Assembly (NCBI RefSeq): GCF_001005825.1
Contig: NZ_LBHV01000003.1
Location: 62,001 to 126,000 of the forward strand
DNA length: 64,000 nt
Direction of reading: 5' to 3'
From: Rhizobium sp. LC145
GTDB taxonomy: Bacteria; Pseudomonadota; Alphaproteobacteria; Rhizobiales; Rhizobiaceae
A program made the position numbers and the translations under genes. Positions 1 to 64,000 of the stretch are shown here, in pieces. The notes under the pieces are model-generated. The model worked only from the letters and a program-made list of their open reading frames with translations. It did no database searches and was not told the DNA's origin. The first letter of the stretch is position 1. Every line of letters starts with the position of its first letter.

Positions 1-1
1 G

Positions 2-448
2 CTTCTGGAGCCGGTCGCGCTGGAAAAGGCGGCACCCTATCTGCCGGATGGCTTTCTCGCTGGCATGCGCAGCCACCTGGAAGAGGCGATCGCCAATGCC
101 GGAGAGCTGGCCGGCCCCGATCTCGACCGGCTGGAGCAGGAGCTGCACGTCACGCTTCTCGGCTATTGCGGCAATCGCACGCTGATGCAGGCGGTCAGCC
201 TGCCGCAGGCGCTTCTGGTGGCTCACAGCTTCCTCTATCGCTGGATGCCGCGGCTGTTCGGCGCCGAGCCCTTCCTGCCGGAGCACATGGAGGTCGTGGA
301 GCGGCTGGAGGCGGGACGGGTGGCGGAAGCCGCCCAATCGTTGAAGCGGCATCTGCAGGTCTCGCGTGAACGCGCCATCGACCGGATCGGTCGGGTGACG
401 CGGGAAATGCAGCCTGACGATTTGCCCTATCTCGAAAAACTCGACTGA
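2..448 (+). CDS. GntR-family regulator, FCD domain (5' truncated by window edge)
   Basis: The frame is open from base 2, so the start and the N-terminal winged-helix domain lie outside the window. The visible 148 residues form the all-helical ligand-binding FCD domain of FadR/GntR-type repressors. Spaced acidic and histidine residues (DLDRLEQELH, then PEH, then KRHLQ) match the metal and effector-binding pattern of that domain. The effector cannot be predicted. The gene is on the same strand as rbfA but separated by 158 bases and a hairpin, so it is probably not in the rbfA operon. Its place is unusual because infB is normally found upstream of rbfA. Confidence 0.8.
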   Translation, partial: LLEPVALEKAAPYLPDGFLAGMRSHLEEAIANAGELAGPDLDRLEQELHVTLLGYCGNRTLMQAVSLPQALLVAHSFLYRWMPRLFGAEPFLPEHMEVVERLEAGRVAEAAQSLKRHLQVSRERAIDRIGRVTREMQPDDLPYLEKLD

Positions 449-486
449 CGGACCATATTGCCCGGTATGGGGATCGTGTGGAGATA

Positions 487-505
487 AAGGCGCGTCGCGC
501 GCCTT
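487..505 (+). terminator. Hairpin after the GntR gene, candidate terminator
   Basis: An 8-bp perfect stem AAGGCGCG/CGCGCCTT closes a 3-base loop 38 bases after the GntR stop codon. It is followed by GACCTTTG, a weak T tract, so intrinsic termination is possible but not certain. Confidence 0.4.
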
Positions 506-606
506 GACCTTTGCCCGCTCCTGGGTCATTTGACCGCCTTTGCTTGACGAAGCGCCCGATCCGGGACGATCCCCGGCATCGAAGGCGCCTAAGAAGAGAA
601 ACAACA

Positions 607-1017
607 ATGGCCAAAGCAACCTCCTCGGCGCCCTCCCAGCGCATGCTTCGCGTTGGCGAACAGGTACGCGCCGCCGTCACGCAGGTTCTGCAGCGAGGCG
701 AAGTGCGAGACGAACTTCTCGAAAAGACGGTTGTCTCCGTCTCGGAAGTCCGCATGTCGCCTGATCTCAAGATTGCCACCGCCTATGTGGCGCCCCTCGG
801 GCTTCCCGACCACAAGGCCGTCATCGACGCGCTGAACCGCAATGCGAAATTCATCCGGGGGCGGATCGGCGGTCATCTCCGGCAGATGAAATATATGCCG
901 GAAATCCGGTTTCGCGACGATACCAGCTTCGACAATTACAGGAAGATCGATGAACTTCTGCGATCCCCTGAAGTGAGCCGCGATCTCGGCGAAAAATCCG
1001 CTGAAGACGAAGAATAA
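607..1017 (+). CDS. rbfA: Ribosome-binding factor A
   Basis: A 136-residue KH-like protein that binds the small ribosomal subunit and assists 16S rRNA 5' end maturation and cold adaptation. The sequence [14 protein letters not shown] and the stretch [20 protein letters not shown] followed by MPEIRFRDD are the family landmarks, with an acidic C-terminus. The start at 607 was chosen over an upstream in-frame ATG at 511 because the family begins with a short basic tail before [11 protein letters not shown] and because an AAGAAGAG ribosome-binding site lies just upstream. The next gene, truB, starts 22 bases later, so the two are probably cotranscribed. Confidence 0.95.
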
Positions 1018-1038
1018 GAAGACGACAAGAAGAGAAGA

Positions 1039-1968
1039 ATGTCCAAACCAAGGAAGCCCAAGGGCCGCCCGATTTCCGGCTGGCTGATCCTCGACAAGCC
1101 GGTGGATTTCGGCTCGACCGAAGCCGTCTCCAAGATCAAATGGCTGTTCAACGCCCAGAAGGCCGGACATGCCGGCACCCTCGATCCTCTGGCCTCCGGC
1201 ATGCTGCCGATTGCGCTGGGCGACGCGACGAAAACCGTTCCCTACGTCATGGACGGTCGTAAGGTCTACGAATTCACCGTGACCTGGGGCGAGGAACGCA
1301 CGACCGACGACCTCGAAGGCGAGGTGACGGTGACATCTGAACTGCGGCCGGACGAAGAGGCGATCCGCGCCCTTCTGCCGAAGTATACCGGCACGATTTC
1401 GCAGGTGCCGCCGCAGTTCTCGGCTATCAAGATCGCCGGCGAGCGCGCCTATGATCTGGCTCGCGACGGCGAAGCGGTGGAGATCCCCTCCCGTGAGGTC
1501 GAAATCTACCGCCTGACGCTTCTCGCCGTCACGGGAGATAGCGCCCATTTCGAGGTGGAATGCGGCAAGGGCACCTATGTGCGGGCCTTGGCGCGCGATT
1601 TCGGAAGGGATCTCGGTTGCGGCGGCCATATCTCCGAGCTGCGCCGTACCTTCGTCGCTCCCTTTGCGGAAGAGAGGATGGTGCCGCTTTCCGAACTGAC
1701 GGCGCTGGAAGAGATCGAAGACCGGGAGGAGCGCCTGGCCGCCCTCGACGCTTTCCTGATCGACACGGCCGAGGCGCTTTCCAATCTGCCGCATCTCAAG
1801 GTGACGGACGACCAGGCCTACCGGCTGAGGATGGGCAATCCGATTATTCTGCTCGGCCGCGATGCGCCGCTCGCCGAAGCGGAGGCCTATGCCACCGCCC
1901 GAGGAAAGCTGGTCGCCATCGGCGAGATCGGCCAGGGAGAGTTCCGGCCGAAGCGGGTTTTCGGCTGA
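1039..1968 (+). CDS. truB: tRNA pseudouridine(55) synthase TruB
   Basis: Makes pseudouridine 55 in the T loop of tRNAs. The catalytic motif [12 protein letters not shown] contains the nucleophilic Asp49. The KxYEFTV region, the [15 protein letters not shown] motif and a C-terminal PUA-like segment are present, and 309 residues is normal for the alphaproteobacterial protein. It follows rbfA by 22 bases with an AAGAAGAGA ribosome-binding site, as in the conserved rbfA-truB-rpsO-pnp arrangement. Nothing unusual was seen in the reading frame. Confidence 0.97.
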
Positions 1969-2018
1969 TCGGTGCCCGGAATATCGCCTCTTCCCATTGC
2001 ATGCTGAATGGTTTATAG

Positions 2019-2057
2019 GCAGCGCCAGTAAAAGGGCTGCCTTCAGGCGCTGCTTTT
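2019..2057 (+). terminator. Weak hairpin between truB and rpsO
   Basis: GCAGCGCC (2019-2026) pairs with GGCGCTGC (2046-2053) across a 19-base loop and is followed by TTTT. It could partially terminate or process the rbfA-truB message ahead of rpsO. The long loop makes this only a candidate. Confidence 0.35.
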
Positions 2058-2132
2058 GCATTCACGGCCAAGGCTGGACGACATCCCGGCCTTTTGGCGA
2101 CCCATAATCCTCATGAAAGAAAGGATAGTCCG

Positions 2133-2402
2133 ATGTCGATCACTGTCGAGCGCAAGGCTGAGCTTATCAAGGAATACGCAACCGTAGAAGGCGACACCGG
2201 TTCTCCGGAAGTTCAGGTCGCGATTCTGACGGAGCGGATCAACAATCTCACCGAGCACTTCAAGGACCACAAGAAGGACAATCACTCCCGTCGTGGCCTG
2301 CTGAAGCTCGTTTCCAGCCGTCGCTCGCTTCTTGATTACCTCAAGAAGAAGGACGAAGGCCGTTACACCAAGCTGATCGCCAGCCTGGGTATCCGCCGCT
2401 AA
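2133..2402 (+). CDS. rpsO: 30S ribosomal protein S15
   Basis: An 89-residue protein of standard length that binds 16S rRNA and helps form the platform of the small subunit. The conserved segments [20 protein letters not shown], [12 protein letters not shown] and [11 protein letters not shown] are all present. The start at 2133 follows a GAAAGGAT ribosome-binding site and gives the usual MSITVERK terminus. An upstream in-frame ATG would add 13 non-conserved residues. Its pairing with pnp downstream is the usual bacterial arrangement, in which both genes can be controlled through the intervening RNA. Confidence 0.97.
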
Positions 2403-2728
2403 GATTTCTCCGGCGGGCGCCGTCCCCGGCGCCCGCCGGACTGCTTTTCGGGCCTGCCCGATGAAATGTTTTCGACCACACCGCCTTTATAGGTGTGGTC
2501 AACGCCGGCAGACCCGGATGGGCCGGATCTGTCAACCAACCGCTGGCCTGTCATGGGGCAGGATTGCCGGATGCTTTGGCTGTAGCCTCAAGGGCACTGG
2601 CCCGATCTTGCAAGATCGCAACGCAAAGCCTCCCGTTGTCTTGCCCATGATATGTCACACTGATTGCGGTCGACCATGCGCTGCGTCCTTTCGGCGAAGA
2701 CGTGTGCTCCCGCATTGAAGGACAAGAC
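2403..2728 (+). promoter_or_regulatory. rpsO-pnp intergenic leader with three dyads
   Basis: A 326-base stretch without a gene. It holds a 13-bp perfect hairpin just after rpsO (2409-2440, 6-base loop), a second 9-bp hairpin GACCACACC/GGTGTGGTC (2474-2500, 9-base loop), and a 16-bp perfect palindrome CGATCTTGCAAGATCG (2603-2618). In enterobacteria the equivalent leader is cut by RNase III and degraded by PNPase as autoregulation. By analogy this region probably controls pnp, but that is inference. Confidence 0.5.
2409..2446 (+). terminator. Strong GC hairpin after rpsO
   Basis: The 13-base arm 2409-2421 pairs perfectly with 2428-2440 over loop GTCCCC and is followed by CTGCTTTT. It lies 7 bases after the rpsO stop codon, so it could terminate rpsO transcripts or be a processing site in an rpsO-pnp message. 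Confidence 0.6.
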
Positions 2729-4876
2729 ATGTTCAATACGCATTCTGTCGAAATCGAATGGGCAGGCCGCCCGCTGAAGCTGGAAACGGGCAAGATCGCC
2801 CGCCAGGCTGACGGCGCGGTGCTGGCCACCTACGGCGAGACCGTCGTGCTCGCTACCGTCGTTTCCGCCAAGGCTCCGAAGCCCGGCCAGGACTTCTTCC
2901 CCTTGACGGTCAACTATCAGGAAAAGACCTACGCGGCCGGCAAGATCCCGGGCGGCTACTTCAAGCGCGAGGGCCGTCCGTCGGAAAACGAAACCCTCGT
3001 TTCCCGTCTGATCGACCGTCCGATCCGCCCGCTCTTCCCGGAAGGCTACAAGAACGACACGCAGGTTGTCGTCACCGTCGTCCAGCATGACCTTGAAAAC
3101 AATCCGGACGTTCTGGCAATGGTTGCGACCTCTGCAGCGCTGACGCTCTCCGGCGTTCCGTTCATGGGCCCCGTCGGCGGCGCCCGCGTCGGCTACATCA
3201 ACGGCGAATACGTGCTCAACCCGCATCTCGACGAGATGGACGAGTCGAGCCTCGACCTCGTCGTGGCCGGTACGGGTGATGCGGTTCTGATGGTCGAGTC
3301 GGAAGCCAAGGAACTCAACGAAGAAGTCATGCTCGGCGCCGTCATGTTCGGCCACCGTGGTTTCCAGCCGGTCATCGATGCGATCATCAAGCTCGCCGAA
3401 GTCGCCGCCAAGGAGCCCCGCGACTTTCGGCCGGAAGACTATTCCGCCCTTGAAGCCGAAATGCTCCAGCACTTCGAAGCCGAGCTTCGCGAAGCCTACA
3501 AGATCACCCAGAAGGCCGATCGCTACGCTGCCGTCGATGCCGTCAAGGCAAAGGTCAAGGCGCATTTCTTCCCGGAGGAAGGCGAAGCGAAGTACACTGC
3601 CGAGGAAGTCGGCGCCATCTTCAAGCATCTGCAGGCGAAGATCGTTCGCTGGAACATTCTCGATACCAAGAGCCGCATCGACGGCCGTGATCTCGAGACC
3701 GTCCGTCCGATCGTCTCGGAAGTCGGCCTCCTGCCGCGCACCCACGGTTCTGCCCTCTTCACCCGCGGCGAGACCCAGGCGATCGTTGTCGCCACGCTTG
3801 GCACCGGCGAAGACGAGCAGTACGTCGACAGCCTGACGGGCATGTACAAGGAGCGCTTCCTGCTCCACTACAACTTCCCTCCCTATTCGGTTGGTGAAAC
3901 CGGCCGCATGGGTTCGCCGGGCCGCCGCGAAATCGGTCACGGCAAGCTCGCATGGCGCGCTATCCGCCCGATGCTGCCGACCGCCGAGCAGTTCCCCTAT
4001 ACGCTGCGTGTCGTTTCGGAAATCACCGAGTCCAACGGCTCGTCTTCGATGGCGACCGTCTGCGGCACCTCGCTCGCACTGATGGACGCCGGCGTTCCGC
4101 TGGCCAAGCCGGTTGCCGGCATCGCCATGGGCCTCATCCTCGAAGGTGAGCGTTTCGCCGTTCTCTCCGACATCCTCGGCGACGAAGACCACCTCGGCGA
4201 CATGGACTTCAAGGTAGCGGGTACTGCCGACGGCATCACCTCGCTGCAGATGGACATCAAGATCGCCGGTATCACCGAAGAGATCATGAAGGTCGCACTC
4301 AGCCAGGCACAGGGTGGCCGCAAGCACATCCTCGGTGAGATGGCCAACGCTCTTTCCGAAAGCCGCGGCCAGCTCGGCGAATTTGCACCGCGTATCGAAG
4401 TGATGAACATCCCGGTCGATAAGATCCGCGAAGTCATCGGTTCGGGCGGCAAGGTCATCCGCGAGATCGTCGAGAAGACCGGCGCCAAGATCAACATCGA
4501 AGACGACGGCACCGTCAAGATCGCCTCCTCTTCCGCCAAGGAGATCGAAGCGGCCCGCAAGTGGATCCACTCCATCGTCGCCGAGCCGGAAGTCGGTCAG
4601 ATCTATGAAGGTACGGTCGTCAAGACCGCCGATTTCGGCGCCTTCGTGAACTTCTTCGGCGCCCGCGACGGCCTCGTCCACATCTCTCAGCTCGCCTCCG
4701 AGCGCGTTGCCAAGACCACCGATGTGGTCAAGGAAGGCGACAAGGTCTGGGTCAAGCTGATGGGCTTCGACGAGCGCGGCAAGGTCCGTCTGTCCATGAA
4801 GGTCGTAGACCAGGCCACCGGCCAGGAAATCGCCCAGGAGAAGAAGAAGGCTGACGACGGCGAAGCCGCCGAGTAA
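2729..4876 (+). CDS. pnp: Polyribonucleotide nucleotidyltransferase (PNPase)
   Basis: A 3'-5' phosphorolytic exoribonuclease of the RNA degradosome. The 715-residue product has two RNase PH domains, the first from about residue 10 and the second from about residue 320 with FTRGETQA and the [10 protein letters not shown] region. It ends with a KH domain around residue 555 ([15 protein letters not shown]) and an S1 domain ([15 protein letters not shown]) with a charged tail. The start at 2729 gives [11 protein letters not shown], the usual rhizobial terminus, behind a GAAGGACA ribosome-binding site. An earlier frame start at 2702 adds nine unconserved residues. Confidence 0.97.
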
Positions 4877-4902
4877 GCCTGCCTCTTCACGACAAGAATA
4901 GG

Positions 4903-4930
4903 GGCGCGGAAGTTATTTCCGCGCCTTTTC
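4903..4930 (+). terminator. Intrinsic terminator after pnp
   Basis: A 9-bp perfect stem GGCGCGGAA/TTCCGCGCC with a 5-base loop is followed directly by TTTTC, 26 bases after the pnp stop. This is a textbook rho-independent terminator closing the rbfA-pnp run. Confidence 0.85.
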
Positions 4931-4961
4931 CATATCAGGAAGCTTAACCCATCGAGACCCC

Positions 4962-5969
4962 ATGAGCCGAGACGCCCTCAAGACCCTGTTCCATCCCTTC
5001 GCCACGGAAGTGGTCCCGATGCCCGGAGAGGGCGAGCGTGTGATCTTTCTCGGCGCGGAAGGTGGTCATCCCTTTCCGGAGGGCTTTGCCGCTGAGGTGA
5101 CTGCCGTTCAGCCGTTCCGACCGCTGTTCCGCGGCCTGCGCGAAGGCGCGTTCCCTGAGGCTGAGGGCGACGGCTATGATGTTGGGCTGGTCCTCTGCGG
5201 CAAACATCGCGGCGAGAACGAGAACCGCGTTGCGGAAGCGCTGGAACGCGTCAGAGCAGGCGGTATGATTGTGATCGCCGGGGGCAAGGAAGATGGCATC
5301 CAGCCGCTGAGGAATACGCTTCTGAAGCTCGGTATCGAACTCGATTACACGCCGAAGTACCACGGTGTCGCGATCTGGTTCGCACGGCCGGAGAATGTCG
5401 AGGCGGCCGTCACGGCTTTGAAGAAATCATCGGACGTGATCGAGGCCCGCTACGAGGCTGCACCCGGCATGTTCTCGCATGATCGCGTCGATGCCGGCTC
5501 CGAACTGCTCGCAGGCCGCCTGCCGACGGATTTCGACGGCAATGCCGCCGATTTCGGCGCCGGTTGGGGCTATCTCTCGGTCATGCTGGCGGAGAAATCT
5601 CCGCGAGTGAACCGCATCGATCTCTATGAAGCGGATCATCGGGCGCTGGAGTTCGCGAAGAAGAATCTCGCCCGCAACTGCCCGGATCTGCATGCGCGTT
5701 TCTTCTGGCACGACCTGGGCGGCGAGCCGGTAAGGGAAAAATATGACCTTATCGTCATGAATCCTCCCTTTCACGAGGCGCAAGCCGCCGATCCGGAACT
5801 TGGCAGAGCGATGATCCGCGCTGCCGCTTCCGCTCTCAGGGGCGGGGGGCGTCTATTGCTGGTGGCCAATCGGGGCCTTCCTTACGAGCCGGTGCTTGCG
5901 AGCGAATTCCGCGAGCATGGAGAAACCTGCCGCAATGCCCGCTTCAAGGTATTGTGGGCGAAGCGCTGA
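4962..5969 (+). CDS. Class I SAM-dependent methyltransferase, RsmC-like
   Basis: A 335-residue protein with the two-lobe layout of RsmC/RlmG rRNA guanine-N2 methyltransferases. A degenerate N-terminal lobe is followed by a C-terminal MTS domain. SAM-binding motif I is DFGAGWGYLS (residues 197-206), and the catalytic signature NPPFH is at 267-271, which is typical of amino-group methyltransferases acting on RNA bases. The most likely activity is 16S rRNA m2G1207 formation, but the exact nucleotide is inferred. It is preceded by the pnp terminator and so probably has its own promoter. It converges with the small gene at 5983 with a gap of 13 bases. Confidence 0.85.
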   Translation: MSRDALKTLFHPFATEVVPMPGEGERVIFLGAEGGHPFPEGFAAEVTAVQPFRPLFRGLREGAFPEAEGDGYDVGLVLCGKHRGENENRVAEALERVRAGGMIVIAGGKEDGIQPLRNTLLKLGIELDYTPKYHGVAIWFARPENVEAAVTALKKSSDVIEARYEAAPGMFSHDRVDAGSELLAGRLPTDFDGNAADFGAGWGYLSVMLAEKSPRVNRIDLYEADHRALEFAKKNLARNCPDLHARFFWHDLGGEPVREKYDLIVMNPPFHEAQAADPELGRAMIRAAASALRGGGRLLLVANRGLPYEPVLASEFREHGETCRNARFKVLWAKR

Positions 5970-5982
5970 GGCTGAGATAGCT

Positions 5983-6225
5983 CTACTGCGGCGTGGAAGG
6001 ATCGAATGTCGGAAGCTGGAAGTCCTCGCAGGGCCGTATCTCTTCGACGCCGGGAATCTGCTGCAATCGCTCGAGCGTTGCCTGATCGGCGCAGCCGAAG
6101 ATCGCGCCGATCTCCGATACGACTTGCCTGACCTCGAAGCCGCGGGCGCTTGCCGCCTCGGCGATCGAGTTCGTCTGCGTGAGATGCGTCTCGTCGACGA
6201 CGATGGAATAGTACAAGCTTTTCAT
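5983..6225 (-). CDS. Small I9-like protein beside the subtilisin-like protease
   Basis: An 80-residue protein starting at 6225 behind GGAAAG. A longer frame from the ATG at 6336, abutting the protease stop codon, would add 37 residues and cannot be excluded. The order of likely elements is strand YYSIVV, helix, strand FEVRQVV, strand EIGAIFGCA, helix ATLERLQQ, then IPGVEEIRP. This is the beta-alpha-beta-beta-alpha-beta order of subtilisin propeptides and I9 inhibitors, and IPGVEEI resembles the propeptide end. There is no signal peptide. Its position directly downstream of the S8 protease suggests a separate inhibitor or folding chaperone. That role is inferred from pattern only. Confidence 0.55.
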   Translation of the reverse strand: MKSLYYSIVVDETHLTQTNSIAEAASARGFEVRQVVSEIGAIFGCADQATLERLQQIPGVEEIRPCEDFQLPTFDPSTPQ

Positions 6226-6336
6226 GGCGATAGGCTTTCCGCCCCGTATCGGGTGATCAGGATGCCCGAATTTCATGCGACGAGGCGTGAAACCACGCTC
6301 GCCTCCATGCCAATATAGCCCCTCTGCGGTAGGCAT

Positions 6337-7548
6337 TCAAACTTGTCGTTGGCCGCCCCGTGTCTTCGGCGCCTGCACGAGGCCAGAACCGACGTCGCGG
6401 CTTTCCAGGGCCAGAGCTTTTGCATTCTGCTGCAGGGCCGACCAGAGCGCACTGCCGCGCAGCGACGGGTCCGATTGCGCCCAGAGCGCCGCCACGCCGG
6501 CAACATGCGGGCAGGCCATGCTGGTGCCCATCAGGGTCCGGTATTTCTGCGGAAGGGGAACGCTCGAGAAGATGCCGACGCCGGGAGCTGCGATATCGAC
6601 CTCGCCGCCCTCGGGATTGACGCCGCCGGAGGAAAACGATGCCACGTCGAGAGCTCCGTCGACCGCTCCGACTGCGAGGATGCTTGGCGCATTGGCCGGG
6701 CTTGCGACCGGGGCGATGAAGCCCAGGCTACGGTTGCTTTCGTTGCCGGCAGCCGCGACGATGAGGCTGCCATTTCTGAGCGCGAGCTTTCCGATCCGCT
6801 CGTAGAGAAGACTGTGGCGTTCACCTGGCCTCACCGGGCCGCCGACAGACATCGAGATGACTTCGCACTTCTGGCCGATCGCCCAGTTCATTCCGTTGAT
6901 GATATCGCCTTCGGTCCCGAAACCTCGATTGTTGAGGATCTTGCCGACGAAGAGGCTCGCATCGGGCGCCACACCGTAGCGGGGAACGCCTGGATCGACC
7001 GCCTTGCCTGCCGCTGTTCCGGCGCAATGGGTGCCGTGGCCCTGCTGATCGTTTACCGTTTCGCCGGCGACGAAGCTCTGCGTGACGATGGTGCGCTCCG
7101 CAAAATCGGGATGCTTCAGATCGATTCCTGTATCGAGAACGGCGATCTTGATGCCTTCCCCGGTAAGGGAGGTCTCATGTGCGCCGACAGCCGCTATGCC
7201 CCATGTCGAATCCTGACTGTCGACGTACTGCTGCTGGAGGAAGACGAAGAATTCCGGCCGGGCTTCGAGGATCGCTTCCTCGTTGACGAGCTCGATCATC
7301 CTGGATGCATGCCGCGCCGCAATTGCGCGAGGAATGAAGGCGGTCTGCAATTCGGGGAAAAACGTCACCTTGTCCGCGGAGATGGCGGCGTTTTCTTGCC
7401 CGCCGAATGTGCTGACGCTGACCTCAGATTCCGTCTGCCGCTCCATGATACGGACGCAGTCCGCTAGGTCGGCATCGTCGCGCAGCGCGACGATCATCGC
7501 TCCCGTCGCTATCGGACGCTGGTTTTCCAATACGGGACTTGTCACCAT
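6337..7548 (-). CDS. S8 family subtilisin-like serine peptidase
   Basis: A 403-residue protease with a complete triad: Asp139 in AVLDTGID, His171 in GHGTHCAG, Ser343 in GTSMACPHVAG, and oxyanion Asn269 in AAAGNES. About 110 residues precede the catalytic domain and end with RMIELVNEEAILEARPEF, which looks like a divergent I9 prodomain. No signal peptide is visible, so it may act inside the cell or use another export route. The ATG at 7548 is preferred over the GTG at 7554 because GGAG then sits 7 bases upstream. It lies downstream of the fabI terminator and upstream of the small I9-like gene, on the same strand as both. Confidence 0.9.
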   Translation of the reverse strand: MVTSPVLENQRPIATGAMIVALRDDADLADCVRIMERQTESEVSVSTFGGQENAAISADKVTFFPELQTAFIPRAIAARHASRMIELVNEEAILEARPEFFVFLQQQYVDSQDSTWGIAAVGAHETSLTGEGIKIAVLDTGIDLKHPDFAERTIVTQSFVAGETVNDQQGHGTHCAGTAAGKAVDPGVPRYGVAPDASLFVGKILNNRGFGTEGDIINGMNWAIGQKCEVISMSVGGPVRPGERHSLLYERIGKLALRNGSLIVAAAGNESNRSLGFIAPVASPANAPSILAVGAVDGALDVASFSSGGVNPEGGEVDIAAPGVGIFSSVPLPQKYRTLMGTSMACPHVAGVAALWAQSDPSLRGSALWSALQQNAKALALESRDVGSGLVQAPKTRGGQRQV

Positions 7549-7663
7549 CGCCACACTCCATTGTCACAGCGTTTCCATTTAGCGTTGAAACGCGTTGAGC
7601 CAAGGGTGGCTAAAACGGCCGAAGCCGCCAAGTGCGAGATGTTGCACTCCTGTGAACCGGGAA

Positions 7664-7679
7664 GCCCGCCGAAGCGGGC
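7664..7679 (-). terminator. Hairpin with UUCG tetraloop after fabI
   Basis: Read on the minus strand, GCCCGC TTCG GCGGGC forms a 6-bp stem with the very stable UUCG loop, 16 bases after the fabI stop codon. No long T tract follows. It is a likely transcript end or 3' stabiliser for the fab operon. Confidence 0.5.
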
Positions 7680-7695
7680 ATCTCCTCACGCCGGT

Positions 7696-8514
7696 TTATT
7701 CCGCGTCGGCGTGGCGCAGCCGCTCAAGCGTCGGCAGCGAGGTTATGTTGTAGCCCGCATCCACATAGTGGATTTCACCGGTCACGCCATTCGATAGGCC
7801 GGAGAGAAGGTAGAGCGCCGAGCCGCCGATATCCTCGATTGTCGCCGTGCGGCGCAGCGGTGCGTTCTTCTGGTTCCAGGAGTACATGGCCCGCGCATCG
7901 GAAATGCCCGCGCCCGCGAGGGTGCGGACCGGACCGGCGGAAATCGCGTTGACGCGGATATTGTTCGGACCGTAATCGGCTGCCAGATAGCGTACCGAAG
8001 ATTCGAGCGCCGCCTTGGCAACGCCCATGACGTTATAGTTCGGGATGACCCGCACCGAACCGCCATAGGTGAGGGTCAGCATCGACCCGCCATCCGTCAT
8101 CAGATCCGCGGCGCGCTTGGCGACTTCCGTGAACGAGAAGCAGGAGATCACCATGGTCCGGCTGAAGTTCGCGCGCGTGGTGTCCGCGTAGAGACCCTTC
8201 AGCTCGTTCTTGTCCGAAAAGCCGATCGCGTGCACCAGAAAATCGAGCTTGCCCCAGCGCTCCTTGATGGAAGCGAAGGTGGCATCGACGGACGCGATGT
8301 CCTCGACATCGCAGGGCAGGACGAAATCCGAGCCCAGTTCGGCGGCAAGCGGCTTCACGCGTTTGCCGAGCGCCTCGCCCTGAAAGGTGAAGGCGAGTTC
8401 TGCGCCCTGCGCGGCGACGGCCTTCGAAATGCCCCAGGCGATGGAATGATTGTTGGCGACCCCCATGATGAGGCCGCGCTTGCCCTGCATAAGTCCCGTC
8501 ATCGAGTTAACCAT
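7696..8514 (-). CDS. fabI: Enoyl-[acyl-carrier-protein] reductase (NADH) FabI
   Basis: Catalyses the last reduction of each fatty-acid elongation cycle. The 272-residue protein has the divergent SDR pattern of Fab[13 protein letters not shown] for nucleotide binding, then Tyr150 and the Tyr160-x6-Lys167 catalytic pair in NYNVMGVAK. The start at 8514 overlaps the end of fabB by 8 bases. An alternative ATG at 8502 would shorten the protein by four residues. It is the last gene of the fabA-fabB-fabI run, an arrangement linked in rhizobia to unsaturated fatty-acid synthesis. Confidence 0.95.
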
Positions 8515-9730
8515 TGAAGCGCTGGAAGACGAGGGTGGCATTGGTGCCGCCGAAGCCGAAGGAGTTGGAGAGGATGGTGTCGATCTTGGCATCGTCGATG
8601 CGCTTGCGGACGATCGGGACACCGTCGAATTCCGGATCGAGGTTTTCGATATGGGCGCTTTCGCCGATGAAGCGCTCCTGCATCATCAGCAAGCCGTAGA
8701 TCGATTCCTGCACGCCCGCCGCGCCGAGCGAATGGCCGGTCAGCGACTTTGTCGATTGAATATGGGGAACCTTGGTCCCGAAAACTTGGCGGATGGCGCC
8801 GATTTCCTTGCTGTCACCCACCGGCGTCGAGGTGCCGTGCGTGTTGATGTAGTCGATCTCGCCCTTGACGGTCGAAAGCGCCTGCCGCATGCAGCGCACC
8901 GCGCCTTCGCCCGACGGAGCTACCATGTCGTAGCCGTCCGAGGTCGCGCCATAGCCGGTGATTTCGGCGTAGATCTTCGCGCCGCGTGCCTTGGCATGTT
9001 CCAGTTCCTCGAGGACGAGCACGCCCGCGCCGCCGGCGATGACGAAGCCGTCCCGATCGACGTCATAGGCGCGAGAGGCCTTTTCCGCCTGGTCGTTGTA
9101 CTTGGTGGACATGGCGCCCATGGCATCGAAGAGGTTCGACATGGTCCAGTCGAGGTCCTCGTGTCCGCCGGCGAACATCACGTCCTGCTTGCCCCATTGG
9201 ATCATTTCAGCGGCATTGCCGATGCAATGGGCCGAGGTGGAGCAGGCCGAGGAGATGGAATAATTGACGCCGTGGATCTTGAACCAGGTGGCGAGCGTGG
9301 CCGAAGCCGTCGAGGACATGGCCTTCGGCACGGCGAAGGGCCCGATCCGCTTCGGGCTGTTGTTCTTGATGGTGATGTCGGCAGCTTCGATCAGCGTGCG
9401 GGTGGAAGGCCCGCCCGAACCCATGATGATGCCGGTGCGCTCGTTCTCGCTGTAGTCCTTCTCCTCCAGGCCGGAATCGGCGATCGCCTGTTTCATGGCG
9501 ACATGGTTCCAGGCGCCGCCTTGCGACAGGAAGCGCATGGCGCGTCGATCGACCAGGTCGGTCGGATCGAGCGTCGGCCTGCCCCAGACCTGGCACTTGA
9601 AGCCGTGCTCGGCGAAATCCGGCGAGAAGGAAATGCCGGATTTCGTGTGGCGCAGGGATTCGGTGACTTCAGCGGCGTCGCTTCCGATGGAGGAAACGAT
9701 ACCGAGACCTGTAACAACTACCCGTCTCAT
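8507..9730 (-). CDS. fabB: 3-oxoacyl-[acyl-carrier-protein] synthase I FabB
   Basis: A condensing enzyme of type II fatty-acid synthesis that elongates the cis-3-decenoyl product of FabA. The Cys-His-His triad is visible as Cys163 in [10 protein letters not shown], His298 in [11 protein letters not shown] and His333 in [10 protein letters not shown], with the structural Lys328. At 407 residues it is full length and ends in the usual [13 protein letters not shown] motif. It lies 40 bases downstream of fabA and overlaps fabI by 8 bases, so the three genes should be translated from one message. Confidence 0.96.
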
Positions 9731-9770
9731 TTCTCGGACCTTTTGACTGTTGCGGTTGGACAGGGGCCGG

Positions 9771-10286
9771 TCAGGCCACCTTGTCTTTCGACAGACCCAC
9801 GCGAAGATCGGTCGCCTGATAAATGGTTTCGCCGTCTGCCTTCAGCCAGCCGTCGGCGGTACCCAGCACCAGGCGACCACGCATGACGCGCTTGAAGTCG
9901 ATGCCGTATTCCAGCAGCTTCGTATGCGGACGGACCATGCCCTTGAACTTCACTTCGCCGGTCGAAAGCGCCATGCCGCGGCCTTCTTCACCCAGCCAGC
10001 CGAGGAAGAAACCGGTCAACTGCCACATGCCGTCCAGGCCAAGGCAGCCCGGCATGATCGGGTTGCCTTCGAAATGGCAAGGGAAATACCAGTCTTCGGG
10101 ACGCACGTCGTATTCGGCGCGAAGATAGCCCTTGTCGAAGGCACCGCCCGTTTCCGATATATCCGTGATTCGGTGTACCATCAGCATGGGCGGCAGGGGC
10201 AACTGCGCATTGCCAGGTCCGAACAGTTCGCCATGTGCACAGGCGAGGAGTTCTTCGTAGGTGAAGCTGGACTGTCTGGTTTCCAT
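9771..10286 (-). CDS. fabA: 3-hydroxydecanoyl-[ACP] dehydratase/isomerase FabA
   Basis: Dehydrates 3-hydroxydecanoyl-ACP and isomerises the product to cis-3-decenoyl-ACP, the branch point to unsaturated fatty acids. The hot-dog fold catalytic pair is His71 in [11 protein letters not shown] and Asp85 in LGLDGMWQL. The length of 171 residues is standard. It is the first gene of the fab operon and is divergent from irr across a 297-base intergenic region. Confidence 0.97.
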
Positions 10287-10583
10287 TAAATTTCCTGTAC
10301 CCCCTCTTGCCGTCGCCCCGAAGCTTTAGAGCAAGATCGGCAGAAAATGAAGCTCGACGATAGCCAGGCTCCACCCGAAGGGCGGGGCGGAGACCTTGCC
10401 CACTCAGGTCCGCATATAGGAAGCCATCGATGCAAACCAGAGGCAAAGTGCCCAAATAACGCGTTTTTAGCCGCCGCCGGCCCGAGCTGCCCCTTGCGAA
10501 CTATTGAAAGCGCCTGCCGTAAAAGTTATATCCGAAAGTCAAGATACAACGTAACCCTCGGGATTCAGGAGCTCACCGGCACT
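10287..10583. promoter_or_regulatory. Divergent fabA / irr promoter region
   Basis: This 297-base region drives fabA leftward and irr rightward. An upstream extension of the irr frame through it is open but lacks conservation with Irr proteins, so I treat it as non-coding. I saw a clear promoter for irr but no convincing iron-control-element palindrome. Confidence 0.5.
10504..10532 (+). promoter_or_regulatory. Candidate sigma-70 promoter of irr
   Basis: TTGAAA (10504-10509) and TATATC (10527-10532) are separated by exactly 17 bases and lie 52 bases upstream of the irr ATG. Confidence 0.5.
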
Positions 10584-11000
10584 ATGGCAGAAGCCGCCAC
10601 CGACATCGAGACGAGACTGCGCGATTGCGGGCTGCGTCCGACGCGTCAGCGCGTAGCGCTTGCCGATCTCCTGTTCGCGAAGGGAGACCGCCACCTGACG
10701 GTCGAGGAGCTCCATGAGGAGGCTCAATCGGCCGGCGTTCCGGTTTCGCTGGCGACGGTCTACAACACGCTGCATCAGTTTACCGAAGCCGGTATGATCA
10801 GAGTGCTCGCCGTCGAGAGCGCCAAGACCTATTTCGACACCAATGTTTCCGATCACCACCATTTCTTCGTGGAGGGCCGAAACGAGGTGCTCGATATTCC
10901 CGTCAGCAATATCGCGATCGGAAATCTGCCTGAGGCTCCCGAGGGCATGGAAATAGCCCATGTGGACGTCATCATCCGCCTGAGGGAAAAAAGGGCCTGA
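10584..11000 (+). CDS. irr: Fur-family iron response regulator Irr
   Basis: A 138-residue transcription factor of the Fur superfamily that in rhizobia senses iron through haem status and controls iron-uptake and haem-related genes. The N-terminal winged helix contains LRPTRQRVALADLLF and VSLATVYNTLHQF, and the dimerisation part carries SDHHHFF, the histidine run characteristic of Irr. The start at 10584 gives MAEAATDIETRL. The AGGAG upstream is about 12 bases away, which is long. Irr next to fabA is a known rhizobial neighbourhood. The gene converges on the next one with only 6 bases between stop codons. Confidence 0.93.
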   Translation: MAEAATDIETRLRDCGLRPTRQRVALADLLFAKGDRHLTVEELHEEAQSAGVPVSLATVYNTLHQFTEAGMIRVLAVESAKTYFDTNVSDHHHFFVEGRNEVLDIPVSNIAIGNLPEAPEGMEIAHVDVIIRLREKRA

Positions 11001-11006
11001 CGGTCC

Positions 11007-11657
11007 TTACCTATCCCGGTTCTTCAATGAATCCTCCGGAAGTCTTCCGGGCCGCGGCTTGTAGCGCGGCAAGGTCCAGCCGTAGTGGATCGCGCCGCCG
11101 CGTAGCCCGAATGCGACCGTGACTCCCAGCGCCAAGCTTAGATATTCCGGTAGGCCAAGCGCCTGGCCGGCTGTGAAGCCGCATGCGCCGGCAAGCGCCG
11201 CGGTGATATAGATTTCCGGCCGAAGCAGCACGGAAGGCTCGTGGGCAATGAGATCGCGCATGATGCCGCCGAAAGTCGCGGTGAGCGCTCCCATGATAAT
11301 GGCGATGGTCGTGGAGCCGGTGGCGGCAAGTCCTTTGTCCGCGCCAATGACGCTGTAGGCGGCAAGCCCCACGGCATCGAGCCAGATCAGCAGCCGATAG
11401 CGTGACTCTACCCGATGGGCCGTGAAGAACAGGAGGATACCTATCAGCACACAGACGAGGATATGGGTGGGATCGTCCACCCAGAATACCGGATTTAAGC
11501 CGAGCACAAGATCGCGCACGGTTCCGCCGCCGAGCCCGGTCATGGCCGCGAAGAACAGAAAGCCGATGAGATCGAGCTGTTTTCGAGAAGCTGCGAGCGC
11601 GCCCGTCGCGGCGAAGACAGCAATCCCCGCATAATCGAGAACCGTCAGCAGGAACAT
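11007..11657 (-). CDS. UPF0126 / TRIC-like inner-membrane protein
   Basis: A 216-residue integral membrane protein with about six or seven hydrophobic segments and an internal duplication marked by two glycine-rich motifs, AMTGLGGGTVRDL and ALTATFGGIMRDL. These are the hallmarks of the UPF0126/YicG family, related to trimeric intracellular cation channels, although the bacterial substrate is not firmly known. The start at 11657 is supported by GGAAGGGAG upstream. The nine codons before it look non-coding. It stands alone between irr and a secreted protein gene. Confidence 0.85.
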   Translation of the reverse strand: MFLLTVLDYAGIAVFAATGALAASRKQLDLIGFLFFAAMTGLGGGTVRDLVLGLNPVFWVDDPTHILVCVLIGILLFFTAHRVESRYRLLIWLDAVGLAAYSVIGADKGLAATGSTTIAIIMGALTATFGGIMRDLIAHEPSVLLRPEIYITAALAGACGFTAGQALGLPEYLSLALGVTVAFGLRGGAIHYGWTLPRYKPRPGRLPEDSLKNRDR

Positions 11658-11760
11658 TTCAGTCTCCCTTCCAAACGCGAGCAAGCGTCGCGCAAGTGCG
11701 CGGCCGTAGCATACGCATCGCCAGCCATGCCCGTCATCCGGGGCGGCCAGCTTTAAACAG

Positions 11761-12258
11761 ATGAAATTTCGAGGAATGACCGCCGTGAAGAAGTTTTTGG
11801 TCGTCGCCCTGTACCTGGCCGCGCTCGTCTTCGTTCCTGCCAGCTCATTTGCCCAGCAGCAGTTGCTGAGCGATCCGGAAATCTACGAGAAGGATCACTT
11901 CCGCCAGCAATGCGGGACGGCCGATTTCGGCCCCGATTTCATCAGGCGCTTCGACATCAACAACGATGGCATTATCGATGCGGTGGCCAATCATGCCGAA
12001 CTCACCTGCAACGGCGCGAAAGGCTCTGCCTGCGATGAGGACGGCTGCCCCTATAATTTCTATCTTCAGGCCAAGGAGGGCGGCTACTTCATGATCGCCA
12101 CAGCCCGGATCTACGGCTACGACTTCGTCAAATATTTCGGCAACATGGTTTTCATGTTGAAGATGCACCCGCGTTTTTGCGACCGGACCGACACGGAGCC
12201 CTGCGTGATGCGCGTTCGTGTTCGCGGCGGCCGCTTCGTCACCATCTCCAAGAAGTGA
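11761..12258 (+). CDS. Secreted hypothetical protein with an EF-hand-like loop
   Basis: A 165-residue protein of unknown function. An N-terminal signal peptide (basic MKFRGMTAVKK, hydrophobic core, ASSFAQ cleavage region) directs it to the periplasm. The mature part has the calcium-loop-like DINNDGIIDAVAN, in which positions 1, 3, 5 and 9 are acidic or Asn but position 12 is not Glu or Asp. It also contains six cysteines that could form disulphides. The loop resembles non-canonical EF-hand or dockerin-type loops. The stop codon is 4 bases from the converging ydcF-like gene. Confidence 0.7.
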   Translation: MKFRGMTAVKKFLVVALYLAALVFVPASSFAQQQLLSDPEIYEKDHFRQQCGTADFGPDFIRRFDINNDGIIDAVANHAELTCNGAKGSACDEDGCPYNFYLQAKEGGYFMIATARIYGYDFVKYFGNMVFMLKMHPRFCDRTDTEPCVMRVRVRGGRFVTISKK

Positions 12259-12262
12259 GACC

Positions 12263-13051
12263 TCAGCGCGGGAAGATCTGGTCGATGCGGCCGGTCAGGT
12301 AATAGGCGAGAAGTCCGATCCATTCGCGCATGGCGGTCGCGGTGAGTTGCGCATTGGATGTCGGTTGGGTGAAATCGGGCGAAAGCGTCGCGATGCCGCT
12401 TGTGCGGTAATCGGTCGGCCAGGGAGTGACCGATATGCCCGCCTTGCGGAAGAGACCCATCGCCCGCGGCATATGGAAGGCGGAGGTCACGAGCAGGCAA
12501 TCGCTCAAGTCCTCCCGCGCCAGCAGTTCCGAGGTCTGTCGCGTGTTCTCGTAGGTCGTGCGCGACGCGTTCTCCTTGACGAGCCGGTCGGGCGAGATGC
12601 CGAAGGCGGCGAAGAAGCGTTCAGAGGCTTCCGATTCACCCTCGTACTCGCCGCTGAGCGATCCGTCGCCGCCCGAAACCAGGATACGGGCCTGCGGATA
12701 TTTGAGCGCAAGCCGCAATGTCTCGACGTAACGATCGGCGGCCTGGTTGAATTCCGTGCCGCCGCGGGAGGTTGTCACCTCGTTTTCGAGCGCTCCGCCG
12801 AGCACAATGATGCAGGAAAGCTCGGCGGGATCGGCGGATGGCTTTGCAAAGCGGTTTTCCAGAACCTGAAGGGCGACCGCCCCGCTGGTCGTATAGAGTG
12901 TCACGAAGAGCACGAGTGCTGCCAGCAGCGATGCGGCGCCGGAGAATTTACGCCAGCCGAAAAAGCCGAGAAGGGCGGCAAGAACGGCAAGCAGGAATGC
13001 GATCGAGAGCGGCTGGGCGACGAGCCAGAAGATTTTCGAGATCAGGAACAT
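12263..13051 (-). CDS. YdcF/ElyC-like DUF218 membrane protein
   Basis: A 262-residue protein with two N-terminal transmembrane segments (about 13-33 and 38-60) followed by a DUF218 domain. Signature pieces are IIVLGGALENE, ILVSGGDGS, ENASRTTYENTRQT and LLVTSAFHMPRA. The E. coli relative ElyC affects cell-envelope (peptidoglycan or lipid carrier) biogenesis, and SanA and YdcF share the fold. The exact reaction is unknown. It may be transcribed after the flavoprotein gene 49 bases upstream on the same strand. Confidence 0.85.
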   Translation of the reverse strand: MFLISKIFWLVAQPLSIAFLLAVLAALLGFFGWRKFSGAASLLAALVLFVTLYTTSGAVALQVLENRFAKPSADPAELSCIIVLGGALENEVTTSRGGTEFNQAADRYVETLRLALKYPQARILVSGGDGSLSGEYEGESEASERFFAAFGISPDRLVKENASRTTYENTRQTSELLAREDLSDCLLVTSAFHMPRAMGLFRKAGISVTPWPTDYRTSGIATLSPDFTQPTSNAQLTATAMREWIGLLAYYLTGRIDQIFPR

Positions 13052-13100
13052 GGCCGCCTGTGTCGCAGCCGGATACAGCCGATGTCAATGTGGCCGCCTA

Positions 13101-14306
13101 TCACCGTCGTGCGAGCCATGCCGCTATTCCGCGCGCCGCCGCACGCCCGGTGGCGAAACAGGCGGTGAGCAGATAGCCGCCGGTCGGCGCCTCCCAATCC
13201 AGCATCTCGCCGGCGGCAAAGAGGCCGGGCATGGCTTTCAGCATGTAGTTTTCGTCAATTTCGCTCCAGGCCACGCCACCGGCAGACGAAATGGCTTCCG
13301 CGATCGGACGGGGGCGAAGGAGTGGGATCGGCAGAGCCTTGATGAGTTTCGCGAGTTCTTCCGGGGGCATGCGATTGGCATCGGACACAAGCTCGCGCAG
13401 AAGAGCGGCCTTCACGCCTTCCAGCCCCGTCCGCTTGCGCAGCCGGTTGGAAAAGCTCGCCTTGGTATCCTGCCGCGCGAGATCGCGTTGAATGCGCTCG
13501 ACGGTGCGCCCTGGCATCAGGTCGAGAAGGAGCGAGGCCTGACCTCGCTCCGAAAGGCAATCGCGCAGCGCCGCCGAATGGGCGTAGACCAGGCTTCCCT
13601 CGACGCCATGCCTCGAGATCACGAATTCGCCCTGAAAGGTGCCCGCATTCGAAGTTGCGGCGACGGATTTCAGCGGTTCGCCGGCAAATCGTTCCCGGAA
13701 CGTCTCGCTCCAGGCGACATCGAAGCCGCAATTGGCGGGCTCGAGATCGCGGACCGCAATATCCTTTTCCCGGAGCCGGCCTACCCAGGCGGCATCCGAG
13801 CCCAGCTTCGGCCAGCTCGCGCCGCCGAGCGCGAGAAGCGTCGCATCCGGTCGCATGGTGATCTCACCGCCCGGCGTCTCGAAACGATAGCTGTTTCCGT
13901 CGAAACCGACCCAGCGATGACGGGTTTTCAGCGCCACGCCCTGGGCCTCCAGCCGCTTCAGCCATGCCCGCAGCAGCGGCGAAGCCTTCATGGCTTTCGG
14001 AAAGACGCGGCCGGACGTGCCGACGAAGGTTTCCGTGCCGAGGCCGGCGGCCCATTCCCGCACGTCGCTTGGGGTAAATGCCTCGAGGGAGGGCCGCAGA
14101 CGCTCAGAAGCCTTGCCGAAGCGCTCGGCGAATTTCAAGAACTCTTCCGAATGCGTGATGTTGAGCCCGGATTTTCCCGCGAGCAGGAATTTCCGCCCGA
14201 AGGTCGGCATCGCCTCGTAAACGGTGACGCCGAGGCCGGCGGCGGAAAGCACCTCCGCCGCCATCAGTCCCGCCGGGCCTCCGCCGATGATCGCAACCTG
14301 TTTCAT
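13101..14306 (-). CDS. HI0933-like FAD-dependent oxidoreductase
   Basis: A 401-residue flavoprotein with an N-terminal Rossmann motif [16 protein letters not shown], the FGRKFLLAGKSGLNITH motif typical of the HI0933/YhiN family, and a C-terminal FAD motif APTGGYLLTACFATGRAA. The family is predicted to act as a NAD(P)/FAD oxidoreductase, but no reaction is established. It begins 19 bases after the hydantoinase stop codon on the same strand, so it may be the second gene of that operon. That is a link by position only. Confidence 0.85.
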   Translation of the reverse strand: MKQVAIIGGGPAGLMAAEVLSAAGLGVTVYEAMPTFGRKFLLAGKSGLNITHSEEFLKFAERFGKASERLRPSLEAFTPSDVREWAAGLGTETFVGTSGRVFPKAMKASPLLRAWLKRLEAQGVALKTRHRWVGFDGNSYRFETPGGEITMRPDATLLALGGASWPKLGSDAAWVGRLREKDIAVRDLEPANCGFDVAWSETFRERFAGEPLKSVAATSNAGTFQGEFVISRHGVEGSLVYAHSAALRDCLSERGQASLLLDLMPGRTVERIQRDLARQDTKASFSNRLRKRTGLEGVKAALLRELVSDANRMPPEELAKLIKALPIPLLRPRPIAEAISSAGGVAWSEIDENYMLKAMPGLFAAGEMLDWEAPTGGYLLTACFATGRAAARGIAAWLARR

Positions 14307-14325
14307 GCCTTCCGGTTACGGCAGA

Positions 14326-17300
14326 TCAAGCGATTTTGCCATAGCCCCCTGCCGTCGGCGTCTGGACTGTAACAGCCTCGCCCGCTTCGATGACGGTCTG
14401 GGCGCAGCCGCCGAGCTCTTCGAACGTACCGTCGAGGCGCCGCACGGTGGTCCGGCCCAGCTCTCCTGCTTCGCCGCCCGCCAGCCCGTGCGGGCGGATC
14501 GTCCGGTGTGAGGAAAGAATGGCGCAATCCATCCTTTCCAGAAAGCGGATCGTGCGTTTCGTGCCGTTGCCGGCGGCGAATTCCCCCCTGCCGCCCGAAT
14601 TTTCCCGGATATGGAAATCTTCCAGCAGCACTGGGTAGCGCGTCTCGAGAATTTCCGGATCGGTGAGGCGCGAATTGGTCATGTGAACGTGCACGGCATC
14701 CGTGCCGGCAAACCCCGTCCCGTCGTTGAATTGGCCGGCCGGCGAGCCCGAGCACAGCGTTTCGTAATACTGGTAGATCTCGTTGCCGAAGGTCAGATTG
14801 TTCATGGTTCCCTGGCTGGCGGCCAGAGAGCCGAGCGCGCCGAACAGTGCATTGGTCACATGCTGGCTGGTCTCCACATTCCCGGCGACGACGGCGGCCG
14901 GATATTGCGGCTTCAGCATCGATCCTTCAGGCACGATGATGCGGATAGGTCTCAGGCAACCGGCGTTCATGGGAATCGAGCTTTCCACCATGACGCGGAA
15001 GACATAGAGCACGGCGGCGCGTGTGACGGGTTCCGGCGCATTGAAGTTGTTCTTCTGCTGCGGGCTCGTGCCGGTGAAATCGACGGTAGCCTCGCGCCTT
15101 TCGCGATCAACGCTGATCTTGACCTTGATCGTGCTGCCTTGGTCAGTGGAGTAGGAAAACTCCGCATCGCTCAGTTTCTCGATGACGCGACGGACGCTCT
15201 CTTCCGCATTATCCTGCACATGCCCCATATAGGCCTGCACCACGTCGAGGCCGAATTGCGCTATCATCTTGCGCATCTCGTATACGCCCTTCTCGTTGGC
15301 GGCGATCTGGGCGCGCAAGTCCGCGACGTTCTGGGCGACGTTGCGGGCCGGGTAGGGATGCTCGGAAAGGAGTTTCGTGATGCTCGCCTCGTCGAAACGG
15401 CCTTGGTCCACGAGCAGCACGTTGTCGAAGAGCACGCCCTCTTCATCCACTGTCGTGGCGAGCGGGGTCATCGAGCCCGGTGCAGTACCGCCGACATCCG
15501 CATGGTGGCCACGCGAGGCGACGTAGAAGAGGATGTCCTTGCCCCCACCATCGAACACTGGCGTCACGACGGTAATATCCGGCAGATGCGTGCCGCCGTT
15601 GTAGGGCGCATTCAGCGCGAAGACATCGCCGGGGCGAATCCTGCCCTTATTGGCGGCGATGACCGTCTCCACCGAACGGTCCATGGAGCCGAGATGCACC
15701 GGCATATGCGGCGCGTTCGCCACCAGCGCGCCACTGGCGTCAAAGACCGCGCAGGAGAAATCGAGCCGTTCCTTGATGTTGACCGAGGAGGCGGTGTTCT
15801 GCAGCGTCACGCCCATCTGCTCGGCGATCGACATGAAGAGATTGTTGAAGACCTCCAGCAGCACCGGATCGGCCTCTGTACCGATCGGCTTGGCGCGGGA
15901 AAGCGCCGCCACGCGGTTCAGCACGACATGATTGAGCCTGGTGATCTCGAAGGCCCAGCCGTCCTCCACCACGATCGTCTGGTGCGGTTCGATGATGAGG
16001 CATGGCCCGCTCGCGCGGGCACCGGGCTTGATGCCGCTTCGCTTGTAGACCGGCGCTTCGCGCCACGCGCCGCCGGAGAAGAATTTCGTCTCCTCCGCTG
16101 CGGCCGGTGCCGACGTTTCGAGCGGGAATTCCGGCTCGGCGGAATCGGCGCCGCCGCCGATCGCCTCGACTTCGTAAGCCTCGAAGATGATCTCGCGGTT
16201 CTCGAATATGAAGCCGAACTGCTTTCTATGCGCAGTCTCGAAGGCTGCGGTCATTTCGGCGGGGCTGCTCAAGGTGACGGGCAGGGTCGTGTCCGTGCCC
16301 TGATAGCGCAGATGCGCCCGGTGCAGAACGTCGGTATCGGCTTCGGAAACGCCTTGGCTTGTCATCTCTACCAGAACGCTGGCGGTAAGTTCCTCGCGGA
16401 TCGGGACAAGCGTTTCGAGTGCTTCCGCCAGTCCTTCGGAGATGGTGCGCTGGCGGGTGGCGCGGATATCGGCGAGCCCCATGCCATAAGCTGAAAGAAT
16501 GCCTGAGAACGGATGGATCAGCACGGTCGATATGCCGAGCGCATCGGCCGTCAGGCAGGCATGCTGGCCACCGGCGCCGCCAAAGGAGGTGAGCACATAT
16601 TGGGTCACGTCGTAGCCGCGCTGCACGCTGATCTTCTTCACCGCGTTGGCCATGTTCTCCACAGCGATGGCGAGAAAACCGTCGGCCACCTCTTCCGGCG
16701 TGCGGCCGTCGCCGATCACCTTCGCCATCTCCTCGAAGGCGGCCCGTACTGCGTCCGCATCGAGCGGCTGGTCGCGGTTCGGACCGAAAATCGACGGAAA
16801 GAGCTCCGGCGAGAGCTTGCCGAGCATGACGTTGGCGTCGGTGACGGTGAGCGGCCCGCCGCGACGATAGGCCTTCGGCCCCGGATTGGCGCCCGCCGAG
16901 TCAGGCCCGACGCGGAAGCGGCCATTTTCGAAATGCAGGATCGAGCCGCCGCCGGCTGCGACCGTATGGATCGACATCATCGGCGCGCGCATGCGCACGC
17001 CGGCGACTTCCGTTTCGAAGGACCGCTCTAGCTCGCCGTCGTAATGGGAGACATCCGTCGACGTGCCGCCCATGTCGAAGCCGATCATGCGTTCGAAGCC
17101 GGCAAGTCGGGAGGTTTCGACAGCGCCGACCACGCCGCCGGCCGGACCCGAGAGGATCGCATCCTTGCCCTGGAAGAGGCGCGCGGCGGTAAGCCCGCCC
17201 GAGGATTGCATGAACATCAGTTGCGGGCCGTTCTCTTCGTCGGCACCGAGTTCGCCCGCCACCTGGTCGACGTAGCGCCGCAGTATCGATGAGAGATAGG

Positions 17301-17940
17301 CGTCGACAACCGTCGTATCGCCCCGGCCGACCAGTTTGATGAGCGGCGAAACCTCATGACTGACGGAGACCTGGGTATAGCCGATCTCGCGGGCGATGCG
17401 GGCGACGAGCTGTTCATGAGCCGGGTAGCGGTAGGCATGTATGAAGACGATGGCGACCGCGCGAAGGCCGGCGTCGAACTGCTGTTGCAACTCCTTGCGG
17501 ATTGCCGCCTCCTCAGGGGCGGCTTCCACCGTGCCGTCGGCGCGCATGCGCTCGTCTACCTCGACGACAGCGGAATAGAGTAGTTCCGGTTTGATGATCT
17601 TCTTGGCGAAGATATCGGCGCGCGCCTGATAGCCGATAGCCAGCGCATCGCGGAAGCCGCGGGTAGTCACGAGCAGCGTCCGTTCGCCCTTGCGCTCGAG
17701 CAACGCATTGGTGGCGACGGTGGTGCCCATCTTCACCGCGCCGATGAGTTCGGATGGGATCGGCGCGCCCGCGGGTATGTCGAGCAGTTCGCGGATGCCA
17801 TGCACGGCGGCATCCCGATAGGCTTCGGGATTTTCGGAAAGCACCTTGTGCGCGGTGAGCGATCCATCCGGCTTGCGTCCGACGACATCGGTAAAGGTGC
17901 CGCCGCGATCGATCCAGAAATCCCATTTGCCGCTGCTCAT
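14326..17940 (-). CDS. Fused hydantoinase A/B (5-oxoprolinase-like)
   Basis: A 1204-residue cytoplasmic ATP-dependent hydrolase. The N-terminal HyuA half begins with the actin-like phosphate loop [10 protein letters not shown] and contains [14 protein letters not shown]. The HyuB half starts near residue 700 ([20 protein letters not shown]) and runs to GGYGKIA. The one-chain layout and length match eukaryotic-type 5-oxoprolinases (5-oxoproline to glutamate) more than two-subunit N-methylhydantoinases. The substrate remains uncertain. The start at 17940 has AAGAGGCGG upstream. An extended frame to 18000 lacks family similarity. It is divergent from a TRAP transporter that may bring in its substrate. 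Confidence 0.88.
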
Positions 17941-17995
17941 GTTCCGCCTCTTATTGGAAACCGTTTTGGCAACGAAAACAGTTCGTCGATAAAAC

Positions 17996-18012
17996 GTCAA
18001 TGTTTAGTTGAC
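17996..18012. promoter_or_regulatory. 17-bp palindrome in the hydantoinase/TRAP divergent promoter
   Basis: GTCAA-TGTTTAG-TTGAC is an inverted repeat with two perfect 5-bp arms, located 55 bases upstream of the hydantoinase start in the 199-base divergent region. Its size suits a dimeric winged-helix regulator such as the one encoded at 21109. That pairing is a guess from proximity. Confidence 0.35.
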
Positions 18013-18139
18013 AGGAAAATGCCCATTGAAGCATCATGCCTGTCGAAAGGGCAAAAGGCCGTAAAGAGCCTGCCTGACAACGGCAACCGAGGGGAGCCGA
18101 TCATGATCTTATGCCGTGCATGTGCCGGGAGGACGTCGC

Positions 18140-18724
18140 ATGTCCTCCGTTGATCCGCGTCACAGCGTCCTGCCGGAATGGCTCCGAAAGTCGCTCGACG
18201 GCCTCTATCTCGTCTCCGGCTGGCTGGCCGGGCTTTTCCTGATTGCGATCTTTCTCATCATGCTGGCGCTTTCGGCCGGGCGTCCGCTCGGGATCGACGT
18301 GCCGGCGGGTGATGATTTCGCCTCCTGGTGCATGGCGGCAACCGCCTTCCTCGGCCTTGCGCATACGTTCCGATCCGGCGAGATGATCCGGGTCGGTCTG
18401 CTGATCGAGCGGATCAAAGGGCCCATGCGGCAAGTCATGGAAGTGGTCGCGCTGGCGATCGGCACCGCGGCCGTCATCTATTTCGCCTGGTACGCGGTCG
18501 ACATGACGCGGACCTCGTTCCGCTTCAACGATCTGTCCCAGGGTGTCATCGCGGTTCCCTTGTGGATCCCTCAGCTCGGCTTCTGTGGAGGGCTTGTCAT
18601 CCTGGCGATCGCCTTCGTGGATGAGCTTGTGCATGTGCTTTTCGGCGGCATGCCGCGATATGAGAAACCGGCGCCGGAAACCGCCGAGGAAGTCATCGAA
18701 CGCGCCATCCAGAGCGGGGCATGA
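18140..18724 (+). CDS. TRAP transporter small permease (DctQ family)
   Basis: A 194-residue inner-membrane protein with four hydrophobic segments (about 21-43, 60-78, 98-120 and 140-160), the standard DctQ layout. It partners DctM and a periplasmic DctP in sodium-driven uptake of organic acids. The start at 18140 has the strong ribosome-binding site GGGAGGA. It ends 3 bases before dctM. The cluster is divergent from the hydantoinase gene, suggesting a cyclic amide or carboxylated substrate. Confidence 0.9.
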   Translation: MSSVDPRHSVLPEWLRKSLDGLYLVSGWLAGLFLIAIFLIMLALSAGRPLGIDVPAGDDFASWCMAATAFLGLAHTFRSGEMIRVGLLIERIKGPMRQVMEVVALAIGTAAVIYFAWYAVDMTRTSFRFNDLSQGVIAVPLWIPQLGFCGGLVILAIAFVDELVHVLFGGMPRYEKPAPETAEEVIERAIQSGA

Positions 18725-18727
18725 TCG

Positions 18728-20041
18728 ATGGGAACGCTGGAACTCGTTGAAATCGCGGGCATCGTTCTGTTTGCCCTGCTGGCGCTGCTGACGGGCGGTG
18801 TCTGGATAGGCATTGCGCTCCTGATCTGCGGCTGGATCGCCATGCTCTTCGTGCAGGGCATTCCGATCGGCGCGGTGCTTGCCACCAATTCCTGGAGCGG
18901 CAGCGCCTCCTGGTCGCTGGCAGCTCTTCCCCTGTTCATCTGGATGGGCGAAATCCTGTTTCGGACGCGGCTTTCGGAAGAGATGTTCCGCGGCCTGTCG
19001 CCCTGGCTCGGCTGGCTGCCGGGCCGGCTGATGCATGTGAACGTGCTGGGTTGCGGCCTGTTCGGCTCGATCTCCGGCTCCTCGGCGGCCACGACCGCGA
19101 TGATCGCCAAGATCGCCCTGCCGGAATTGAAGAAGCGCGGCTATGACGAGATGGTGAGCCTCGGCTCGCTCGCCGGTGCCGGCACGCTCGGCATCCTCAT
19201 TCCGCCGTCGATCACCATGGTCGTCTATGCCGTTGCGGCGAACGTCTCGATCATCCAGATATTCCTTGCGGGCTTCCTGCCGAGCTTGATCGTGATGGCG
19301 CTCTATTCCGGCTATATCGCCGTCTGGTCGCTCATGAACCCGGACAAGACGCCGCCCGCGCCGCCGAAGATGAGCTTCAGAGAGAAGCTGAAGGAGTCCG
19401 CAAACCTCATCCCGGTGGCCCTTCTCATTGCCTTGGTCTTCGCAACCCTGCTGCTCGGTTGGGCGACGGCAACCGAATGCGCCGCCTGGGGCGTGCTGGG
19501 ATCGCTGGCGATCGCCGCATGGTCCCGTTCGCTGACCTGGAAATCCTTCTGGGACAGCGTCATGGGCGCGACCCGGCTCACCTGCATGATCATGCTGATC
19601 CTGACGGGCGCGGGCTTCATGTCGATCGCCATGGGCTATACCGGCATTCCGAACGCTCTCGCCTCCTGGGTGGAGAGTTTCGATCTCAGCCCCTATGCAC
19701 TGATCGCCGTGCTGACGGTCATGTATATCCTGCTGGGTGCCGCCCTCGATGGCCTGTCGATGATCGTGCTGACGACGGTGGTGGTGCTGCCGATGATCCA
19801 GCAGGCGGGCTTCGATCTCATCTGGTTCGGCATCTTTCTGGTGCTGATCGTCGAGATGGCCGAGGTATCGCCGCCGGTCGGCTTTAACCTCTTCGTCCTG
19901 CAGACGATGAGCGGGCGTGATAGCCTGACGGTCGCGCGCGCCTCGCTGCCCTTCTTCTTCCTGCTTGTGGCGACGGTCGCCATCATCACGGTCTTCCCGG
20001 ATATCGTGATGGTTCTGCCGAAAATGGCCTTCCCGGGTTAA
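18728..20041 (+). CDS. TRAP transporter large permease (DctM family)
   Basis: A 437-residue protein with about 12 hydrophobic segments. Family motifs GLFGSISGSSAATTAMIAK, LGILIPPSITMVVYAV and EMAEVSPPVGFNLFV are visible. It forms the transport channel of the TRAP system together with the DctQ subunit encoded just upstream. The spacing of 3 bases to dctQ and 20 bases to dctP indicates one operon. Confidence 0.94.
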   Translation: MGTLELVEIAGIVLFALLALLTGGVWIGIALLICGWIAMLFVQGIPIGAVLATNSWSGSASWSLAALPLFIWMGEILFRTRLSEEMFRGLSPWLGWLPGRLMHVNVLGCGLFGSISGSSAATTAMIAKIALPELKKRGYDEMVSLGSLAGAGTLGILIPPSITMVVYAVAANVSIIQIFLAGFLPSLIVMALYSGYIAVWSLMNPDKTPPAPPKMSFREKLKESANLIPVALLIALVFATLLLGWATATECAAWGVLGSLAIAAWSRSLTWKSFWDSVMGATRLTCMIMLILTGAGFMSIAMGYTGIPNALASWVESFDLSPYALIAVLTVMYILLGAALDGLSMIVLTTVVVLPMIQQAGFDLIWFGIFLVLIVEMAEVSPPVGFNLFVLQTMSGRDSLTVARASLPFFFLLVATVAIITVFPDIVMVLPKMAFPG

Positions 20042-20061
20042 CTTGCAAAAAGGGGAATGAG

Positions 20062-21051
20062 ATGAAACCGATGATTTCCAGCCTCGTTCGAACGGGGCTT
20101 GTCACCGCGGCGATCTTCGCCGCCGCAGGCTCCGCACTGGCGCAGACCACCTGGGTCCTGCCCTCGGCCTATCCGCCGGCGAACTACCATGTCCAGAACC
20201 TCAGCCAGTTCGCCTCGGACGTGGATGCGGCCACCAACGGCGCATTGAAGATCGCCGTCCATCCGAATGCCTCGCTCTTCAAGGCGCCCGATATCAAGCG
20301 CGCGGTGCAGACCGGCCAGGCTCAGGCCGGCGAAGTGCTGATCTCGCTGCACGAGAACGAGAACCCGGTTTTCGGCATCGATGTCGTGCCGTTCCTCGCC
20401 ACCAGCTTCGAGCAGTCGAAGAAGCTTTGGGAGGCCTCCAAGCCGGCGATTGAAAAGGCGCTCGACGAGCAGGGCCTGAAGCTCCTTTATGCGACCCCTT
20501 GGCCGCCGCAGGGCATCTTCACCAAGAAGGAGCTGAACTCGGTCGACGATCTCGCCGGTCTCAAGTGGCGTGCCTATAATGTCGGCACCGCACGCATCGC
20601 CGAACTCGTCAACGCCCAGCCCGTGACAATCCAGGCAGCCGAGTTGCCTCAGGCGCTGGCAACGGGTGTCGTGGACGGCCTGATGACGTCGAGCGCGACC
20701 GGAGTCGACTCGAAAATCTGGGAGTCGCTGACCCATTACTACGACACTCAGGCCTGGATTCCGAAGAATGTCGTCTTCGTGAACAAGGAAGCTTTCGAGG
20801 CGCTTGATCCGGCCGTCCAGAAGGCCGTCATCGACGCTGCCGCCGCAGCGGAAACGCGCGGCTTCGGTCTCGGGGTCGAAAAGACAGCCGCCTATATGGA
20901 TTCGTTGAAGCAGAACGGCATGCAGGTGGTCGCGCCGAGCGAGGAGCTGAAGACCGGCCTTGCCGAAGTCGGCGCCAAGCTCACCGAGGATTGGGCCGCC
21001 AAGGCCGGCGACGGGGGCAAGGCCATTCTGGACGCTTACAGCAAGATGTGA
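20062..21051 (+). CDS. TRAP transporter substrate-binding protein (DctP family)
   Basis: A 329-residue periplasmic receptor. The signal peptide ends near AAGSALAQ (residues 1-28). The mature protein has the DctP core including LAGLKWRAYN, in which the Arg at the usual carboxylate-binding position is kept, so the ligand probably carries a carboxyl group. An AAAGGGGAATGAG ribosome-binding site precedes the ATG. It follows dctM by 20 bases. The exact ligand cannot be read from the sequence. Linkage to the hydantoinase suggests 5-oxoproline or a related compound. Confidence 0.92.
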   Translation: MKPMISSLVRTGLVTAAIFAAAGSALAQTTWVLPSAYPPANYHVQNLSQFASDVDAATNGALKIAVHPNASLFKAPDIKRAVQTGQAQAGEVLISLHENENPVFGIDVVPFLATSFEQSKKLWEASKPAIEKALDEQGLKLLYATPWPPQGIFTKKELNSVDDLAGLKWRAYNVGTARIAELVNAQPVTIQAAELPQALATGVVDGLMTSSATGVDSKIWESLTHYYDTQAWIPKNVVFVNKEAFEALDPAVQKAVIDAAAAAETRGFGLGVEKTAAYMDSLKQNGMQVVAPSEELKTGLAEVGAKLTEDWAAKAGDGGKAILDAYSKM

Positions 21052-21057
21052 TTTTGA

Positions 21058-21094
21058 GGCGCCGCGGCCGAAAGCCCGCGGCGCCCTCGTTTTT
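21058..21094 (+). terminator. Terminator/attenuator between dctP and the MarR-like gene
   Basis: A 10-bp perfect stem GGCGCCGCGG/CCGCGGCGCC with an 8-base loop is followed by CTCGTTTTT. It lies between the dctP stop codon and the ribosome-binding site of the regulator gene, only 14 bases before the ATG, so readthrough would set regulator level. Confidence 0.8.
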
Positions 21095-21108
21095 CCGGGA
21101 GGAGAGTC

Positions 21109-21627
21109 ATGTCACCAAAGGATCAGTTCGGGCCGATCGTGTCCTCGGGACATCTGGCGAGCGGCGCATTGCCGGCTCTTTCCGAGATCGAGTTCGGGCT
21201 TATCATGTTGAACCATGCCTTCAGCCGCTGGATGGTGCGGTGCATGGCCGCCTCCGGCGTGCCGGACCTCTCTCCGGTGGATATCCTCGTGCTCCACAAT
21301 ATCAACAGCCGCAACAAACCCAAGACGCTCGCCGATATTTGCCTCGTGCTGAATATCGAGGACACCCATGTCGTGACCTACGCCCTGAAAAAGCTCGAGC
21401 GCCTGAAGCTCATCAAGTCCGGCCGGCGCGGCAAGGAAAAGCTGGTCAGTGTCACGGAGGCGGGCGCCGACGCTTGCGCCCGATACAAATCATTGCGTGA
21501 GGCATTGCTCGTCCGCTCGGTGCTCGCGACCGAGGTCTCCGCCGAGAGCCTTTCGGAAGTCGCCGCCCGGCTCAGGGCGCTCTCCGGCCATTACGACCAG
21601 GCCGCCCGCGCCGCCGCTTCGCTTTGA
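21109..21627 (+). CDS. Winged-helix MarR-type transcriptional regulator
   Basis: A 172-residue cytoplasmic protein with an N-terminal helix, then the winged helix TLADICLVLNIEDTHVVTYALKKLERLKLI and a wing SGRRGKEKLVSVTEAG. It belongs to the predicted MarR-like group often found beside transporter and amidohydrolase genes. The start codon follows CGGGAGGAGAG. Its neighbours are the TRAP genes upstream on the same strand and, converging 6 bases away, the hydrolase gene at 21634. The target could be either the TRAP/hydantoinase promoter or the anthranilate island. The former is favoured by strand. Confidence 0.8.
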   Translation: MSPKDQFGPIVSSGHLASGALPALSEIEFGLIMLNHAFSRWMVRCMAASGVPDLSPVDILVLHNINSRNKPKTLADICLVLNIEDTHVVTYALKKLERLKLIKSGRRGKEKLVSVTEAGADACARYKSLREALLVRSVLATEVSAESLSEVAARLRALSGHYDQAARAAASL

Positions 21628-21633
21628 GGCACT

Positions 21634-22458
21634 TCAGGATAGCAGGGCGCCCACCATCGGGTGGCGCGGGTCGGCCAGGCCGTCGACGATGGTGAAGTGA
21701 TGCTTATCGGGCTCCTCGACGTAATCCGTCTCGGCACCCAGTCCTTTCCAGATGTTGGCAAGAAGCGCGCTTTGTCGGATGAACTCCGAGCGCTCGGCGC
21801 CGCCGACCCAGCAGGTGAGCCGGACGCCGGACAGCGGCTCGAGAAGCGCCGGGCTTTCCCGCCAGGCTTCCTGCCGGTCGATCCTCAGGCTCTTGTTCAT
21901 GCCGGTGTGTATCAGGGGCCTCAGATCATGCAGGCCCGATAGCGAAACCGTCTTGACGATGCGTTCCAGTACCGGCTCGGCGAGCGGCGAGGTCGTCGAT
22001 ATCATCCGCGTCACCAGCTGTCCGCCCGCCGAATGGCCGATGAGGCGGATCGGCCCGCCCACGATGGCCGAAGCCTCGGAAATCGCGGCGCCGATTTCGG
22101 CGGTGATGCCGGAAATGCGGATATCCGGACAGAGCGCATAGGAAGGCATCGCGACCGCATAACCATGTTCCACCGGCCCGCGCGCCAGATGAGATAGATA
22201 GCCCCGGTCGAGCCTCAGCCAGAAACCGCCATGCACGAAGACGACGAGGCCGACGGGATCGCCGACTGGAAGGAAGAGGTCGAGGCGGTTGCGCTCTCCT
22301 GGGCCGTAGGCGATGTCGAGCCTGGCCCGCCCGGTATCCATCAGCACGTCGCGATAATGCCGCGCGGGCTCGACCCAGAGCCCCGGCCAGCGCTCCCCAC
22401 CGGGGATGTTCGGACCGTTGGCATAGGCATCGTTCCAGTCGGTTATGCGGTGGCGCAT
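21634..22458 (-). CDS. Alpha/beta hydrolase, arylformamidase (KynB)-like
   Basis: A 274-residue alpha/beta hydrolase with the oxyanion motif VHGGFW, the nucleophile elbow GHSAGG and a C-terminal His in KHHFTIVD. HGGFW near the N-terminus and the overall length fit the family of kynurenine formamidases and related carboxylesterases. Hydrolysis of N-formylkynurenine or N-formylanthranilate would feed anthranilate into the neighbouring ligase, which is inference from context. The start at 22458 has GAGGAG upstream. The longer open frame runs through the divergent promoter and is rejected. Confidence 0.8.
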   Translation of the reverse strand: MRHRITDWNDAYANGPNIPGGERWPGLWVEPARHYRDVLMDTGRARLDIAYGPGERNRLDLFLPVGDPVGLVVFVHGGFWLRLDRGYLSHLARGPVEHGYAVAMPSYALCPDIRISGITAEIGAAISEASAIVGGPIRLIGHSAGGQLVTRMISTTSPLAEPVLERIVKTVSLSGLHDLRPLIHTGMNKSLRIDRQEAWRESPALLEPLSGVRLTCWVGGAERSEFIRQSALLANIWKGLGAETDYVEEPDKHHFTIVDGLADPRHPMVGALLS

Positions 22459-22696
22459 GCTTGATGCTCCTCGTCTTCTTCCGCAGGCATACTGGCACCG
22501 CAGCACGCTCGACGGAAGGCGCGAAGTGCTGAAAACCGCCGCTTCGAAAATTATTACAAACTTAAAATTTCTCTCTTGCCAGACGCTGAAGGCGGTGCAA
22601 TTCTCATCAAAAAGGCGAAAAGCCGCGCGCGATCGGACCCGAGGAGGCAAAGCCTCCCGCCAGCCGACCGCACCAGAACGAGTGGGAACATGGACG
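22459..22696. promoter_or_regulatory. Divergent promoter region, hydrolase / 2-aminobenzoate-CoA ligase
   Basis: A 238-base region with a distinctly AT-rich core (22541-22572) in an otherwise GC-rich sequence. It contains AAACTTAAAAT (22558-22568), the same 11-mer found in the promoter of the monooxygenase operon at 36439-36449, in the same direction relative to transcription. The TAAAAT part could be a -10 box for the ligase gene, but no good -35 box is seen, so an activator may be needed. Confidence 0.5.
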
Positions 22697-24322
22697 ATGC
22701 TGGGACCGACAGGCCATCTGGATTCATTTGCGCGCGACAATCTTCCGCCGGCGGATCAGTGGCCTGAACTCAAGCTCGATGGCTTCGACTATCCCGAATG
22801 GCTGAATGCCGCAGTCGAGCTCACCGATCGAATGGTCGAGCGAGGTTTCGGGGACCATACGGCGCTGATCGGCAATGGTCGCCGCCGCACCTACAAGGAG
22901 CTTTCCGACTGGACGAGCCGCATCGCGCGGGCGCTTGTCGAGGATTACGGCCTGAAGCCCGGAAACCGCGTGCTCATCCGTTCGGCCAATAATCCCGCCA
23001 TGGTCGCCTGCTGGCTCGCCGCGACCAAGGCCGGCGCGGTGGTGGTCAACACGATGCCCATGCTGCGCGCCGGGGAATTGACCAAGATCATCGACAAGGC
23101 CGAAGTCTCCATGGCGCTTTGCGATACGCGGCTGATGGACGAACTGGTGGCGACCGCCAAGGAAAGCGCCTTCCTGAAGCAAGTCATCGGCTTTGACGGA
23201 ACCGCCAATCATGACGCTGAGCTCGACCGTGCCGCGCTGAACAAGCCGGTCCGCTTCGATGCGGTGAACACCGGCCGGGACGACGTGGCGCTGCTCGGCT
23301 TCACCTCCGGCTCCACGGGAGTGCCGAAGGCCACCATGCATTTCCATCGCGATATTCTAATCATCGCGGATGCCTATGCCAAGGAAGTGCTGAACGTCAC
23401 GCCGGACGATGTCTTCGTTGGCTCGCCACCGCTTGCCTTCACCTTCGGGCTCGGAGGGCTGGCGATCTTTCCCTTGCGCTTTGGCGCGGCCGCCACCCTC
23501 CTGGAGCAGGCGACGCCCCCGAAGATGATCGAGATCATCGAGACCTACAAGGCGACGATCAGCTTCACCGCACCGACCGCCTATCGCGCCATGCTCGCCG
23601 CACTCGACCAGGGCGCCGATCTCTCTTCGCTCCGGATCGCCGTCTCCGCCGGAGAGACCTTGCCGGCACCTGTCTTCGAGGAATGGACGCGCAAGACCGG
23701 CAAGCCGATCCTCGATGGCATCGGTTCCACTGAGATGCTGCACATCTTCATCTCCAACCATCTCGGCGACGCGAAACCCGCCTGCACCGGCAGACCGATC
23801 AAGGGCTTTGAGGCGAAGATAGTCGATGACGACATGAATGAGGTACCGGTCGGCACTATAGGGCGGCTTGCCGTCAGAGGACCGATCGGCTGCCGCTATC
23901 TCGCCGACGAGCGGCAGAAGGATTATGTCTGCGACGGCTGGAACCTGACCGGCGATTCCTTCGCCCAGGACGAGGACGGCTATTTCCATTTCGCTGCCCG
24001 CTCCGACGACATGATCGTTTCGGCCGGTTACAATATCGCCGGTCCGGAGGTGGAGGCAGCACTTCTCAAGCACGAGGCCGTACTGGAATGTGCGGTGATC
24101 GGGGCGCCGGACGCCGAAAGGGGCACGATCGTTCAGGCGCATGTGGTATTGGCCGATCCCTCCGCTGCCTGCGACGCGCTGGCGAAACTTCTGCAGGAAC
24201 ACGTGAAGAGCGTGATCGCACCCTATAAATATCCGCGTTCGATCGTCTTCACCGATACATTGCCCAAGACGGAGTCGGGAAAGATCCAGCGGTTTCGGCT
24301 GAAACAGGCCGCGAGAGCCTGA
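22697..24322 (+). CDS. abmG: 2-aminobenzoate-CoA ligase
   Basis: A 541-residue acyl-CoA synthetase that activates anthranilate with ATP and CoA to 2-aminobenzoyl-CoA. The AMP-binding P-loop FTSGSTGVPK is at about 202-211. LDGIGSTEM, YNIAGPEVE and the C-terminal LPKTESGKIQRFRL with the catalytic lysine follow in order. The benzoate-type start (FARDNLPPADQWPEL) is typical of 2-aminobenzoate and benzoate ligases. The start at 22697 restores the family length, and upstream codons in this frame cross the promoter. It is followed by a five-gene Liv-type importer and faces the monooxygenase/reductase operon. Confidence 0.88.
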   Translation: MLGPTGHLDSFARDNLPPADQWPELKLDGFDYPEWLNAAVELTDRMVERGFGDHTALIGNGRRRTYKELSDWTSRIARALVEDYGLKPGNRVLIRSANNPAMVACWLAATKAGAVVVNTMPMLRAGELTKIIDKAEVSMALCDTRLMDELVATAKESAFLKQVIGFDGTANHDAELDRAALNKPVRFDAVNTGRDDVALLGFTSGSTGVPKATMHFHRDILIIADAYAKEVLNVTPDDVFVGSPPLAFTFGLGGLAIFPLRFGAAATLLEQATPPKMIEIIETYKATISFTAPTAYRAMLAALDQGADLSSLRIAVSAGETLPAPVFEEWTRKTGKPILDGIGSTEMLHIFISNHLGDAKPACTGRPIKGFEAKIVDDDMNEVPVGTIGRLAVRGPIGCRYLADERQKDYVCDGWNLTGDSFAQDEDGYFHFAARSDDMIVSAGYNIAGPEVEAALLKHEAVLECAVIGAPDAERGTIVQAHVVLADPSAACDALAKLLQEHVKSVIAPYKYPRSIVFTDTLPKTESGKIQRFRLKQAARA

Positions 24323-24419
24323 AAGCCTGAGAATAAAAACATCTTCGCCGTATCGAGATGGTGGAAGTTTCGCAGCGAGTGTGAATTATGGGAACAATAA
24401 AACAACTGGGAGCCATAAA

Positions 24420-25556
24420 ATGAATAAAAGTCTTGCTGCGGCCACGCTGGCCTTGAGCCTTGGGGTCTCCGGCCTTGCCATGGCCGAACCGCTGAAGATC
24501 GGCATGATCACCACGCTTTCAGGTGGCGGCGCCGGGCTCGGCATCGATACCCGTGACGGTTTCATGCTGGCGATCAAGAATTCCGGAAACAAGGAGATCG
24601 AGGTCGTCACCGAGGACGATGCGCAGAAGCCGGAACTGGCCGTGCAGATCGCCGATAAGATGATCCAGAGCGACGAGGTGGACATCTTGACCGGCATCGT
24701 TTGGTCAAATCTTCTGATGGCCGTGGCTCCGAGCGCGGTGGCCCAGGGCAAGCTCTACGTCTCCACCAATGCCGCACCGGCCGCACTTGCCGGCGAGAAG
24801 TGCAACCCGCTTTATTTCAACGCCGCCTACCAGAACGACAATCTTCACGAGGCCATGGGCGAATACGCCAACAAGGGCTACAAGAAGATGTTCATCATGG
24901 CGCCGAACTATCCTGCGGGTAAGGATTCGCTCACCGGCTTCAAGCGTTACTATAAGGGCGAGGTCGCGGCGGAAGTCTATACGCAGGTCGGTCAGACGGA
25001 CTATGCTGCAGAAATTGCCCAGATGCGCGCTTCCGGCGCCGACGGCATCTTCATCTTTCTGCCCGGCGGCATGGGCATCGCCTTCATGAAGCAGTTCGCC
25101 CAATCGGGCGTCGATATTCCGGTCATGGGCCCGGGCTTCTCCTTCAGCCAGGACGTGCTGCCGGCGATCGGCGATGCGGCGCTGGGCGTCAAGGCATCCG
25201 GCCAGTGGGCTCCGGACTTCGACAATCCGGCGAGCAAGAAGTTCCTGACGGATTTCCAGAAGGAATATAACCGCCTGCCGTCGATCTATGCCGTCCAGGC
25301 CTATGACGCCGCCCAACTCATCCTGTCGGCGGCTGGCAAGGCGGACGTCAAGGATACCGATGCGTTTCGCGCCGAACTTCTGAAGGCCGACATCCAGTCG
25401 CCGCGCGGAAACTTCAAGTTCAACACCAACCAGCATCCGATCCAGGATATCTATGTCACGGAAGTGGTGAAGGATGGCGATGTGCTCACCAACAAGACGG
25501 TGGAGAAGATCTTCACCGATCATGGCGATGCCTATGCCAAAGACTGCAAGATGTAA
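24420..25556 (+). CDS. Liv-type ABC transporter substrate-binding protein
   Basis: A 378-residue periplasmic receptor of the type I (leucine/amide/aromatic) family. The signal peptide MNKSLAAATLALSLGVSGLAMA is cleaved before EPLKIGMITTLSG. The mature region resembles receptors linked to benzoate-type aromatic acids more than LivK. The start at 24420 is supported by GGGAG eight bases upstream. It begins 98 bases after the ligase gene, and the next transporter gene follows within 10 bases. Anthranilate or a tryptophan-catabolite ligand is the natural guess from context. Confidence 0.9.
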   Translation: MNKSLAAATLALSLGVSGLAMAEPLKIGMITTLSGGGAGLGIDTRDGFMLAIKNSGNKEIEVVTEDDAQKPELAVQIADKMIQSDEVDILTGIVWSNLLMAVAPSAVAQGKLYVSTNAAPAALAGEKCNPLYFNAAYQNDNLHEAMGEYANKGYKKMFIMAPNYPAGKDSLTGFKRYYKGEVAAEVYTQVGQTDYAAEIAQMRASGADGIFIFLPGGMGIAFMKQFAQSGVDIPVMGPGFSFSQDVLPAIGDAALGVKASGQWAPDFDNPASKKFLTDFQKEYNRLPSIYAVQAYDAAQLILSAAGKADVKDTDAFRAELLKADIQSPRGNFKFNTNQHPIQDIYVTEVVKDGDVLTNKTVEKIFTDHGDAYAKDCKM

Positions 25557-25565
25557 GGGTTGGTT

Positions 25566-26489
25566 GTGACCCTTGCACTTGCTCTCGAGCAGTTGCTGAA
25601 CGGCCTTCAGCTCGGCGTCATGTTGTTTCTCATGGCGGCCGGGCTGACGCTGATCTTCGGCGTCATGGGCCTGATCAATCTTGCACACGGCTCGCTCTAC
25701 ATGGTCGGCGCTTTCGCCTGCGCCGCGGTGGCGGCCGCGACCGGCTCCTTCTGGATCGGTCTCGTCGCGAGCCTGATTGCCGCTGCCGCTGCCGGCGCGC
25801 TCGTCGAACTTCTCGTCATCCGCAGGCTCTACGACCGCGACCACCTGGATCAGGTGCTTGCCACCTTCGCCTTGATCCTGATTTTTTCCGAAGGGACACG
25901 CTGGCTCTTCGGCTCCTTCCCGCTCTATCTCGATATTCCGCCCATTCTAGGCGGCGCCGTCATGTTGCCGGGTGGGTTGCAGTATCCGGTCTATCGCCTG
26001 GCGATCATCGCTGCCGGGGCGCTGGTCGCCTTCGGGCTCTACGTGCTGATCTCGAGGACGCGTCTCGGGATGCGTATCCGCGCCGGCGAAAGCGATCGGG
26101 AGATGATCGGCGCGCTCGGCGTCGACATCCGCACTCTTTACACGGTGGTCTTCGCGCTCGGGGCGGCGCTTGCGGGCCTTGCCGGCGCCATGGTCGGCGC
26201 GCTGCAATCCGTGCAGGTGGGCATGGGCGAGCCTGTGCTCATCCTCGCCTTCGTGGTGATCGTCATCGGCGGCATCGGGTCGATCAAGGGAGCGCTTTTC
26301 GGCGCGCTGCTGGTCGGCGTCACCGATACGATGGGCCGATTCCTGCTGCCGCAACTGCTGGCGCTTTTCGTGCCGCCGGCGCAGGCGGGCATGATCGGCG
26401 GCGCGGCAGCTTCCATGCTCATCTATATCGTGATGGCCTTGATCCTGGCGGTGAAGCCGCGCGGCCTCTTCCCGGCGGCGCATGCGTGA
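25566..26489 (+). CDS. Branched-chain-type ABC transporter permease (LivH-like)
   Basis: A 307-residue inner-membrane permease with about eight hydrophobic segments and the family motif LTLIFGVMGLINLAHGSLYM near the N-terminus. A GTG at 25566 is chosen as start because AAGGG lies 6 bases upstream. A TTG at 25560 has no room for a ribosome-binding site. It pairs with the LivM-like gene that begins within or just after its last codons. Together they form the membrane channel of the importer encoded with the ligase. Confidence 0.9.
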   Translation: MTLALALEQLLNGLQLGVMLFLMAAGLTLIFGVMGLINLAHGSLYMVGAFACAAVAAATGSFWIGLVASLIAAAAAGALVELLVIRRLYDRDHLDQVLATFALILIFSEGTRWLFGSFPLYLDIPPILGGAVMLPGGLQYPVYRLAIIAAGALVAFGLYVLISRTRLGMRIRAGESDREMIGALGVDIRTLYTVVFALGAALAGLAGAMVGALQSVQVGMGEPVLILAFVVIVIGGIGSIKGALFGALLVGVTDTMGRFLLPQLLALFVPPAQAGMIGGAAASMLIYIVMALILAVKPRGLFPAAHA

Positions 26490-26493
26490 GGCC

Positions 26494-27471
26494 ATGATGA
26501 TATCACGCGAAAACCTCATCAACTTGATTCTGGCTGCGCTTCTGCTGGCGGTGCCACTCGCCGCCTATGCTTCTGGTGAGCAGTTCTACATCACGCTCGC
26601 TACTCGCATCGCCATCCTGGCGCTCGCCGCGACTGGCCTCAATCTGGCGCTGGGTTTGGGCGGTCTCGTATCCTTCGGCCACGCGGCTTTCTTCGGCATC
26701 GGCGGCTATGCGGCGGGCATTCTGGCGACCCATGGCTTTTCGGGCGATCCATTGCTCCTCGGCTTGTCCGGTACCAATCAGATGCCGGTGATCTGGCTTG
26801 TGGCGGTTCTCGCTGCGAGCTTTGTCGGGTTGGTGATCGGCGCGATCAGCCTTCGCACATCCGGCGTCTATTTCATCATGATCACGCTCGCCTTCGCCCA
26901 GATGGTCTATTATTTCGCGATCTCCTGGCCGGCCTATGGCGGGGAGGACGGGCTGTCCATCCTCGTCCGCAACCAGTTTGCGGGCATCAACACCATGCGG
27001 CCGCTGAACTTCTTCCTGATCTGCTACGTGACCCTCCTGGTCGCGCTCGGCCTCTTTTCGCTGATCCGGGGCTCGCGCTTCGGTTCGGCTCTCCAGGCTG
27101 CGCGGCAGAACGAGGTGCGGGTGGCGACCGTCGGCATCGCCCCCTTCCGCATCCGGCTGACGGCTTTCGCGATCTCGGCGGGGATCACCGGGCTTGCCGG
27201 CGCGCTATTTGCCGATCTCAACCGCTTCGTCAGCCCCTCCATGCTGTCCTGGCACATGTCGGGCGAGTTGATCGTTCTGATCATCCTCGGCGGCGTCGGC
27301 CGCTTGTTCGGTCCGGTCGCCGGCGCCATGCTCTATGTCATCTTCGAGTATGCGCTGGGCGGCGTCACCGAGCGCTGGCAGTTCTTCCTTGGGCTGATCC
27401 TGCTCGGCGTCGTGCTGTTTGCCCGCGGCGGCTTGCTGGGGTTGCTGGCCGGGAGGGCCAAGCATGGTTGA
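26494..27471 (+). CDS. Branched-chain-type ABC transporter permease (LivM-like)
   Basis: A 325-residue permease with about nine hydrophobic segments. The family signature LNLALGLGGLVSFGHAAFFGIGGY (starting around residue 49) and GPVAGAMLYVIFEY are present. The ATG at 26494 has GTGAGG upstream. An ATG at 26482 overlapping livH is an alternative that adds four residues. It overlaps the ATPase gene by 8 bases, so translational coupling is likely. Confidence 0.9.
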   Translation: MMISRENLINLILAALLLAVPLAAYASGEQFYITLATRIAILALAATGLNLALGLGGLVSFGHAAFFGIGGYAAGILATHGFSGDPLLLGLSGTNQMPVIWLVAVLAASFVGLVIGAISLRTSGVYFIMITLAFAQMVYYFAISWPAYGGEDGLSILVRNQFAGINTMRPLNFFLICYVTLLVALGLFSLIRGSRFGSALQAARQNEVRVATVGIAPFRIRLTAFAISAGITGLAGALFADLNRFVSPSMLSWHMSGELIVLIILGGVGRLFGPVAGAMLYVIFEYALGGVTERWQFFLGLILLGVVLFARGGLLGLLAGRAKHG

Positions 27472-28225
27472 AGTCATGGCTGATCCGGTTCTTGAAATTT
27501 CCGGCCTCGTCAAAAGCTTCGGCGCGTTGAGGGCGACCGATGGCGTGTCGCTTGATCTTCGCCCCGGCGAGATTCATGCGCTGATCGGCCCGAACGGCGC
27601 GGGCAAGTCCACCCTCATCCACCAGATCTGCGGCACGCTGCGTCAGGATGCCGGCACGATCCGTTTTGCCGGTCAGGATATCGGCGGTCTCTCGGTTGCC
27701 GAGCGTGCGCGCTTCGGCCTCGGTCGCACCTTCCAGGTCTCATCGCTGGCGCCGGAATTTTCCGCGCTCCGCAACGTCATGTTGGCGGTGCAGGCGAGGG
27801 AAGGTTCAAGCTTCCGCTTCTTCAAACCGGTGATGTGGGATGCTTCGCTCATTGATACAGCCATGGCCATGCTGGAGCGTGTGAGCCTTGCGGAACGGGC
27901 ACGCGTGCCCGCGGGCGAACTTTCCCATGGTGAGCGCCGGCAACTCGAGATCGCCATGGCACTGGCGCTTCAGGCAAAGGCCTTCCTGCTCGACGAGCCG
28001 ATGGCGGGCATGGGGCCAGAGGGTTCGAAGTCGCTCACCCGCTTTCTGGATGTGTTGCGGCACGAGGCGCCGATCCTGCTGGTGGAGCACGACATGGACG
28101 CGGTCTTCGCGCTCGCCGATCGGATTTCAGTGCTTGTCTACGGACGTATCATCGCGACCGGCACGGTGGAGGAGATCCGCCGCGACCCGGCCGTGCGCAC
28201 CGCCTATCTCGGAGATCACGCCTGA
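27464..28225 (+). CDS. ABC transporter ATP-binding protein (LivG-like)
   Basis: A 253-residue ATPase with Walker A GPNGAGKST, the Q-loop region GLGRTFQ, the ABC signature LSHGERRQLE (His replaces the second Gly or Ser seen in many family members) and Walker B AFLLDEPMAGM. The short insertion after the Q-loop is typical of LivG. The start at 27464 follows GGGAGGG and overlaps livM by 8 bases. It ends one base into the start of the LivF-like gene (TGATG). Confidence 0.93.
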   Translation: MVEVMADPVLEISGLVKSFGALRATDGVSLDLRPGEIHALIGPNGAGKSTLIHQICGTLRQDAGTIRFAGQDIGGLSVAERARFGLGRTFQVSSLAPEFSALRNVMLAVQAREGSSFRFFKPVMWDASLIDTAMAMLERVSLAERARVPAGELSHGERRQLEIAMALALQAKAFLLDEPMAGMGPEGSKSLTRFLDVLRHEAPILLVEHDMDAVFALADRISVLVYGRIIATGTVEEIRRDPAVRTAYLGDHA

Positions 28226-28908
28226 TGCTGCTCGATGTCGAGAAGATCGAAGCCTTCTATGGAGCGAGCCAGGCGCTTTTCGGTGTCGATCTTTCCCTAA
28301 ACGAAGGCGAGGCCGTGGCTCTGATGGGCCGCAACGGCATGGGCAAGACGACGACCATCCGCGCCATCTGCAACCTCACGCCGCCGCGTGCGGGTGCGGT
28401 GAAGCTCGGCGGCGTGGATACGAAGGGCAAGCCGCCGCATCAGGTGGCGAAACTCGGCATCGGCCTCGTGCCGGAAGGCCGGCGTTGTTTCCCGAACCTG
28501 ACGGTCCACGAAAACCTCGTGGCTGCCGCCCGGCCGGGAGAATGGACGCTCGCCCGCGTCAACGAGCTCTTTCCGAGGCTTGCGGAACGGCACGCCCAGA
28601 TGGCCCGCTCGCTCTCAGGCGGTGAGCAGCAGATGCTGGCGATCGGGCGTGCCCTGATGACCAATCCGCGCCTCCTCATTCTCGACGAGGCGACCGAGGG
28701 ACTGGCGCCGGTCATTCGGCAAGACATCTGGAAGGCGATCCGCAAGCTGAAGGCAGAAGGGCTTTCGATCCTGGTGGTGGACAAGACGCTTTCCGAGCTG
28801 CTGCCGGTTGCTGATCGCTGCACTATCCTCGAAAACGGCCGGAGCGTCTGGCAGGGCACTCCGGGCGAGCTTACCGCCGACCTGCAGGACCGTTATCTCG
28901 GCGTCTGA
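28225..28908 (+). CDS. ABC transporter ATP-binding protein (LivF-like)
   Basis: A 227-residue ATPase with Walker A GRNGMGKTTT, signature LSGGEQQML and Walker B LLILDEATEGL, all in the usual LivF arrangement. It is the last gene of the ligase-transporter operon. Its 3' end overlaps the 3' end of the converging hydratase/dehydrogenase gene by 16 bases (28893-28908), so the two opposed operons have no space for a conventional terminator between them. Confidence 0.93.
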   Translation: MLLDVEKIEAFYGASQALFGVDLSLNEGEAVALMGRNGMGKTTTIRAICNLTPPRAGAVKLGGVDTKGKPPHQVAKLGIGLVPEGRRCFPNLTVHENLVAAARPGEWTLARVNELFPRLAERHAQMARSLSGGEQQMLAIGRALMTNPRLLILDEATEGLAPVIRQDIWKAIRKLKAEGLSILVVDKTLSELLPVADRCTILENGRSVWQGTPGELTADLQDRYLGV

Positions 28909-30866
28909 GCCTTCGCGAACATCGGCCCGCCCTTGTGGGCAGGAAAGCCGTAGCCGTTGATCATCACCAGATCGATATCGCCTGTCCGTGCCGCAATGCC
29001 CTCCGCAAGCAGTACCTCTCCCTCGGATGCCATGGCACTCAGAAGCCGACTAATGATTTCTTCGGAGGAAAACTGGCGGGATGTGATGCTTTTCGCCGCC
29101 CGGCAGGCTTCGATGATCGCCGTCACCTCCGGATCGATCGTGCGCTTGCCGTCAGGGTAGGCATACCAGCCGCGCCCGGCCTTCTGGCCGAGACGCCCGG
29201 CTTCGCAGAGCCGGTCGGCGATCTCGACGTAGCGCTCCTTGCGATCTCGGCTGGCGGCAAAGCGCTTGCGCCGCGCCCAGGCGATTTCAAGACCGGCCAT
29301 GTCATAGACAGCGAAGAGTCCCATGGGAAAGCCGTAGCCTTCCAGTGCCGCGTCGATTTCATGCGGCAGGGCCCCATCTTCAAGCAGGAATTCCGCCTCT
29401 CTTCGGTATGCCGAGAAGATGCGGTTTCCGATGAAGCCTTCCGTCACGCCGGTGACGACCGGCAGCTTGCGCAGCTTCTTGGCGACGGCAAGCCCGGTCG
29501 CCAGCACGTTCGGTGCGGTCCTGCCACAGCGCACCACTTCCAGCAGTCGCATGACATGGGCGGGTGAGAAGAAATGCAGGCCGAGTACGCGTCCGGGGTG
29601 AGCGGTCGCGGCTGCGATTTCGTCAGGGTTCAGATAGCTCGTATTCGTCGCCAATACTGCATCGGGGCGGACGACGCGGTCGAGCCGCCGGAAGAGATCC
29701 GTTTTGACGGCGAGGTCATCGAATACGGCTTCGATCACGAGGTCGCATGGGGCGAGGTCTTGATCTGCTGCGGTGATCGAGAGGCGGGCAACCTGCTCCG
29801 CAAAGCCGGCTTCATCGATGCGCCCGGAGGCTTTCGCCCGCTCCAGCAGACCGATGATGCGTTGGCGGCCTGTTTCTGCGGCTTCCTCGGTCTGATCGAG
29901 GCCGATCACGGTATAACCAGCGCCGAGCGCCGCGACAGCGATCCCGCTGCCCATCAGCCCGAGGCCGCAAATGCCGATTACCTTGACCGGACGAGGCTCG
30001 ACGCCTTCAAAGCCCGGCACCTTGGCGGCCTCACGCTCCGCGAAAAATACATGCCGCAACGCTGCGGCCTCCTGGCCGTCACGCAACGCCAGAAAGGTGG
30101 CGCGCTCGTCCGCAAGGCCTTCGGCAAAGGGACGCGCTACGGAGGTGACAAGCCGGATCGCCTCGGCGGGGGGCCGCTGCCCGCGCGCCTTGGCGAGAAT
30201 TTTGGCCGAAAGCTTTTCCACGTCGGCCGGATCGGCGGGAGAAACGGGAAGTTGGCTTGTCCGTCGCAATGGACTGCCGGCAAGTTCGAGGGTGACGGCG
30301 ACGGCGGCCTTGGTCAGATCAGTGTCCACAACGTCATCGACTATACCGAGGGAAAGGGCCTCGTGTGCCTTCACCGATCGTCCGGAGGCGATAAGGTCGA
30401 GCGCGGCGGGAATACCGATGAGGCGCGGCAGGCGTTGCGTGCCTCCGGCGCCGGGGACGATGCCGAGCTTCACCTCCGGCAGGCCCATTTGTGCGAGCGG
30501 CGAGGCGATGCGATGGTGGCAGGCGAGCGCCACTTCCAATCCCCCGCCGAGCGCTGACCCGTTGATCGCGGCGACGACCGGCTTCGACAGCGCCTCCAGA
30601 GCCTCGATCACCGTCGGCAGAGTGGGCTCCACCGGTGCCTGGCCAAATTCCCGGATATCGGCGCCGCCGATGAAGGTCTTGGCCGCCCCCGTCAGCACGA
30701 CGCCGCGAATGTCGATCGCTTCCTCGGCATGGGCCAGCGCCTTGGCAAGCCCACCGCGGACATCGGCCGACGCGGCATTGACCGGCGGATTGTCGATGGT
30801 GACGACGAGTACGCTTTGCCGAACTTCGCCCGAGACGCCGGTGGAGAAATCGGTCTGTTCTCCCAT
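28893..30866 (-). CDS. Bifunctional enoyl-CoA hydratase / 3-hydroxyacyl-CoA dehydrogenase
   Basis: A 657-residue beta-oxidation protein. The N-terminal crotonase domain (about 1-190) has both acid/base glutamates, Glu111 in GGGLEVAL and Glu131 in LPEVKLGIVPGAGG. The dehydrogenase domain starts with the NAD motif GICGLGLMGSG near residue 300 and continues with the NTSYL and HFFSPAHVM motifs. It is FadJ-like but shorter than typical FadB. Start 30866 follows GGAGTGAGACG, which lies in the end of the RidA-like gene. As the last gene of the monooxygenase operon it probably performs the later beta-oxidation-like steps on the ring-derived CoA ester. Confidence 0.92.
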   Translation of the reverse strand: MGEQTDFSTGVSGEVRQSVLVVTIDNPPVNAASADVRGGLAKALAHAEEAIDIRGVVLTGAAKTFIGGADIREFGQAPVEPTLPTVIEALEALSKPVVAAINGSALGGGLEVALACHHRIASPLAQMGLPEVKLGIVPGAGGTQRLPRLIGIPAALDLIASGRSVKAHEALSLGIVDDVVDTDLTKAAVAVTLELAGSPLRRTSQLPVSPADPADVEKLSAKILAKARGQRPPAEAIRLVTSVARPFAEGLADERATFLALRDGQEAAALRHVFFAEREAAKVPGFEGVEPRPVKVIGICGLGLMGSGIAVAALGAGYTVIGLDQTEEAAETGRQRIIGLLERAKASGRIDEAGFAEQVARLSITAADQDLAPCDLVIEAVFDDLAVKTDLFRRLDRVVRPDAVLATNTSYLNPDEIAAATAHPGRVLGLHFFSPAHVMRLLEVVRCGRTAPNVLATGLAVAKKLRKLPVVTGVTEGFIGNRIFSAYRREAEFLLEDGALPHEIDAALEGYGFPMGLFAVYDMAGLEIAWARRKRFAASRDRKERYVEIADRLCEAGRLGQKAGRGWYAYPDGKRTIDPEVTAIIEACRAAKSITSRQFSSEEIISRLLSAMASEGEVLLAEGIAARTGDIDLVMINGYGFPAHKGGPMFAKAQTPR

Positions 30867-30870
30867 CGTC

Positions 30871-31266
30871 TCACTCCGGAACGACGGCAATTGCCTGGAT
30901 TTCGATCTTGGCGCGATCTTCCACCAGCGCTAGAACCTGCATCGCCGCCATGGCGGGAAAGTGCCGCCCCATCACCTCGCGGTAGACTTTACCTATGCCC
31001 TTGAGGTTTTCGACGTACTCCGACTTATCCGTGAAGTACCAGGTCATGGAGGTCACGTGTTCGGGCCGCGCACCGGCTTCAGCGAGCACAGCCACAACGT
31101 TCTTCAGGGTCTGACGCACCTGTTCCACGAAATCGTCGGTTTCGAAACGGCACTGGCCGTTCCAGCCGATCTGCCCGCCGACGTAGATCTGGCGTCCCCT
31201 TGCCGCAACGCCGTTGGCATAGCCCACCGGTTTCGCCCAGCTCTCCGGCTGCAGGATGTCATGCAT
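30871..31266 (-). CDS. RidA-family protein lacking the canonical arginine
   Basis: A 131-residue protein of the YjgF/YER057c/UK114 family, which hydrolyses enamines and imines to ammonia and ketones. The family core [10 protein letters not shown] and the end [10 protein letters not shown] are clear. The substrate-binding arginine usually found in a PxR(s/a) motif before this end is replaced: the sequence reads [12 protein letters not shown]. Loss of that arginine argues against ordinary 2-iminopropionate deamination. In this operon the protein may remove the ring-derived amino group after the monooxygenase/reductase step, which is inference. It overlaps the acyl-CoA dehydrogenase gene by 8 bases. 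Confidence 0.85.
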
Positions 31267-32449
31267 GTCTTGTCTCCGGCTTCAGGAGCTCGCGGGCAAT
31301 GATGAGTTTCTGGACTTCGGTCGCACCCTCGTAGATGCGCAGCGCCCGGATCTCGCGATAAAGTTTCTCGGTGATCTCACCGCTCTTCACGCCGCGTCCG
31401 CCGAAAATCTGTACGGCACGGTCGATGACGCTCTGGGCGGTTTCCGTGGCCGCCATCTTGGCCATGGCGGCTTCCTTGGTAGTCGGCAGCCCCTGCACGT
31501 CGCGACGCCAGGCGGCGCGATAGGTCAGAAGCGCTGCGGCATCGATCCCGGTAGCCATGTCGCCGAAAGCGGCCTGGGTGAGTTGCAGGTCGGCAAGATG
31601 GGCGCCGAACATCGGCCGAGTTTTGGCATGGGCGAGAGCCTCGTCCAGCGCGCGTTTGGCAAACCCTAGGGCTGCGGCCGCCACGGAGGCACGAAAGATG
31701 TCGAGCGTCCGCATGGCAATCTTGAACCCCTCGCCGGGGCTCCCGAGCAGACGCGAGGCGGGGATGCGGCAATTCTCGAAGCGGATCGTCGCCAACGGAT
31801 GCGGGGCGATCACCTCGATCCGCTCGGCGATGGAAAAACCCGGATCGTCGGCGAAGATGACGAAGGCGGAGATGCCGCGCGTGCCCGGCGCCTCGCCGGT
31901 GCGGGCAAAGACCGTATAGACATCGGCGATGCCGCCATTGGAAATCCAGGTCTTCTCGCCATCGAGGATATAGAAGCCACCTTCCTTGCGCGCAGCACAG
32001 CTCATCGCCGCGACATCCGAGCCGGCCTGCTTTTCCGAGAGCGCGAAGGCGGAGAGCCATTCTCCCGAGCGTGCTTTGGGCAGCACCCTGCGCCGCAGTT
32101 CCTCCGTTCCCGAAAGGCCAATTGCGCCGGTGCCGAGTCCCTGCATAGCAAAGGCGAAGTCGGCAAGCCCCTCATGCCAGGCGAGCGTTTCGCGCGTCAA
32201 GCAGGCGGCGCGGCTGTCGATTGGCGTTTCTCCGCCCGCGCCGGTTGCCGCATCCAGAAGCCCGGCTTCGCCCAAGGCCCGAACGATCCTGCGGCAGCCC
32301 ACATCCAGGTCCGAATGGTCGATAGCGGAAAGTGCGCCTGATACCGTGAAATCATCGAGCTTTGCGGCCAGCACCTTGTGGCTCGCGTCGAAGAAAGGCC
32401 AGTCGAGGAAGTCTCGATCCGGTCCACTGAGGGAGTTAGGCCCGCCCAT
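31259..32449 (-). CDS. Acyl-CoA dehydrogenase
   Basis: A 396-residue FAD enzyme introducing a double bond into an acyl-CoA. The FAD-binding [16 protein letters not shown] and [13 protein letters not shown] motifs and the C-terminal [11 protein letters not shown] are visible. The latter contains the putative catalytic Glu374 in the position used by short- and medium-chain dehydrogenases. It shares one base with the upstream enoyl-CoA hydratase stop and overlaps the RidA-like gene. The likely substrate is a cyclic or ring-opened CoA thioester of the 2-aminobenzoate pathway. Confidence 0.92.
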
Positions 32450-33294
32450 CAGTCGCCCTCGAATGTCGGTTTGCGTTTTTCGGCAAAAGCCTCAAAAGCG
32501 CGGCGGAAGTCCTTGGTCGCCATGCAGATCGCCTGGGCCTGGGCTTCCGCTTCGATCATCTCGTCGATGCCCATGGCCCATTCCTGATTCAGCATGGTCT
32601 TGGTCATCGTATGGGCGAACCATGGGCCGTCCGCCAGCGAATGGGCGAGTTTCAGCGCTTCGGCTTCGAGGCTGCCCACGGCATGCAGCGCATTGTAGAA
32701 GCCCCAGGCTTGCCCTTCCTCGGGACTCATCGAGCGGCCGGTGAAGAGCAGTTCGGCGGCACGACCCTGCCCGATGATGCGGGGCAGGATACCGCATGCG
32801 CCCATATCCGCTCCGGCAAGTCCGACGCGGGTGAAAAGGAAGGCAGTTTTCGCTTCCGGCGTCGCCAGCCGCATGTCCGACGCCATGGCAAGGATCGCGC
32901 CCGCACCCGCACAGATGCCGTCGACGGCCGCGATGATCGGCTGCGGGCATTTGCGCATGGCCTTGACGAGCTCGCCGGTCATCCGCGTGAACGCAAGAAG
33001 GTCCGGCATCGCCATCTTCGTCAGCGGCTCGATGATCTCGAAGACATCGCCGCCGGACGAGAAATTGCCGCCAGCGCCCGTCAGCACCACCGCCCGGATG
33101 TCCGAGGCATGGGCGAGATCACGGAACAGATCGCGAAGTTCCGCATAGCTCTCGAAGGTCAGCGGGTTCTTTCGCTCTGGCCGGTTCAGCCGAATGGTCG
33201 CCACGCGCCCGTCCTCGCTTGCCTGCCAGAGGAAATGCCTAGCCTGGTAATCCTTGAAGGGGCGCAGATGCCCCGCCATCGAAGCATCGCTCAT
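32449..33294 (-). CDS. Enoyl-CoA hydratase/isomerase family protein
   Basis: A 281-residue crotonase-fold protein. The oxyanion-hole segments [12 protein letters not shown] and [15 protein letters not shown] are present. The usual glutamate motif is replaced by [19 protein letters not shown], a variant seen in hydratases or lyases that work on unusual CoA esters. The reaction therefore should not be assumed to be plain crotonyl-CoA hydration. Ring hydration or cleavage in the 2-aminobenzoyl-CoA route is a reasonable hypothesis. It overlaps the SDR gene upstream by four bases (ATGA) and the dehydrogenase gene by one. Confidence 0.9.
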
Positions 33295-34082
33295 CCTGCC
33301 ATTACCTCCCCGCCGGCGATCACGATCGCCTGGCCGTTGATCGATGCCGCGGCGGGCGAGGCGAGCCAGAGCACGGCGTCCGCGACTTCCTCCGGCCTGA
33401 CGAGCCGGCCCTGCGGATTACCCTTCGTGAATTCCTGCATGGTCTCCTCCGCCGTGCGGCCCGTTTTCGCCATGATGGCGTCGATCGAACGGCCGACCAG
33501 GGGCGTATCCGTGAAACCTGGGCAGATTGCATTGACGGTTATGCCGGTCTTGGCGAGTTCCAGCGCCAGCGAGCGGGTGAGGCCGACGACCCCATGCTTT
33601 GCCGCGGTATAGGCCGAAACGTAAGGGTAACCCGTCAGTCCTGCCGTCGAGGCGATGTTGATGATCCGAGCCCCGGCGCCGTAAGCTCTGAGGTCCGGCA
33701 GGATGGCCTGGGTCACCAGGAAGACGCCGGTCAGATCAATGGCGAGCACTTGGTTCCAGATATCGATCGTAGTCCTCTCGAATGGAGCGCTCGGCGCTTC
33801 GCCGGCATTGTTGACGAGAATATCGACCGGGCCGAAGCTCGCATGGGCAGCCTTCAGCCCGTTGTCGATGGCGATATCGTCGGTCACGTCGAAACCATCG
33901 GCCACGCAGACCATGCCCGCCCCGAGCGTGCCCGCGAGTCTTTCCAGGGGTTCTGCCCGGCGGCCGGCAAGTGTCACGCGGGCGCCAGCCTCCACGAGCG
34001 CGGTTACGATTGCCGCGCCGATGCCTCCGCCGGCCCCGGTGACGAGAGCGTGACGATCGGCGAGTTTCCCGCTTGCAGTCAT
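33291..34082 (-). CDS. Short-chain dehydrogenase/reductase
   Basis: A 263-residue classical [11 protein letters not shown] binds the nucleotide near the N-terminus, NNAG follows, and the catalytic Ser, Tyr and Lys lie in [24 protein letters not shown]. It resembles 3-hydroxyacyl-CoA dehydrogenase-type SDRs ([23 protein letters not shown]). It begins 10 bases after the monooxygenase/reductase gene and probably oxidises or reduces an alicyclic hydroxy/keto CoA ester derived from 2-amino-5-oxocyclohexenecarbonyl-CoA. The exact step is unproven. Confidence 0.9.
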
Positions 34083-34092
34083 GGAAGCCTCC

Positions 34093-36402
34093 TCACTTCG
34101 CCGCCGCGCGGGCGAGATTGGTCTCGTATTGCAGCTTGCCGGAATAGTATTGCCTCGGCCAGGGAATATCCGTCAGCCCGATCTTCGCCGCCTCGTGCAG
34201 CACCCAGGCGGGGTCGGCAAGATGCGGGCGGGCGATCGCGCAGAGATCGGCGCGACCGGCGGCGATGATCGAATTGGCATGATCCGCTTCCGAGATGGCG
34301 CCGACGGCGATGGTCGGGATGCCGACCTCGTTGCGGATCTTGTCGGAGAAAGGTGTCTGGAAGAGGCGTCCATAGACCGGCTTTTCTTCTTTCCATACCT
34401 GTCCGGACGAGCAATCGATCAGGTCGGCGCCGGCTTCCTTGAACATGCGGGCGAAGATCGCCGCATCTTCCGGCGTATTGCCGCCCGCAGACCAGTCGTG
34501 GCAGGAAAGGCGTACCGAGATGGGCTTGTCATCCGGCCAGACGGCGCGGATCGCCCGGAACACTTCCAGCGGATAGCGCGCCCGGTTCTCGTGGCTGCCG
34601 CCATATTCGTCGTCGCGCAGGTTCGTCAGCGGCGAAAGGAAGCTCGACAGCAGATAGCCATGGGCGCAATGCAGCTCCAACCAATCGGCACCCGTGGTGG
34701 CCGCAAGCTCGGTGGCGCGCACGAAATCCGCCTTCACCCTGTCCATGTCGGCGCGGTCCATCGCCTTCGGTACCTGGCTGTGCGGCAGGTAGGGGGTAGC
34801 GGAGGCCGAAAGGAGCGGCCAGCCGCCTTCCGGCAGGGGCTGGTCCATGCCTTCCCAGGCGACCTTGGTCGCGCCCTTACGGCCGGCATGACCGAGCTGG
34901 ATGCCCACCTTGGCGGCACTGTTCTCATGTGCGAAATCCACGAAGCGCTTCCAGCGAACCGCTTGCTCGTCATTCCAGAGGCCGAGGCAGCCGGGCGTGA
35001 TGCGGGCATCCGGCGAAACGCAGGTCATTTCGGCAAAGACGAGCCCCGCGCCTCCGAGTGCGCGGGAGCCGAGATGAACGAGGTGGAAATCGTCCATCAG
35101 GCCGTCCTTGGCGGAATACATCGCCATGGGCGACATCACGATGCGGTTGGAAAGCTCCACGCCGCGCACCGCATAGGGCGTGAACATCGGCGGCAGCACG
35201 CGATCGTTCGTTCCGGTTTCGATTCCACTCTGTCCGGCAAACCAGCGTTCGTAACCCTCGAGCCAGGTCTTGTCGCGAAGCCTCAGATTCTCGTGGCTGA
35301 TGCGCTGCGAGCGGGTCAGCATGGAATACATGAACTGTGGAGGCTCCAGCGTATCGGCATAGCGGTGGCCGACCACCTCGAACCATTCCATGGCGTTGCG
35401 CGCAGCGTTCTGGATGCGGGCGACGTCGACGCGGCGGATTTCCTCATAGGTTTTGAGGACTGCCGGGATATTCTCCCTGTCGTGCCCCTGCAGGTCGAAC
35501 TGGCGGGTAAGCTCGATGGCATCGTCGATCGCGAGCTTTGTGCCGGAACCGATCGCGAAATGCGCGGTATGGGCGGCGTCACCCATCAGCACCACATGGG
35601 ATTTTCCATTGTAATGGCTCCACCGGCCGCAGATCAGCCGGTTGAAGTTGAGCCAGGCGCTCCCTCGCAGATGCCGCGCATTGGTCATCAGTTCAGCGCC
35701 TTCCAGCACCTCCGTGAAGAGCTCCTCGCAGAAGTCGATCGAACCCTGCTGGTCCAGCTCGCCGAGACCGTGCTTCTCATAGGCCTCCTCCGTGGTTTCC
35801 ACGATGAAGGTCGAGGTGTTCTCGTCGAACTTGTAGATGTGCGCCTGGAACCAGCCATGCTCCGTCTTGCGGAAGTCGAAGGTGAAGGCATCGAAGAGTT
35901 TGCTTGTGCCAAGCCAGATATAGCGGTTGGGGCGGACGAGAAGATCCGGCTCGAAGACTTCACGGTAGCGGTTGCGGATCCTTGAATTGAAGCCGTCCGA
36001 GGCGATGATGAGGTCTGCATCCGGAAAGTCGAGGTCGCTCTCCGCCTCGGTCTCGAAGATGAGCTCGACTCCGAGCGCCTCGCAGCGGCGCTGCAGGATG
36101 TTGAGCAGCTTCTTGCGGCCGATGCCGACGAAACCATGGCCGGTGGTTCGCTGGCGGGTGCCCTTGAAAAGCACCTCGATATCGTCCCAGTGGTTGAAGG
36201 CATCCTGGATTTCGGCAGCGCTCTCCGCATCCCAGGCCTGCATTGAGTCCATCGTCGCATCGGAGAAGACCACGCCCCAGCCGAAGGTGTCGTAAGGGCG
36301 GTTGCGCTCGACGACGGAAATGCGGTGCTCCGGATGCTGTTTCTTCATCAGCAGCGCGAAGTAGAGGCCGGCGGGGCCGCCGCCGATGCAGACGATGCGC
36401 AT
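34093..36402 (-). CDS. 2-aminobenzoyl-CoA monooxygenase/reductase (two-domain flavoenzyme)
   Basis: A 769-residue fusion. Residues 1 to about 395 form a class A flavin monooxygenase with [14 protein letters not shown] at the N-terminus and [17 protein letters not shown] (about 271-287). Residues from about 403 form an Old Yellow Enzyme-type FMN domain with [42 protein letters not shown] and the YGGSHENR motif. This architecture defines the 2-aminobenzoyl-CoA monooxygenase/reductase of Azoarcus evansii, which hydroxylates and reduces the ring in one protein. Automated pipelines often call such proteins salicylyl-CoA 5-hydroxylase. The GGAGGAG ribosome-binding site is strong. It is the first gene of the six-gene minus-strand operon. 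Confidence 0.9.
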
Positions 36403-36438
36403 GAACCAAACTCCTCCGGACGATTCGCCACTGTTATT

Positions 36439-36466
36439 ATTTTAAGTTTAAACTATATGGGTACAA
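36439..36466 (-). promoter_or_regulatory. Promoter with embedded palindrome for the monooxygenase operon
   Basis: On the minus strand TTGTAC (36466-36461) and TAAAAT (36444-36439) are separated by 16 bases. The spacer holds the perfect 10-bp palindrome AGTTTAAACT (36445-36454). A repressor bound there would block RNA polymerase, and the divergent MarR gene next door is the obvious candidate. AAACTTAAAAT is shared with the ligase promoter at 22558. Confidence 0.6.
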
Positions 36467-36560
36467 GCCGGTGCGTCAAGAGCTTCCCGATACACCTGAA
36501 ACGCCTTTGACATTTGAAATATCGGCCCGTAGTTCTGAGACAAGAGCGGAGGGTAAATTG

Positions 36561-37082
36561 GTGGAAACGGCAGAAGTGGAAACGGCAAGCGCCGATCTGG
36601 AGATGATCATCCATGGACGGAGCGGGCGGAACAAACCCGAGACCCGCCTATGGCTGCGCATGCTCTCAACCACCAAGCTGATTACCGCCGAAATCCGCCG
36701 CCGGCTGCGCGCCGAGTTCGGTGCCACGCTGCCGCAGTTCGACCTGATGGCGCAGCTCTATCGCGAGCCGGATGGCTTGCGGCTCGGTGAGCTTTCCAGG
36801 CGGACCATGGTGACGAACGGCAATGTCACCGGTCTCGTCGAGCGGCTGGAGGCGGACGGCTTCGTGCAGCGGGTCACGCCGGATGGCGACCGCCGCGTGA
36901 CGGTCGCACGGCTGACGCCGGCCGGGACGGAGTTCTTCGAAACCATGGCGGCGGCTCACGAAGGCTGGCTGCGCGATATCATGGCGGATGTCGAACCCGC
37001 AGCGATTGCCGCGCTCTGGTCGGAAATCGGCGCGGTGAAGACATCCGCCAGCAATCACCTTTCCGGCGCTGCTTTCGAGTAG
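36561..37082 (+). CDS. MarR-family regulator of the 2-aminobenzoate island (probable)
   Basis: A 173-residue MarR protein with core helices [19 protein letters not shown] and the winged helix [32 protein letters not shown] followed by the wing [13 protein letters not shown]. Relatives such as BadR and HcaR-type regulators respond to aromatic-CoA esters. I choose a GTG at 36561 because GGAGG lies 8 bases upstream. TTG at 36558 is possible, and an earlier GTG at 36471 would run through the divergent promoter. It is divergent from the monooxygenase/reductase operon and most likely represses it until the CoA ester is present. Confidence 0.85.
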
Positions 37083-37111
37083 ACGGAATTTCATCGAAAT
37101 CAGGAGCGGAT

Positions 37112-38041
37112 ATGGCGGACCTTCAGGCCATCGTCGACGAGATTCACGAGAAGCTGACCCCGCGGCTCGGCGAAGGCAAGGTCGCCGATTATATTCCTCA
37201 GCTCGCGCGCATCGATCCGAAGAAGTTCGGCTTGGCCGTCATCGGCGTCGACGGTGAAGTTTACAAAACGGGCGACTGCGACGAACCTTTTTCGATCCAG
37301 AGCATATCCAAGGTCTTCACGCTGACGCTGGCGCTTGGCAAGCATGGCGAGACGACCTGGAACCGCGTCGGGCGCGAGCCTTCGGGCTCGGCCTTCAATT
37401 CGATCGTCCAGCTGGAACACGAGGGAGGGAAACCTCGCAACCCCTTCATCAATGCCGGGGCCATTGCGATCAGCGATCTTGTGCTGGCCGGCCACACGCC
37501 GCGCGAGGCGATCGGCGAGATTGTCCGCTTCGTGCAGTATCTGGCCGATGACGAGGCGATAGCGATCGATCCGGCGGTGGCGAAATCGGAGCAGGCGACA
37601 GGTTACCGCAACTTCGCACTTGCCAATTTCATGCGTTCCTTCGGAAAGCTCGATCATCCGGTAGAGCATGTGCTCGGCGTCTATTTCCACCATTGCGCGC
37701 TTGCCATGACCTGCACGCAGCTTGCCCGCTCGGGCCTGTTTCTAGCGGCTGCGGGTTCAAACCCCCTGACCGGTCATACGGTGGTCTCCAAGCAGCGGGC
37801 GCGCCGTATCAACGCGCTGATGCTGACCTGCGGTCACTACGATGGGTCGGGGGATTTTGCCTATCGCGTCGGTCTTCCGGGAAAGAGCGGGGTCGGCGGC
37901 GGCATCCTGGCGGTAGCGCCGGGCAAGGCTTCGGTCGCAGTCTGGTCGCCGGGGCTCAATCACAATGGCAACTCGCTGATCGGCTCGCTTGCTTTAGAAA
38001 TGCTGGCGGCAAAGACCGGCTGGTCCGTCTTCGGTCATTGA
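37112..38041 (+). CDS. glsA: Glutaminase
   Basis: A 309-residue serine-dependent glutaminase that hydrolyses glutamine to glutamate and ammonia. The beta-lactamase-like SxxK motif is Ser64-Ile-Ser-Lys67 in [10 protein letters not shown], and NPFINAGAI and GVGGGILAV are family landmarks. The full length matches GlsA/GlsB. The ribosome-binding site CAGGAG precedes the ATG. It starts 29 bases after the MarR gene, so it could be cotranscribed, but there is no functional reason to tie it to anthranilate use. It converges with the PQQ dehydrogenase across a strong terminator. Confidence 0.95.
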
Positions 38042-38054
38042 AATTTCCGAACGC

Positions 38055-38089
38055 ATGAGGGGCGGCGCTGCTGGCGCCGCCCCTCATTT
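38055..38089. terminator. Bidirectional terminator between glsA and the PQQ dehydrogenase
   Basis: A 14-bp perfect stem (38055-38068 with 38074-38087) over a 5-base loop lies between the convergent stop codons and is followed by TT on the plus strand. T tracts are short, but the stem is exceptionally stable and symmetric. Confidence 0.75.
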
Positions 38090-38096
38090 CTTGGTC

Positions 38097-40598
38097 TTAC
38101 TGCTTCGGAAGGCTGAAAGCGACGATGTAGTCGCCGCGATCGGGGGACTGGCGCGAGCCACCCGCCGAAATCACGACGAACTGACGCCCGCTTTCCGGCG
38201 AGACATAGGTCATCGGTGTACCCTGCGTGCCTACCGGCAGGCGGGCTTTCCAGAGCTCTTCGCCGGTGCGCACGTCGAGCGCCCGCAGGTAATAGTCCTG
38301 CGTGCCGGCATAGAAGACGATGCCGCCGGCGGTCGTCATTGGGCCGCCGAGCGAAGGCATGCCGACTGGGATCTGCAGGCCGGTCTTCATGCCGAGGGGT
38401 CCGCTATCCTGCAGCGTGCCGGCTGGCACCTGCCAGACGAGCTGGCGTGTCTTGAGGTCGATGCCGGAAATGGTGCCGTAGGGCGGCTGGTGGCACGGCA
38501 CGCCGAGCGGTGACATGAAGCCGTTCTTCCAGGCGGCATAGGGTGTGCCCGTCTGGCTCGAAAGCCCATCATGGGCGGCAGCGCCGCTGAGGCCTTCGAC
38601 CTCGGCTTGCGGGATCAGCCGCACGAATTGCGGCATGCGGATGTCGTTGACGACCAGCATGGCATTTGCTTCGTCGATCGACGCCGATCCCCAGTTCATG
38701 CCGCCGTAATAGCCCGGCATGATGAGCGAGACATCTGTGCCCGGCGGCGTGAATTCGCCCTCGTAGCGCATCTTCTTGAACTCGATGCGGCAATAGAGCT
38801 GGTCCCAGGGGGTTGCGCCCCACATTCGGGCCTCCGTGAACGGTTCGGTGCCGATTGATGGCATGCCGGTGGAATAGGGCTGCGTCTTCGAGACCCAGTC
38901 CTCCGGAACACCGCCTGTCTGCGGCACCGGCCTTTCCTCCACCGTCGCGATCGGCTCGCCGGTTTCCCGGTTGAGCATGAAGATCTGGCCGCGCTTGGTG
39001 ATCTGGATCAGCGCCGGCTGCGTGCCGCCATTGCCATCCGGAACGTCGTAGAGCGCCGGCTGGGCCGGAACGTCGTAGTCCCAGATGTCGTGGTGGACGG
39101 TCTGGAATTTCCAGCGTTCGCGGCCGGTGGCGATATCGAGGGCAACGACGGATGCGGAATATTGCTCGGCAGCCTCCGAACGATGTGCGCCGAAGAAATC
39201 GGGCGTCGCGTTGCCGGTCGGCAGGTAGACGAGGCCTAGTTCGTCGTCGAAGGCAGGCGTCGACCAGACGTTCGGCGTGCCGCGAGTATAGCTTTCGCCC
39301 TCAGGCGGATAGCGGGTGATATTGGGATTGCCGAGGTCCCAGGCCCAGACGAGTTCGCCGGTACGGGCATTGAACGCACGCACCGCGCCGGAGGGTTCGT
39401 TGATCTCGCGATTGTCCCAAACCCAGCCGCCGACCAACACGAGATCGCGCATCACGGTCGGAGCGGAGGTCTGGAAGTAGAAGCCATCCTTCACCTCGCC
39501 CATGCCTTCGCGAAGATTGACCGTGCCGGCATTGCCGAACTCGGCGCAAGGCTCGCCGGTCTTCGCATCGAGCTCGATCAGCCGGGCGTCGATGGTCGTC
39601 AAGACGATGCGCGCGGCGCATTGCGCGGGTGCAGGCGGTGCTGCGGGTGCCGCAGGAGCCGCCTGTTCTTCCGGCTCCTCGATCGTGGGTGCCGCAAGCG
39701 CCGGAGCCGTCGGATCAATCGGTTCGGCCGGCGCTGTCGGCACTGGTTCTGCCGGCTGCACGGCGGCAACGACAGGCGGCTCGTAGTAGCTCACCCCGCG
39801 GCAACGCTGCCATACCGGAGACGTCGCCTGCGGATCGAATTTCCAGCGAACCTCGCCGGTTTCGGCGTTGAGCGCATGAACGATATTGTGCGCGGTGCAA
39901 TGATAGATGGTATCGCCCACCTGGAGCGGCGTATTCTGATCTTCTGCTCCCTTGTCGGCGGGATCGCCGGTCCGGAAGGTCCAGGCGACCTGAAGGTTCT
40001 GAACATTGTCGCGGTTGATCTGATCGATCGGCGCATACCGGGTGCCATGCGGCGTGCGGCCGTAATGGCGCCAATCGGAGGCGGAACCTTCCGCGGCAGC
40101 CTGGCCTTGCGGTGCGGGAGCCTCCGCCACTTCGTTGCGGATCAGATGCTGTGGCTGAAAGGCCAGATAGCCCACGCCGGCGAGGCCGAGCGCCAGGAGC
40201 GCAGCGATGCCCAAGGGCGCTGCTTTCGATGAAGGGCGGTTGGTCGGAAAGAGCGGGGTGATCAGCGCGACGATGATCGCAAGCACCGTGGGCGCGACGA
40301 TGCGCGGTACCAGGGGCCAGAAATCCAGGCTGCCGACTTCCCAGAGCGCCCAGGCGATGGTGGCGATATAGAGAAGGGCAAAGAGCCAGACGCCCGCCTT
40401 CCTGCGCAGAAAGAACAGGATGCCGACGAGAATGAGCGCGGCTCCGGCAAGAGCGTAATACCAGGAGCCGCCGAGCGAAATAAGCTGAACGCCGCCTGCG
40501 AGCAGAGGCAGGCCGCCAAGGAAGACGAGTATGCCGACGAGCTTGAGCAACCAGCCGCCGGATCGGGCGCTGTCTGGAGAGGAGAGATTTAAGGACAT
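38097..40598 (-). CDS. Membrane-bound PQQ-dependent dehydrogenase, glucose/quinate/shikimate family
   Basis: An 833-residue quinoprotein. About five N-terminal transmembrane segments (residues 15-150) precede a periplasmic PQQ beta-propeller starting near DWRHYGRTPHGTRYAP. Landmarks are WQRCRGVSYYE, TVHHDIWDYDVPAQP, MWGATPWDQLYCRI, MRYEGEFTPPGTD and GTQGTPMTYVSPESG. It probably oxidises glucose to gluconolactone, passing electrons to ubiquinone. Quinate or shikimate cannot be excluded. An Ala/Pro/Glu-rich insert of about 50 residues (274-326) interrupts the propeller. The start at 40598 has AGGAA upstream. No PQQ biosynthesis genes are in the window. Confidence 0.92.
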   Translation of the reverse strand: MSLNLSSPDSARSGGWLLKLVGILVFLGGLPLLAGGVQLISLGGSWYYALAGAALILVGILFFLRRKAGVWLFALLYIATIAWALWEVGSLDFWPLVPRIVAPTVLAIIVALITPLFPTNRPSSKAAPLGIAALLALGLAGVGYLAFQPQHLIRNEVAEAPAPQGQAAAEGSASDWRHYGRTPHGTRYAPIDQINRDNVQNLQVAWTFRTGDPADKGAEDQNTPLQVGDTIYHCTAHNIVHALNAETGEVRWKFDPQATSPVWQRCRGVSYYEPPVVAAVQPAEPVPTAPAEPIDPTAPALAAPTIEEPEEQAAPAAPAAPPAPAQCAARIVLTTIDARLIELDAKTGEPCAEFGNAGTVNLREGMGEVKDGFYFQTSAPTVMRDLVLVGGWVWDNREINEPSGAVRAFNARTGELVWAWDLGNPNITRYPPEGESYTRGTPNVWSTPAFDDELGLVYLPTGNATPDFFGAHRSEAAEQYSASVVALDIATGRERWKFQTVHHDIWDYDVPAQPALYDVPDGNGGTQPALIQITKRGQIFMLNRETGEPIATVEERPVPQTGGVPEDWVSKTQPYSTGMPSIGTEPFTEARMWGATPWDQLYCRIEFKKMRYEGEFTPPGTDVSLIMPGYYGGMNWGSASIDEANAMLVVNDIRMPQFVRLIPQAEVEGLSGAAAHDGLSSQTGTPYAAWKNGFMSPLGVPCHQPPYGTISGIDLKTRQLVWQVPAGTLQDSGPLGMKTGLQIPVGMPSLGGPMTTAGGIVFYAGTQDYYLRALDVRTGEELWKARLPVGTQGTPMTYVSPESGRQFVVISAGGSRQSPDRGDYIVAFSLPKQ
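39621..39779 (-). repeat. Low-complexity Ala/Pro/Glu-rich insert within the PQQ dehydrogenase
   Basis: This stretch encodes residues 274-326, made of repeated AEP, APA and EEPEE units, located between the conserved CRGVSYYE and CAARIVL segments. In E. coli Gcd the corresponding loop is about 13 residues. It is probably a disordered surface loop. Confidence 0.6.
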
Positions 40599-40787
40599 GG
40601 CGATTCCTATTTGCAGGTGTTCGCCGGGGGAAGGCGAAGCGGACCGGAAAGGATTCAAAAAAAGAACTGGCCGAATGGCCGATGCTTTCGGAAGGTTGAT
40701 CACCCGGAAATAACGCCGCTTTGATTCTTGGCAAGAAAAGGATGGCCACTTTTTTGCCACAAAGCACATTTTTGCGGCACCGGAGTC

Positions 40788-40817
40788 AAAAAAGGGAGGC
40801 GGTTGCCCGCCTCCCTT
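40788..40817 (-). terminator. Intrinsic terminator of the tct operon
   Basis: Read on the minus strand, an 11-bp stem AAGGGAGGCGG/CCGCCTCCCTT with a 4-base loop is followed by TTTTTT. It lies 22 bases after the tctA-like stop codon and is a classic rho-independent terminator. Confidence 0.85.
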
Positions 40818-40839
40818 CGCGTCTGGAATTTGCGAGGAA

Positions 40840-42357
40840 TCAATCCTCGCTTGCAGCCATCTGCGACAGCACCTCGCCCCTGCCGCGCGCGCGCAGGATG
40901 AGCGGCAGGATCAGCGCAATCGCCGCAACCGCCAAAAGCACCGCGGCGATCGGCGAGGTGAAGAGCACCGTCACGTCGCCCTGGCTGATCGCGAGTGCCC
41001 GGCGTAGCTGTTGCTCGGCGAGCGGCCCGAGGATGAGGCCGACCACGACCGGCGCGATCGGATAGCCGAATACGCGCATGACATAGCCGAGCAGACCGAA
41101 GGTGAGCAGCATGCCAAGCTCGAAGACGGAAGGGTTGGCTCCGATCGTGCCGAGTGTGGCGAACACCAGGATGCCGGCATAGAGCCAGGGTTTCGGGATC
41201 GTCAGCAGCTTCACCCAGAGGCCGATCAGCGGCAGGTTCAGCACCAGCAGCATGAGATTGGCGATGAGCAGCGATGCGATGAGACCCCAGACGAGCTGCG
41301 GATTGGTCGCAAACAAAAGCGGCCCCGGCTGCAGGCCGTATTGCTGGAAGCCAGCAAGCATGATCGCCGCGGTCGCGGTGGTCGGCAGGCCGAGGGTCAA
41401 GAGCGGCACGAGCGTGCCGGCGGCCGATGCGTTGTTGGCAGCTTCGGGACCGGCCACGCCTTCGATCGCGCCGTTGCCGAACTCTTCCGGATGCTTGGTA
41501 AGGCGCTTTTCCGCCGCATAGGAGAGGAAGGTGCCGATTTCGGCGCCGCCTGCCGGCATGGCGCCGATCGGGAAGCCGATCACGGTGCCGCGCAGCCAGG
41601 CCTTCCAGGAGCGCGCCCAATCGGCGGCGTTCATCCAGACGGAACCCTTGACCGCTTCCACCGTTTCGGGCCCGCGATTGCCCTGCGCGGCGATATAGAG
41701 CGTCTCGCCGATCGCGAACATGGCAACCGCCATGGTCGTGACCTCGATGCCGTCGAGCAGGTCCGGAACGCCGAAGGAAAGGCGGTTCTGGCCGGTCAAC
41801 TGGTCGATGCCGACGACCGAGAAAGCAAGCCCGATGAAGAGCGATGTCAGTCCGCGCAACGTCGAATCACCGAAGGCCGACGATACGGTGACGAAGGCGA
41901 GCACCATCAGCGCGAAATATTCGCGCGGGCCGAAGACCAGCGCCAGTTTCACGATATAGGGGGCGATGAAGGCGAGCAGCAGCGTGGCGATGAGGCCGGC
42001 CACGAAGGAGCCGATCGCGGCTGTCGCGAGCGCCGGTCCTCCGCGCCCGTTGCGGGCCATCTTGTTGCCTTCGAGCGCGGTGACGATCGAGGCGCTTTCG
42101 CCGGGCGTGTTCAGCAGGATCGAGGTGGTCGATCCGCCATACATGCCGCCGTAATAGATGCCGGCGAACATGATGAGCGAACCGGTGGGGTCGAGCCGGT
42201 AGGTGACGGGCAGGAGAAGGGCGACCGTCAGCGCCGGCCCGATGCCGGGGAGTACGCCGACGGCGGTGCCGAGCGTCACGCCGATCAGCGCATAGAGGAG
42301 GTTCATCGGCTCTGCTGCCGAAGCCAGCCCCTGCAGAAGGAATTCGAACGTGCTCAT
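40840..42357 (-). CDS. Tripartite tricarboxylate transporter large permease (TctA family)
   Basis: A 505-residue inner-membrane protein with about 11-12 hydrophobic segments and the duplicated TctA motifs [39 protein letters not shown] and [20 protein letters not shown]. It forms the main channel of a secondary tripartite importer for citrate or other carboxylates. It is the last gene of the tctC-tctB-tctA order and ends in a good terminator. The substrate is not predictable from sequence. Confidence 0.95.
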
Positions 42358-42378
42358 TGGCTTACTTTCGGAAAGTCA

Positions 42379-42873
42379 TCAGAGAAACAGGTGTTCCAGC
42401 GGTCCCGCGGGCAGCGAAAGCTGCAGCAGGCCGGCGAAGATCAGCCAGATGACGAGACAGAGGACGATGCCGATGGGCAGCGTGATCCAAAGCCTCTTCT
42501 TGCCGAACCCGGCCGCCGTCAGGGCGAAGAGAACACCGGTCGCGATCGAGAAGCCGGCGGTGCGAAGCAGCAGCATCTGCGCGATCAGGCCAGCCACGAT
42601 CCAGACGACAGGACCGAACTCCTGATGCTCGCGCTCCGGGAAGTCGCGCCGGAAGGCGGCGATCACGGTCCAGATGGCGAGGCCGACGAGCGCGAAGGCG
42701 ATCCAGTCCGGAATGGTGGCGGGGCCGATCTGCGAATAGCCGGCCATGCCTTTCAGCCGGGCGACATCGAAGAAGATAGTGCCCGCGATGGTGACGAGCA
42801 CGGCGGCAATGGCAAGCGCCGCCCTGTCGGGGCGGCGCTGTTCCTTGACGGAATTCTGGCGGTCGAGACTCAT
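42379..42873 (-). CDS. Tripartite tricarboxylate transporter small permease (TctB family)
   Basis: A 164-residue protein with four hydrophobic segments, the usual TctB layout. It overlaps the binding-protein gene by four bases (ATGA) and is 21 bases from tctA. A longer alternative frame across the same bases (42362-42916) is arginine-rich and has no membrane character, so it is rejected. Confidence 0.9.
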   Translation of the reverse strand: MSLDRQNSVKEQRRPDRAALAIAAVLVTIAGTIFFDVARLKGMAGYSQIGPATIPDWIAFALVGLAIWTVIAAFRRDFPEREHQEFGPVVWIVAGLIAQMLLLRTAGFSIATGVLFALTAAGFGKKRLWITLPIGIVLCLVIWLIFAGLLQLSLPAGPLEHLFL

Positions 42874-43814
42874 TTGACCAGTCCGATGTCCTTGAGCACG
42901 GTTTCCGTGGCGGCAATGTCCTTGGCGAGCTGTTCTTCGAACGCCGGGCCTGCGAGATAGGTGTCCGCCCAGCCCTTGGTCTTCAGGGTTTCCTGCCAGG
43001 TGTTCGACTTCGCGAGCTTGTCGACATCGGCGAGGACGGCAGCCTTCTGCTCGTCGGAAAGGCCCGGAGCGGCTGCGACCATACGCCAGTTCTGCAGCAC
43101 GACGTCATAGCCCGATTCCTTGAGCGTCGGGGCGTCAATGCCTTCCACGCGCTCCTCGCTCGAAAGGGCGAGCAGGCGCAGCGTGCCGGCCTTCACCTGG
43201 GATTCGAACTCGCCATAGCTCGAGATGCCGGCGGTCACCTGGCTGCCGAGAATGGCCGCAAGCGCTTCGCCGCCGCCAGAATAGGCGATGTAGTTGATCT
43301 TGGTCGGATCGACGCCGGCAGCCTTCGCGAGTAGGCCCACCGCGATATGATCCGTGCCGCCGGCAGAGCCGCCGCCCCAAGAAACCGAGCCCGGATCCGC
43401 CTTCAGCTTGTCGACGAGCTGGCCGATGTTCTCGATATCCGAGGAGGCCGGAACGACGATCGCCTCGTATTCGCCGGTGAGGCGGGCAATTGGCGTGACC
43501 TCTTTCAGCGTCACGGGCGCGTTGTTGGTGAGGATTGCGCCCACCATGACATAACCGCCGACGATGAGGGCGTTCGGATTGCCTTTCTGCTGGCTGGCAA
43601 ATTGGGCAAGGCCGATAGTGCCGCCGGCGCCAGGTACGTTGATTACCTGCACATTGCCGGAGATGCCTTCCTCCTGGAGAGCGGTCTGCAGTGAGCGGGC
43701 CGTCTGATCCCAGCCGCCGCCGGGGGCGGCTGGCGCCATGATCGTATAGTCGGCGGCATAGGCCGGAAGGGCGAGCGCGCCGGCAAGAAGGGAAGCAAGA
43801 AATACGTGTTTCAA
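42870..43814 (-). CDS. Tripartite tricarboxylate transporter substrate-binding protein (TctC family)
   Basis: A 314-residue periplasmic receptor. The signal peptide MKHVFLASLLAGALALPAYA is followed by the TctC/Bug core IMAPAAPGGGWDQTARSLQ, NVPGAGGTIGL and GGGSAGGTDHIAVG. It binds the ligand for the TctAB permease. It is the first gene of the operon and has a 235-base upstream region with candidate response-regulator sites. The TctD/TctE-like system encoded at 45883-47936 probably controls it. Confidence 0.94.
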   Translation of the reverse strand: MKHVFLASLLAGALALPAYAADYTIMAPAAPGGGWDQTARSLQTALQEEGISGNVQVINVPGAGGTIGLAQFASQQKGNPNALIVGGYVMVGAILTNNAPVTLKEVTPIARLTGEYEAIVVPASSDIENIGQLVDKLKADPGSVSWGGGSAGGTDHIAVGLLAKAAGVDPTKINYIAYSGGGEALAAILGSQVTAGISSYGEFESQVKAGTLRLLALSSEERVEGIDAPTLKESGYDVVLQNWRMVAAAPGLSDEQKAAVLADVDKLAKSNTWQETLKTKGWADTYLAGPAFEEQLAKDIAATETVLKDIGLVK

Positions 43815-43963
43815 GGGTCGATCCTCCGGTAGGCGTCCAAAATCTGACGCAATGTCTGTTTTTTATGATGGGAAAGAGTTCGGGGCGGGTGCTTGCCGCT
43901 TGTTTTCTTCCTCCCAGCACAAATCGAGCGCCCGCCTCCATGGGGCGCCGATCGCTCTAAGCC

Positions 43964-43992
43964 AGCACATCAAGCTGACATCTACCTGACAT
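43964..43992. promoter_or_regulatory. Tandem response-regulator half-sites upstream of tctCBA
   Basis: CTGACAT occurs at 43975-43981 and again at 43986-43992, exactly 11 bases apart, with a weaker copy sharing ACAT 11 bases further upstream (43967-43970). One-turn spacing of direct repeats is how OmpR-family regulators bind. The site is about 160 bases upstream of the tctC-like start, between it and the orphan binding-protein gene. Confidence 0.5.
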
Positions 43993-44049
43993 TTTTCGCG
44001 GCGGGCGATTTTGGCAAGGGCTGGCGGCCGGAATGCGCCAAATTTCCGG

Positions 44050-45120
44050 CTATTGCAGCCGCAGAACCTCGTTCCAGCGGTCGATGAGCCGCGCCCGCTT
44101 CACCTGGTCGAGATAGACCATCAGCCCGAGACTGACCGGCACGGGCTTCAACTGGCCGCCCAGCATTTCCCGAAGCGTTGTGGCGGTATTGTTGCCGGCC
44201 ACCTCAGGGCTGACGGCCGGGATCTGTAATTCGCGCGCCATGATCGTCTGGCCGCCCTTCGACATGAAGAATTCGAGATAGCGCTTGCCGAGCTCCGGGG
44301 AGGCCGCTGCATGCGGCACCAGCCCTATCCGGGACATCACCACCGTATAATCCTTCGGCAATACGATCCCGACATCCGGATGCCGGGAGGCCCAGTCGGC
44401 CGCATAGGAGCCGAGGATATTGTAACCGAGCACGAATCGGCCATCGGCAACGCGTTCCACGATCGCCTGGCTAGTGGAATAGAGCTTGACGCCGGCAGCT
44501 CCCATGGCCTGGATCACCGACCAGATATCGCCGAACTGCTCTTGGTCGCGCGCCATGAATAGAAACCCGACGCCCGAGCGTTCGATATCATAGGTGCCGA
44601 TCCGGCCGTAAACGGCGTCGCCCTTCTTCCGCAGATAGTCCACGAACTCGGCGCGGGTCGCGGGCGGCGGCTCATCCCGGAAACTGGGCTTGTGATAGAC
44701 GAAGACCGCGGGCTCGAAGGTCAGCGCGTATGCCGTGTTGCGCCAGTTCGCCCAGCTTGGCCATTGTTCGCTCATCGGCAGATCGCTTGGCTGCGCGTAG
44801 CCGTCGTTGGCAAGCTTCACCTGCAGGTCCATGGCGGAGGAGAAGGCGAAGTCGGCGGTCTTCTGGCCGGCATCGGTCTCCTTGACGATGCGATCGTAGA
44901 CCTCGCCCGTCAGCATGTCCTCATAACGCACGGCAATATCCGGATTGACGGCCTGGAATCCGGCGATCATCGGCTTGGCGAGAGGCTCGTCGAGCGAGGA
45001 ATAAACCACCAGGACCGGCGCATCCGTCTTTCCCGAAGGAGCCGGATAGAAGGTCGTATCCGCCGCTGCCGAAGCGGGCAACGCGGTAAGACAGAGCAGG
45101 AACTGGAAAATGCGCATCAT
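44050..45120 (-). CDS. Orphan ABC-type extracellular solute-binding protein (AfuA/PgtC-like)
   Basis: A 356-residue periplasmic binding protein with a signal peptide (MMRIFQFLLCLTALPASAAA). The mature part begins VLVVYSSLDEPLAKPMIAGF and contains VRYEDMLTGEVYDRI, GRFVLGYNILGSYA and FFMSKGGQ, typical of the iron(III)/phosphonate/phosphoglycerate receptor group. There is no permease or ATPase gene beside it. The nearest partner is a TctD/TctE two-component system, so it may act as a sensor subunit instead of a transporter. The ATG is immediately preceded by a 6-bp hairpin that could cover its ribosome-binding site. An upstream start is possible. Confidence 0.82.
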   Translation of the reverse strand: MMRIFQFLLCLTALPASAAADTTFYPAPSGKTDAPVLVVYSSLDEPLAKPMIAGFQAVNPDIAVRYEDMLTGEVYDRIVKETDAGQKTADFAFSSAMDLQVKLANDGYAQPSDLPMSEQWPSWANWRNTAYALTFEPAVFVYHKPSFRDEPPPATRAEFVDYLRKKGDAVYGRIGTYDIERSGVGFLFMARDQEQFGDIWSVIQAMGAAGVKLYSTSQAIVERVADGRFVLGYNILGSYAADWASRHPDVGIVLPKDYTVVMSRIGLVPHAAASPELGKRYLEFFMSKGGQTIMARELQIPAVSPEVAGNNTATTLREMLGGQLKPVPVSLGLMVYLDQVKRARLIDRWNEVLRLQ

Positions 45121-45136
45121 CGGGCAACAATGCCCG
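45121..45136 (-). promoter_or_regulatory. Hairpin abutting the start codon of the solute-binding protein gene
   Basis: CGGGCA-ACAA-TGCCCG (plus-strand reading) forms a 6-bp stem with a 4-base loop that ends one base before the ATG at 45120. No ribosome-binding site is visible between hairpin and ATG, so it may repress translation or show that the true start is elsewhere. Confidence 0.35.
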
Positions 45137-45303
45137 AGGCAAGTTTCGGAGACAAGCAACGGCAGCTGGTTCGTGCCTGCAACACGGGTGAAGATAAGGG
45201 ACGGGCAGGGGAGGCGGAGGCTTGTGTAATGCCCGGCCGTCACTACCTCTTTGCCGTCCAGGCGCGCCCGGTGCTTCCGCTCGCGCATTCCACATAAAAG
45301 GTC

Positions 45304-45816
45304 ATGTCCATGTCGCTCTCACTCTATGATGTCAGCATTCCGGTCTTCATCCGCGCCTTCGGTAACCTCTCGGAAATCCTCAAGAAAGGTGAAGCCTTCG
45401 CCGATGAGAAGGGGCTCACCCACCAGGAGCTCCTGGAAGCCCGGTTGATCGGGGACATGTATCCGCTGACCGGTCAGATCCAGCGAGCCAGCGATTCCGC
45501 CAAATTCGCCGCGGTTCGCGTGGCGGGAATCGAGAACGTGCCGATGGCCGACGAGGAGGCAAGCTTCGCCGAACTGCATGCCCGCATCGAAAAGACGGTG
45601 GCACTGCTGAAATCCATTCCGCAGAATGCCATGGACGATAAGGAGGGAATGGAGGTCGTGCTCAAGACCCATAGTGGTCCCGTCGAATTCACGGGCAAAA
45701 GCTACATCCTCAATTTCGCGATCCCGAACTTCTTCTTCCACGTGACGACGGCCTACGCCATCCTGCGCCACAAGGGCGTGCCGGTCGGCAAGATGGATTA
45801 TCTCGGCCGCCGGTAA
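45304..45816 (+). CDS. DUF1993 family protein
   Basis: A 170-residue soluble protein of unknown function with the family pattern SLYDVSIPVFIRAFGNLSEIL at the start, MYPLTGQIQRASD in the middle and a C-terminal NFFFHVTTAYAILRHKGVPVGKMDYLG. DUF1993 proteins have a four-helix DinB-like layout, and the conserved His in FFFHVTTAY could be a metal ligand, but that is a suggestion only. It is located between the divergent binding-protein gene and the response regulator. The latter has its own promoter. Confidence 0.8.
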   Translation: MSMSLSLYDVSIPVFIRAFGNLSEILKKGEAFADEKGLTHQELLEARLIGDMYPLTGQIQRASDSAKFAAVRVAGIENVPMADEEASFAELHARIEKTVALLKSIPQNAMDDKEGMEVVLKTHSGPVEFTGKSYILNFAIPNFFFHVTTAYAILRHKGVPVGKMDYLGRR

Positions 45817-45829
45817 ATAACCATCCTCC

Positions 45830-45859
45830 GTGACATCTCCCCGTCCCGGCGTCTATAAT
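45830..45859 (+). promoter_or_regulatory. Strong candidate promoter of the two-component operon
   Basis: GTGACA (45830-45835) and a perfect TATAAT (45854-45859) are 18 bases apart, 24 bases before the response-regulator start codon. The -35 region contains TGACAT, the same core as the tandem sites upstream of tctCBA, which would allow autoregulation. Confidence 0.65.
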
Positions 45860-45882
45860 CGGCGCCGAAGCGGGGAGATTTC

Positions 45883-46560
45883 GTGCGCATTCTTCTGGTC
45901 GAGGACAATCAGGCGCTGGCCGAGGGCCTGACGACGATCCTGCGCGGCAGCGGCTATGTGGTCGATGCCGTGGCCGATGGCGCATCGGCCGAGGCGGTCG
46001 CTGCGGCGGAAGCCTATGATCTGGTCATCCTCGATCTCAATGTTCCCGAAATGGACGGGCTCGATGTCTTGCGTTCCATGCGGGCGCGGCAGAACAAGGC
46101 GGCGGTGATGATCCTGACCGCCCGGGGCACGCCGGAAGAGCGGGTGAAGGGCCTCGATCTCGGCGCCGACGATTACATGATCAAGCCCTTCGACATTTCC
46201 GAATTCGAGGCGCGCATCCGTGTCCTGTTGCGGCGTCAGGCCTGGCTCCGAAGCTCGGTCGTGCAATATGGCGGCGTGACGCTCGATCTTCCCTCGCGCA
46301 CCTTTTCCAGCCATGGAGTGCCGCTCGATATCCCCGCGCGTGAGGTGGCGCTGCTGGAACTCCTCTTCATGCGCGCCGGCAAGGTGGTCTCGAAGGATGC
46401 GATCGTCGCTTCGCTGACCGGTTTCGGCGACGATCTGTCGGCCAATGCCATCGAGCAATATGTCAGCCGGCTGCGCCGGCGGCTGGCGCCGCACGGATTG
46501 ACGGTCAAGACCGCGCGCGGCATCGGTTATTATCTCGAAGCGGCAGCTCCAGGCGCATGA
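45883..46560 (+). CDS. OmpR-family response regulator, TctD-like
   Basis: A 225-residue regulator. The receiver domain has the acidic pair in VEDNQ, the phospho-acceptor Asp51 in LVILDLNVP and Lys101 in DDYMIKPFD. The C-terminal winged helix includes IPAREVALLELLFMRAGKVVSKDAI and ANAIEQYVSRLRRRL. The start is GTG at 45883 with CGGGGAG upstream. It overlaps the sensor kinase gene by four bases. TctD-type regulators activate tricarboxylate uptake genes, and the tctCBA operon lies 2 kb away. Confidence 0.93.
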   Translation: MRILLVEDNQALAEGLTTILRGSGYVVDAVADGASAEAVAAAEAYDLVILDLNVPEMDGLDVLRSMRARQNKAAVMILTARGTPEERVKGLDLGADDYMIKPFDISEFEARIRVLLRRQAWLRSSVVQYGGVTLDLPSRTFSSHGVPLDIPAREVALLELLFMRAGKVVSKDAIVASLTGFGDDLSANAIEQYVSRLRRRLAPHGLTVKTARGIGYYLEAAAPGA

Positions 46561-47936
46561 CCCGGACCGCCGCCTATTCGCTGCGCCGCCGGCTGCTTGC
46601 CTGGCTCCTGCTTTCGACCGCCGTGATCGGCTCCATTGCGATGGTCGATACCTGGGGCGAGGCGGTGGACACGGCGAATGAAGTCTCCGATCGCGTGCTC
46701 GCCGGCTCGGCGCTGGCGATTGCCGAGCGGGTGATCGTGGCGGAGGATGGCTCGCTCGAGGTCGATATCCCCTATGTGGCGCTTGAAATGCTGACATCTG
46801 CCGCCCAGGACCGCGTCTTCTACCGGGTGGATGGACCGCCGGGGAACTTCATCACCGGTTACCAGAACCTGCCCTCGATCCCCCGGCGCGAGGGACAGGC
46901 GCCCGCTTTCCAGAACGCGACCTTTCGCGGCGAGCCCATCCGCGTCGCGGCGCTCGCCCGCTCGGCCTCCACCGGCGTGAATTCCGTACCCTTCATCGTC
47001 ACGGTTGCCGAAACGACCATCGCGCGCCAGCAGTTGACGCGGGAAATCCTGATCCGGTCGGCACTGCGCCTTCTGCTCATGATCGCGGGCGCTGCAGCCA
47101 TTGTCTGGGTGGCGGTCACGCTGTCCCTGCGTCCTCTCTATCGGTTCAGCGAGGCGATTGCCGAGCGCAGCCCCGACGATCTGCATCCGATCAACGAACG
47201 CGTGCCGAACGAGGTGCAGGGGCTGGTCGATACCGTGAATTCCTTCATGGTGCGTCTCGAGAGCGCGCTGAAGGCGCTGCGCCACTTCACCGGCAATGCC
47301 AGTCACCAGCTTCGCACGCCGCTCGCCATCATCCGCACCCAGTTGGCGCTGGCGGCCCGCGCAACCGGCCTTGATGAGGCGAAGGAAGCGGCCCGCAAGG
47401 CCGACGAGGCGGTGGCGGATGCCGAGCGCATCGTCGCCCAACTGCTGCTGATGGCCAAGATCGATGCGGCCACGCGGTCTGCGTCGCTCGTTTCCACGGA
47501 TATTGCCGCGCTGGCGCGCAGTATCACGGCGGATCATGTACCGCTTGCGGCGGAAGCCGGCATCGATCTCGGCTTCGAGGGTGAGGCGGAAGCGGTGGTG
47601 GCTGCGGAGCCCCTGCTTATCGGAGAGCTTCTGAAGAACCTGCTGGCCAATGCGCTGCTTTATGCCGGCCATGGTGCGGAGGTGACGGTCAGGGTGGCGA
47701 GAAGCGGGCAGGCGGTAGTGCTGGAGGTGGAGGATGACGGACCGGGCATTCCGAGGGAAAACCGGGACGCAGCGCTGAAACGCTTCGATCGCGGCGGCCG
47801 GCAGGACAGGACGGGAAGCGGTCTCGGCCTGCCGATCGTCGAGGAGGTCGCCGGCCTTCATGGCGCCACGGTGAGCCTGCTCGATGGCGCCAAGGGTCGC
47901 GGGCTGAAGGTCGCGGTCCGCTTTCCCGCGGCCTGA
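46557..47936 (+). CDS. Sensor histidine kinase, TctE-like
   Basis: A 459-residue membrane kinase. Two transmembrane segments (about 11-31 and 169-190) enclose a periplasmic TctE-type sensor region, followed by a HAMP-like linker. The H box is NASHQLRTPLAI with His250, and the ATPase domain has NLLANAL (N box), VEDDGPGIP (G1) and GSGLGLPIVEEV (G2). The ATGA overlap with the regulator gene indicates coupled translation. It converges with nagA 20 bases away without a clear terminator. Confidence 0.93.
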   Translation: MTRTAAYSLRRRLLAWLLLSTAVIGSIAMVDTWGEAVDTANEVSDRVLAGSALAIAERVIVAEDGSLEVDIPYVALEMLTSAAQDRVFYRVDGPPGNFITGYQNLPSIPRREGQAPAFQNATFRGEPIRVAALARSASTGVNSVPFIVTVAETTIARQQLTREILIRSALRLLLMIAGAAAIVWVAVTLSLRPLYRFSEAIAERSPDDLHPINERVPNEVQGLVDTVNSFMVRLESALKALRHFTGNASHQLRTPLAIIRTQLALAARATGLDEAKEAARKADEAVADAERIVAQLLLMAKIDAATRSASLVSTDIAALARSITADHVPLAAEAGIDLGFEGEAEAVVAAEPLLIGELLKNLLANALLYAGHGAEVTVRVARSGQAVVLEVEDDGPGIPRENRDAALKRFDRGGRQDRTGSGLGLPIVEEVAGLHGATVSLLDGAKGRGLKVAVRFPAA

Positions 47937-47956
47937 CTACTTGAGCGTCCTTTGCT

Positions 47957-49114
47957 CTATCGATGCACGCAGTCGCCACCGATCCAGGTGCTCTTCATGT
48001 CGAGGCTATCGCTCAGCAGTAAGAAATCCGCGTCGTATCCGGGTTTCAGCGCGCCTTTGCGATCGCTGAGCCCCATGGCCTCGGCCGGATAGGCGGAAGC
48101 CATGCTGACCGCCTCTTCGAGCGGCAGGCCAAGCGCCTCATGCACGAAGCGGACGGAGGAAAGCATGTCGATATCCGCGCCGGCGAGCGTCCCGTCGGCA
48201 AGCGTCAGCCGTCCGTCCTGGCGCAGGATTTCGCGCCCGTTCAGCATGAAGCTCTTCAGATCGGTGCCGATGGTCGACATGGCATCGGTGACGATGAAGA
48301 TCTTGCCCGGCCCATTCTTGGCGCGCAACGCGGCCGCCATGGAAGCCGGGTGCACATGAATGCCGTCGGCGATCAGCCCGGCATGGAGCGAGCCGATATC
48401 GAGTGCTGCGCCGACCAGGCCGGGTTGGCGGTGGCCGAGCGGACTCATGGCGTTGAAGAGATGGGTGACGGTCCGGGCTCCGGCCTCGGCATAGCGTCTT
48501 GCGGTATCGTAATCCGTCTCCGTATGGCCGAGGCTGACGACGAAACCTGCCGCCGCAAGCCGCGCCACCTGTTCGGTGGTAACGTTTTCCGGTGCGATGG
48601 TGGTCATCAGCGCAGGCATCTTGCCCTGGCAGGAAAGGATGAGGTCGAGGTCGGCCTCTTCCATCGGCCGGATCAGTTTTGGATCGTGCGCGCCCTTGCG
48701 GGCGAGCGAAAGATGCGGGCCCTCGAGATGCAGGCCAAGGAAACCCGGAACGCCTTCTTCGGTCGCCCGCTTGCCGGCGGCAACGACGGCCGCCGTGGTC
48801 TCGCGCGTATCGGTGATCAGAGTCGGCAAGAGAGCCGTGGTGCCGAATTTCGCATGCGCCGCGCAGATCTTGCGTAGACCAACGGCGGTTGGTTCGTCGT
48901 TCAGCATCACGCCGCCGCCGCCATTGACCTGCAGATCGATGAAGCCGGGCACGATGAGCCCACCCGCGGCATCGGTCTTCTCGGCGTCCGAAGGAACGGC
49001 TGCCGGCGCAAGGATCGCTTCGATTTTGCCGTCGAAAATCAGAAGCGCGGCATCGTCGTGCCAGGAGGAGCCGTCGAAGATGCGGGCGCCGGTGATGGCT
49101 TTTCTGCTGGTCAT
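47957..49114 (-). CDS. nagA: N-acetylglucosamine-6-phosphate deacetylase
   Basis: A 385-residue amidohydrolase converting GlcNAc-6-phosphate to glucosamine-6-phosphate. Metal and substrate residues are seen in FIDLQVNGGGG, HLEGPHLS, SLGHTETDYD, THLFNAMSP and the catalytic Asp in FIVTDAMS. It overlaps the upstream NagB-II gene by four bases and is the last gene of the kinase-GntR-NagB-NagA operon. It processes product from MurQ or from the kinase. Confidence 0.95.
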   Translation of the reverse strand: MTSRKAITGARIFDGSSWHDDAALLIFDGKIEAILAPAAVPSDAEKTDAAGGLIVPGFIDLQVNGGGGVMLNDEPTAVGLRKICAAHAKFGTTALLPTLITDTRETTAAVVAAGKRATEEGVPGFLGLHLEGPHLSLARKGAHDPKLIRPMEEADLDLILSCQGKMPALMTTIAPENVTTEQVARLAAAGFVVSLGHTETDYDTARRYAEAGARTVTHLFNAMSPLGHRQPGLVGAALDIGSLHAGLIADGIHVHPASMAAALRAKNGPGKIFIVTDAMSTIGTDLKSFMLNGREILRQDGRLTLADGTLAGADIDMLSSVRFVHEALGLPLEEAVSMASAYPAEAMGLSDRKGALKPGYDADFLLLSDSLDMKSTWIGGDCVHR

Positions 49115-50133
49115 CGGGTTTCGGTTACCTTCTTGAGGGCTGCCGGCGCATCGGGGTTGAAGCCTCGCGCACGTGACCAGGCCTCGACGAAGCCGTAGAA
49201 GGGCAGGATCAGCGCCAGCGCATCGGTGATCGGGTGGCCGGTCGCAACGAAGGGCAGGGTTTGGGCCTGTTTTACGTTGGAGGAGGTGACGAAGACCGAA
49301 GCCCCCTTGGCCGCCAGACCGTCGGCGATCTCGACGGCCGAGGCTTCGGCCGCGTCGCGCGCGGCAAAACCTATGACCGGAAACTGCTTGCCGACCAGTG
49401 CCACCGGCCCATGCAGCACCTCGGCCGCCGAATAGGCCTCCGCATGCATGTTGGAGGTTTCCTTGAATTTCAGCGCCGCTTCGCTGGCGATCGCGAGAGC
49501 CGGGCCGCGGCCGAGCATGTAAAGCGATTCCGCCTCGCCGAGCACCTCGGCAAGCTCAGTCCATTCGAGCGCGACGGCCCTTGCGAAATGGTCCGGAAGA
49601 TTGCGGATCGCTGCCTTCAGCGCCTCGTCCTCGGTCCATTCCGAAAGCACGGCAAGGCCGGCGACGATCGAGTTGACGAAGGATTTCGTGGCTGCGACGG
49701 CAAGCTCGGGACCGGCCTGAATGTCGAGCGCGTGGCGGGAGGCCGAAGCAAGCGGCGAAGGGATCGTATTGGTGAGCGCGATGGTGACCGCGCCGGAATC
49801 GGTGGCGGCCTGTGCCATGGAGACGATGTCCGGGCTCTTGCCGGATTGCGAGATCGCGATCGCCGCGCCACCCTGCAGCTTCAACTTGGCGCCGTAGATC
49901 GATGCGAGCGACGGCCCCAGTGAAGCCACCGGCCGACCGGCGGTGAGTTCCGCGGCATATTTGATGAAGGTTGCGGCGTGGTCGGAAGAACCGCGGGCGA
50001 TGGTGATCAGGAATGCCGGATCTTTCTCCCGCAGCGCCCGGCCGGCTGCCGCGAAATCCGCAGCGCCCTTTTCCAGAAGCCGTGCCGTCGCTTCCGGCAC
50101 CTCGTTGATTTCTTGGCGCATATGGGTCTGCAT
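49111..50133 (-). CDS. SIS-domain glucosamine-6-phosphate deaminase, NagB-II type
   Basis: A 340-residue protein with two SIS domains and no glutamine amidotransferase domain. IARGSSDHAATF and AISQSGKSPDIV mark the first sugar-phosphate site, MLGRGPALAIASEAALKFKE the second, and the end FNPDAPAALKKVTET is the GlmS-like tail. It is the GlmS-derived alternative to classical NagB, deaminating glucosamine-6-phosphate to fructose-6-phosphate. The ribosome-binding site AGGACGAG precedes the ATG. It lies 12 bases after the GntR gene. Confidence 0.9.
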   Translation of the reverse strand: MQTHMRQEINEVPEATARLLEKGAADFAAAGRALREKDPAFLITIARGSSDHAATFIKYAAELTAGRPVASLGPSLASIYGAKLKLQGGAAIAISQSGKSPDIVSMAQAATDSGAVTIALTNTIPSPLASASRHALDIQAGPELAVAATKSFVNSIVAGLAVLSEWTEDEALKAAIRNLPDHFARAVALEWTELAEVLGEAESLYMLGRGPALAIASEAALKFKETSNMHAEAYSAAEVLHGPVALVGKQFPVIGFAARDAAEASAVEIADGLAAKGASVFVTSSNVKQAQTLPFVATGHPITDALALILPFYGFVEAWSRARGFNPDAPAALKKVTETR

Positions 50134-50145
50134 CGTCTCGTCCTG

Positions 50146-50910
50146 TCAGTTTCCGCCGATCGTAAGCTCGGCCACGAAGTCATAGGCATCGCCGCGATAG
50201 AGCGAGCGGGTGAATTCCACCACGCGCCCCGAAGCGAGATAGGAAATGCGCTCGATCGAGAGCCCCGCAGCACCTACCGGCACCGCCAGAAGTCCGGCAT
50301 CCGGGTTCTTCACATTGCAGGCCGAAATTCGCTGGATCGCGCGCATCGGCCGCGAACGGGTCTTTTCGAGCTCCGCATAGAGCGAGGTATCGACCGTGCG
50401 CGGATCGGGCAGGAACTCCGCGGAAAGGCTGGCGCGCTCGATGGCGAGCGGCATGTCGTTGGCGATGCGAAGCCGCCCGAGTCGGGCGACCATGGTGCCG
50501 GGCGCAAGGCCGAGCATCATCATTTCCTCGGGCGAGGGGTGGAAGAGCCCCCGTTCCAGCCATTCGGCGCGGGTCTCCAATCCGCGTCTCGCCATGTCCT
50601 CGGTGAACGAGGTGAGCTGCGAAAGCGGCTGCTGCACTTTTGAAACCGGCTTGACGACGAAGGTGCCGGAGCCCTGCCGCCTGGCCAGCAATCCGTCCTT
50701 CACGAGGTCGTCCACCGCCTTGCGCACGGTCACGCGGCTGACATTTGCATAATCTGCCAGGTCGCGTTCGGCCGGCAGGGCGTCCCCATGGGCGAGCCGG
50801 CCGGAGTGAATGGCCTCCTCCAGCGTCTGGCGGAGCTTGAGGTAGAGCGGCCCGCTTCCTAACGATTGCAGGGCATCGAGCGGCAGGATCGCGGAAAGCG
50901 CCTGGTTCAT
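50146..50910 (-). CDS. GntR-family (HutC type) regulator of amino-sugar use
   Basis: A 254-residue repressor with an N-terminal winged helix (LPAERDLADYANVSRVTVRKAVDDLVKDGLL, then RRQGSGTFV) and a C-terminal UTRA effector domain (from about residue 95). HutC-type members such as NagR and DasR bind glucosamine-6-phosphate or GlcNAc-6-phosphate. It overlaps the kinase gene by four bases and is in the operon it probably controls. Candidate operators are the 17-bp copies at 51818 and 51964. Confidence 0.92.
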   Translation of the reverse strand: MNQALSAILPLDALQSLGSGPLYLKLRQTLEEAIHSGRLAHGDALPAERDLADYANVSRVTVRKAVDDLVKDGLLARRQGSGTFVVKPVSKVQQPLSQLTSFTEDMARRGLETRAEWLERGLFHPSPEEMMMLGLAPGTMVARLGRLRIANDMPLAIERASLSAEFLPDPRTVDTSLYAELEKTRSRPMRAIQRISACNVKNPDAGLLAVPVGAAGLSIERISYLASGRVVEFTRSLYRGDAYDFVAELTIGGN

Positions 50911-51797
50911 GATGCAGCCCTCGCATCGGCCTGGAAGGTGCTTGCCGCGAGCGCCACCGCGCCGGTCAGCGCATCCGCAAGCGGCTCGGAAAAGCGGATG
51001 CGATGCCGGTCCGCAAGATATGCGGGATAGATCCCGGCAAGTCCGCCGAGCAGGCAGAGCCTTCCGGTCCCGCCGGTAATGGCGGCCACCGCATCCAGCG
51101 CCTCGTCCACATGGGCCGCCGCATCCCGCATCAGCCGCAGCGCGCTTCTGTCCCCCTTCGCGGCAAAGTCTATGACTTTGGGCGCATAGCGCCCGAAGAG
51201 GCCTGGATGCGCATTGCGCGCGAAATCGACCACCTTGGTCGGGTCGTTGTCGAATTCGCCGAGGATTTCTTTGCAAAGCTCGGTCATGGGCCGGATATGG
51301 TCGTAGGCAAGCAGGCTTTCCTGCAGGGCGGCATGGCCGAGACGGGCGCCGCCGCCGAGATCGCCAGCCTGAAATCCCCAGCCGCCCAGGTAGTGCAGCG
51401 CCCCCTGGTGCCGGACGATGAAGATCGTGCCGGTGCCGACGATAGCAATCGCCCCGTCCTCGTCCCCGATCGCGCCCTGCAAGGCAATGAGCCCGTCCGA
51501 CACGATTTCCGACCGCGCGAAGGGCAGCCGGGCGCGTACGTAGTTGACTGCATCCCCGACATTGTTGCCGGCAAGTCCGAGCAGGGCGGAGGCCGCTATA
51601 TGGAGGTCCTCGTCGAGCCCGGCATCGCGAAAGGCGAGCCGCGCGCATTCGGTGATATGCTTGAGAGCGGTATCCGGATCGGTGAGGATGTTGGAAGCGC
51701 CGCTCTTGCCGCGCCCCAGGATGCGGCCGTCGACATCGGCCACCGCCGCGCGGCAGCTCGTTCCTCCGCCATCGATTCCAATCAGATAGGACGCCAT
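50907..51797 (-). CDS. BadF/BadG-type ATPase, probable GlcNAc/MurNAc kinase
   Basis: A 296-residue ASKHA-fold kinase with the phosphate motifs IGIDGGGTSCRAAV at the start, GDEDGAIAIVGTGTIF in the middle and the adenosine motif LLGGLAG near the end. In amino-sugar clusters this family phosphorylates N-acetylglucosamine or N-acetylmuramate. The neighbouring murQ makes MurNAc kinase activity (as in MurK) a real possibility. The start at 51797 is supported by CGGAGG. It is the first gene of its operon. Confidence 0.88.
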   Translation of the reverse strand: MASYLIGIDGGGTSCRAAVADVDGRILGRGKSGASNILTDPDTALKHITECARLAFRDAGLDEDLHIAASALLGLAGNNVGDAVNYVRARLPFARSEIVSDGLIALQGAIGDEDGAIAIVGTGTIFIVRHQGALHYLGGWGFQAGDLGGGARLGHAALQESLLAYDHIRPMTELCKEILGEFDNDPTKVVDFARNAHPGLFGRYAPKVIDFAAKGDRSALRLMRDAAAHVDEALDAVAAITGGTGRLCLLGGLAGIYPAYLADRHRIRFSEPLADALTGAVALAASTFQADARAAS

Positions 51798-51817
51798 GGA
51801 TACCTCCGAGAGGAATA

Positions 51818-51834
51818 ATACCAAAAAACTACCA
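51818..51834. promoter_or_regulatory. Candidate GntR operator, copy 1
   Basis: Read on the minus strand this is TGGTAGTTTTTTGGTAT. It differs at two of 17 bases from the copy at 51964-51980, which is in opposite orientation. It lies 21 bases upstream of the kinase ATG. Confidence 0.5.
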
Positions 51835-51963
51835 TTAACCAAGGGTCAATTGCCTGCTTGAAAATGAATGGTTTTTAATTGATTGTTTTTGCTAAGTAAT
51901 TTCGTATTCTAGGCAGTTGGTGTTTGTCGTCGTGCATAAAAGTTAATTTTCCTTCTGGACAAT

Positions 51964-51980
51964 TGGTATTTTTTTGGCAT
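51964..51980. promoter_or_regulatory. Candidate GntR operator, copy 2
   Basis: TGGTATTTTTTTGGCAT on the plus strand, 26 bases upstream of the murQ ATG. It forms a widely spaced inverted pair with copy 1 (129 bases between them), one copy guarding each divergent transcript. Confidence 0.5.
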
Positions 51981-52005
51981 CATTTTGTCATCAGGGGAGA
52001 AGCGG

Positions 52006-52920
52006 ATGAGCAGAATTGCCACCGAAGCCAGGCATGGGAAAGCGGAAGGGCTGGATAGGCTCGATCCGAAGGAGATCCTGACGCTTCTGGCAATGGGCCA
52101 GCAGGAGGCGGCGAGCGCCGTCGATGGTGCCGTCGAGGCAATCGCGAAGGCCGCTGATCTCGTTTCCTTGACTTTGCGCGCCGGCGGCAAGCTCGTCTAT
52201 GCGGGTGCCGGAAGCTCCGGCCTGATGGCCATGGCCGATGCGCTAGAACTTCCTGGAACCTACGGAATTCCCCGCGAGCAGATCGTGCTTCTCCTGGCCG
52301 GTGGCATCTCGAGCCTCACGGATATGGAGGGCGCGCCGGAAGACGATGTCGCGCTCGCTGAGAAGGATGCGGAGATAATTGCCGCGGGCGATTGCGTGAT
52401 CTGTGTTTCGGCCAGCGGCTCGACGCCCTATGCGCTGGCGATTGCGCGTGTTGCCAAGGCAAGTGGCGCCCGTATCGTCGCCATGGCCAACAATGCCGGT
52501 GCGAAGCTGTTTGCCGATGCGGATGCTGCGATCCTGCTTGCCACTCCGCCGGAACTGGTGGCGGGTTCCACCCGCATGGGCGCGGGAACCGCACAGAAGA
52601 TCGCCTTCAACATGCTGTCGACGCTGACCGCCGTCCAGCTCGGTCACGTGCATGACGGCCATATGGTCAATCTGCGCGCCGACAATGAAAAGTTGCGCGT
52701 CCGCGCCGCCCGCATGGTCTCGGAAATCTCCGGAACCGGAATCGACGAGGCTTTCCGCCAGATGCAGGTGGCCGGCGGCTCCGTGAAGATTGCAGTATTG
52801 CTTGCCGCCGGCGCGCCGGATGCCGACGCGGCGCGCGAGGCTTTGGCGCGTTCGGGCGGGGTTTTGCGTCCGGCCCTTGCCGAATTTGAAAATTCAACCG
52901 GGTTCCACAAACGCGCTTGA
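52006..52920 (+). CDS. murQ: N-acetylmuramic acid 6-phosphate etherase
   Basis: A 304-residue SIS-domain lyase that removes D-lactate from MurNAc-6-phosphate to give GlcNAc-6-phosphate. GAGSSGLMAMADALELPGTYG near residue 67 and SASGSTPYALAIARVAK are the sugar-phosphate motifs, and ADNEKLRVRAARMV is the MurQ C-terminal signature. The start at 52006 has CAGGGGAGAAG upstream. Seven extra codons from 51985 are unneeded. It heads the operon with a sugar ABC importer, which fits uptake and recycling of peptidoglycan amino sugars. Confidence 0.95.
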   Translation: MSRIATEARHGKAEGLDRLDPKEILTLLAMGQQEAASAVDGAVEAIAKAADLVSLTLRAGGKLVYAGAGSSGLMAMADALELPGTYGIPREQIVLLLAGGISSLTDMEGAPEDDVALAEKDAEIIAAGDCVICVSASGSTPYALAIARVAKASGARIVAMANNAGAKLFADADAAILLATPPELVAGSTRMGAGTAQKIAFNMLSTLTAVQLGHVHDGHMVNLRADNEKLRVRAARMVSEISGTGIDEAFRQMQVAGGSVKIAVLLAAGAPDADAAREALARSGGVLRPALAEFENSTGFHKRA

Positions 52921-52943
52921 AGGCGCAAAAGAGGGAGAACATC

Positions 52944-54200
52944 ATGACCCGCATCTTGAAAGGCATGCTTTTTGCCACGACCGTGCTCGCTCCGGCGGGC
53001 ATGGCCTATGCTCAGGACGTCACACTGACGATCGAGAGCTGGCGTAACGACGATCTGCCGATCTGGCAGGAGAAGATCATTCCGGCCTTCGAGGCGAAGA
53101 ACCCGGGGATCAAGATCGCCTTCTCCCCGACGGCGCCGACCGAATACAACGCCGCGCTCAATGCCAAGCTCGATGCGGGCTCTGCCGGTGACCTCATCAC
53201 CTGCCGCCCGTTCGATGCATCGCTCGAGCTTTTCAACAAGGGTCAGCTCGCCAGCCTGAACGACCTGCCGGGCATGGAGAATTTCTCCGACGTGGCCAAG
53301 TCCGCATGGACGACGGATGACGGCGCCACCACCTTCTGCGTTCCGATGGCCTCTGTCATTCACGGCTTCATCTATAACGCCGACGCCTTTACCGAACTCG
53401 GCCTCACTCCGCCGACCACGGAAGCCGAGTTCTTCGCGCTCCTCGACAAGATCAAGGCCGACGGCAACTATATCCCGATGGCCATGGGCACCAAGGATCT
53501 CTGGGAAGCTGCGACCATGGGCTATCAGAACATCGGCCCCACCTACTGGAAGGGCGAGGAAGGCCGCAAGGCTCTCATCAAGGGCGAGCAGAAGCTGACG
53601 GACGAGCCCTGGGTCGAGCCCTATAAGGTGCTTGCCAAGTGGAAAGACTATCTCGGCGATGGTTTCGAGGCGCAGACCTATCCCGACAGCCAGAACCTCT
53701 TCACCCTTGGCCGCGCCGCCATCTATCCGGCCGGCTCCTGGGAAATCGGCCCGTTCAACACGCAGGCGCAGTTCAAGATGGGCGCCTTCCCGCCGCCGGT
53801 GAAGAACGCAGGCGATACCTGCTACATCTCCGACCACAACGATATCGGCATCGGTCTCAACGCCAAGAGCGGCAATGCGGAAGCGGCCAAGAAATTCCTT
53901 TCCTTCGTTGCCTCGGCGGAGTTCGCGGATCTCTACGCCAATGCGCTGCCCGGCTTCTTCAGCCTGAACTCGACGGCGGTGAAGATGCAGGATCCGCTGG
54001 CGCAGGAATTCGTCTCCTGGCGCGAGAAGTGCCAGCCGACGATCCGCTCCACCTATCAGGTCCTCTCGCGCGGCACGCCGAACCTGGAAAACGAGACCTG
54101 GGTGGAATCGGCCAATGTCATCAACGGCACCGATACGCCTGAACAGGCCGCTGAGAAGCTGCAGAAGGGCCTCGATAGCTGGTACAAGCCGGCGAAGTGA
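52944..54200 (+). CDS. Carbohydrate ABC transporter substrate-binding protein
   Basis: A 418-residue periplasmic receptor of the CUT1 sugar type. The signal peptide MTRILKGMLFATTVLAPAGMAYA ends before QDVTLTIESWRNDD. The mature protein is MalE-like with IPAFEAKNPGIKIAF, KLDAGSAGDLITCRPFD and many aromatic residues. The ligand is probably an amino sugar (GlcNAc, MurNAc or a muropeptide sugar) because of murQ upstream. It starts 23 bases after murQ with a GAGGGAGA ribosome-binding site. Confidence 0.92.
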   Translation: MTRILKGMLFATTVLAPAGMAYAQDVTLTIESWRNDDLPIWQEKIIPAFEAKNPGIKIAFSPTAPTEYNAALNAKLDAGSAGDLITCRPFDASLELFNKGQLASLNDLPGMENFSDVAKSAWTTDDGATTFCVPMASVIHGFIYNADAFTELGLTPPTTEAEFFALLDKIKADGNYIPMAMGTKDLWEAATMGYQNIGPTYWKGEEGRKALIKGEQKLTDEPWVEPYKVLAKWKDYLGDGFEAQTYPDSQNLFTLGRAAIYPAGSWEIGPFNTQAQFKMGAFPPPVKNAGDTCYISDHNDIGIGLNAKSGNAEAAKKFLSFVASAEFADLYANALPGFFSLNSTAVKMQDPLAQEFVSWREKCQPTIRSTYQVLSRGTPNLENETWVESANVINGTDTPEQAAEKLQKGLDSWYKPAK

Positions 54201-54207
54201 GCCTGTT

Positions 54208-54329
54208 ACCCTCCCCGTGAGGGGAGGGTCGGCACATAGTGACGGGGTGGGGTGATTTCGCCTCGACTTAGGAAGAGTTTGTCACCCCCTCCGGCGGCTA
54301 CGCTGCGACCTCCCCCACAAGGGGGAGGT
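54208..54329. repeat. Intergenic palindromic mosaic element (RIME-like)
   Basis: A 122-bp element between the binding-protein and permease genes. It has a 9-bp hairpin at each end, ACCCTCCCC-GTGA-GGGGAGGGT (54208-54229) and ACCTCCCCC-ACAA-GGGGGAGGT (54308-54329). The middle contains GGGGTGA (54249-54255) able to pair with TCACCCC (54281-54287). Its structure and wording resemble Rhizobium intergenic mosaic elements. It may tune expression between the abundant receptor and the permease. Confidence 0.75.
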
Positions 54330-54361
54330 GGTTGCTTGCCTCAACCTTGGATCAGAACATA

Positions 54362-55312
54362 ATGACCGATGCCGAAATGACAGAGATCGAGACTGGCCCG
54401 GCCAAGCGTCCGGTGCGCTGGCATATCGCCGTCTTTCTGGCGCCCGCGGTCGTCGTCTACACGGCAATCATGATCCTGCCGCTGATCGAGACGCTGAGGC
54501 TTTCCTTCTTCAACCTTGTCGAAGGGCAGGTGCGGTTCGTAGGACTTGCGAATTTCAAGGTTCTGTTCGGCGATCCGCGCTGGGCGGCGGAGTTCTGGAA
54601 CGCGCTCAAGAACAATATCATCTTCTTCGTGATCCACATGCTGGTGCAGAACCCGATCGGCATTGCGCTTGCCGCCATGCTTTCGGTGCCCAACCTGCGC
54701 TTCGCCGCCTTCTATCGCAGCGCCATCTTCGTGCCGACGCTGCTTTCCTTCGTCATCGTCGGCTTCATCTGGAAGCTCATCCTCTCGCCCATCTGGGGCA
54801 TCACGCCCTGGATGCTGGATCTCGTCGGCCTCAAATGGGCCTTCGCGCCGTGGCTCGGCAAGCCGAATACGGCGCTTATCGCCGTCTCGCTGATCTCCGT
54901 CTGGCAATATGTCGGCATCCCGATGATGTTGATCTATGCGGCACTCCTCAACATTCCGGACGAGGTTCTGGAAGCCGCCGAATGCGACGGCATTACCGGC
55001 TGGAGCCAGTTCTGGAAGATCAAGCTGCCGCTCATCCTGCCGGCGATCGGCATCATCTCGATCCTCACCTTCGTCGGCAACTTCAACGCTTTCGACCTGA
55101 TCTATACGGTTCAGGGGGCGCTTGCCGGTCCTGACAAGTCCACCGATATTCTGGGGACGCTGCTTTACCGCACCTTCTTCGGCTTCCAGCTTCAGCTCGG
55201 CGACCGTTCCATGGGCGCGACGATCGCTACCGTGATGTTCCTGATCATCCTGGCTGGTGTTTCGCTCTATCTTTTCGTCATCCAGCGGCGCATGCGCCGC
55301 TATCAGTTCTGA
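54362..55312 (+). CDS. Sugar ABC transporter permease 1 (MalF-like)
   Basis: A 316-residue inner-membrane protein with six hydrophobic segments and the EAA loop PDEVLEAAECDGITGWSQFWKIKLPLILPAI that contacts the ATPase. It pairs with the following permease. The start at 54362 gives a short cytoplasmic tail before the first membrane segment. A TTG at 54332 lies in the repeat element and is rejected. It is separated from the receptor gene by the mosaic element. Confidence 0.92.
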   Translation: MTDAEMTEIETGPAKRPVRWHIAVFLAPAVVVYTAIMILPLIETLRLSFFNLVEGQVRFVGLANFKVLFGDPRWAAEFWNALKNNIIFFVIHMLVQNPIGIALAAMLSVPNLRFAAFYRSAIFVPTLLSFVIVGFIWKLILSPIWGITPWMLDLVGLKWAFAPWLGKPNTALIAVSLISVWQYVGIPMMLIYAALLNIPDEVLEAAECDGITGWSQFWKIKLPLILPAIGIISILTFVGNFNAFDLIYTVQGALAGPDKSTDILGTLLYRTFFGFQLQLGDRSMGATIATVMFLIILAGVSLYLFVIQRRMRRYQF

Positions 55313-55320
55313 GGTCGGAA

Positions 55321-56160
55321 ATGTCGAAAGCACGCTTTTCCCCGACCCGCTCCGCATTCGTTCACCTGGCGCTGATCGCCTATACGCTGGTTGCGCTCTT
55401 CCCCGTCTTCCTGACGATCGTGAACTCGTTCAAGAACCGCAACGCGATCTTCCGCGAGCCGATGTCGCTACCCACCCCGTCGAACTTCAGCCTGATCGGC
55501 TATGAAACGGTGCTGAGCCAGGGGAATTTCCTCGGCTACTTCCAGAACAGCTTCATCGTCACCGTGGCTTCGATCGCGCTGGTGCTGCTGTTCGGCGCCA
55601 TGGCGGCTTTCGCGCTTTCCGAATACCGCTTCCGTGGCAACACGCTGATGGGCCTCTATCTCGCGCTCGGCATCATGATCCCGATCCGCCTCGGCACCGT
55701 CGCGATCCTCCAGGGCATGGTGGCAAGCGGTCTCGTCAACACGCTGACAGGGCTGATCCTGGTCTATACGGCGCAAGGATTGCCGCTTGCGGTGTTCATC
55801 CTGTCGGAATTCATGCGTACGGTTTCCGACGACCTGAAGAATGCCGGCCGCATCGACGGGCTTTCCGAATACGCCATTTTCTTCCGCCTCGTCCTGCCGC
55901 TGGTTCGTCCGGCCATGGCGACGGTCGCGGTCTTCACCATGATCCCGATCTGGAACGATCTCTGGTTTCCGCTGATCCTGGCGCCCGGAGAAAGCACCAA
56001 GACGGTCACGCTCGGCGCCCAGATGTTCATCGGCCAGTTCGTCATCAACTGGAATGCGGTGCTGTCGGCGCTCTCGCTTGCTATCCTGCCGGTCCTCGTC
56101 CTCTATGTCATCTTCTCGCGGCAATTGATCCGCGGCATCACCTCCGGAGCCGTGAAGTGA
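55321..56160 (+). CDS. Sugar ABC transporter permease 2 (MalG-like)
   Basis: A 279-residue permease with six hydrophobic segments and the EAA motif SDDLKNAGRIDGLSEYAIFFRLVLPLVRPA. It follows permease 1 by 8 bases with ribosome-binding site GAGGTCGG and overlaps the oxidoreductase gene by four bases (GTGA). Confidence 0.94.
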   Translation: MSKARFSPTRSAFVHLALIAYTLVALFPVFLTIVNSFKNRNAIFREPMSLPTPSNFSLIGYETVLSQGNFLGYFQNSFIVTVASIALVLLFGAMAAFALSEYRFRGNTLMGLYLALGIMIPIRLGTVAILQGMVASGLVNTLTGLILVYTAQGLPLAVFILSEFMRTVSDDLKNAGRIDGLSEYAIFFRLVLPLVRPAMATVAVFTMIPIWNDLWFPLILAPGESTKTVTLGAQMFIGQFVINWNAVLSALSLAILPVLVLYVIFSRQLIRGITSGAVK

Positions 56161-57221
56161 CGTCATCCGAAAAACCGATCCGCGTCCTCGTGGCAGGTCT
56201 CGGCAATATGGGGCGAAGCCATGCGCTCGCCTATCATCGCAATCCGGGCTTCGAGATCGTCGGTCTGGTGAACCGTTCGGCAGTCGCCCTGCCGGAGGAG
56301 CTGCGGGGCTATGAGATCCACCCCCGCTTCGAGGATGCGCTGGCCGAGCTGAAACCGGACCTCTGCTCCATCAATACCTATTCCGATACCCATGCGGATT
56401 ATGCGGTGATGGCTTTCGAGGCAGGTTGCCACGTCTTCGTGGAAAAGCCGCTTGCCACCACGGTTGCCGATGCGGAGCGCGTCGTCGCGGCAGCGGAAAA
56501 GCACGGCCGCAAGTTGGTGATCGGCTATATCCTGCGCCATCACCCCTCTTGGATGCGCCTGATCGCAGAGGCCCGCAAGCTTGGGCCGCCTTACGTTTTC
56601 CGCATGAATCTCAATCAGCAGTCCAGCGGCCCGACATGGGAAACGCACAAGGCGCTGATGCGGACGACCAGCCCGATCGTCGATTGCGGCGTGCACTACG
56701 TCGATGTGATGTGCCAGATCACCGATGCAAGGCCCGTGCAGGTACGCGGCATGGGGCTGAGGCTCTCGGACGATATCGCGCCGAATATGTATAATTACGG
56801 CCATCTGCAGGTGATGTTCGAAGACGGCTCGGTCGGCTGGTATGAGGCGGGCTGGGGCCCGATGATCTCGGAAACTGCCTTCTTCGTGAAGGATGTCATG
56901 TCGCCCAAGGGCTCCGTCTCCATCGTCATGGACCCGAACATCAGGTCCGACGACATCGATGCTCATACCAAGACCTCGATGATCCGCGTCCATGATGCCG
57001 AGACGGGTCCGGATGGCCGCTTCCTGCGGCCCGACGAGCATCTCGCCATGGAAGGCGAACCGGGCCATCAGGATCTCTGCGATCTCGAACAGGCCTATGT
57101 GTTGAAGGCCATCCGTGAAGACATCGATCTTAGCCGGCACATGAACGATGCCGTGCAGTCGCTCCGCATCTGCCTTGCCGCGGATGAGAGCGTTCGCACC
57201 GGCACGCCGATCTTTCTTTAA
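56157..57221 (+). CDS. Gfo/Idh/MocA-family oxidoreductase
   Basis: A 354-residue NAD(P)-dependent sugar dehydrogenase family member. The Rossmann motif is VLVAGLGNMGRSHALAY, the family EKP motif is FVEKPLATTV, and the conserved catalytic His is in DCGVHYVDVM. It begins with GTG overlapping the permease stop codon. The substrate is unknown. Embedded between permease and ATPase genes of the murQ operon, it probably modifies the imported sugar or an anhydro form, which makes it the least explained enzyme of the cluster. Confidence 0.9.
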   Translation: MTSSEKPIRVLVAGLGNMGRSHALAYHRNPGFEIVGLVNRSAVALPEELRGYEIHPRFEDALAELKPDLCSINTYSDTHADYAVMAFEAGCHVFVEKPLATTVADAERVVAAAEKHGRKLVIGYILRHHPSWMRLIAEARKLGPPYVFRMNLNQQSSGPTWETHKALMRTTSPIVDCGVHYVDVMCQITDARPVQVRGMGLRLSDDIAPNMYNYGHLQVMFEDGSVGWYEAGWGPMISETAFFVKDVMSPKGSVSIVMDPNIRSDDIDAHTKTSMIRVHDAETGPDGRFLRPDEHLAMEGEPGHQDLCDLEQAYVLKAIREDIDLSRHMNDAVQSLRICLAADESVRTGTPIFL

Positions 57222-57233
57222 AGGAAAACGCTT

Positions 57234-58247
57234 TTGGGTTCGCTGCAGCTTAATTCCATCCGCAAGGCCTTCGGCAGCCACGAGGTGCTGAAGGGGATCG
57301 ACCTCGAAGTCGAGGATGGCGAATTTGTGATCTTCGTCGGCCCCTCCGGCTGCGGCAAGTCCACGCTCCTGCGCGTCATTGCAGGCCTTGAGGATGCGAG
57401 TTCCGGCAGCGTGCGGATCGACGGCCGGGAGGTCTCCGTCACTCCGCCGGCGAAGCGTGGCATCGCCATGGTGTTCCAGTCCTACGCGCTTTATCCGCAC
57501 CTTTCGGTGAAGGACAATATGGGCCTCGGTTTGAAGCAGGCCGGCACGGAGAAGGCCGAGATCGACGCACGCGTCGCCAAGGCGTCCTCCATGCTCTCGC
57601 TCGATCCCTATCTGGCCCGCCGGCCGGCGGAACTCTCCGGCGGTCAGCGTCAGCGCGTCGCCATCGGCCGCGCCATCGTGCGCGAGCCGAAGCTCTTCCT
57701 GTTCGACGAGCCGCTCTCGAACCTGGATGCGGCGCTGCGCGTCCAGACACGGCTGGAGATCGCCGGGCTGCACCGGAGACTGAAGGCGACAATGATCTAC
57801 GTCACCCATGATCAGGTGGAGGCGATGACGCTTGCCGACAAGATCGTCGTGCTGAACGCCGGAGCGATCGAACAGGTCGGCTCGCCCATGGATCTCTACA
57901 ACAGGCCGGCCAATCTCTTCGTCGCCGGCTTCATCGGCTCGCCGCAAATGAATTTCATTCCCGCCGAGCGGCTCGGCCAGTCGGGTGCCCAAGGGGGAAC
58001 AAAGACGATTGGTATCCGGCCGGAGCATATTTCGCTTTCACGCGAAAGCGGCGAGTGGAAGGGCAAGGTGATTCACGTGGAGCACCTCGGCGCAGACACC
58101 ATCGTCTATCTCGAAACCGAAACGACCGGCCTTCTGACCGTCCGCCTCTTCGGCGAACACGCTCATGCGCCGGACGACGTGGTTTTCGCCACCCCGGACA
58201 ACGCGAGCATCCACCGCTTCGACGCGGATGGGAAGGCGATCGTCTGA
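57234..58247 (+). CDS. Sugar ABC transporter ATP-binding protein (UgpC/MalK type)
   Basis: A 337-residue ATPase with Walker [11 protein letters not shown]-loop [10 protein letters not shown], signature [14 protein letters not shown], Walker [14 protein letters not shown] and the H-loop [11 protein letters not shown]-terminal TOBE region follows from about residue 240 ([13 protein letters not shown] and GIRPEHISL). The start is TTG at 57234 with AAAGGAAAA upstream. It completes the ABC importer and is followed by a hairpin. Confidence 0.93.
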
Positions 58248-58300
58248 TCCCGCGCTGCGGGCATGCCGGCGTGCTACATCCAAGCCATCTTGCTTGACCG

Positions 58301-58340
58301 CTTGCCGCGTGAACGCGGCAAGCTCTCTTGCGTTTTCATG
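58301..58340 (+). terminator. Hairpin after the sugar-transport operon
   Basis: A 9-bp perfect stem CTTGCCGCG/CGCGGCAAG with TGAA loop lies 53 bases after the ATPase stop codon. TTTTC comes 13 bases after the stem. It is a probable transcript end. Confidence 0.5.
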
Positions 58341-58359
58341 CGCAGGAAGCGGAATCTGA

Positions 58360-58378
58360 CCTGTCTCAAATAGACAGG
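58360..58378 (-). terminator. Small hairpin downstream of tRNA-Ala
   Basis: CCTGTCT/AGACAGG with a 5-base loop, 31 bases beyond the tRNA 3' end on the minus strand. There is no T tract, so a terminator or processing role is tentative. Confidence 0.3.
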
Positions 58379-58408
58379 CGCAACATATCAATATTTTATG
58401 GAAGGATT

Positions 58409-58484
<76 letters not shown>

Positions 58485-58555
58485 ATCAGGGTGGTCCGGT
58501 GTTCTTCCGGTCCTGGGAAACTCGTCGGGGCCGGTGTGCCCTTCGGAGTGGCGGC

Positions 58556-58584
58556 TTATTACTTCCGGTTTTCGCAGAGTGCAA
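58556..58584 (-). promoter_or_regulatory. Candidate promoter of tRNA-Ala
   Basis: On the minus strand TTGCAC (58584-58579) and TAATAA (58561-58556) are 17 bases apart, about 70 bases before the tRNA 5' end. Confidence 0.5.
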
Positions 58585-58598
58585 GCCGAATTTTTTCA

Positions 58599-58628
58599 GC
58601 CCGGCGATTTTTGTTGAGATCGCCGGGC
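58599..58628 (-). terminator. Hairpin after the FYDLN-family gene
   Basis: A 10-bp perfect stem GCCCGGCGAT/ATCGCCGGGC with a 10-base loop is located 12 bases after the stop codon. The run flanking it on the minus strand is A-rich, not T-rich, so efficiency is uncertain. Confidence 0.45.
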
Positions 58629-58640
58629 CGAATGTCTCGA

Positions 58641-59030
58641 TCAGACTTCGTCGTCGTCGCCGGTCACGCCGATGATGCCGGACATATCGTCGTCGTCTTC
58701 GTCCTCGTCGGCCTCGAGGAAGGTATCGTCGTCGTCATCGCCGAGATCGACGTCTTCGTCGTCGCCCATATCCGGAATATCGTCGCCGCCGGAAGCCTCG
58801 TCGCCTTCTTCCAGCGAGACGAGTTCCACTTCCGGATTTTCGGTATCGACTTCCTGAACGTCCTCTTCCTCGGCCTGTTCCATCTTCACGGCGGCGCTGT
58901 TCTCTTCGAAGAAGGAAAGCGGCCAGGACTTGCCGGTATAGGGGGAGACCACCGGATCACGGTTCAGGTCGTAGAACTTCTTGCCGGTATCCGGGTCGGT
59001 ACGTTTGGTTCCGAGTTCCGCTTTTGCCAC
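58641..59030 (-). CDS. FYDLN acid domain protein (TIGR02300 family)
   Basis: A 129-residue protein of unknown function found mainly in Alphaproteobacteria. The N-terminal third AKAELGTKRTDPDTGKKFYDLNRDP is strongly conserved in the family, followed by SPYTGKSWPLSFFEE. The remaining part is extremely acidic, with runs of Asp and Glu, and is likely disordered. The start is GTG at 59030, giving the canonical (M)AKAELG terminus with GAGG upstream. The longer frame from 59084 adds unconserved residues. Confidence 0.9.
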   Translation of the reverse strand: MAKAELGTKRTDPDTGKKFYDLNRDPVVSPYTGKSWPLSFFEENSAAVKMEQAEEEDVQEVDTENPEVELVSLEEGDEASGGDDIPDMGDDEDVDLGDDDDDTFLEADEDEDDDDMSGIIGVTGDDDEV

Positions 59031-59234
59031 AGTCAGAGCCTCATCAGGATGGCCGAATGGATCGGCACGCCGCTTGAGCGGCAATTGTAGGGTGAAAAAT
59101 CTAAGCCGGTCCCCATAAGGCTTGCGCCGTTTGATGTCAAAGACAAACTTTCATGGGTTCCATAACGGCGGCGTGGATGATCTCCGGAGCGCTTTGTGAT
59201 AGGTACCGCCCATCATGAGCGAAGGACGAGACGA

Positions 59235-59876
59235 ATGTATCAGCCACCGCATTTCAGGGAAGAAAATCTCGACACGCAGCACGCGCTGATCCGTGCTCAT
59301 CCTCTCGGGCTTCTGGTCACTGCCGGCAGCTCTGGCCTGATCGCCAATCTCGTGCCGTTCCATTTGGATTCCGCAGCCTCCGCGAAGGGCGTACTGAAAC
59401 TGCATCTCGCCCGCGCCAATGCGCAATGGAAGGACATTCGCGACGGCGCACCGGTTCTCGCCGTTTTCCAGGGTGCCGATTCCTACGTCACGCCTTCCTG
59501 GTACCAGACGAAGCGTGAAACCGGGAAAGTGGTGCCGACCTGGAACTACGCGATCGTGCAGGCGCGTGGGCTCGCGCGGGTGGTCGAGGATGCCGATTGG
59601 CTGCTCGACCAGATCAATGCCATCACGGCGGAGCATGAGGGCTCGCGTGCGGCACCTTGGGCTGTCGGCGATGCTCCGGAGGATTTCATCCGCGCCCAGT
59701 TGAAGGGCATCGTCGGCATCGAAATCGAGATCGCCGAAATTGAAGGCAAGTGGAAGGTCAGCCAGAACAGGCCTGCGGCGGATCGCCAAGGCGTGGCGGA
59801 GGGGCTTGCACAAGCGCCCGGCCAAGGCGATATGGCGGAGCTCGTGCGGCTCTATGGTGCCGCGCGCGAAGCATAG
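59235..59876 (+). CDS. FMN-binding negative regulator, PaiB-like
   Basis: A 213-residue split-barrel flavoprotein of the PaiB group. MYQPPHFREEN at the start, HPLGLLVT, LHLARANAQWKDI, the FQGADSYVTPSWYQTK motif and VPTWNYAIVQARG are all family landmarks. PaiB of Bacillus was described as a negative effector of sporulation and protease genes, but most relatives are uncharacterised FMN-binding proteins. The start at 59235 has GAAGGACGAG upstream. It occupies the slot between the FYDLN gene and cmk where aroA is expected in relatives. Confidence 0.9.
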   Translation: MYQPPHFREENLDTQHALIRAHPLGLLVTAGSSGLIANLVPFHLDSAASAKGVLKLHLARANAQWKDIRDGAPVLAVFQGADSYVTPSWYQTKRETGKVVPTWNYAIVQARGLARVVEDADWLLDQINAITAEHEGSRAAPWAVGDAPEDFIRAQLKGIVGIEIEIAEIEGKWKVSQNRPAADRQGVAEGLAQAPGQGDMAELVRLYGAAREA

Positions 59877-59908
59877 GCCCCCAGGGCCACTAGGAGAATG
59901 TCTGGAAC

Positions 59909-60538
59909 ATGATTATCGCCATCGATGGGCCTGCCGCGGCCGGCAAGGGCACGCTGTCGCGGAGGATCGCTGAGGCCTACGGCTTCCATCACCTGGATAC
60001 CGGGCTCACCTATCGGGCGACCGCCAAGGCCCTGCTCGATGCCGGATTGCCGCTGGACGACGAGCCTGTGGCCGCGGCAATGGCCGGAAAGGTCGAGCTT
60101 TCGAGCCTTGATCGCGATCTGTTGTCCAGCCACGAAGTCGGCGAGGCCGCATCCAGGATCGCTGTCATGCCCTCGGTCCGCCGGGCGCTGGTCGAAGCGC
60201 AGCGTAGCTTTTCGAAGAAAAAGCCGGGCACGGTGCTCGACGGCCGCGATATCGGCACGGTGGTTTGCCCCGAAGCGCCGGTTAAGCTCTACGTGACGGC
60301 TTCGCCGGAGGTGAGGGCAAGGCGCCGTTATGACGAGATCATCGCCAGGGGTGGCGTGGCCGATTACGAGGCGATCTTCTCTGACGTGAAGAAGCGCGAT
60401 GAACGCGACATGGGCCGAACCGACAGCCCGCTGAAGCCGGCAGGCGACGCGCACTTGCTTGATACGTCGGAAATGAGTATAGAGGCGGCGTTTCAGGCCG
60501 CGAAAGCGATCATCGACGCTGTCTTGAAGACGAAATGA
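59909..60538 (+). CDS. cmk: Cytidylate kinase
   Basis: A 209-residue kinase phosphorylating CMP and dCMP. The P-loop is [17 protein letters not shown], followed by [11 protein letters not shown], the [10 protein letters not shown] motif and the lid RRYDEI. It lies 32 bases after the PaiB-like gene and 151 bases before rpsA. The cmk-rpsA pair is widely conserved. Confidence 0.96.
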
Positions 60539-60595
60539 AGACCTGCCGGCTTGCCGGCACGTCGAAAGCCTGCAGTTCAGTCCTCGCGCCGGATT

Positions 60596-60689
60596 GCCTC
60601 TGAAAGAAGAGGCGGACTTGGACTTCGGGCGTGTTTAACACGAACCACCGGCGCATCTGTGTCCTAGACGGACACGATCAGGAGATTTC
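60596..60689 (+). promoter_or_regulatory. Structured rpsA leader
   Basis: Three dyads precede rpsA: GCCTCT/AGAGGC (60596-60613), the 13-base palindrome CGTGTTTAACACG (60630-60642), and the hairpin GTGTCC/GGACAC (60659-60675) that ends just before the AGGAG ribosome-binding site. S1 is known to autoregulate its translation in enterobacteria, so the last hairpin may have that role here by analogy. Confidence 0.45.
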
Positions 60690-62396
60690 ATGTCAGTATC
60701 TAACCCCACGCGGGAGGACTTCGCAGCCCTCCTCGAAGAGTCCTTTTCCAAGACCGATCTCGCCGAAGGCTATGTTGCCAAGGGCATCGTGACCGCGATT
60801 GAAAAGGACGTAGCCGTCGTTGACGTCGGCCTCAAGGTCGAAGGCCGCATCGCTCTCAAGGAGTTCGGCGCCAAGGGCAAGGACGGCACGCTGAAGGTCG
60901 GCGACGAGGTAGAGGTCTATGTCGAGCGCATCGAGAACGCGCTTGGTGAAGCCGTTCTGTCGCGTGAGAAGGCCCGCCGCGAAGAAAGCTGGATCAAGCT
61001 CGAAGCCAAGTTCGAGGCTGGCGAGCGCGTCGAAGGCGTCATCTTCAACCAGGTCAAGGGTGGTTTCACCGTCGATCTCGACGGCGCTGTCGCCTTCCTG
61101 CCGCGTTCGCAGGTGGACATCCGTCCGATCCGCGACGTCACTCCGCTCATGCACAACCCGCAGCCCTTCGAAATCCTCAAGATGGACAAGCGCCGCGGCA
61201 ACATCGTCGTCTCGCGCCGTACGGTTCTCGAAGAGTCCCGCGCCGAGCAGCGTTCTGAAATCGTTCAGAACCTCGAGGAAGGCCAGGTTGTCGAGGGTGT
61301 CGTCAAGAACATCACCGATTACGGTGCGTTCGTCGACCTCGGCGGCATCGACGGCCTGCTGCACGTCACCGACATGGCATGGCGCCGCGTCAACCATCCG
61401 TCGGAAATCCTGAACATCGGCCAGCAGGTCAAGGTTCAGATCATCCGCATCAACCAGGAAACCCACCGCATCTCGCTCGGCATGAAGCAGCTCGAGTCCG
61501 ATCCGTGGGATGGCATCTCGGCCAAGTATCCGGTCGGCAAGAAGATTTCCGGTACCGTCACGAACATCACCGACTACGGTGCGTTCGTCGAGCTGGAGCC
61601 GGGCATCGAAGGCCTGATCCACATCTCCGAAATGTCCTGGACCAAGAAGAACGTCCACCCCGGCAAGATCCTGTCCACGAGCCAGGAAGTCGATGTCGTC
61701 GTTCTCGAAGTCGATCCGACCAAGCGCCGCATTTCGCTCGGCCTCAAGCAGACGCTGGAAAATCCGTGGCAGGCATTCGCCTACTCACATCCGGCCGGCA
61801 CTGAAGTTGAAGGCGAAGTCAAGAACAAGACCGAATTCGGCCTGTTCATTGGCCTCGAAGGCGATGTCGACGGCATGGTTCACCTCTCCGACCTCGACTG
61901 GAACCGTCCGGGCGAACAGGTCATCGAGGAGTTCAACAAGGGTGACGTCGTCAAGGCTGTCGTTCTCGATGTGGACGTCGAGAAGGAGCGCATCTCGCTC
62001 GGCATCAAGCAGCTCGGCCGTGACGCGGTCGGTGAAGCTGCCGCTTCCGGCGAACTGCGCAAGAACGCGGTCGTTTCCTGCGAAGTCATCGGCGTCAACG
62101 ACGGTGGCGTGGAAGTGAAGCTCGTCAACCACGAAGACATCACCTCCTTCATCCGCCGCAACGACCTGGCACGCGATCGCGACGATCAGCGTCCGGAGCG
62201 TTTCTCGGTTGGCCAGGTTTTCGACGCCCGCGTCGTCAACTGGTCCAAGAAGGACCGCAAGGTCATGCTGTCGATCAAGGCTCTCGAGATCGCGGAAGAG
62301 AAGGAAGCCGTCGCTCAGTTCGGCTCGTCCGACTCGGGCGCGTCGCTCGGCGACATTCTCGGTGCGGCTCTGAAGAACCGCAACAGCGCCGAGTAA
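60690..62396 (+). CDS. rpsA: 30S ribosomal protein S1
   Basis: A 568-residue protein with six S1 (OB-fold) repeats that binds mRNA leaders on the small subunit. The repeats start near residues 28 (GIVTAIEKDVAVVDVG), 114, 200 (GVVKNITDYGAFVDLGG), 285 (GTVTNITDYGAFVELE), 372 and 458. The third and fourth are the most canonical. The ATG at 60690 follows CAGGAG. It is followed by a strong terminator. Confidence 0.97.
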   Translation: MSVSNPTREDFAALLEESFSKTDLAEGYVAKGIVTAIEKDVAVVDVGLKVEGRIALKEFGAKGKDGTLKVGDEVEVYVERIENALGEAVLSREKARREESWIKLEAKFEAGERVEGVIFNQVKGGFTVDLDGAVAFLPRSQVDIRPIRDVTPLMHNPQPFEILKMDKRRGNIVVSRRTVLEESRAEQRSEIVQNLEEGQVVEGVVKNITDYGAFVDLGGIDGLLHVTDMAWRRVNHPSEILNIGQQVKVQIIRINQETHRISLGMKQLESDPWDGISAKYPVGKKISGTVTNITDYGAFVELEPGIEGLIHISEMSWTKKNVHPGKILSTSQEVDVVVLEVDPTKRRISLGLKQTLENPWQAFAYSHPAGTEVEGEVKNKTEFGLFIGLEGDVDGMVHLSDLDWNRPGEQVIEEFNKGDVVKAVVLDVDVEKERISLGIKQLGRDAVGEAAASGELRKNAVVSCEVIGVNDGGVEVKLVNHEDITSFIRRNDLARDRDDQRPERFSVGQVFDARVVNWSKKDRKVMLSIKALEIAEEKEAVAQFGSSDSGASLGDILGAALKNRNSAE

Positions 62397-62412
62397 TCAG
62401 CGTTTGAAAAGA

Positions 62413-62447
62413 ACAAAAACCGCCGGATGCAAGTCCGGCGGTTTTTT
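62413..62447. terminator. Bidirectional terminator after rpsA
   Basis: A 9-bp stem ACCGCCGGA/TCCGGCGGT with a 6-base loop is flanked by AAAAA before and TTTTTT after, so it works as an intrinsic terminator for rpsA and potentially for the opposing gene. Confidence 0.9.
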
Positions 62448-62460
62448 ATTGTCTTGGTAT

Positions 62461-62511
62461 CTCGTCCTCGGGTGATCCTCGGGCTAAATCGGAGGATCAC
62501 CCGAGGACGAG
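62461..62511. repeat. 20-bp perfect inverted repeat
   Basis: Arm 62461-62480 and arm 62492-62511 are perfectly complementary across the 11-base loop GGGCTAAATCG. The wording (CTCGTCCTCGGGTGATCC) resembles small repeats dispersed in rhizobial intergenic regions. It lies 2 bases from the stop codon of the converging hypothetical gene and could also stop or protect that transcript. Confidence 0.65.
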
Positions 62512-62513
62512 GA

Positions 62514-63998
62514 TCAGGACCAGCCGGCCATCCGCAAGTAGTAATCTTGCGCCTGCACCGCCGCATCCGCTTCCTGGACGGATGGATCACCCTCTCCTTC
62601 GCCGGCTTCCTCCTGGCCGGTTTCCTCGTCATGGCGATTGAAGCCGCCCTGTCCCGAAGATTGCTGTTCGCCGTCTTCGTCGGTCCGGTCCACTTGCCGT
62701 GCCGTCGGCTCTTCGGCTTCCGGTTCCTCGGCTGCCGGCGGGTAGGCGACATAGGGGAGTGCCAATCCTTCGCGAATGGCTGCGGCCGCGAGTTGCTGCA
62801 GCATTGCTCCCTGCTGCGCGATGAGTTCCGCCATGGCCGGTAGTCCGGCCTTGGCGCCCTCGGCAAGTCCGGCCGGCCTTCTCATTGGATCGGATGCGTT
62901 TTCACCGGTTGGAGGATTGCGGTTTGCGCGTCCTGCGGGCTCCTCATCGGCAAGGGGCGTGGCATGGGCTTGTGTTTCGGGAGTATCGATCGAGCTGGCC
63001 TGGGGCGGGAATGCACCGGCGCGAAGCGGCCTTGCCTCGCCCTCTCCGGAAAGCGCCTCCGTCAGCCATTCTGTCAGGGCTGTGAGCGCCAGCCGTTCGG
63101 GATCGTAGGGCACCCGTTGCGGATGGCGTGCCTGCTCCGGTTCGGCGGAACGCTGCGACATGCGGATGAGCGCGGGCGCGTCATAGAGCACCGCCGACGA
63201 TGGAGGCGACGGACGAGCGCCTGCAGATGCTTTTCCAGTGATACGCTCTTCGCCTGTGATTCCAACGGCGCCATTGCCGCTTGCCCGGGCGGGGGAATTG
63301 CCCTCGTTCGAATGGGGCGGAGCTTCGACCGTTTCGGGCTTCGCGGCTCCGGTTCTTGCCGGCACAGTCTGGACCGCGCCCGGCACCGGTTTCGTCGGGA
63401 GGGATGTCTCCATCGCCCTTTGCCCTGGAGCTTCAACATCTCCGCCGCCGGAAGCTCCGCCCAGAACCCTCTGGGATTGAAGGAGGAGCTTTTCCCCGCG
63501 GGCGGCCCCAATATCTACAGGAGAGGCCCTATCTACGGAAGAGGCCGCGCCCGCGCCGGGCGGTCGTGCTTCTCCCGCTGCATTCGCCGTAGGGCTGGGT
63601 GTTGTGCTGCCGGTAGCTGCCGAACCGGTCGCTGGAGGCGGGATCGGGGATGGCGGCCGGGCAGAGGAACCGAGCAGAAGCGTGGTTCCCGCATTCTGGC
63701 GATAGGAACTGGCGACAGCTCTTGCGGCGAGGTCACGCCCGAGGAATTGAGCCAATTCCATGCGAAGGCTGAGTTGCGCCGCCTCGGGACCTGCCGGGTT
63801 CTTGAGTATTTCGGCAAGCAGGCGCAGTGGAATACCTTTGACTATCTGGTTGAGGCTGCGCTCCAGCGCCGCCCGATCGGCTGGGCTCAAGGCGCGGATG
63901 GCTTCCGCCAGCCGTTGAGCGTAATCGGCGAGCGGTTCGCCTTCCTGCCGATCGATCTTCAGGAGCTTGCCGATTGTCTCGGCAAGGACGGATAGCCC
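62514..63998 (-). CDS. Hypothetical low-complexity protein (5' truncated by window edge)
   Basis: The minus-strand frame stays open to the window edge, so the N-terminus is missing and at least 494 residues remain. The visible part begins with a helical region (LAETIGKLLKIDRQEGEPLADYAQRLAEAIRA, then LSPADRAALERSLNQIVKGIPLRLLAEILKNP), passes through a long Pro/Ala/Gly/Ser-rich section and ends in an acidic, Gln/Glu-rich segment and QAQDYYLRMAGWS. I do not recognise it. A TTG at 63890 could serve as an internal start but the upstream codons look coding. It converges on rpsA. Confidence 0.6.
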   Translation of the reverse strand, partial: GLSVLAETIGKLLKIDRQEGEPLADYAQRLAEAIRALSPADRAALERSLNQIVKGIPLRLLAEILKNPAGPEAAQLSLRMELAQFLGRDLAARAVASSYRQNAGTTLLLGSSARPPSPIPPPATGSAATGSTTPSPTANAAGEARPPGAGAASSVDRASPVDIGAARGEKLLLQSQRVLGGASGGGDVEAPGQRAMETSLPTKPVPGAVQTVPARTGAAKPETVEAPPHSNEGNSPARASGNGAVGITGEERITGKASAGARPSPPSSAVLYDAPALIRMSQRSAEPEQARHPQRVPYDPERLALTALTEWLTEALSGEGEARPLRAGAFPPQASSIDTPETQAHATPLADEEPAGRANRNPPTGENASDPMRRPAGLAEGAKAGLPAMAELIAQQGAMLQQLAAAAIREGLALPYVAYPPAAEEPEAEEPTARQVDRTDEDGEQQSSGQGGFNRHDEETGQEEAGEGEGDPSVQEADAAVQAQDYYLRMAGWS

Positions 63999-64000
63999 CC

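Follow-up and report, generated by a model that had tools for sequence, protein, structure and literature searches.

Which aromatic acid is degraded by the gene cluster around the flavoprotein fusion of Rhizobium sp. LC145, and how is the ring opened once this enzyme has acted? The 64,000-nucleotide stretch that was analysed (the window) carries a gene for ACMR, a 2-aminobenzoyl-CoA monooxygenase/reductase, and excerpts of PMC8388817 and PMC4539516 give the steps past its product, 2-amino-5-oxocyclohexenecarbonyl-CoA, merely as "beta-oxidation". We consider aerobic, CoA-dependent catabolism of anthranilate (2-aminobenzoate) of the abm kind to be the probable role of the cluster (probability roughly 0.7).

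Organization and regulation of the cluster

Positions 22697-36402 hold two convergent gene sets, which meet and overlap at 28893-28908 and are flanked by genes for an alpha/beta-hydrolase (HYD; 21634-22458, minus strand) and a MarR-type regulator (36471-37082, plus strand; PF12802/PF01047), the start of the latter being probably further in. The plus-strand set encodes a 2-aminobenzoate-CoA ligase (22697-24322) and a Liv-type ABC importer comprising a periplasmic substrate-binding protein (24420-25556; PF13458, Peripla_BP_6, 260.5 bits), LivH-like (25560-26489) and LivM-like (26482-27471) permeases, and LivG-like (27464-28225) and LivF-like (28225-28908) ATPases. The permeases and ATPases were assigned by matches of 81-93% to annotated genes of Rhizobium leguminosarum p3 (locus L226) and not by family profiles, the figures being 93 and 86% to branched-chain amino-acid ABC permeases and 88 and 81% to ABC ATPases, respectively. 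The minus-strand set encodes ACMR (34093-36402), in which an FAD monooxygenase is fused to an Old Yellow Enzyme (PF01494, PF00724), a short-chain dehydrogenase (SDR, 33291-34082; PF13561), a crotonase (ECH, 32449-33294; NF006107, 486.6 bits, cut-off 330), an acyl-CoA dehydrogenase (ACD, 31259-32449; PF00441/PF02770), a Rid-family protein (RID, 30871-31266; PF01042, 75.9 bits) and a FadB/J-like enoyl-CoA hydratase/3-hydroxyacyl-CoA dehydrogenase (HAD, 28893-30866; PF00378, PF02737, PF00725). Starts were corrected to positions inside the open reading frames for the hydrolase (about 22458), ligase (ATG at 22697, 541 aa), LivG (about 27464) and HAD (about 30866). All genes named in the preliminary description of this DNA were found, with open frames and in the order given, and profile matches bear out most of its family names; the "hydratase" at 32449-33294 has neither hydratase glutamate, as discussed below. 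An Rfam scan of the window returned one tRNA at the gathering threshold.

The ACMR/MarR intergenic region contains a palindromic operator-like sequence, TTTAAGTTTAAACT (36441-36454), and the palindrome has four matches in the 64 kb against 0.31 expected, three of them overlapping at 36439-36458. The operator-like sequence TTTAAGTTTGTAAT (22553-22566, minus strand), found in that search with three mismatches to this palindrome, lies between the hydrolase and ligase genes. The 12-base core recurs with at most two mismatches upstream of ACMR in 48 of 79 close loci versus 7 of 1580 shuffles, and it is probably through this shared palindrome that MarR regulates the two gene sets.

Two exchangeable lower modules

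Among 153 ACMR loci, the crotonase module of the window (module A) was found in 111 and a module with Rid and a cupin (module B) in 20, FAH being called in 17 of these; the two never occurred together. SDR, RID and ACD were found in 110, 108 and 100 of the 111 module-A loci, respectively; the lack of ACD in 11 and the finding of the hydratase/dehydrogenase in just 67 count against the proposed pathway. RID is present in 128 of the 131 module-A/B loci versus 1 of 22 other ACMR loci. The modules have been swapped repeatedly: the ACMR tree shows nine changes, of which no fewer than six are forced. In the 79 close loci RID sorts by module with a single change, as does the thioesterase (TE, 61 loci), whereas ACMR (five changes) and SDR (seven, on a poorly resolved tree) do not, and therefore the exchange point, as read from these trees, probably lies after ACMR-SDR. 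Thioesterase proved unsuitable for recognising the cupin module because it was also called in module-A loci (TE in 47 and TEa in 12 of 111). SDR and SDR2 were both called in 18 and both uncalled in 6 of the 24 cupin-module loci with ACMR, a split that follows phylum. The cupin also occurs without ACMR on the fetched stretches of L218, L219 and L225.

The proposed dioxygenase role of the cupin rests on conserved metal-ligand positions, gene partners and chemistry. His57, His59, Glu63 and His101, which we take to be the metal ligands, are kept in 25 of 25 rows. By sequence, most of its PDB matches are cupins of the oxalate decarboxylase and phosphoglucose isomerase kinds, which give no sign of ring cleavage, and AlphaFold models of seven close cupins had a mean pLDDT of 44.9, too low for use of the fold.

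Anthranilate as the predicted substrate

The earlier proposal that the cluster encodes an anthranilate-CoA pathway together with a dedicated importer is supported by the resemblance of the ligase to that of plasmid pAL1 of Arthrobacter Rue61a (53% identity) and by the anthranilate-making genes that adjoin some relatives. The best model for the ligase is TIGR02262 (benzoate-CoA ligase family), with a score of 369.7 bits, slightly short of its cut-off of 375.25. Anthranilate-CoA ligase activity has been measured for the pAL1 gene ARUE_113p00220 (PMC3534580), which is taken to be the sole AMP-binding gene beside ACMR on that plasmid. Kynureninase and/or tryptophan dioxygenase genes adjoin 9 of the 131 module-A/B loci, and on named plasmids quinaldine, alkylquinolone-regulator and indole-monooxygenase genes stand beside relatives of the cluster. 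Counting against the pathway reading, a ligase lies within 10 kb in just 61 of 111 module-A loci.

ACMR (769 aa, one full-length copy in the genome) scores 1350 bits with NF006101 (cut-off 1078) over residues 1-768. The NCBI name of this family, bifunctional salicylyl-CoA 5-hydroxylase/oxidoreductase, gives an activity that for ACMR is predicted from sequence, and it would fit a pathway for salicylate or another 2-substituted benzoate. In loci L180, L198 and L227 ACMR is indeed accompanied by FAH and a GDO-like bicupin, and Rid is missing, as would be expected of a gentisate route, but they are the only 3 of the 153 in which such a bicupin was called. No GDO-like gene was called in the window cluster, and Rid, for which a substrate without an amino group would have no use, is present there; RID is absent from all three GDO-type loci and present in 1 of the 19 loci without markers. 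With anthranilate-making genes near some relatives as well, a salicylate route is improbable here. Since those 19 loci lack crotonase, cupin and GDO alike, ACMR by itself does not fix the substrate.

The source of the anthranilate is a further matter, since the hydrolase had been described as arylformamidase-like and formylated tryptophan catabolites proposed as the true source. It resembles kynurenine formamidase 4e11 (4.6e-12), but it is better matched by NF058665 (338.8 bits, cut-off 320) and by 2pbl, its best PDB match. Neither kynureninase nor tryptophan 2,3-dioxygenase was found in the genome (99.91% complete), each search putting 2 of 14 control genomes over the cut-off, and KynB was not found either, a weak negative because none of the 14 controls passed. 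The L222 cyclase-family protein (isatin-hydrolase- or KynB-like), used as a query in a search without a positive control, gave no match in the genome. A formylkynurenine source is thus unsupported and, despite the kynureninase and tryptophan dioxygenase genes beside the nine loci mentioned above, it is very improbable that the hydrolase marks one. The protein is a probable amide or ester hydrolase and is distantly related (31%) to the alpha/beta-hydrolase beside meqE on pAL1, presumably an N-acetylanthranilate amidase, and so could release anthranilate directly. Nine of the 131 module-A/B loci have a relative of it no more than 10 kb from ACMR.

A crotonase without the hydratase glutamates

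Enoyl-CoA hydratases such as the rat enzyme use two catalytic glutamates. In the crotonase these positions are Ile134 and Thr155, and glutamate occurs at neither in any of 131 rows. Both are kept in the adjacent HAD fusion, whose N-terminal domain serves as an internal control. Asp163 is invariant (131 of 131 rows) and corresponds to the "PDSG" aspartate of 6slb, 6sl9 and 3hrx. The loss of the glutamates together with the retention of the aspartate suggests that the crotonase is a ring-opening hydrolase, although these PDB relatives, and 3g64, which shares the residue, were themselves deposited under enoyl-CoA hydratase names. HAD scored 410.2 bits with the FadJ model NF008363, under its cut-off of 869, and no thiolase was found among the scanned cluster genes.

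A Rid protein without Arg105

The RidA-type deaminases have Arg105, which we take to be the Arg of the "PAR" motif. The window protein has Met106 at this position; Met is found there in 135 of 138 rows, and Glu122 is kept in 137. Arg105 is treated as required for Rid deaminase activity (PMC5619798, PMC8113886), and none of the Rid4-7 members, which lack it, has so far been shown to be a deaminase (PMC8113886), although some Rid-family proteins are reported as deaminases in other aromatic pathways in an excerpt of PMC6449761. The substitution would suit a housekeeping or protective passenger, deamination being spontaneous, and hydrolytic deamination of the ACMR product does occur, the compound being unstable at a pH below 5 (PMC3534580). 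Such a passenger is nevertheless unlikely, given that RID is kept in both alternative modules, in Actinobacteria and in Alphaproteobacteria, that it has diverged with the module, and that Glu122 is conserved. In a set of 385 genomes, 64 of the 71 with ACMR contain a RID relative (at E 1e-25 or better) versus 7 of the 314 without, counts that are uncorrected for kinship. Against this, 14 genomes with an unmarked ACMR locus were examined, and in 12 of them the RID relative had no crotonase-module or ligase genes of orthologue-like identity as neighbours (L252, one of the 12, had no RID called), as the passenger explanation would have it; in the other two (L249, L255) RID stands beside other pathway genes. 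Seven genomes have RID without a full ACMR; of the six of these that were examined, L258 and L259 have pathway-like neighbours and contain partial ACMR matches; the RID relatives of L259 and L260 have Thr and Ile, respectively, at the Arg105 position. Genome-level co-occurrence therefore speaks less strongly for a single pathway than do the counts by locus.

Tentatively, and at rather less than even odds, we propose that this Arg105-less Rid is a genuine catabolic deaminase whose product is common to two interchangeable exits. Its substrate would be a CoA-thioester ring enamine, and Arg105 may have been lost because such an enamine has no free carboxylate for it to hold. In the window exit the non-hydratase crotonase would open the ring, with beta-oxidation following. 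The other exit, a "dihydro-gentisate" route, would start with the thioesterase; the 3-His-1-Glu cupin dioxygenase would then cleave C1-C2 to 2,4-dioxopimelate (succinylpyruvate) and the FAH-family hydrolase would yield succinate and pyruvate, SDR2 re-oxidising the 5-oxo group where SDR had reduced it. A literature search, with most subscription journals outside its coverage, found no paper treating 2-aminobenzoyl-CoA and RidA together.

Proposed pathway

By analogy with characterised relatives, anthranilate taken up by the importer would be converted by the ligase to anthraniloyl-CoA, and by ACMR with O2 and NAD(P)H to 2-amino-5-oxocyclohex-1-ene-1-carbonyl-CoA. SDR would reduce the 5-oxo group and Rid would hydrolyse the ring enamine, in either order as far as the data go, giving 5-hydroxy-2-oxocyclohexane-1-carbonyl-CoA and ammonia. 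The crotonase may then cleave the C1-C2 bond of the ring to give 4-hydroxypimelyl-CoA, and one round of beta-oxidation by ACD and the hydratase/dehydrogenase, with a thiolase encoded elsewhere, would yield acetyl-CoA and 2-hydroxyglutaryl-CoA.

In Rue61a grown on anthranilate, LC-MS found a CoA ester of a C7H8O4 acid that was absent otherwise and for which the authors tentatively suggested cyclohexanedione-carboxyl-CoA; neither gentisate nor 5-hydroxyanthranilate supported growth of the strain (PMC3534580). This ester could have formed non-enzymatically, given the instability of its precursor below pH 5 and the use of formic acid to quench the cells. Rue61a also has a second, chromosomal gene set, a caveat on the ester.

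The census makes the upper part (ligase, ACMR and usually SDR) separable from two exchangeable lower modules and thereby constrains the branch intermediate, while the cluster supplies a concrete candidate substrate for an Arg105-less Rid protein. Two annotations call for caution, namely that of ACMR as "salicylyl-CoA 5-hydroxylase" and that of the crotonase as "enoyl-CoA hydratase".

Comparison with known systems

With an aryl-CoA ligase gene linked to an FAD-monooxygenase/Old Yellow Enzyme fusion, and with beta-oxidation, Rid-like and MarR genes inside it, the cluster is, on gene content, a Rhizobiaceae counterpart of the abm cluster of Azoarcus evansii. The A. evansii clusters of Schuhle 2001 reportedly include the fusion, MarR, Rid and a substrate-binding protein. 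Those clusters, reported in 2001 as described in excerpts of PMC4539516 and PMC8388817, mean that the ordered candidate enzyme set put forward earlier, the genes and order of which hold, is not new in itself. Like abm, the window has the ligase (abmG), the 2-aminobenzoyl-CoA monooxygenase/reductase and beta-oxidation (excerpts of PMC8388817 and PMC4539516), but it differs in its single full-length ACMR, in the five-part importer that stands complete next to the ligase, and in the presence of an alpha/beta-hydrolase and of a hydratase/3-hydroxyacyl-CoA dehydrogenase fusion. The window Rid shares the PF01042 family and the late Glu with RidA/YjgF enamine deaminases and differs by Met at Arg105. 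Besides the ligase, pAL1 (L113) shares ACMR (48%) and Rid (39%) with the window, and has FAH, cupin and thioesterase where the window has SDR, crotonase, acyl-CoA dehydrogenase and hydratase/dehydrogenase. R. leguminosarum p3 shares ACMR (84%), SDR (68%), hydrolase (61%), importer and MarR, and has a thioesterase-Rid-cupin-FAH-SDR2 module in place of the beta-oxidation module of the window.

Cluster layout and nearest relatives

The genome of Rhizobium sp. LC145 (5.88 Mb, 35 contigs, 99.91% complete) carries a real and well-delimited anthranilate-CoA cluster, extending from a hydrolase gene to a MarR gene (21634-37082). After the hydrolase, the plus strand encodes a ligase, an SBP and LivHMGF, facing a minus-strand set for the 2-aminobenzoyl-CoA monooxygenase/reductase (ACMR, 34093-36402), an SDR, a crotonase, an acyl-CoA dehydrogenase (ACD), a Rid protein and a hydratase/dehydrogenase, with the MarR gene beyond. 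The gene names of the preliminary description agree in outline with family scans, which covered 10 of the 14 proteins. Among named relatives, Rhizobium sp. LCM 4573 has the closest ACMR (93%), followed by Pseudorhizobium and Neorhizobium species (88%), and four loci (L003, L004, L005, L010) show the same cluster order over the extent of the fetched pieces.

An operator-like palindrome, TTTAAGTTTAAACT, lies between ACMR and MarR (36441-36454), with a three-mismatch copy between the hydrolase and the ligase (22553-22566). At up to three mismatches the window has four matches against 0.31 expected, three of these overlapping at one site. Upstream of ACMR, its 12-base core occurs with up to two mismatches in 48 of the 79 close (related) loci versus 7 of 1580 shuffles.

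Directly before the hydrolase (18728-21627) are genes named by eye as a TRAP-type large permease, a solute-binding protein and a second MarR-like gene, a stretch that most fetched relatives stop short of. Also named by eye were a glutaminase-like gene adjoining MarR (37112-38041; kept in L003, L004 and L010) and a long gene resembling a PQQ-dependent membrane dehydrogenase (38097-40769). Farther along, the minus strand carries a tRNA gene (58412-58484).

Two proposed exits from the pathway

Loci were counted if a full ACMR was flanked by 2.5 kb or more on either side, on a piece of at least 9 kb, which retained 153 of 230 sequences (window included) and left out 77. Genes were called within 10 kb of ACMR by best match to seed proteins over identity thresholds set by us. 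In this set, which is redundant in Rhizobiaceae and was partly picked for likeness to the window, 111 loci had a crotonase (module A, the window's type) and 20 a cupin (module B), while three were of a bicupin/GDO type and 19 had no crotonase, cupin or GDO. Crotonase and cupin were called together in none of the 153. RID was called in 108/111 module A and 20/20 module B loci, but in 0/3 of the GDO type and 1/19 unmarked loci; in the unmarked genomes looked at, RID lies elsewhere in the genome. Module A loci also had SDR (110/111), ACD (100/111) and the hydratase/dehydrogenase (67/111), and module B loci FAH (17/20), with a ligase within 10 kb in 61/111 and 11/20, respectively. SDR2 was called in no module A locus and in 16/20 of module B, the same 16 that had SDR. 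With the addition of four B loci excluded for short flank (L221-L224), 18 had both SDR and SDR2, six had neither and none had one alone. The six are actinobacterial plasmids and the 18 alphaproteobacterial, so the pairing amounts to little more than a single evolutionary contrast. In L217 and L221, SDR genes annotated outside the operon fell below the thresholds used.

Exchange between the two modules is indicated by the trees. In a FastTree phylogeny built from 157 ACMR proteins, nine changes are needed for the module B label, of which well-supported branches force at least six. Over the 79 close loci (64 module A, 15 module B), ACMR gives five changes with at least three forced, and SDR, the tree of which is poorly resolved, seven with only one forced. 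RID (79 loci) and the thioesterase (61 loci), in contrast, separate by module with one change each (support 99 and 100). Mean identities agree, being 73% within A, 72% within B and 71% between modules for SDR, and 79, 89 and 65% for RID. The exchanged block therefore probably begins after ACMR-SDR and carries its own Rid in both versions.

Several ACMR-like fusions (L140, L143, L145, L146, L150, L152, L158, L163, L165-L168, L170, L173, L178, L179; 45-56% identity) had no pathway marker called within 10 kb. Three loci (L180, L198, L227) have ACMR with a GDO-like bicupin and FAH, Rid not being called; these probably represent a gentisate-type (salicylyl-CoA?) variant that shares the NCBI family name.

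Predicted functions of the exit enzymes

The crotonase (32449-33294) is probably mislabelled. In an alignment of 131 rows, which include that of the window and others from refetched pieces of the same genome, the hydratase Glu is absent at both positions from every row and Asp163 is invariant. This residue aligns to the Asp of 'PDSG' in three PDB chains deposited as enoyl-CoA hydratases, an Asp that is catalytic in PaaG-like crotonases. On these residues, ring opening would be more likely than hydration. After its own model, the best NCBI models are those of a general crotonase subfamily, an oxepin-CoA hydrolase and PaaG, each scoring well under its cut-off.

A RID relative (E 1e-25 or better) occurs in 64 of the 71 genomes, from a draw of 385, with an ACMR match of at least 670 bits (three being contig-edge pieces) versus 7 of the 314 without, uncorrected for kinship. 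Arg105 of RidA binds the substrate carboxylate. The cluster Rids have Met at this position in 135/138 rows, the others having Ile, Val or a gap, and keep a late Glu in 137/138; the genome has nine other PF01042 regions, with Arg at position 105 in three of the five alignable. Loss of Arg105 would fit a substrate with its carboxyl as a thioester. Alternatively, the cluster Rid may not deaminate; Arg105 is taken in two reports as the predictor of Rid deaminase activity (PMC5619798, PMC8113886).

In the module B cupin, three His and one Glu are conserved across 25/25 rows. FAH scores 434 bits against the 2,4-didehydro-3-deoxy-L-rhamnonate hydrolase model NF053535 (cut-off 500), while the best model for SDR2 is trans-4-hydroxycyclohexanecarboxylate dehydrogenase (238.5 bits, cut-off 400). 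The thioesterase, a C1-C2-cleaving dioxygenase and an acylpyruvate hydrolase would convert 2,5-dioxocyclohexanecarbonyl-CoA to succinate and pyruvate. Such a route fits both the C7H8O4 ester of Arthrobacter Rue61a and the non-growth of this strain on gentisate, though the ester may be an acid-quenching artefact. Among the 385 genomes a high-identity cupin was found only in G283 (72%), with two more at 40%. Three fetched stretches (L218, L219, L225) have the cupin without ACMR, near FAH, SDR, TRAP or alkene-reductase genes, and the family perhaps has a wider alicyclic or diketone role.

Source of anthranilate

The earlier proposal that formylated tryptophan catabolites are the source was not borne out, as a search of the 99.91% complete genome found no kynurenine pathway. 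For this reason the hydrolase more likely frees anthranilate from an amide or ester; its relative on pAL1, the Rue61a plasmid, is presumably an N-acetylanthranilate amidase. In 9/131 module A and B loci, ACMR has a hydrolase relative no more than 10 kb away; the window's own, at 12 kb, falls outside this count. In L060 and the Rhizobium leguminosarum p3 cluster (L226) the relative directly follows SDR2.

Tryptophan 2,3-dioxygenase and/or kynureninase-like genes lie beside other ACMR clusters (L072, L148, L154, L184, L186, L193, L195, L215, L216, L224), which we regard as tryptophan-fed versions, unlike the window. On an Alloyangia plasmid (L222), styrene/indole-monooxygenase, cyclase-family and indolepyruvate oxidoreductase genes adjoin the module B cluster, perhaps as an indole-to-anthranilate supply. 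The module B cluster of the Rhodococcus erythropolis BG43 plasmid (L221) is about 6 kb from aqdR, presumably of alkylquinolone degradation.

Distribution and comparison with known systems

ACMR is widespread, exceeding its family cut-off in 65/385 alphaproteobacterial genomes and in 64/398 drawn from the whole phylum. Three genomes (G208, G298, G376) match the monooxygenase half only (profile 1-385 or 1-394), two with an internal stop, and are possibly unfused versions. The ACMR of a record titled Bacillus subtilis SK6B4 (L039) groups with Pseudochrobactrum (L050) on the tree, and the record is probably a mislabelled or mixed assembly.

The comparison yields testable points in the Arg-less Rid, the probably mislabelled crotonase and the two exchangeable exits. 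The cluster itself is of an already known kind. Two such clusters are described for Azoarcus evansii in two reports (PMC8388817, PMC4539516). For Rue61a, a further report shows that the plasmid and chromosomal ligases both form anthraniloyl-CoA, with CoA thioesters appearing to be the exclusive route of anthranilate metabolism (PMC3534580). The window ligase shares 53% identity with the pAL1 ligase and ACMR 48% with its pAL1 counterpart, whereas the pAL1 cupin is 74% identical to the rhizobial version.
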